20,299 bases of DNA from a virus, in the IMG/VR virus record IMGVR_UViG_3300033048_000120, positions 1 through 20,299 of that record; one strand, 5' to 3'. Shown piece by piece: positions 1-20,299 of the stretch (positions are counted from its first letter, which is position 1; the number at the start of each line of letters is the position of its first letter). The translations under genes were made by a program, and so were the position numbers. The notes beneath the pieces are model-generated. The model searched no databases. It was not told the DNA's origin and was given only the letters and a program-made list of their open reading frames with translations.

Positions 1-1
1 G

Positions 2-151
2 CTCGATTCACCTTTGAGTATAGATGCTTCAGAGGTAGAATTTATTTCATTTATGGGTAGAAAAAGGTTAACTTCTGACAACCTTGAGATATCATGGGCA
101 AATAATAATACTGGTAGAGTTTCAGTCCCTATAACGGAGATAAACAACTAA
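2..151 (+). CDS. 3' end of an upstream tail gene (partial)
   Basis: An open frame runs in from the left edge and reads 49 codons to a TAA at 149-151, ending ...VSVPITEINN. The stop overlaps the ATG of the next gene by one base (TAATG), which indicates translational coupling. The visible residues have no motif I can place. The position directly before a BR0599-family minor tail protein makes a tail or baseplate-type structural protein likely, but that comes from context only. The start lies outside the window. Confidence 0.7.
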   Translation, partial: LDSPLSIDASEVEFISFMGRKRLTSDNLEISWANNNTGRVSVPITEINN

Positions 152-978
152 TGGCTTTTGATACTATTGAAACATCCGAATTTTTTGAACCAATTGAGCT
201 GTATGAGTTCAAGCGTGGTGTTTTTAGTTGGTTTTTTACTTCCGCAGATGCTAACGTCTCCTTTGCAGGAAAAACGTATCTAGCTCAACCAATAAGTAGG
301 GGGCAGATTGTATCCACTCAGGATATAGGAAAAACAACCCTCAAGATTAAAGTGAGCAGACGAAACATATTTGCCATCCAATTTATTGAAGCATCACCGA
401 CTGACATAATAACCTTAACAATAACCAGAATACATGCTTCTGATCAAGACCCTGCGGTTACTTTTAAAGGCAGAGTGATTAACGTAGGTTTCTCAGAAAA
501 TTCTGCAACGATTACTTGTCAGCCGAACCAAAGTTCATTACGTAGACCTGGCCTAAGACGTTTATACCAAACGAGTTGTCCCCACGTATTATACGGCGGA
601 CCTTGCGGCGTTCTTAGATTGGATTTTGAAGTTAGCGCTACTCTTACAGGGGTATCAGGGTTAGTGTTAACCGCACCTGAGTTCATTCACTTGGGTGATG
701 GTGTCTTTAACGCAGATTGGTTTCTTGGTGGGTTTGTGGAAATCAACAACGGTGGTATAATAAGCACTAGGTTCATAACTGACCATGATAATAGTGGTGG
801 AACAATTACGTTGAACCTGACCCTTAGTAATGCTGTAGTTGGTTCAATCGTAACAGTGTTGCCTGGCTGTGATCACGCACCAGCTACCTGTAATAATAAG
901 TTTTCCAACATCGAAAGTTACGGGGGTTTCCCGTTCATACCACAAAAGAATCCTCAGAATGGCACCTCAATTTTTTAG
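151..978 (+). CDS. Minor tail protein, phage BR0599 family (DUF2163-like)
   Basis: This 275-residue protein matches the layout of the phage BR0599/DUF2163 family: an N-terminal beta-rich domain, then a C-terminal region ending in GGFPFIPQKNP. That ending is typical of the family and resembles the C-terminal domain of lambda gpL. Four cysteines stand in the expected places: C143 and C152 (SCPHVLYGGPC), C240 and C247 (GCDHAPATC). In lambda gpL the comparable cysteines bind an iron-sulfur cluster, so a metal cluster is plausible here. The protein should sit at the distal tail tip between tube and central tip protein. It starts at the ATG overlapping the previous stop and is followed 11 bases later by another tail gene. 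Confidence 0.85.
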   Translation: MAFDTIETSEFFEPIELYEFKRGVFSWFFTSADANVSFAGKTYLAQPISRGQIVSTQDIGKTTLKIKVSRRNIFAIQFIEASPTDIITLTITRIHASDQDPAVTFKGRVINVGFSENSATITCQPNQSSLRRPGLRRLYQTSCPHVLYGGPCGVLRLDFEVSATLTGVSGLVLTAPEFIHLGDGVFNADWFLGGFVEINNGGIISTRFITDHDNSGGTITLNLTLSNAVVGSIVTVLPGCDHAPATCNNKFSNIESYGGFPFIPQKNPQNGTSIF

Positions 979-989
979 GAGTAAACAAC

Positions 990-1214
990 ATGGGTTATAT
1001 AGTATATGCGGTAATAGTGGTAATATTGGCCTTTGCCTTACAACCGTCTCAGCCACAACCAAAGAAACCTTCACTTAGTGATCTGAACGTACCAACGGTT
1101 GGCCAAGGCAAACCTATCCCTAAAGTATTTGGTAGACGTATTGTTCAGAGCCCGACTATTGTATGGTTTGGGGATCTCGGCTATAATAAAATTAAAGCAA
1201 GCGGTGGCAAGTAG
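990..1214 (+). CDS. N-terminal segment of tail-tip protein, membrane-anchored small protein
   Basis: This 74-residue protein has a clear AGGAG ribosome binding site nine bases before its ATG. Residues 3-17 form one hydrophobic segment. The rest reads GKPIPKVFGRRIVQSPTIVWFGD, then ends KIKASGGK. That IPxVFGxRxxxSPxxVWFGD block is what normally opens the large central tail-tip proteins of many siphoviruses. The large protein two genes downstream lacks it and begins with GGKSGG, as if picking up where this one stops. I infer that this is the detached N-terminal part of the tip protein, perhaps with a targeting or assembly role through the hydrophobic segment. The stop TAG shares a base with the GTG start of the next gene. 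Confidence 0.7.
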   Translation: MGYIVYAVIVVILAFALQPSQPQPKKPSLSDLNVPTVGQGKPIPKVFGRRIVQSPTIVWFGDLGYNKIKASGGK

Positions 1215-1396
1215 TGATCATTACACGGACTGACTGTCACGAAGTCTTCTACTGCTCTAAAGGTATTAGAAGATTTTTTATTAAGTACGGGCTTGATTAT
1301 TCAGATTTCTTAAAAAATGGTATAGAGGCTGATAAGCTATCAGCCCTTAATGATTCGATGGCCGATAAGGTACTGGAGGCGAAACGTGGGCGGTAA
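1214..1396 (+). CDS. Small tail-module protein (CxxGxR-type, 60 aa)
   Basis: A 60-residue protein starts at a GTG that overlaps the previous TAG by one base. It has the pattern CSKGIRRFFIKYGLDYSDFLKNGIEADKL...DSMADKVLEAKR. This resembles a short family common in phage and prophage tail modules just before the tail-tip gene, with a Cys-x2-Gly-x-Arg motif, a YGLD(Y/W)xxFxxxGI block and a helical tail. Its molecular role is not known to me. Its 3' end overlaps the start of the tail-tip gene by 11 bases. No strong ribosome binding site is seen, so it probably depends on coupling from the gene before. Confidence 0.65.
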   Translation: MIITRTDCHEVFYCSKGIRRFFIKYGLDYSDFLKNGIEADKLSALNDSMADKVLEAKRGR

Positions 1397-3665
1397 AAGT
1401 GGTGGTTCTACAGTAGGTTATAGATACTTTATGGGCTTGCATATGGCAATCTGCCAAGGTCCAGTCACGTCCCTAAATCAAATATATGTCGGTGAAAGAT
1501 CTCTAGGCATTTCTCAACAATCTTCTAATACTACCATTGTTATTAATAAAACTGAACTCTTTGGCGGTGATAAAAAAGAAGGTGGTATCTACGGTAACCT
1601 AGACGTTGAATTTGGGGAGGGTACACAACTAGTTAATCCGTACCTATTTGAGCAATTCGGTTCTGATACCCCTGCTTTCCGTGGAACTACTTGTGTTGTG
1701 TTCAGGGTCAATAGGCTAGGGGGTTTCTTCTTTAAGAACTACTCTAGCAGCAGTGACGGTGGTTACGTTAGTGCTATGAGCCCTTACCCGAAGCCGTGGG
1801 CTTTCGATGTAACCGATATTCCTGGCGGATCATTTAACCAGACCAAACAGATTGTGGATGATGTTGCCAACGGTGGTCATATCATATTCGATTGTTTGAC
1901 TGATGTTGATTGGGGAGTGGGTGTCCCTGCTTCTGACTTAGATTCCACTTCTTTTACCTTGGTTACTGATACTATCTTTGATGAAGATTTTGGTCTCTCA
2001 ATGATCTACGCCCAGCAAAGCTCTATGGAAGATTTTATACAAGAGGTCTTGACCCATATTAATGCGGTGCTCTATACAGATCGTACTTCAAACAATTTTA
2101 CGCTTAAACTAATTAGAGATGACTTTGATGTAGGTACCTTGCAATTATTTGACGAGACCAATATAGCATCATTTATCAAGTTTGAGCGCCCTGCTTTCGC
2201 CGAGTTAGTCAATGAGATAACCTTGGTGTATCGTAAAAGAGGTGATTTTGAGGACTCCAGTATAACGGTACAAGACCTTGCATCAATACAAGCTCAAGGC
2301 GCAGTGGTATCCCAAACAGTTCAGTTTCCTGGCATTGATAATGATGATCTAGCGGCTAGGGTAGCTTCAAGGGAACTAAAACAAGCATCAACTCCATTGG
2401 CTAGGGTAAAGCTATTACTTAATCGCGAAGCATGGAATGTCAATCCTGGCGATGTGATCAAAGTTTCTTGGGGTGCATACGGTATTGAGCAAGTTGTTAT
2501 CCGTGTAGCAAATGTTGATTACGGAACATTCGAAAGTGGCCTAGTCAGAATAGATGGTTTGGAAGATATTTTTGGTTTACCTGATAACTCATACCTTGCC
2601 CCTGTCGATAGTGGATGGGCTGATGAAGTTGGTGATCCAGTAGCTGCACCAAGTACACTAGTTAAAGAATTACCTTTCTTCGTTATTGAGACTACTTTTG
2701 GGATTGAAGAAATTAATCTTCTTGTTGATGATTCCGCTATATTGCAATCAATAGCTGAGACACCTGCAGTAGCCACATTTAACTTTAAACTAAATACAAG
2801 AATAGGAGCAAACGATTACGCCCAAGTATCTGATGGCGAATTTGCTCCTACAGCACAATTAGTAGCTGCCTTAGATCAGACTACAAAAACTACCATTGCC
2901 ATTAAGAATTTCAAAGGTAGTGTAGGTCAAGTAGTAATAGGCGGTTATGCGTATCTCAATGGTGAGATACTAAGAGTTGACTCCGTGGACTTGCTCACGG
3001 GACTTATGGATGTCGGTCGGGGTTTCCTTGATTCATATCCGCGGAGTCACATTATTGATGATATTATTTACTTTGCAGATTCAAACAATGCCATCGATAT
3101 TGTTAATATCTATGAGCCTGCGGATGAAGTGGACGCTAAGGTTTTAACCCAAACTGGTAGTGGTACTTTGGACTTAGCAGATGCAGTAGAAGATACCATT
3201 ATCATGGTTGGTAGAAGAACGAAACCTTACCCAGCTGCACAAGTACAGTTAGGTGGATCGTTCTTCCCTGCGGCAGTAACATCCGTTCCAGTAAACGTTA
3301 CTTGGACTCATCAAGATAGAACACAGCAGTTAACTATTGGTGGCCAAGATTGGTATGAAATCAGTTTAGGATCTCCTGAGGCTGGTGTTTTATATACCGT
3401 TCGCTATTATAATAATGACACCCTTACTTTGCTTAATACAGATGCAGGAATCAGTGGATTAAGTTCCTCTTTCATCCCAGTAGGGGCAACAGGGTTAACT
3501 TTCAACATGAGGGTAGAAGTAGATGCAATAAGAGATGGTACGATAACCAATCTCGATACTTTTACCCATATATTTTTATATACTAAACCGATCGAATTCC
3601 GTACACTAGAGGATGCAGATAGCCGTACCCTAGAGAACGGTGACGTAAGAATTTTGGAGAGCTAA
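1386..3665 (+). CDS. Central tail-tip / host-specificity protein (gpJ-like)
   Basis: I place the start at GTG 1386 because TGGAGG sits six bases ahead (1374-1379) and because the conserved text begins right after it (VGGKSGGSTVGYRYFMGLHMAICQGP). The ATG at 1350 would add 12 residues read out of the overlapping small gene. The product is 759 residues, shorter than lambda gpJ. The MGLHMAICQGPVxxLxxIYVGE block is typical of siphovirus tail-tip proteins that form the central fibre hub and contact the host. The C-terminus holds short repeats (EFRTLEDADSRTLENGDVRILE), also seen at the ends of such proteins. It should act at the tail tip in adsorption and DNA delivery. The next gene starts immediately after the stop. 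Confidence 0.8.
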   Translation: MGGKSGGSTVGYRYFMGLHMAICQGPVTSLNQIYVGERSLGISQQSSNTTIVINKTELFGGDKKEGGIYGNLDVEFGEGTQLVNPYLFEQFGSDTPAFRGTTCVVFRVNRLGGFFFKNYSSSSDGGYVSAMSPYPKPWAFDVTDIPGGSFNQTKQIVDDVANGGHIIFDCLTDVDWGVGVPASDLDSTSFTLVTDTIFDEDFGLSMIYAQQSSMEDFIQEVLTHINAVLYTDRTSNNFTLKLIRDDFDVGTLQLFDETNIASFIKFERPAFAELVNEITLVYRKRGDFEDSSITVQDLASIQAQGAVVSQTVQFPGIDNDDLAARVASRELKQASTPLARVKLLLNREAWNVNPGDVIKVSWGAYGIEQVVIRVANVDYGTFESGLVRIDGLEDIFGLPDNSYLAPVDSGWADEVGDPVAAPSTLVKELPFFVIETTFGIEEINLLVDDSAILQSIAETPAVATFNFKLNTRIGANDYAQVSDGEFAPTAQLVAALDQTTKTTIAIKNFKGSVGQVVIGGYAYLNGEILRVDSVDLLTGLMDVGRGFLDSYPRSHIIDDIIYFADSNNAIDIVNIYEPADEVDAKVLTQTGSGTLDLADAVEDTIIMVGRRTKPYPAAQVQLGGSFFPAAVTSVPVNVTWTHQDRTQQLTIGGQDWYEISLGSPEAGVLYTVRYYNNDTLTLLNTDAGISGLSSSFIPVGATGLTFNMRVEVDAIRDGTITNLDTFTHIFLYTKPIEFRTLEDADSRTLENGDVRILES

Positions 3666-4109
3666 ATGGCTAATAAAACGTTAACCCAGATACTGGCTAG
3701 TAACCCAGTAACCGCAGCCCTCACAGGCGAAGAACCAATTGAGACTGTGGTTAGTTCTACTAGTGAAGCGGCAAAATTAAAGCAGTTAAGTTTTGCACCT
3801 ATAAACGCTATAGCTACTACTGGTTATACTCTTGATCTTGAAGACCAAGGTAGAATTATTGCTATGAGTAACGCCTCAGCTAATACCGTAACTATCCCAT
3901 TAAATGCTAGTGAGGCTTTCCCTATTGGAGCTACGTTAATAGTACGGCAGGTAGGGGCAGGTATTACTTCCATAGCAGCTATAGGGGGTGTCACTTTACA
4001 GATCAGGGCTACACTTACCCAAAACATAGCTGAGAAGTGGGGGCAAATAGTTCTGCACAAAGTAGCGGTTGATACTTGGCATACAGCAGGGGAGTACTTA
4101 TCAGCATGA
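3666..4109 (+). CDS. Small tail-fibre accessory / beta-structured virion protein
   Basis: This 147-residue protein starts directly after the tail-tip stop. Residues about 50-140 read as a beta-rich domain with the pattern GYTLDLEDQGRIIAMSNASANTVTIPLN...FPIGATLIVRQVGAG. The pattern recurs in phage tail-fibre, neck-fibre and decoration proteins. The first 45 residues look like a linker or attachment segment. By position it probably joins the fibre to the tip or decorates it. The exact role cannot be read from sequence. Its TGA overlaps the ATG of the following fibre gene (ATGA). Confidence 0.6.
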   Translation: MANKTLTQILASNPVTAALTGEEPIETVVSSTSEAAKLKQLSFAPINAIATTGYTLDLEDQGRIIAMSNASANTVTIPLNASEAFPIGATLIVRQVGAGITSIAAIGGVTLQIRATLTQNIAEKWGQIVLHKVAVDTWHTAGEYLSA

Positions 4110-5704
4110 TGATTGGTCCTTTACTAATGGGTATTACTTCGTCCGGTGGTGGGTTCGCTGGTTTTACAACTACTCCAAGCCCTATTTTTGTCGATGGGGA
4201 GTGGTGGTCTTTTACACAGACCTCTAGAGTTACCGCACCTTCAATAGGTATTCTAAGTAGAAAGAGTATCGATAACGGAGTTACTTGGGTTGAAGATAAT
4301 GAGCAGTTTCACACAGCCTTTATTACAGGTACCACTGATTTTGCAAACGGTATACTAGCGGGTGCTGCCGGTACTTTCGTAAACCATAAAGACCTAGCAA
4401 CTTCAGGTAATGATTGGATTTTTACTAATGTATCATCTCTTGGAGGTGGTTTTATAGGGGGAGGAATAAATCTGCTCCATACTGATTCTGATCAGGACAG
4501 GTTTATACTAAACAAAGCTGAAGGCCGTGATCTTTACACCTCGACAGATCTTGTTACCTACACCCCAGTTAACGGGATTGTAGAGAATGATCTCACTTTG
4601 AATGACCGCCTACAAAAAGCACATTGGATTGTCTATGCAGATGGTCAATACGTTGCCTATGGGGTAAAAGAAACAGGGAGTCCAACACCCCCGCTAAGCC
4701 CGGATGTATATGGTACTGCCTCATCGGCTGATCTCCTAACTTGGACGCAGGAAACAGTTGATGCTCCACAATTTTTTGATATAAGATATTTCGGTGGTGC
4801 GTTCTTAGCTATCGCTCTTGGCGGCGGTGGTACTGTTAAGACTGATATAGTGGAAGTATGGCGGAGCACAGACTTTATTAACTGGTTACCACAAACACTG
4901 CCAAATGTAGCGGCAGGGTCATCTTATGAGCAGGTGGTAATTCAAAACGGTATATACACCCTTGTCTCCAATTCCCAAGTTTTTGAGACTACCAACGGTA
5001 CTACCTTTACTGAGAGCACCTCAAGATTTACTCTAGACCCATTAATCAAAGGGAAGCAGCCTAGACTTGCTACGTTCACACCACCTGATAGGACACTACT
5101 TAGGTCGGGTTCCATTGACGAGCTAGGTGGTAAGCTGCTAGGTTGGACAGCATCCCTAGACGCTGTACCAACATTAAATTATAATACGACTAATCCTGCG
5201 GGGGCTACAATAGGTTTCTCCCGTAACACAACAAATGGTAGTACGGGTATAACTAGCAATGGTTTTGCCGTATTAAATATTAATAACGCTCGGGGTTTCT
5301 ACCTGCATAAGCTTGGGGTACGTTACTTTGAGTATACCATACTAGATGCTGATATTGGGGCGGATGTAGGTATGGATGCCCCCGCAGCACACTTTTTTAG
5401 TGGTCTTGGTATCACCTCTGTACAATTAACTACTAACGCGGTCTTAACTACCAGCGGTAACTTACCAGTTGTTTACACTATGGCAGTAGGTCAAGTTATA
5501 GGTTTTTTGGTTAACTTTATTACTGCTGAAATCAAGATATATGTGGACAATGTACTATTGGCCACAATACCAAACATAGAAACCTCAGTTCTATGGACGC
5601 AATTAGTGGATGCTGGAAGCGCCGAAATCAAAATGAATATCGGTCAAGACCCATTTATATATACACATGTAGGCTCATTAGCTTGGGCAGATGAATACGT
5701 GTAA
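4106..5704 (+). CDS. Tail fibre protein with beta-propeller-like repeats and SPRY/lectin-like C-terminus
   Basis: I choose ATG 4106 because it overlaps the previous stop as ATGA and has AGGGGAG shortly upstream. The TTG at 4076 lies inside the previous gene. The product is about 532 residues. The first two thirds hold repeated segments of the kind SxDxxTW (e.g. SIDNGVTWVED, SSADLLTWTQE, STDFINWLPQ), typical of sialidase/BNR-type beta-propeller folds. The C-terminal 180 residues have the look of a SPRY/concanavalin-like domain: NPAGATIGFSRNT, FEYTILDAD, VGQVIGFLVNF, then EIKIYVDNVLLATI. Both parts suggest receptor or glycan binding. This gene is a likely host-range determinant. Confidence 0.7.
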   Translation: MMIGPLLMGITSSGGGFAGFTTTPSPIFVDGEWWSFTQTSRVTAPSIGILSRKSIDNGVTWVEDNEQFHTAFITGTTDFANGILAGAAGTFVNHKDLATSGNDWIFTNVSSLGGGFIGGGINLLHTDSDQDRFILNKAEGRDLYTSTDLVTYTPVNGIVENDLTLNDRLQKAHWIVYADGQYVAYGVKETGSPTPPLSPDVYGTASSADLLTWTQETVDAPQFFDIRYFGGAFLAIALGGGGTVKTDIVEVWRSTDFINWLPQTLPNVAAGSSYEQVVIQNGIYTLVSNSQVFETTNGTTFTESTSRFTLDPLIKGKQPRLATFTPPDRTLLRSGSIDELGGKLLGWTASLDAVPTLNYNTTNPAGATIGFSRNTTNGSTGITSNGFAVLNINNARGFYLHKLGVRYFEYTILDADIGADVGMDAPAAHFFSGLGITSVQLTTNAVLTTSGNLPVVYTMAVGQVIGFLVNFITAEIKIYVDNVLLATIPNIETSVLWTQLVDAGSAEIKMNIGQDPFIYTHVGSLAWADEYV

Positions 5705-6272
5705 GTATGGTGATCTAAGAACGGGGGATATTATTCTATTCTCTGGTAGGGGTTTTATACCTCGGTTTATTCAATTGGTTACTTGGTCACGTTGGTCTCA
5801 TTGCGGTATTATCATAGCGGACGATCCTGATTATCCCTTCCCACTCGTTTACGAATCTACCCATGACGACTCATTAATTGGTCTAGACCTAAAAAGGCAT
5901 AACTCCGGTGTTCAGATCGTACCTTTTTCTAAGCGCCTTGAGATGTATGATGGTAATGTGGCTATTCGTAGAGTACAGACCCCTGACTATACCCATCGGG
6001 CTAAGCTCAGAGAGTATAGAACAGAAGTGGTAGGAAGACCTTTTGAGAAGTCTCGTAAACAGATAATGGCAGCAGCGCCCGTGTTCTGGTGGCTAAGGCA
6101 AGGAAAGGATTTATCTAGTATCTTCTGCAGTGAGCATGTAGCGGAGACTTTTATTGCTCTAGGCTGGTTAAGTAACTACGTACCAAGTAACTGGTATACC
6201 CCGAAGTATTTCGCTAAGCATTGGCGCTTCCGTAATGGGGTTAGATTCGGTCCAATAGAAATAATCAAATAA
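5691..6272 (+). CDS. Circularly permuted papain-like (YiiX/NlpC-P60 superfamily) hydrolase
   Basis: This 193-residue protein opens with GDLRTGDIILFSGRG and continues to a conserved His at residue 37 (SRWSHCGIII), with the candidate catalytic Cys at 146 (IFCSEHVAE). His before Cys is the reverse of classic NlpC/P60 order and matches the permuted YiiX/YaeF-type group. Members are thiol hydrolases or acyltransferases acting on peptides or lipids. The start overlaps the fibre gene by 14 bases, so the two are likely co-translated. It is the last gene before the terminator. A tail-associated or lysis-related hydrolase is plausible, but the substrate cannot be told. Confidence 0.7.
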   Translation: MNTCKYGDLRTGDIILFSGRGFIPRFIQLVTWSRWSHCGIIIADDPDYPFPLVYESTHDDSLIGLDLKRHNSGVQIVPFSKRLEMYDGNVAIRRVQTPDYTHRAKLREYRTEVVGRPFEKSRKQIMAAAPVFWWLRQGKDLSSIFCSEHVAETFIALGWLSNYVPSNWYTPKYFAKHWRFRNGVRFGPIEIIK

Positions 6273-6295
6273 AAACCCGCTGCTATGGCGGGTTT
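6273..6295. terminator. Bidirectional intrinsic terminator between convergent units
   Basis: A perfect 8-bp stem (AAACCCGC / GCGGGTTT, 6273-6280 and 6288-6295) with a 7-base loop directly follows the hydrolase stop codon. On the plus strand it is followed by a short T-rich tail. On the minus strand the stem runs into TTTTTATTTG, a better U-tract. It should therefore end the tail transcript and also transcripts arriving from the right. Confidence 0.85.
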
Positions 6296-6303
6296 CTACT
6301 TAC

Positions 6304-6327
6304 AACATCTATATGAACATCTATATG
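6304..6327. repeat. 12-bp perfect tandem duplication
   Basis: AACATCTATATG occurs twice back to back (6304-6315 and 6316-6327). It overlaps the stop codon of the leftward small gene. It may be a simple duplication or a pair of protein-binding sites; nothing in the sequence decides this. Confidence 0.8.
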
Positions 6328-6635
6328 CTTTGTGTTCGTTCGAAATTTTGATTCTGCTTAACAGCAAGGTTGTCAAAATGAAAATCAATAGCTATAGACT
6401 GGATACGTGTCTTCGCTAATGGAACTTTTTCGATGGTTTCAACAACCATCTTATAAGGCATTGCCACTACAAAATCTTCTTCTGTCACCGCGGTATCCAA
6501 TGGATCTGACCCGTTCGATGTAATAAGCTGTGGAAGCATATAGTCGTATTGGGTGAAATCGACCGGAGCTGCCATACAGCAGACCGAGAGTGAAAAAGAG
6601 ACCAGTATTGACATTAAGCCAATGCGTTTACGCAT
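6321..6635 (-). CDS. Small exported protein of unknown function
   Basis: This 104-residue protein has a textbook signal peptide: MRKR, a hydrophobic core to about residue 18, then CCMAA with a likely signal-peptidase I cut near residue 23. The cysteines do not form a standard lipobox. The mature part, about 80 residues, is not recognised and has no cysteines or obvious domain. A good ribosome binding site (AGAAGGA) stands about nine bases ahead of the ATG, and a promoter lies just upstream. The gene sits alone between the tail and replication modules. That place and the export signal suggest a moron-type gene changing the host envelope, for example in superinfection or lysis control, but this is inference. 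Confidence 0.7.
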   Translation of the reverse strand: MRKRIGLMSILVSFSLSVCCMAAPVDFTQYDYMLPQLITSNGSDPLDTAVTEEDFVVAMPYKMVVETIEKVPLAKTRIQSIAIDFHFDNLAVKQNQNFERTQSI

Positions 6636-6661
6636 GATACATTCCTTCTGTTAAAGTTAAT

Positions 6662-6691
6662 ATTATGTAGGCGTTTTACATCCGCCATCAA
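6662..6691 (-). promoter_or_regulatory. Sigma70-like promoter for the exported-protein gene
   Basis: On the minus strand, TTGATG (6686-6691) and CATAAT (6662-6667) are separated by 18 bases. The predicted transcript start lies about 20 bases before the ribosome binding site of the small exported protein. Both boxes are close to consensus. No expression evidence is available. Confidence 0.5.
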
Positions 6692-6821
6692 AGATGAGTT
6701 GCATACCCCACGGTGGCCTTTTGCAGAAGGTTTCTTCTCTGCGAATACATATCCGTGGTGCGCGGCCTTCACTCGTCGGCCAACGATCCCTGAATGAATC
6801 TGAGAGGGAAATTTATTTACT
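6692..6821 (-). other. GC-rich structured non-coding stretch, possible leader or small RNA
   Basis: No plausible coding frame fills this gap. About 58% of bases 6701-6790 are G or C (hand count), visibly above the neighbours. It can fold: an outer stem pairs CCACGG (near 6708) with CCGTGG (near 6753), and an inner stem pairs GCAGAAG with CTTCTCTGC. A second short GGCC...GGCC pairing sits at about 6763-6781. It lies downstream of a good leftward promoter and upstream of the exported-protein gene, so it could be a leader or small RNA. Function is unknown. Confidence 0.4.
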
Positions 6822-6827
6822 ATAATA

Positions 6828-6856
6828 ATTATAAGTTACTCACCTTTGTAAGTCAC
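6828..6856 (-). promoter_or_regulatory. Leftward sigma70-like promoter with perfect TATAAT
   Basis: On the minus strand, TATAAT (6828-6833) is preceded at 17 bases by GTGACT (6851-6856), a 4-of-6 match to the -35 box. It points into the structured non-coding stretch and the exported-protein gene. The surrounding TATAATTATT closely resembles the -10 region of the promoter at 13254-13281. Confidence 0.5.
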
Positions 6857-6871
6857 TGTAAACCTAGCACA

Positions 6872-7372
6872 TTACTCTATTTCAAATGCGTTATATTTAA
6901 TCCTATTCTCGGTACAGGTAAGGTATTGCAGATTATCTGGAACATGTAATCCTGATACCAATTTACCCTGTAACGGGATAATATGATCCACTTCATAACC
7001 ATTTGGACAGAATAAGTAAATTCTACTTATGGCTTCATGATCAACCCAGCTAGGTGTTCTTTCAAGCTTAGCCGCTCTGCGTTTAGCCCCGTCACGCCTA
7101 TTCATCTTTTTGACCCTAGGATCTTTCTTGCGAACTCTATGAGCTTGTTTTGCTTTTTCGCCTCGATCATAGGCTTTCTGAACTGCCTTACCATGCTCGG
7201 TTTTAAGATAGTTTTTATGCGTGGCAAGTAAGCATTCACCACAAGTACTATTAGCCGTAAACCTAAAAGTGGTATGACCATTAATGCATTGGATACCTGT
7301 AAAATAGTGCTTCAGGCCTTGCGCCTTGGCTTCTTTACGGGAGATCTTTATCATCTTTACACTCAATTGCAT
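6872..7372 (-). CDS. HNH endonuclease
   Basis: The C-terminal part carries an HNH signature: EVDHIIPLQG, then NLQYLTCTENRIKYN. The N-terminal part has a four-point metal-binding set (CxNGH...N-x-TCGEC) seen in many small phage HNH proteins. A basic linker joins them. It probably cuts DNA and may be a freestanding homing-type enzyme beside the polymerase gene. The start is uncertain. I use ATG 7372 because AAGGA stands eight bases ahead. ATG 7354 would give a start (MIKISRKEA) like that of relatives, and ATG 7390 is also open. All three overlap the 3' end of the polymerase gene. It is the last gene of its operon. Confidence 0.8.
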   Translation of the reverse strand: MQLSVKMIKISRKEAKAQGLKHYFTGIQCINGHTTFRFTANSTCGECLLATHKNYLKTEHGKAVQKAYDRGEKAKQAHRVRKKDPRVKKMNRRDGAKRRAAKLERTPSWVDHEAISRIYLFCPNGYEVDHIIPLQGKLVSGLHVPDNLQYLTCTENRIKYNAFEIE

Positions 7373-9359
7373 GACCCCAGTCCTTGCCATAATCTAATCC
7401 AAATTTAACGGGAACCTTTAACGGTATAGCTGTTTCAAATATGTACTGCATTTCCCTAAAACCCTCACTACAACCGCCTCTATCTGAATGATTAGATTCA
7501 TCATGTATGATTAATCTTGGTACCCCTATATCATCATAAATACCGTCTTTATAACATTTATGTAAGGCGACTTTCATCTGATCGGCTGAGGAACCCTGTA
7601 ACCTTCTGTTCAGTGCCTTATGGGTCTCTGCTCGTTTAATATTACCGTATCTAAGGATAGCTTGATCAATTGGTAGGGGGAAACCTTTCTTAGTCCAGCC
7701 TGCAGGTTCCCACAAATCAAAGCGCGACTTACGACCTAATATTGTGGTTATGACTCCTGTATCCTGAGCTTCCTGCATTGCTGCATCCATAGTGGGCTTA
7801 GCGAAATCCATCGCTTCAAAGTACGCAGCAAATAGCTCCGCAGTCTGTTTCTTACTTAGGCCAAGGCCAGCACCTAAGGTTTTCTTACCCATACCATAGA
7901 TCAACCCGAAGTTAACTTTCTTAATTGACTTACGTTCAATCTTCATACCTGTTTTATCAAATACAAGCTTTTGAGCGAAGTTATGGTAATCTAAGTCAGG
8001 ATCTGCATTAAACATATCCCGAGCGTTCTGCCCTGCTTGGCCAACGGCAAAATGAACCATGAACCTATATTCAATTTGACTGTAATCGTACTTACGCCAA
8101 GCCACGTGATCAATATCAGGTATAAATAGCCCTCGAATCATTGGGGCTAGTATTGGGTGCCTAGATGGAATATTTTGCAGGTTAGGGTTAGAACTGCTAT
8201 ACCTACCACTACGTGTACCGTAAGTTTCCCCGCGTAAAGGATGGAATTGGCCATGGACTTTGCCACCTACATGAGAATTAAGTATATAGCTCTCCACGAA
8301 CGTACCACGGAGTTTAGCATGTAACCTAATTTCCCTTATTAACTCCCCAACTGGGTGATTAACCGCTTCAATGAAATCCTTAGTAAAACTTGGTTTGCCT
8401 TGAGGGTAGGTCTTACTAGGTTTGGTAAAGTTATAGGTGAGGCCTTCTGAATCAAATACCTTAGCCAGCTGTTCACCTGAGTTAGTGTTGACCTTGAAGC
8501 CAGCCAATCTGTCTAGCTCACTTTGAAACTCGCCTTCCTTCTTCTCTAAGGTATCTCTGAGTTCTTCTGCATAAGGAACATTTACCGTAACCCCTTCAAA
8601 ACGCATTTCCAGATAAAGGTATATCAGTTCACATTCCATTATGAACAAATCCATAAGACCTTCTTTCTCGAGTAGCGGCCACTGCTTCGCTATTATGCGT
8701 AAGGGTAAGTCGGCATCACTCTCCGCATAAGGACCAACCAATCTTGGAGGGGCACGATAAATATTTTTACGCTGGTCACCAGTAATTGGACCACCATAGT
8801 AGTCTGAGCACCACTGGTACAGCAAATTAGATTCTTTACCTTCACCAAGGTATTTTTGGGCTAGGCTTTCTAGGGCTACAGGAGCAGCTTCATTAAGCAA
8901 AGCCTCAGCGTACTGGACATCAAAAAGAGGACCTTGAACATGAACACCCTCATGCCAGAGCCAACCAATATCATAAATTATGTTTGCCCCAACTTTGGGC
9001 TGTTTAGGATTACAAAGGGTATTCCTTAACCACACTAGAATAACTTCGGCATCCCAATTTCCTTCAGCTTCTATCTCGTGCCTCATAGGGAAGTACCAGC
9101 ACCCACCTTTATCATCACCAATAGAAACCCCAACAAGGTGGCCTTCGCCCCTTGACCATCCAGGTCCATGATCCTTCAAGCCAGGATCCCAAGTTTCAAC
9201 ATCTAAAGAGATAACTTTGGAATTGGATAAGTTCGGTAATGTTTTAGGGGGTTCCCAGCCAGTCTCAGGTATATCGGGCATAATAGCCGCAATACGGTTT
9301 CTACCCTTTTCAGCAGCGTGATCTTCCCAGAATAGGCCTATACTATCATCTCTAGCCAT
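7335..9359 (-). CDS. Family A DNA polymerase with 3'-5' exonuclease
   Basis: This 674-residue protein is a PolA-type replicative polymerase without a 5'-3' exonuclease domain. Proofreading motifs are visible: D53-x-E55 (SLDVETW), N126/D130 (GANIIYDIG) and Y211/D215 (YAESD). Polymerase motif A is KYDYSQIEYR (D425), motif B is at about 476-490 (RKSIKK...FGLIYGMG), and motif C is HDE at 619-621. QGSSADQMK near 588 also fits the family. All key residues are present, so it should be active. Its ATG overlaps the clamp-like gene's stop as TAATG, which suggests that polymerase and clamp are made in step. It replicates phage DNA in the host cytoplasm. Confidence 0.95.
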   Translation of the reverse strand: MARDDSIGLFWEDHAAEKGRNRIAAIMPDIPETGWEPPKTLPNLSNSKVISLDVETWDPGLKDHGPGWSRGEGHLVGVSIGDDKGGCWYFPMRHEIEAEGNWDAEVILVWLRNTLCNPKQPKVGANIIYDIGWLWHEGVHVQGPLFDVQYAEALLNEAAPVALESLAQKYLGEGKESNLLYQWCSDYYGGPITGDQRKNIYRAPPRLVGPYAESDADLPLRIIAKQWPLLEKEGLMDLFIMECELIYLYLEMRFEGVTVNVPYAEELRDTLEKKEGEFQSELDRLAGFKVNTNSGEQLAKVFDSEGLTYNFTKPSKTYPQGKPSFTKDFIEAVNHPVGELIREIRLHAKLRGTFVESYILNSHVGGKVHGQFHPLRGETYGTRSGRYSSSNPNLQNIPSRHPILAPMIRGLFIPDIDHVAWRKYDYSQIEYRFMVHFAVGQAGQNARDMFNADPDLDYHNFAQKLVFDKTGMKIERKSIKKVNFGLIYGMGKKTLGAGLGLSKKQTAELFAAYFEAMDFAKPTMDAAMQEAQDTGVITTILGRKSRFDLWEPAGWTKKGFPLPIDQAILRYGNIKRAETHKALNRRLQGSSADQMKVALHKCYKDGIYDDIGVPRLIIHDESNHSDRGGCSEGFREMQYIFETAIPLKVPVKFGLDYGKDWGHAIECKDDKDLP

Positions 9360-10312
9360 TAAAGCTTCATCCCTACAATTGCTCCACGAAGTTTATCCCC
9401 ATAGAATATACAAGGTGTTGGGTATAAGGTTAAATCAATCTTTTCTGCTAAGCCCTCGAGCTTGGATAGATATTTGTGGTTAAAAGCACCTTCCTCAGGT
9501 AACCCATCTACTTCAGCGGAAGCTCCTAGGCCTTCGTCTTTATGGGTACAGATAGCCCCATTAATAAACATAACCATACTGGTCTCTTCGGCAAAGGGGG
9601 CAATATCAATAAGGGCTTCAAAGAACCCCTCGGCTAAAGGTTTCGGATCACACTCTCGATTTAATACGGGGGTAATATCAGGCCACTCACCAGTATTGAG
9701 GTTGGTTCTTAACCACCTGCCATCTTCATATAAAAAGGACGCAGAGCGTTCATCCAGTTGGATATGGGTAGGCTCTTCTTTGATACGAACCAACTCTTTA
9801 ATGGCGGACGCAGGGATGTTAACCTCCACTGGGAATGGGCGTTCCATCCAAGCTTCTATGATTATAATGTTATTGGTAACAAAGGCAGATTGGCCTTTTA
9901 ATAGAATCCCACGAGCCCACGGCCTAGAGGCATCTTCAGCCATGAACGGTTGAAGCTTTTTAAGAGTTTCAATAAAACTTCCCTTTAAGGGAATAATTTT
10001 TCCCTCGGGCTTAATCTCCGGGTAAGCTTCATCAGGAGCACATTCAACAAACGCCTTGAACTTACCGGATTTAATACTTAACTTACCAGTGGGGGTAACA
10101 TGCATAACTGTAGTGGCTTTACAGGCAGTGATTGCTTTAACAAATGGGATTGCCTTGGGTGAAACGTCCAAGTCCAATTCAATGGGGCTGGATAGTGCCA
10201 GCGAGCCGTTAAACCCTTTTATATGGCCATTCTCTATCCTAAAATGCATTAGGGTAGGGTCAAAACCTTTACTGGCTATGGAGCCTTTGACAAACTGAAG
10301 CGCTTTTAACAT
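9359..10312 (-). CDS. Beta-clamp-like DNA polymerase processivity factor
   Basis: This 317-residue protein has the spacing and texture of a phage DNA-polymerase-III-beta-like sliding clamp: an N-terminal FRIENGHIKGFNGSLALSSPI segment, repeated beta-alpha units, and ends in YGDKLRGAIVGMKL. It is shorter than the roughly 366-residue bacterial clamp. The assignment rests on general fold signs and on position directly before the polymerase gene, with a one-base TAATG overlap. It would encircle DNA and tether the polymerase. A GGGGA ribosome binding site lies ahead of the ATG, within the 3' end of the preceding 59-codon gene. A different DNA-binding role is possible. Confidence 0.6.
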   Translation of the reverse strand: MLKALQFVKGSIASKGFDPTLMHFRIENGHIKGFNGSLALSSPIELDLDVSPKAIPFVKAITACKATTVMHVTPTGKLSIKSGKFKAFVECAPDEAYPEIKPEGKIIPLKGSFIETLKKLQPFMAEDASRPWARGILLKGQSAFVTNNIIIIEAWMERPFPVEVNIPASAIKELVRIKEEPTHIQLDERSASFLYEDGRWLRTNLNTGEWPDITPVLNRECDPKPLAEGFFEALIDIAPFAEETSMVMFINGAICTHKDEGLGASAEVDGLPEEGAFNHKYLSKLEGLAEKIDLTLYPTPCIFYGDKLRGAIVGMKL

Positions 10313-10485
10313 TTGGTTATTTCCCCATCATCAAGGTCGATTTTAGCAAGGGTATTCCATTCCATTCTCTCTTTCAATATTTCTATCTGGTGATAAACAT
10401 TTACATCGACAGCACAATCATCTGTGATTCCTTCAAGCTCAGTTACCTTGCCTAATAGATATTTTAACTTACCTAAAGTAATCAT
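10306..10485 (-). CDS. 59-aa hypothetical protein (small gene in apparent gap)
   Basis: An uninterrupted 59-codon frame begins with ATG at 10485, overlapping the previous gene's TAA by one base (TAATG). It ends TAA at 10306, overlapping the clamp gene's ATG by seven bases. The product starts MITLGKLKYLLGKVTELEG and ends DLDDGEITKC. It is likely helical, with leucines spaced for a short coiled coil in the first 40 residues. No domain is recognised. The perfect fit between two coupled genes, on the same strand, is the main reason to call it real. Confidence 0.7.
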   Translation of the reverse strand: MITLGKLKYLLGKVTELEGITDDCAVDVNVYHQIEILKERMEWNTLAKIDLDDGEITKC

Positions 10486-10814
10486 TACTTTTCCTTACTT
10501 TTGTGAAGACCTACCGTCTTGTAACACTCATCTACTAGCTCACTACTAAAATATTTCTTTTCATTTTTCTTACTAAAGAATTTTTTATGGAACCTAGCAG
10601 CTAAGATACAACCAACCGCACCGCCTGTACCAAGAGGTAAATAGATATCCCAACCTTTAGTAACTATCAAAGTTACGGTTAAAAGTTCCCCCGCGGTTAT
10701 ACCGTAAGAGGTTATGATCATTAATAGTTCTTGATCATGGGTTATATTCTTCTGTTGGAATACTCTTAGGAATACATAAACTAGTGGCACTAAAAAAGCT
10801 GTAAGATAAATCAT
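10485..10814 (-). CDS. Small integral membrane protein, unknown function
   Basis: This 109-residue protein has hydrophobic segments at about residues 2-18, 31-51 and 57-75. A lysine-rich cytoplasmic-type tail follows (HKKFFSKKNEKKYF...). It probably sits in the host inner membrane. It lies in the replication operon: its ATG directly follows the stop of the 83-aa gene and its stop overlaps the next ATG. No family is recognised. Holin-like size and topology could be considered, but the place among replication genes and the lack of an adjoining endolysin argue against a confident holin call. Confidence 0.6.
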   Translation of the reverse strand: MIYLTAFLVPLVYVFLRVFQQKNITHDQELLMIITSYGITAGELLTVTLIVTKGWDIYLPLGTGGAVGCILAARFHKKFFSKKNEKKYFSSELVDECYKTVGLHKSKEK

Positions 10815-11066
10815 TTAAATACACTCTACTACTTCGTATTTTTCTGGTTTAACGATAGCCAATAGCCTAGTTCGCTCGTTACGTATATCTATAAGTAATG
10901 GGTCGAAAGTTGTAATACTAGCTATATCCGCCTCATCTATAACACCTCTAAGTAACTGGCTTTCAAGGTCCATCTTAATCTCGTTTTCTCGTTGTCTCTC
11001 AAGTTGATTTAGACTACTGAATAAGCTTGTATCTTTAAAACTGTATACTGTATTTAATCTAAGCAT
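10815..11066 (-). CDS. 83-aa hypothetical protein
   Basis: A small, charged protein whose start overlaps the DpdA-like gene's stop as TAATG. Residues 20-55 are likely helical and rich in Glu, Arg and Leu; the C-terminal end is more beta-like (TRLLAIVKPEKYEVVECI). No motif I recognise. It is co-transcribed with the modification and replication genes around it, which does not fix a function. Confidence 0.6.
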   Translation of the reverse strand: MLRLNTVYSFKDTSLFSSLNQLERQRENEIKMDLESQLLRGVIDEADIASITTFDPLLIDIRNERTRLLAIVKPEKYEVVECI

Positions 11067-11983
11067 TAGAATAATCCGAATTGAGTTTGTTTAAAGATTG
11101 CATCCTCAAATGGTGGATACTCTTTGTGCATTTCTACATATGCATTTATGTTATAAATCCAGCGGGAAAGGTATTTGTGCATTAGGTCTTCAGTGGTGTA
11201 ACCTTGGGAAGTTAAACGTTTATCAATCGCTTCCCTTTGAAGATCTGTAAATGTATCGTAATGCTGGTTCTGAACCTTTCGGTTTGGGCTCTCGGCAGAT
11301 ATGGCCATGGCCTTACCGTTAAATAGAATGGAACCGTTAGCCGCTACCTGAACCCATGAGGACGAATCAACGCTGAACCAAGGATACTTCTTCATTAGGA
11401 TTGGAGTAGTAACACCAAACGCGTGAACCTTGGTAATCGGCCTACCAGCCCCATCAGTTAAGTACTTCTCCCAGATTTCGTCGAGCCAGATAAGAAGATC
11501 TTTTGTGGATTGAGCTACCATTCCACCCAAGGTAATATAGGAATAATTGGCTGCATACAACTGGAGGTATCTAGGATCTTCCCCGTAATGGAAACAAGGT
11601 AGAGGCCGCACCCCTAACTTCTCCATTCTCATCTGGTTCTTATACGTTCCGAGATCGTCACCAATACTATCTAGTACAGAGGCCACAACTGCATCGTCTT
11701 CTACCCGAATGATATCGGCGTTATCTTGTATATATCGGCAGTAGGCAGGTAGATCAATCTCTACCCCTTTTGACCAAGCCGAGAAGGCTCCTGAATCCAG
11801 AAATACCTTTGCTTCATCTCGGCGCATCTTATCTACGGCGGACTGTTTACATACATAATGGTATGATTCTAACATATGGGGGATACTGTCCCGTTGGGCT
11901 CTTTCGTTATCACTGAGGCGGCGGTAAAGCCTACCATGTAGATCGAAGTTAGAGGTATAAATACCGGCCATATAGATTTGCAT
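11066..11983 (-). CDS. dpdA: DpdA-like DNA-guanine transglycosylase (TGT superfamily)
   Basis: This 305-residue protein has the marks of phage DpdA proteins, relatives of tRNA-guanine transglycosylase. VFLDSGAFSAW (D63) matches the base-binding aspartate segment. LGGMV (152-156) and HAFGVTTP (187-194) match the glycine-rich substrate loops. SVDSSSW (D206) fits the position of the nucleophilic aspartate. DpdA proteins exchange guanine in DNA for a 7-deazaguanine such as preQ0. The preQ0 pathway genes lie just upstream in the same orientation, which strongly supports a DNA rather than tRNA target. The start overlaps the PP-loop gene's stop as TAATG. No zinc-site cysteine set like that of tRNA enzymes is seen. 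Confidence 0.85.
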   Translation of the reverse strand: MQIYMAGIYTSNFDLHGRLYRRLSDNERAQRDSIPHMLESYHYVCKQSAVDKMRRDEAKVFLDSGAFSAWSKGVEIDLPAYCRYIQDNADIIRVEDDAVVASVLDSIGDDLGTYKNQMRMEKLGVRPLPCFHYGEDPRYLQLYAANYSYITLGGMVAQSTKDLLIWLDEIWEKYLTDGAGRPITKVHAFGVTTPILMKKYPWFSVDSSSWVQVAANGSILFNGKAMAISAESPNRKVQNQHYDTFTDLQREAIDKRLTSQGYTTEDLMHKYLSRWIYNINAYVEMHKEYPPFEDAIFKQTQFGLF

Positions 11984-13035
11984 TAATCCTCACCGCCATA
12001 CAGGTCACAACTACCTTCAGCACAAGGACTTAGTCTTTTTTCGTGGGAAACCCTACTTTCCCAATACTCTTGGGGCTGCTCGAAAGCCTTGTCGTATATT
12101 TCTTTAAAGGTCAGCTTTATAGGACCAGTGTGGTACATTGCCTCTTCATTGAATTTCCTACCTTTGATAGGGATTTCAGGGTTAGTTACTTGCACCAACC
12201 ACTCGTCTGCTAAAGGTTTTTGTGTATGGCATAAGTAACTTAGTTGGTTCTCCGTTTTCTCGATACAGAACACACAGTTACCGCAGTGATCAGGTATTTC
12301 AAGATCAATACTTTGGGTACGCCACCAAGCCCGTATATCTTCTTTATTGAAATCAGAAATCTCAAAAAGAAATCTGTACCCTATCTGGTCGTTCCTAACA
12401 ACCTTACCTACGATTTTGTTAACTCGGTTATACCCCGACTCCCCTAAAGGATCTACCACATATCCTGATACATAGTTAAAAAGCTCTCCGATTGAATCGG
12501 CAAGTTTTATTGAGCAATTTTTATAGAATTCACCTTGATCCCTTTTTTCTATATGTAACCATTTAGTTAAGGTGGCTGATAACGTATGCCCCCATGATCT
12601 ACTAGCGTCTCTAGGTTCATCTCTATAACCTATCCAAGTCACATAATTACCTTTCCCGTAAGCATCATTACAGTACTTACGGTAGATTTGGGTCTTTAAC
12701 TGGTCGGTACAGAATTTCCCACCAGGATTAAAAGGCCTACCGTATTTAGTCATTAATTCACGGAAAGCAGTATAATCCCCAGTAATATTAGCTATATTCT
12801 CGACTACGTATTTAGCCCCGATACCTTCCTCTTGGGGCATGTGCATAGTCAAACAAACAATATCAATATCAAAATGTAATGCGGTAGCCTGCACAAAATC
12901 GTAAGTCCCTTTATGCTCAGCACCAGTATTACAAAAAATAAAATCTACGTTCTCTTTACCGAACACTTCAATTAGTTTATCTATCATGTAGTGAGACGTA
13001 CGTCCACCTGATATACTTGCTATTTGCTTCTTCAT
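11983..13035 (-). CDS. PP-loop ATPase, PAPS-reductase-like, coupled to dpdA
   Basis: A 350-residue protein of the CysH/PP-loop group. It has SGGRTS at residues 9-14 (the adenylation loop), a CNTGAEH segment near 35-41 and GYRDEPRDASR at 136-146. Cysteines at 109 (KFCTDQ) and 251, 254 and 257 (CGNCVFC) could hold a metal or iron-sulfur cluster, as in the related DndC. Such enzymes activate a carbonyl or transfer sulfur using ATP. It is not QueC, which is encoded separately. Its TAATG coupling to dpdA points to the same pathway: either elaborating the inserted base or aiding insertion. Simple sulfate assimilation seems unlikely in this context. Confidence 0.75.
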   Translation of the reverse strand: MKKQIASISGGRTSHYMIDKLIEVFGKENVDFIFCNTGAEHKGTYDFVQATALHFDIDIVCLTMHMPQEEGIGAKYVVENIANITGDYTAFRELMTKYGRPFNPGGKFCTDQLKTQIYRKYCNDAYGKGNYVTWIGYRDEPRDASRSWGHTLSATLTKWLHIEKRDQGEFYKNCSIKLADSIGELFNYVSGYVVDPLGESGYNRVNKIVGKVVRNDQIGYRFLFEISDFNKEDIRAWWRTQSIDLEIPDHCGNCVFCIEKTENQLSYLCHTQKPLADEWLVQVTNPEIPIKGRKFNEEAMYHTGPIKLTFKEIYDKAFEQPQEYWESRVSHEKRLSPCAEGSCDLYGGED

Positions 13036-13214
13036 TATAGTTGCCCGTTTGGTAATGGTTTAATGTTACTTTTACTTACCCAGTGCTTATATCCCTTTTC
13101 AGGATTATTTATCCAGATACGATCCTCGGTTAATTCATGGGCTGTTTCTGGTATGCAGATTCTACAGATTACATTATGATAAATCACTCTTTGCCCAATC
13201 ATATAAGTTGGCAT
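13035..13214 (-). CDS. 59-aa SH3-like small protein, first gene of the dpdA/polymerase operon
   Basis: A 59-codon frame starts at ATG 13214 with a strong AAGGAG ribosome binding site eight bases ahead. It ends with TAA overlapping the PP-loop gene's ATG (TAATG). The product begins MPTYMIGQRVIYHNVICRIC and has DRIWINN, then HWVSKSNIKPLPNGQL. This GQRVIYxxxxCxI...DRIWI...HWVxxxxIKPLPxGQL texture is beta-rich and recurs in short phage proteins of SH3-like fold. Function is unknown. It lies 30-odd bases downstream of the predicted transcript start, making it the first gene of the transcript. Confidence 0.75.
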   Translation of the reverse strand: MPTYMIGQRVIYHNVICRICIPETAHELTEDRIWINNPEKGYKHWVSKSNIKPLPNGQL

Positions 13215-13239
13215 GATCTTTTTCTCCTTAATAATAAAA

Positions 13240-13271
13240 ACCCTATACCAATAATTATACCAGTATAGGGT
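13240..13271 (-). terminator. Intrinsic terminator after folE
   Basis: A perfect 9-bp stem (ACCCTATAC / GTATAGGGT, 13240-13248 and 13263-13271) with a 14-base loop lies shortly after the folE stop. On the minus strand it leads into TTTTTATTATT. This should end the queE-folE transcript. The loop contains the -10 box of the next promoter. Confidence 0.85.
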
Positions 13272-13281
13272 GATTAATCAA
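13254..13281 (-). promoter_or_regulatory. Extended -10 promoter inside the folE terminator loop
   Basis: On the minus strand, TTGATT (13276-13281) and TATAAT (13254-13259) are spaced 16 bases apart, and TGG precedes TATAAT to give an extended -10 (TGnTATAAT). The predicted start, near 13247, lies past the loop, so the new transcript lacks the first stem arm and cannot form the terminator. It should drive the operon from the 59-aa gene through the polymerase and HNH genes. Confidence 0.65.
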
Positions 13282-13294
13282 GAGTACTTCATCA

Positions 13295-13894
13295 TTAAAG
13301 ACTAGGAGGCAAGCTATTAACTAAGGACATAAATTCAGCCCTAGTCTCGGGTTGCTCTTTCATTACCCCTCGTAACGCACTGGTAATAGTAAAAGAACCC
13401 TGCTTCGCAATACCCCTTGATTCACAGCACATATGGCGGGCTTTAACCACAACACCTACACCAAGGGAACCAATCGCTTCATCCATAAAAGCTTCCGCTA
13501 TTTGATTAGTGATTCGTTCCTGTACTTGTAGTCTACGGCAGAAGATTTCGGCTATACGACTAAACTTACTTAACCCTAGAATTTTCTTGTTAGGGATATA
13601 AGCAATAGTTATAGTACCAAAGAAAGGGGCAAAATGATGTTCACATTGGCTATAGAAAGGTATATCCCTAACTATAACCATTTCATCGCACCCATCCGCA
13701 CCATCTTCAAATAACTTGATAATATCAGCAGGTGATACGTTATAGCCCGAGGTCCAGTGTTCAACAGCTTTGGCGAAACGCATAGGTGTTTCTTGAATTC
13801 CAGGCCGTAGATCTTTATAATCAGGTACTTTTTCAATGATTTTTAGAATCCTACCAAAATTAGCAGCAATCGCTTCTCTCTCAAACTGCTTCAT
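13295..13894 (-). CDS. folE: GTP cyclohydrolase I (FolE), first step to preQ0
   Basis: This 199-residue protein has all the type I GTP cyclohydrolase marks. QCEHHFAPFFG carries C84 and H87, and ARHMCCESRG (about 152-161) carries the third zinc cysteine and active-site histidine. GLSKFSRI (107-114) and LQVQERITNQIA (122-133) are also diagnostic. It converts GTP to dihydroneopterin triphosphate, the substrate of QueD. Length is near the bacterial norm of about 220. It is the last gene of the modification operon, two bases after the queD end, and is followed by a terminator. The four-gene set makes preQ0 supply, rather than folate, the likely purpose. Confidence 0.95.
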   Translation of the reverse strand: MKQFEREAIAANFGRILKIIEKVPDYKDLRPGIQETPMRFAKAVEHWTSGYNVSPADIIKLFEDGADGCDEMVIVRDIPFYSQCEHHFAPFFGTITIAYIPNKKILGLSKFSRIAEIFCRRLQVQERITNQIAEAFMDEAIGSLGVGVVVKARHMCCESRGIAKQGSFTITSALRGVMKEQPETRAEFMSLVNSLPPSL

Positions 13895-13896
13895 AC

Positions 13897-14112
13897 CTAA
13901 TCCTTACTATACGTAGCGGAACATTTACGGGTTTCGTCAATGGTACAAGAGATCAAAGTACAATCTATTTTAGCTTCTTTAAATAAATAAGGAGCAACCA
14001 TTTCAACTAAGAAACCAGCCATGTTTTCAGCCGTGGGGTTAAAGGGTACTTTGACTACTGTTTTATCTATATCATAAATATAGGCAAACATTGCCAGTTC
14101 TCTTCTAACCAT
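13897..14112 (-). CDS. queD: QueD, C-terminal part (separated by frameshift)
   Basis: A 71-codon frame whose residues from about 8 on continue QueD: VVKVPFNPTAENMAGFL (the conserved PTAEN block) and CTIDETRKCSATY (the ExT segment near the C-terminus). The first residues, MVRREL, are an out-of-frame reading of the end of the N-terminal part. An in-frame TGA lies directly before its ATG. No convincing ribosome binding site is seen, so independent translation is doubtful unless ribosomes restart after the nearby stop. Alone it lacks the metal site. Confidence 0.75.
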   Translation of the reverse strand: MVRRELAMFAYIYDIDKTVVKVPFNPTAENMAGFLVEMVAPYLFKEAKIDCTLISCTIDETRKCSATYSKD

Positions 14113-14309
14113 TCACAAAGGATTGATTTGATTACTGAAAAATCTAAAACGCGACCAACATCATCTGTATTTTCAAAACCTTCAGATGCTCGGATATCAA
14201 AGTGAACACGGTAGTTATGACCGTGAAGATTTTCGCATTTTCCGCCTTGCCCATGAACTCTGTGGCCTGCACAGAAATCATGGTAGCGGGTTGCTGTAAC
14301 TGTTCCCAT
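14067..14309 (-). CDS. queD: QueD (6-carboxytetrahydropterin synthase), N-terminal part; reading frame broken
   Basis: The start is ATG 14309, overlapping the queC stop as TAATG with GGAG nine bases ahead; a TTG at 14336 lies inside queC. The frame shows the QueD metal histidines and catalytic cysteine (CAGHRVHG, GGKCENLHGHNY), then VLDFSVIKS and WLEENW. After ENW, where QueD normally has WDH with the catalytic Asp-His pair, it goes off-frame and stops at 14067. The remainder continues in another frame to 13897. Together the two frames span 413 bases, one short of 138 codons. QueD makes 6-carboxytetrahydropterin from dihydroneopterin triphosphate. Either this copy is inactive, split, or misread here. 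Confidence 0.8.
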   Translation of the reverse strand: MGTVTATRYHDFCAGHRVHGQGGKCENLHGHNYRVHFDIRASEGFENTDDVGRVLDFSVIKSILCEWLEENWQCLPIFMI

Positions 14310-14956
14310 TATTTGTTCTCCAAAAATTCGAGCCAACCTTTTGCTCTAAGTTCACAGGCTGGGCATTTACCACAACCTCTGCCCCACATCCATTTCACAT
14401 CACGTTTACCGTTATAGCAGGTATGTGAATGATCAATAACCGTATCCAAGAAACCAACTTCATCCGCTAGGGCAAAGGTTTGGGCTTTGGTAAGATGCAT
14501 CAAAGGCGTACGAATATTAATATTGGTTAGGTAACCAATGTTCAAAGTAGCCTGCAAGTGCTCAATAAAGATTTCTCTGCAGTCTGGGTAACCAGAATAA
14601 TCAGTTTCACAAACACCTGTAATAATGGTGCCTGCACCTACCTGCTGAGCATAAGCGTGGGCTGTTGTTAAAAACAAAGCATTACGATTAGGAACAAAAC
14701 TGGCTGGTAGATCTTTATTAAAAGGGTGAGCTTCTGTAACATCCCCATCGGTACCGATTAAGGCGCTATCCCCTAACTGAGCAAGTGCAGGTATGGTCAT
14801 TATAACTAAAGGTACTTTTACCATATCGCAAATGAGCTGGGCTTGGGTTAATTCGATGGAATGTTTTTGCCCGTAATCAAAAGAGATACAATAAACTTTA
14901 TCATATTCTTTTAAGGCTAGGCCTAGACAGGTAACTGAGTCTTGCCCGCCAGACAA
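14309..14956 (-). CDS. queC: QueC (7-cyano-7-deazaguanine synthase), abnormal N-terminus
   Basis: The body is clearly QueC: SGGQDSVTCLGLALKEYD (PP-loop), FDYGQKH, FVPNRNALFLT, ITGVCETDYSGYPDCR. At the C-terminus are zinc cysteines in HTCYNG and GRGCGKCPACELRAKG, with a short extra segment (KRDVKWMW) between them. It turns 7-carboxy-7-deazaguanine into preQ0 using ATP and ammonia. The only possible start in frame is TTG 14956, putting the PP-loop at residue 2 with no ribosome binding site. The codons before it read TVPV, the expected first beta strand, but are preceded by an in-frame TAA at 14969-14971. No amidotransferase domain is fused, which argues against archaeosine-type product formation. 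Confidence 0.85.
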   Translation of the reverse strand: MSGGQDSVTCLGLALKEYDKVYCISFDYGQKHSIELTQAQLICDMVKVPLVIMTIPALAQLGDSALIGTDGDVTEAHPFNKDLPASFVPNRNALFLTTAHAYAQQVGAGTIITGVCETDYSGYPDCREIFIEHLQATLNIGYLTNINIRTPLMHLTKAQTFALADEVGFLDTVIDHSHTCYNGKRDVKWMWGRGCGKCPACELRAKGWLEFLENK

Positions 14957-15141
14957 GACTGGAACTGTTTACGGGTTTTAAGGGATGGGTTTGAACCCAC
15001 GTGAATAATAGTATCGAAACGTTGATCTTTAACTTCTTTAAAATTTCTAGCATGGCAATATGTTATATCGGCTTTATCACAGCAATCAACATTAAAATGG
15101 ATACCATATGCAGAATGGGATAGAACAATTAAGGTTCGCAT
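14923..15141 (-). CDS. 72-codon ORF upstream of queC; separate gene or detached queC extension
   Basis: This ORF begins three bases after the queE stop, with M-RTLIVLSHSAYGIHFN, and runs 34 bases into queC in another frame. The first 58 residues look like natural protein with beta-alpha-beta character (LIVLSH, then DTIIHVGSN). The last 14 are an off-frame reading of the start of queC. Adding one base around 14966-14971 would join it to TVPVLSGGQDS and give a 277-residue fusion. I do not recognise the domain. It may be a small partner protein, a fused extension cut by a frameshift, or the product of a sequence error. Confidence 0.5.
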   Translation of the reverse strand: MRTLIVLSHSAYGIHFNVDCCDKADITYCHARNFKEVKDQRFDTIIHVGSNPSLKTRKQFQSCLAGKTQLPV

Positions 15142-15144
15142 AGG

Positions 15145-15915
15145 CTACTCTAAATTCAAAAGTTTATGGATTTGCAGCTGAATTGTATAGCCGTGCTGCA
15201 TACAGCTTTTTACAACGAAATCAAGGTTTGCTTGGTTATGGGACTCAACAAGACCATCTAGCTGCTCAGCCCAAACAGACTGCTCTTCTAAGGATCCTTC
15301 AATATCCTCATCATAGTATTCAGTCATATCCATCGGCTGCAAATAAACATCACCATCAAAGTCTTCAGGTGGGCGAGCCAACTGAGGAGTAGCTTGATGA
15401 TTCAAGGCGGTTAGGGGTAAGCCGTCATGCTCGTTTACTTCCTGCCAATTAGCCACATACTTGAACGCGGTTATATGTGGTAAAAGTTTGGGGTTAAGCT
15501 TGGTTGTTTTCGGGCTACAGATAATGGTAGGCCAGGTATCAAAATCACCTTGAGGAGCCATTACCCCGTTGGTTTCTATTTGAACTTCGAAGCCATGAAT
15601 ATTCAATACGTTACAAAGTTCAGATATATTCTGACGAAACGGTTCACCACCCGTAATAACGATTAATTTAGTAGTGGTATTACCATCCAGTTTATAATTA
15701 ATATTATTAACAATGGTACCCATTGCCATCGTTTCGGTACCCTTGGTATATTCCGTATCACAGCCAGGACATTGTAAGTTACAGCCCCCTAAACGCACGA
15801 ATACTGCGGGAACGCCAGTAAATGGACCTTCCCCTTGGATGGTATGAAATATCGAATGTATGAGGAGTGTATCACCATCAGATTTAACTCTTTTGGTAGG
15901 AATTTGGTTGTTCAT
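15145..15915 (-). CDS. queE: QueE (7-carboxy-7-deazaguanine synthase), radical SAM enzyme
   Basis: This 256-residue protein has the QueE opening HTIQGEGPFTGVPAVFVRLGGCN and a radical-SAM CxxxCxxC cluster motif at C45, C49 and C52 (CNLQCPGCD). ITGGEPF follows at about 87-93, then IETNG, and the family's C-terminal LQIHKLLNLE. It rearranges 6-carboxytetrahydropterin to 7-carboxy-7-deazaguanine using SAM. It is somewhat longer than typical QueE at the N-terminus and in an acidic loop around residues 195-225. It is the first gene of the modification operon, with AGGA seven bases before the ATG and two hairpins just upstream. No separate promoter is evident. Confidence 0.95.
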   Translation of the reverse strand: MNNQIPTKRVKSDGDTLLIHSIFHTIQGEGPFTGVPAVFVRLGGCNLQCPGCDTEYTKGTETMAMGTIVNNINYKLDGNTTTKLIVITGGEPFRQNISELCNVLNIHGFEVQIETNGVMAPQGDFDTWPTIICSPKTTKLNPKLLPHITAFKYVANWQEVNEHDGLPLTALNHQATPQLARPPEDFDGDVYLQPMDMTEYYDEDIEGSLEEQSVWAEQLDGLVESHNQANLDFVVKSCMQHGYTIQLQIHKLLNLE

Positions 15916-15946
15916 GGGATTTCCTGTAATTGGAGAAGATAAAAAT

Positions 15947-15969
15947 GAGCGGGGGTATAAGCCCCGCTC
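15947..15969 (-). terminator. Intrinsic terminator upstream of queE
   Basis: A perfect 8-bp GC-rich stem (GAGCGGGG / CCCCGCTC) with a 7-base loop is followed on the minus strand by ATTTTTATC. It lies after the 97-aa gene and only about 30 bases before the queE start, so it should end transcripts from the right or act as an attenuator of queE. Confidence 0.8.
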
Positions 15970-15973
15970 GAAA

Positions 15974-16008
15974 GCCTGATTACTAAATTAAGGAAAAAAT
16001 AATCAGGC
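15974..16008 (-). other. Second stem-loop next to the queE-upstream terminator
   Basis: A perfect 9-bp inverted repeat (GCCTGATTA / TAATCAGGC) encloses a 17-base A/T-rich loop. Only four bases separate it from the terminator stem. It follows the stop of the 97-aa gene by 11 bases. It may protect the 3' end of that mRNA, reinforce termination, or be part of a control element for queE. Confidence 0.6.
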
Positions 16009-16019
16009 GGTTGGGGTAA

Positions 16020-16313
16020 CTAGGCTGAGGCTTCTTTACCAGTACCAGCTAAACCGTTGTATTTTCTCCAACGACCATACTGAGTGGCTGCAGTGGCTGC
16101 ATTTAATTCTTTACCGGCGGCTGCTTCAAGAACTGCTTTACGACCTACTGGCTCTTTTAACTTGGCTGATAAATCATCGGCAATTGCCCAAACAATACCA
16201 GTTTTGGTACCTGCTTTAGGACGAGTGATGCCATTTGCTGAATCACGTTCTACTACTTCTTTTTTTGCTTTTACTGCTTTTGCTGGTGCTTTTTCTGCTG
16301 TTTTGTCGGTCAT
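16020..16313 (-). CDS. Small basic, probably DNA-binding protein (monocistronic)
   Basis: This 97-residue protein has a lysine/alanine-rich N-terminal tail (residues 3-21), like histone-type tails. A compact helical domain follows at 30-88: TRPKAGT...VWAIADDL...GRKAVLEAA...NAATAATQYGRWRKYNG. The same domain closes the 194-residue protein encoded just upstream. The domain looks like a helix-turn-helix type unit with a basic final helix, so DNA binding is a reasonable guess, not a known fact. AAGGA precedes the ATG. It has its own near-consensus promoter and terminator, which implies high, separate expression, as for a nucleoid-type or regulatory protein. Confidence 0.65.
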   Translation of the reverse strand: MTDKTAEKAPAKAVKAKKEVVERDSANGITRPKAGTKTGIVWAIADDLSAKLKEPVGRKAVLEAAAGKELNAATAATQYGRWRKYNGLAGTGKEASA

Positions 16314-16364
16314 GACGTTTTCCTTTTTCGTGGGTTAATAAACATTATTTTCTAATGAATTTGA

Positions 16365-16393
16365 ATTATCGGTGGCTTACGAGTTTAAGTCAA
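16365..16393 (-). promoter_or_regulatory. Near-consensus sigma70 promoter for the 97-aa gene
   Basis: On the minus strand, TTGACT (16388-16393) and GATAAT (16365-16370) are spaced exactly 17 bases apart, five of six matches in each box. It overlaps the stop codon of the preceding gene. The predicted start is about 45 bases before the ATG at 16313. It is the best promoter match I found in the window. Confidence 0.7.
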
Positions 16394-16974
16394 GAGGCTA
16401 ATAGCGCCTTCTTCCACTTACCGAATTGGGTGGTAGCAGTGGAGGAATTTACGCCGCCAAGAACACAGGCTTGGACTACTTCATCCCGCAGTTCTTTACT
16501 GGTAAGATCTTTATCATCTTGCTGATCATAATACCAGTCAGCCGCTTCCCAAACTCGGGCTGTCATCGTACCAGCTTTTGGCCTAGTAGGTATGGAACCT
16601 ACCTGTTTGGCCTTGGCCTCAGGTCTTTCTTTAACTGGGGTAAAATCTTGGTCTTTCAAGGGCTTACCTAGCTTTTTAACTAGTTCGCCGAGGGTTAATT
16701 TGGCCACCTCAAACTTATCAATACAAAGCTGAACCATTTCAATCGCCCGAGGGTAATCTCGGAATACCGCAACTGCGTTAGCCGCGTTATTATACAGCAT
16801 TTGCAGCTCTAATAAAGTGAATCTGGCGAGCTCTCTACCTGTATCACCACAAATATAAAACTCAGCTTTAGGGATCAAAATATCCGCCCAGTACTCACAA
16901 CATCTTACGGGCTTATCCCCTTCAACTACTTTAAGGATTTGCATTTTATTTATATCAATTAATACAGTTTTCAT
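16390..16974 (-). CDS. 194-aa protein with the shared TRPKAGT domain
   Basis: I choose ATG 16974, which overlaps the previous stop (ATGA) and has AGGA eight bases ahead; an upstream TTG is less likely. Residues 1-100 are a beta-then-helix region with no recognised motif (MKTVLIDINKMQILKVVEGD...). A linker follows, then residues 130-190 repeat the domain of the 97-aa protein: TRPKAGT, VWEAADW, NSSTATTQFGKWKKA. The duplication implies a common ancestor and perhaps the same binding target, with this protein carrying an extra sensing or interaction part. Function is unknown. It is the last gene of a three-gene unit. Confidence 0.65.
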   Translation of the reverse strand: MKTVLIDINKMQILKVVEGDKPVRCCEYWADILIPKAEFYICGDTGRELARFTLLELQMLYNNAANAVAVFRDYPRAIEMVQLCIDKFEVAKLTLGELVKKLGKPLKDQDFTPVKERPEAKAKQVGSIPTRPKAGTMTARVWEAADWYYDQQDDKDLTSKELRDEVVQACVLGGVNSSTATTQFGKWKKALLAS

Positions 16975-17189
16975 TTTGGTGTTCCTGTGAAACAAACTTC
17001 TAGGTTATGGGCGCTGAATATTGTGGTAAGAATTGCTCTGTTACTTTTGGTATCGCAAATAAGCTGCGGGTTAGGAAAATAAGCTACACAATGGAAATAC
17101 ATCATCTCCATTGCTGGGCTTTGGTTGTGCACCAAGCAAAACGTTTTGCGCTTGCTGTACCCTGAGCTGTCGATATAGATGGTCTCCAT
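16971..17189 (-). CDS. 72-aa hypothetical protein
   Basis: A short protein with a strong AGGGGA ribosome binding site before ATG 17189 and an ATGA overlap with the next gene. It holds several aromatic and histidine residues (CLVHNQSPAMEMMYFHCVAYFPNP) and four cysteines without regular spacing. No family is recognised. It is probably co-transcribed with the 56-aa and 194-aa genes on either side. Confidence 0.55.
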   Translation of the reverse strand: METIYIDSSGYSKRKTFCLVHNQSPAMEMMYFHCVAYFPNPQLICDTKSNRAILTTIFSAHNLEVCFTGTPK

Positions 17190-17201
17190 TACTTTCCCCT
17201 G

Positions 17202-17372
17202 CTAATCTGGTACGTAGTCTTCAGTAACAACGGCAGCTGAAGATTCTAGTATTTCCGCTCTACCATTATCGATTATCACTGTGACATGAGGGTGGTGGTT
17301 TTCGCCTAAATACTTCATCATTACCCTAGCCGCTTTTTCAAAATCTTCTCTTTGCTTTTTTGTAAGTACCAT
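17202..17372 (-). CDS. 56-aa hypothetical protein, first gene of its unit
   Basis: ATG 17372 is preferred to the upstream TTG at 17384 because GGAG stands eight bases before it and would otherwise be coding. The product is mostly helical and basic in its first half (KKQREDFEKAARVMMKYLGE), then beta-like (VTVIIDNGRAEIL) with an acidic end. No known domain. It directly follows the promoter at 17409-17437. Confidence 0.6.
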   Translation of the reverse strand: MVLTKKQREDFEKAARVMMKYLGENHHPHVTVIIDNGRAEILESSAAVVTEDYVPD

Positions 17373-17408
17373 TACTTTCTCCAAACGTTATATTTAATTT
17401 CTATATTA

Positions 17409-17437
17409 ATTATAACACGAGTAGAGTAATAATTCCA
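17409..17437 (-). promoter_or_regulatory. Extended -10 promoter for the 56-aa/72-aa/194-aa unit
   Basis: On the minus strand, TGTTATAAT gives a perfect TATAAT (17409-17414) with an extended TGn. A weak -35 (TGGAAT, 17432-17437) lies 17 bases away. The -35 falls in a 6-bp inverted repeat (TAGAGT...ACTCTA, 17422-17442) that also spans the stop codon of the gene before. That repeat could be an operator or a weak terminator; it has no U-tract. Confidence 0.55.
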
Positions 17438-17439
17438 CT

Positions 17440-17646
17440 CTAGAACGGGATATCTGGTATAAATTCATCACATTTCTTTACGATTACTTTAGGCGGGGGA
17501 ACCATATCGAATTTCTTACAACGATCCCGCTTTCCATCCCAATGGCCGCAGTCCAAACAGCTTTCCATTGGTTTAAAGTCTTCAATGTAATTGGTCAGGG
17601 TTTTCATGTTATTCAGCAGTTGGTGCTTCAAGCCTAGTTCAATCAT
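17440..17646 (-). CDS. Small cysteine-rich protein (putative zinc-binding)
   Basis: A 68-residue protein starting at an ATG that overlaps the helicase stop (ATGA). Cysteines occur as CLDCGHWDGKRDRC with a further one in VIVKKCDEF, a plausible four-cysteine zinc site. The N-terminal 25 residues are helical. Its role is unknown. Coupling to the helicase suggests an accessory part in replication or recombination. The same ORF tail reaches the promoter region at 17409-17437. Confidence 0.6.
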   Translation of the reverse strand: MIELGLKHQLLNNMKTLTNYIEDFKPMESCLDCGHWDGKRDRCKKFDMVPPPKVIVKKCDEFIPDIPF

Positions 17647-19307
17647 ACAAATTCCTCATTAATACAAACAGCCATAACTTCTGGATGCTTTTTCTTCAAC
17701 CAAACCCGAACGTGGGATGGCTCCGTTAACTCTTTTAATCTATCTACTGCATCAAAGGTAGATTCAGGTACTTCGGTCTCAGCCCGTTGCTTCCACCACC
17801 TTGCAAAACGTTTACCAGCCGCACCGCCATGTTCAGGGCAGCAGTACGAAGTGTATTTTGTTAGGCCACAATAATAGGTAACCTTCATCGAATCGGGGCG
17901 ATCCATTTTCTTATGGATAGCATAGGTTACCTTGGTTACTTTGAACTCTTTTACCACTGGCATACCTGAAGCGATCAATTCATCTGTGGCCGCTTGGGTT
18001 CTAATGTTAACCGCCTTAGGAAACACGAAACCGCAACTCATACAGATAACTGCGCTGGCGTGATTTAAGGTTCTACATTTTGGGCATTCCCTAACTGGAG
18101 CAATACCGCCCCCACGACCTTTACCTTTCTTGGCTGGGATAAGGGGATCGTTAATCGGACCTAGGCGCTTAGTATTACCAACAAAATCCATTACCAAACA
18201 ATTCTGTTTAGGACCGGCTGCAATGGCGGCTAACCTACCAGCGGTGGTACTCAAATCAAACCCCTCGGCATAAACTGGCCTAGTGCCCCGACTAAGGATC
18301 TGTACCCATAGGCTAGAGGACTTAGATGGGCGTAAGATAACTTCCATATCAACATTTGGATAATCAAACCCAGTAGTTAGTTTGTTATTATTTACTAGGG
18401 CTCTAACCCTACCAGCTTTGAAATCCCGAATGGCTTTATCGTTAGCCGCAGCCCCTTTCTTGGAATGGACTGATACTGCTGATATCCCTAATTCCTCTAA
18501 GGCATCAGCGGTATTATCACAATGATCCGTACCAGTACAAAAGACCATCCAATGTAATCGATCGTGGCCTTCACTGATACATTCCTTTAAAGCTTCATAG
18601 GTAACTTCATCTTTATCCATTTTAGCCTGTGAGGCTTTTTGGGAAAATTCTTTACCTACTAGAGGGATATCTTCTACATCGATCTCGTACTGGGTACGTT
18701 TGGGCACTAACGGGCTTAGAAATCCTTCGTCTATCAACCTTGTAAAGCCTTCTAAGGTAGTATTGTCATAAGCTATGTCAGTAAATATTTTACCGTTAGT
18801 TAATAGCCCCATACCAAGTCTCCACTTGGTTGCCGTGAAGCCTATGACCTTTAGATAGGGGTTAACCCCTTTTAAGTGCTCGATAAAGGAATAATACATA
18901 GCTTCATCATTATCGGAAACCAAATGGCATTCATCAATAATGATAAGATCTTGATGGCCAAATAATTCCCACTTCTTGGCAACAGATTGGATACCAGCAA
19001 AGGTGATCTTACAATGGGTATCTTTCCTACCTACCCCTGCCGAATAGATTCCAGCTGGGGCGGTTGGCCATGATGTGGTCAGCTTCTCAAAGTTCTGTTC
19101 AATAAGCTCTTTAACATGGGTAAGCATCATTACCCTCTGGGTAGGGAAATTTTGGTATATCCCTCGAATAAAGTTAGAGATCACTACTGACTTACCTGTT
19201 CCACCAGGCATAGCAACAATGGGGTTACCCTCGAAATTATTAAAGTAATTATAGAGGGCGTCTATTGCTTCAGTTTGGTAATATCGGGATTTGTATTTAT
19301 CCTTCAT
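17643..19307 (-). CDS. SF2 DEAD/DEAH-type helicase with C-terminal zinc ribbon
   Basis: This 554-residue protein carries a full set of SF2 motifs: RYYQTEAI near 8 (Q-motif-like), Walker A PGGTGKS at 34-40, DECH at 125-128, GFTAT at 156-160, NNNKLTTGFDYP at about 307-317 and QILSRGTRP at 336-344. A zinc ribbon follows with C408, C411, C422 and C425. It should unwind DNA with ATP, in phage replication or recombination. The ATG overlaps the nuclease gene's stop (ATGA), which makes a nuclease-helicase pair likely. No primase domain is seen in it. Confidence 0.9.
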   Translation of the reverse strand: MKDKYKSRYYQTEAIDALYNYFNNFEGNPIVAMPGGTGKSVVISNFIRGIYQNFPTQRVMMLTHVKELIEQNFEKLTTSWPTAPAGIYSAGVGRKDTHCKITFAGIQSVAKKWELFGHQDLIIIDECHLVSDNDEAMYYSFIEHLKGVNPYLKVIGFTATKWRLGMGLLTNGKIFTDIAYDNTTLEGFTRLIDEGFLSPLVPKRTQYEIDVEDIPLVGKEFSQKASQAKMDKDEVTYEALKECISEGHDRLHWMVFCTGTDHCDNTADALEELGISAVSVHSKKGAAANDKAIRDFKAGRVRALVNNNKLTTGFDYPNVDMEVILRPSKSSSLWVQILSRGTRPVYAEGFDLSTTAGRLAAIAAGPKQNCLVMDFVGNTKRLGPINDPLIPAKKGKGRGGGIAPVRECPKCRTLNHASAVICMSCGFVFPKAVNIRTQAATDELIASGMPVVKEFKVTKVTYAIHKKMDRPDSMKVTYYCGLTKYTSYCCPEHGGAAGKRFARWWKQRAETEVPESTFDAVDRLKELTEPSHVRVWLKKKHPEVMAVCINEEFV

Positions 19308-20299
19308 TTCACTTTACCAGCTTTTAGTTCTTGGCTGGTTAGACCGTCTTCTTGATTACCCATTTTAATTCTGTGATCCTTCCAATGCATGGTATACCAG
19401 CCTTCTTCCCCACCATCTTTTACTACTTCAGCCCCATTCAATAGTGCTGGGTTAAACAGATGGGTTCTGCAACCGGCCAATTGGGTTTCCTTAGGTAACT
19501 CCACATTGTATAAACTGCAATGCCATTTCTTATCAGCTACGGGGGTCGAGTAAGTACAGGTGCGGCAATTGATCTCAGGCACATCTTTCTGGTGGCAGAG
19601 CTTACTGTAATCACAAAACTTGCATTCATACCAGCCAGGACTATTGTTCAATCTAGGTGGAGCTTCAGTCATATAGATAAGCATACCCGCACGTTCAATA
19701 AGCCTTTCGGCTACTGGGTTATCTATTACTAGGAGCTCAAGATGGATAGCATCATCGTTCTTATTAACCCCCATATATAAACACCATTGGAGTTGGTACT
19801 TTTTCATATAGATTTGGCACTGGCCATAATGAACGGGGAAAGCTTCCTTAACCCCTTTTCTAACCAGTTCTTTATATTTCTTGTCCGCATGGGTTTTCAT
19901 TTCTACCAATGCAGGGGTGTTAGGTTCTAAATCAGGGATACCAACTACCACGCCATCGATAGCTGATCCCGCGTGACCATTGTGGTCAGAGATCTTAAAT
20001 TGGCCGCCATCTTCTGTTTCGAAATGGACTTTAAAACCAGCTCCTGAAAGCATGGCTAGGAATCGGGCTTCTTCTAAATGGCCTCGATTAAATAATCTAA
20101 GTATACGGGCTGGGAACTTCTTGGTCTTGACCCAATTAAACCCATACCAGAGTTCGCGGGCACATTCTTTACCAGCGTTGGAAAAACCAAAATGGGATCT
20201 GTGAGCATCGGATTCACCTTGATACGCATCAGCCATCTTGGGTAAGTAATATTCTAGGGCTTGACGAAATTTAGCCCCGCCGTCTGCCTCTATGGCATC
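19304..20299 (-). CDS. PD-(D/E)XK nuclease with Cas4/AddB-like cysteine set (5' end beyond window)
   Basis: The frame is open to the right edge, reading 21 codons before the first ATG (20236). That ATG has no ribosome binding site, so the real start is probably outside. Counting from that Met, the nuclease core shows AIDGVV (D94), VEMKTH (E112, K114) and HYGQCQIYM (139-144). C25 together with C205, C208 and C214 matches the split four-cysteine iron-sulfur pattern of AddB and Cas4 nucleases. A further C224, C227, C240 and C256 may bind zinc. It probably acts as a DNA exonuclease with the coupled helicase in recombination or end processing. Confidence 0.8.
   Translation of the reverse strand, partial: DAIEADGGAKFRQALEYYLPKMADAYQGESDAHRSHFGFSNAGKECARELWYGFNWVKTKKFPARILRLFNRGHLEEARFLAMLSGAGFKVHFETEDGGQFKISDHNGHAGSAIDGVVVGIPDLEPNTPALVEMKTHADKKYKELVRKGVKEAFPVHYGQCQIYMKKYQLQWCLYMGVNKNDDAIHLELLVIDNPVAERLIERAGMLIYMTEAPPRLNNSPGWYECKFCDYSKLCHQKDVPEINCRTCTYSTPVADKKWHCSLYNVELPKETQLAGCRTHLFNPALLNGAEVVKDGGEEGWYTMHWKDHRIKMGNQEDGLTSQELKAGKVK

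Follow-up and report, generated by a model that had tools for sequence, protein, structure and literature searches.

Does the locus at positions 11066-15915 of an uncultured virus contig represent a phage 7-deazaguanine DNA-modification module and, if so, which base would it place into the phage DNA? The window, i.e., the whole stretch of DNA analyzed here, is a 20,299-base IMG/VR virus record, classed as linear and probably a fragment, for which no near DNA match was found among 50,697 phage records. Its gene order and strands agree with those of Shewanella phage S0112 and in part with those of Pseudomonas phage PSASB_03, a Stenotrophomonas phage, and Escherichia phage CAjan. A small open reading frame in the tail-tip region (1214-1396) was considered as a possible frameshift and dismissed as normal, S0112 and PSASB_03 being arranged alike. 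Taken as a whole, the data are best explained, with good likelihood, by an uncultured tailed phage, namely a siphophage related to S0112, carrying a CAjan-type 7-deazaguanine DNA-modification module. Its predicted product, dPreQ0, would hinder restriction, and its queC and queD genes are broken in the contig.

The genes predicted originally, i.e., queE, queC, queD, and folE lying together, followed by a gene for a DpdA-like transglycosylase, were all recovered on the minus strand by family matches and by synteny with known phages (Table 1). QueE retains its CX3CX2C motif, as seen in the sequence, and shares 50% identity with its counterpart in S0112 and 55% with that of L017, the nearest viral relative. 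The order of the locus is conserved in S0112, PSASB_03, the Stenotrophomonas phage, and CAjan, and most of 80 related dpdA loci have queE, queC, queD, and folE alongside. This combination of gene set and conserved order is far beyond chance. Judged from its sequence, the locus is a real representative of a known kind of phage 7-deazaguanine module.

Table 1. Features of the window, with the 7-deazaguanine locus listed in transcriptional order
Feature	Coordinates	Strand	Description
Tail genes	about 1-6272	plus	
DNA polymerase A, clamp-like protein, 7-deazaguanine genes, helicase, nuclease-like gene		minus	
queE	15145..15915	minus	256 aa, predicted radical-SAM 7-carboxy-7-deazaguanine synthase; intact frame; PHROG QueE 1.9e-56
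ORF72	14923..15141	minus	Small gene located between queE and queC, in a different frame from the latter; phrog_35364 5.6e-6
queC frame	14309..14968 (14312-14968 in match list)	minus	Predicted preQ0 synthase; Pfam QueC 1.6e-70; NCBIfam TIGR00364 2e-70, above cut-off
queD, broken	13897..14309	minus	5' part 14309-14094 and 3' part about 14082-13900, in different frames
folE	13295..13894	minus	199 aa, predicted GTP cyclohydrolase I; intact frame; Pfam 1.5e-61; TIGR00063 3e-60, above cut-off
Terminator-like hairpin	13240..13271	minus	14 pairs, 3' of folE; overlaps promoter-like TTGATT-16-TATAAT; consensus scan only
ORF59	13035..13214	minus	Small gene preceding ninC; 52% to L017:7642-7809
NinC/PAPS-reductase-like PP-loop gene	11983..13035	minus	350 aa; phrog_33262 4.9e-47; TAATG overlap with dpdA
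dpdA	11066..11983	minus	305 aa, predicted DNA guanine transglycosylase of the phage full-pathway group; phrog_887 queuine tRNA-ribosyltransferase 1.1e-73

Terminator-like hairpins flank the stretch from queE to folE at 15969-15947 and 13271-13240. The latter hairpin also parts folE from ORF59, ninC, and dpdA, which are joined by TAATG overlaps (ORF59 to ninC and ninC to dpdA). This fits the earlier assignment of dpdA to the next operon. While 13 terminator-like sites were found compared with 4.8 expected in shuffles, promoter-like matches were no commoner than in shuffles; because of this, the operon limits are only suggested by the hairpins. A relative of ORF59 stands ahead of dpdA in L017. 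ORF72 showed no match in phages or in related records, and was rejected as a queC-associated gene since the relatives lack it.

For DpdA, 80 viral relatives were found, with 79% identity to the best of them (L017) and, over the whole length, 64% to the S0112 and 49% to the CAjan protein; the similarity to DpdA of phages with a preQ0/G+ pathway is full-length. No Pfam model reached the protein, a PDB sequence search with DpdA alone gave no match, and profiles gave weak matches only, which is why a structure model was used. In the AlphaFold model, built from an alignment of 47 relatives (mean pLDDT 93.6), all 50 of the listed PDB matches were tRNA-guanine transglycosylases (TGTs), with a best E-value of 2.8e-6, a probability of 1.0, and a TM-score of about 0.55. 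The model thereby assigns the TGT-superfamily fold to the 305-aa protein; a fold outside this superfamily, which had been named beforehand as counting against the original prediction, was thus not observed. Compared with the solved DNA-guanine transglycosylase 7ui4, the DpdA profile aligned weakly across LGGMV and VDSSS (E-value 0.52). Two aspartates, D63 (in LDSGAF) and D206 (in VDSSS, inside the weak 7ui4 match), are invariant in the 47-sequence alignment and are putative counterparts of the two catalytic aspartates of TGT. The TGT fold and the frequent annotation of DpdA as queuine tRNA-ribosyltransferase would also suit an enzyme acting on tRNA, i.e., a TGT raising host queuosine, and not on DNA. 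We consider this extremely unlikely in view of the 49% whole-length identity to CAjan DpdA, the deletion of whose gene strips dPreQ0 from DNA, and of the fact that phage DpdA cluster apart from TGT proteins (PMC6884629). On sequence and model comparison, the 305-aa protein is a bona fide DpdA of the known phage full-pathway type.

In the proposed mechanism, FolE would start the route from GTP, QueD and QueE would make 7-carboxy-7-deazaguanine, and QueC would convert this intermediate to preQ0, which DpdA would swap for guanine in the phage DNA; the resulting dPreQ0 would hinder restriction enzymes. Similar gene sets complemented by extra enzymes can yield other bases, such as dADG, dG+, and dPreQ1. 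The window comprises 20 kb only, and base-tailoring enzymes could sit elsewhere in the phage genome. Searches of the window and of nine related records, complete S0112 included, gave neither a class-II amidotransferase domain (GATase_7) nor a separate QueF. Each record yielded one weak QueF match, and that of the window was discarded since it lies within folE, whose product has the T-fold as well. The originally noted lack of QueF and of an amidotransferase-fused QueC is thus supported across ten records and, because of it, dPreQ0 is retained as the best guess for the base, based on the 20 kb of the phage seen. In CAjan, dPreQ0 is found on about 32% of G, and deletion of dpdA removes dPreQ0 together with the restriction resistance (PMC6884629).

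The proposal of a preQ0 pathway combined with DpdA stood in respect to gene content, synteny, TGT fold, and DpdA identity (49-64%), but the pathway is not intact as sequenced: queE and folE are intact, whereas queC and queD are broken. The missing queC start codon and the queD frameshift had both been overlooked initially, as had the NinC-like gene ahead of dpdA. The queC frame offers no ATG, GTG, or TTG ahead of its first beta strand and is closed upstream by a TAA at 14971. Its only early start-like codon, TTG at 14956, lies inside VLSGGQDS, and in relatives, the queC start lies ahead of VLSGG by several to about twenty residues. The signature of canonical QueC (PF06508 cluster 1) consists of SGGxDS, YxQxHxxE, VPxRN, YPDC, and a cysteine cluster (PMC13329287). 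According to the alignment, the window frame keeps this motif set completely, the first motif as SGGQDS, yet the start codon is absent. The frame overlaps ORF72 out of frame; a programmed frameshift from ORF72 into queC was rejected, as no slippery heptamer was seen by eye in the overlap and stops occur upstream in the queC frame.

Within the queD sequence (14309-13900), PHROG QueD matches fall on two pieces (2.4e-23 and 7.7e-12), and the alignment of QueD from S0112, PSASB_03, CAjan, and L017 to the window is in each case split over two frames. DNA alignment revealed about 31 nt to be absent at 14094/14082 relative to L017 and S0112, taking away a Trp-Asp-His segment that is present in every relative aligned. 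Asp-His forms part of the catalytic triad of the QueD family. A canonical QueD match is absent in ten related full loci (L018, L019, L037, L041, L042, L045, L049, L055, L086, and L089), all of which carry a divergent 6-PTPS-family protein at the queD place (Pfam PTPS 5e-17 in L019). The QueD step is normally kept among the relatives, which makes its loss in the window more notable, if real.

Two lesions side by side are unusual, since such breaks are rare in relatives and the other window genes compared match in a single frame. Among the 80 related loci, two-frame matches or stops were recorded for queC in 1 of 62, queD in 0 of 64, queE in 0 of 71, folE in 3 of 76, and dpdA in 1 of 80 cases, in a coarse screen looking only for stops within the best match and for two-frame matches; the other window genes that were aligned to sequences from S0112, CAjan, or L017 gave one frame each. 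Outside the damaged stretches, the conservation of queC and queD matches that of queE, folE, or the clamp gene; no further stops occur there, and dN lies in the same range as for these comparison genes, with dS being saturated. This normal conservation disfavors a long decay and leaves either a recent loss or assembly errors; both fit, and from the sequence we would rate them as about evenly balanced. In case of genuine lesions, the phage would recently have lost queC and queD function, and DpdA would still insert preQ0, now drawn from the queuosine pathway of the host. The adjacency of the lesions amid genes matching in one frame and the scarcity of flagged queC and queD genes in the relatives speak for such a loss. 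Moreover, phages with DpdA but a partial or no pathway are known, and among the hosts of full-pathway phages, most possess genes for the queuosine pathway (PMC6884629). However, queE and folE would then be retained without clear use, and the conservation beyond the lesions would fit assembly errors too; we regard a genuine loss as a serious possibility, albeit somewhat short of an even chance. The alternative of assembly or sequencing errors, with a complete and ordinary preQ0 pathway and a self-supplied phage, comes close to an even chance. It would account for the normal conservation of the sequence flanking each lesion on either side and is consistent with the intact queC and queD of L017 and with the relatives keeping QueD function, at times via the divergent PTPS-family protein, but would require errors to have hit two adjacent genes in a collection in which breaks are rare.

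The NinC-like protein shares 60% identity with NinC of Pseudoalteromonas phage BS5 and about 35% with lambda NinC, is similar to NinC over its full length, and has the PP-loop SGGRTS and a cysteine in common with the aligned NinC relatives. Its TAATG coupling to dpdA, the involvement of PP-loop enzymes (QueC, Gat-QueC) in this pathway, and one other contig (L005), in which a NinC-like gene immediately precedes a distant DpdA-like gene of another subgroup, could hint at a partner of DpdA that further alters the inserted base, so that the final base would not be dPreQ0. In contrast, none of the 80 related dpdA loci contains NinC, a DpdA-like neighbor occurs in only 1 of 22 NinC loci (20 distinct places), namely L005, and no annotated NinC adjoins DpdA in five phages with L005-type DpdA. 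On these counts, NinC was rejected as a conserved DpdA partner, and its action on the inserted base is considered very unlikely. The relatives also differ in the gene occupying the position before dpdA, which is of the DUF3268 type in S0112, L017, L018, and L019. Hence, this position is probably a variable cargo slot with the NinC-like gene as passenger. Equally hard to credit as a TGT acting on tRNA is a combined scenario, in which queC and queD would be truly lost, queE, folE, and dpdA kept, and the NinC-like protein would take 7-deazaguanine from the host, or the base once inserted, as its substrate and yield a base other than dPreQ0.

With this locus, the S0112/CAjan type of phage 7-deazaguanine loci gains a diverged representative. 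If real, its lesions would make it a natural example of a phage turning from producing preQ0 itself to using that of its host, with relevance to the question of how much hosts contribute to the modification of phage DNA. In any case, gene content should serve for base prediction only once the completeness of the pathway has been checked at the level of reading frames.

Compared with known systems, the 350-aa gene belongs to the lambda NinC family (phrog_424, phrog_33262) as a full-length NinC-like PP-loop protein; other NinC genes are mostly found in lambda-like settings and not beside a full-pathway dpdA, whereas the window gene adjoins dpdA. The dG+ locus of Enterobacteria phage 9g (PMC6884629) shares the preQ0 pathway and DpdA for DNA modification with the window, but encodes Gat-QueC and makes dG+, while the window lacks a GATase_7 domain. 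The S0112 cluster (MK675901, PMC6893657) has the order queE-queC-queD-folE-dpdA in common with the window, with a small membrane-protein gene, the clamp gene, and that of DNA polymerase A next in line and identities of 64% for DpdA and 66-68% for QueC. It differs in that queC and queD are intact and separated by a MazG gene and that dpdA is preceded by a DUF3268 gene, whereas the window shows ORF72, the broken queC and queD, and the NinC-like gene before dpdA. The CAjan locus (KP064094, PMC6884629) likewise encodes all five enzymes in an unchanged order, with clamp and polymerase coming next and no amidotransferase, the identities being 49% for DpdA and 65-67% for QueC. In contrast to the window, it carries a putative preQ0 transporter as well as intact queC and queD, and its base has been measured.

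At the queD lesion, where about 31 nt are absent and the minus-strand gene is split over two frames, a small perfect palindrome, GGCAATGTTTGCC, is located (window 14083-14095). Its position coincides exactly with that of the lesion, and it may be the mark either of a deletion or of a misassembly. The queD slot itself is occupied in ten related loci, i.e., the viral locus L019 (6469-6909) and nine others, by a divergent 6-PTPS-family protein replacing the canonical phage QueD, in which HGH is replaced by HGY. A further variation concerns folE, which in one viral contig (represented by both L014 and L021) is contained in a 580-aa open frame (L014:4383-6125) and split by ~280 extra residues, suggesting an intein or similar insertion.

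In the closest relatives, a DUF3268 zinc-finger-type gene is found a short way ahead of dpdA, in the slot held by ninC in the window. In another viral contig, a NinC-like gene overlaps a distant singleton DpdA-like gene (the pair at L005:5992-8309), with the NinC-like protein comprising 521 aa including a long C-terminal extension.

DUF3268 zinc-finger-type genes ahead of dpdA in related viral loci
Feature	Locus	Coordinates
DUF3268 zinc-finger-type gene	L002	3459-3911
DUF3268 zinc-finger-type gene	L017 (nearest DpdA relative)	7008-7601
DUF3268 zinc-finger-type gene	L019	7537-8004

Outside the modification genes, adjacent genes of 97 aa and 201 aa (window 16020-16995) share a similar C-terminal stretch, which also matches single relatives in other phages. 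In the tail-tip region (window 990-3665), small ORFs of 74 aa and 60 aa precede a large tail protein, giving the appearance of a frameshift; this reading was rejected, as the arrangement is the same in Shewanella phage S0112 and Pseudomonas phage PSASB_03.
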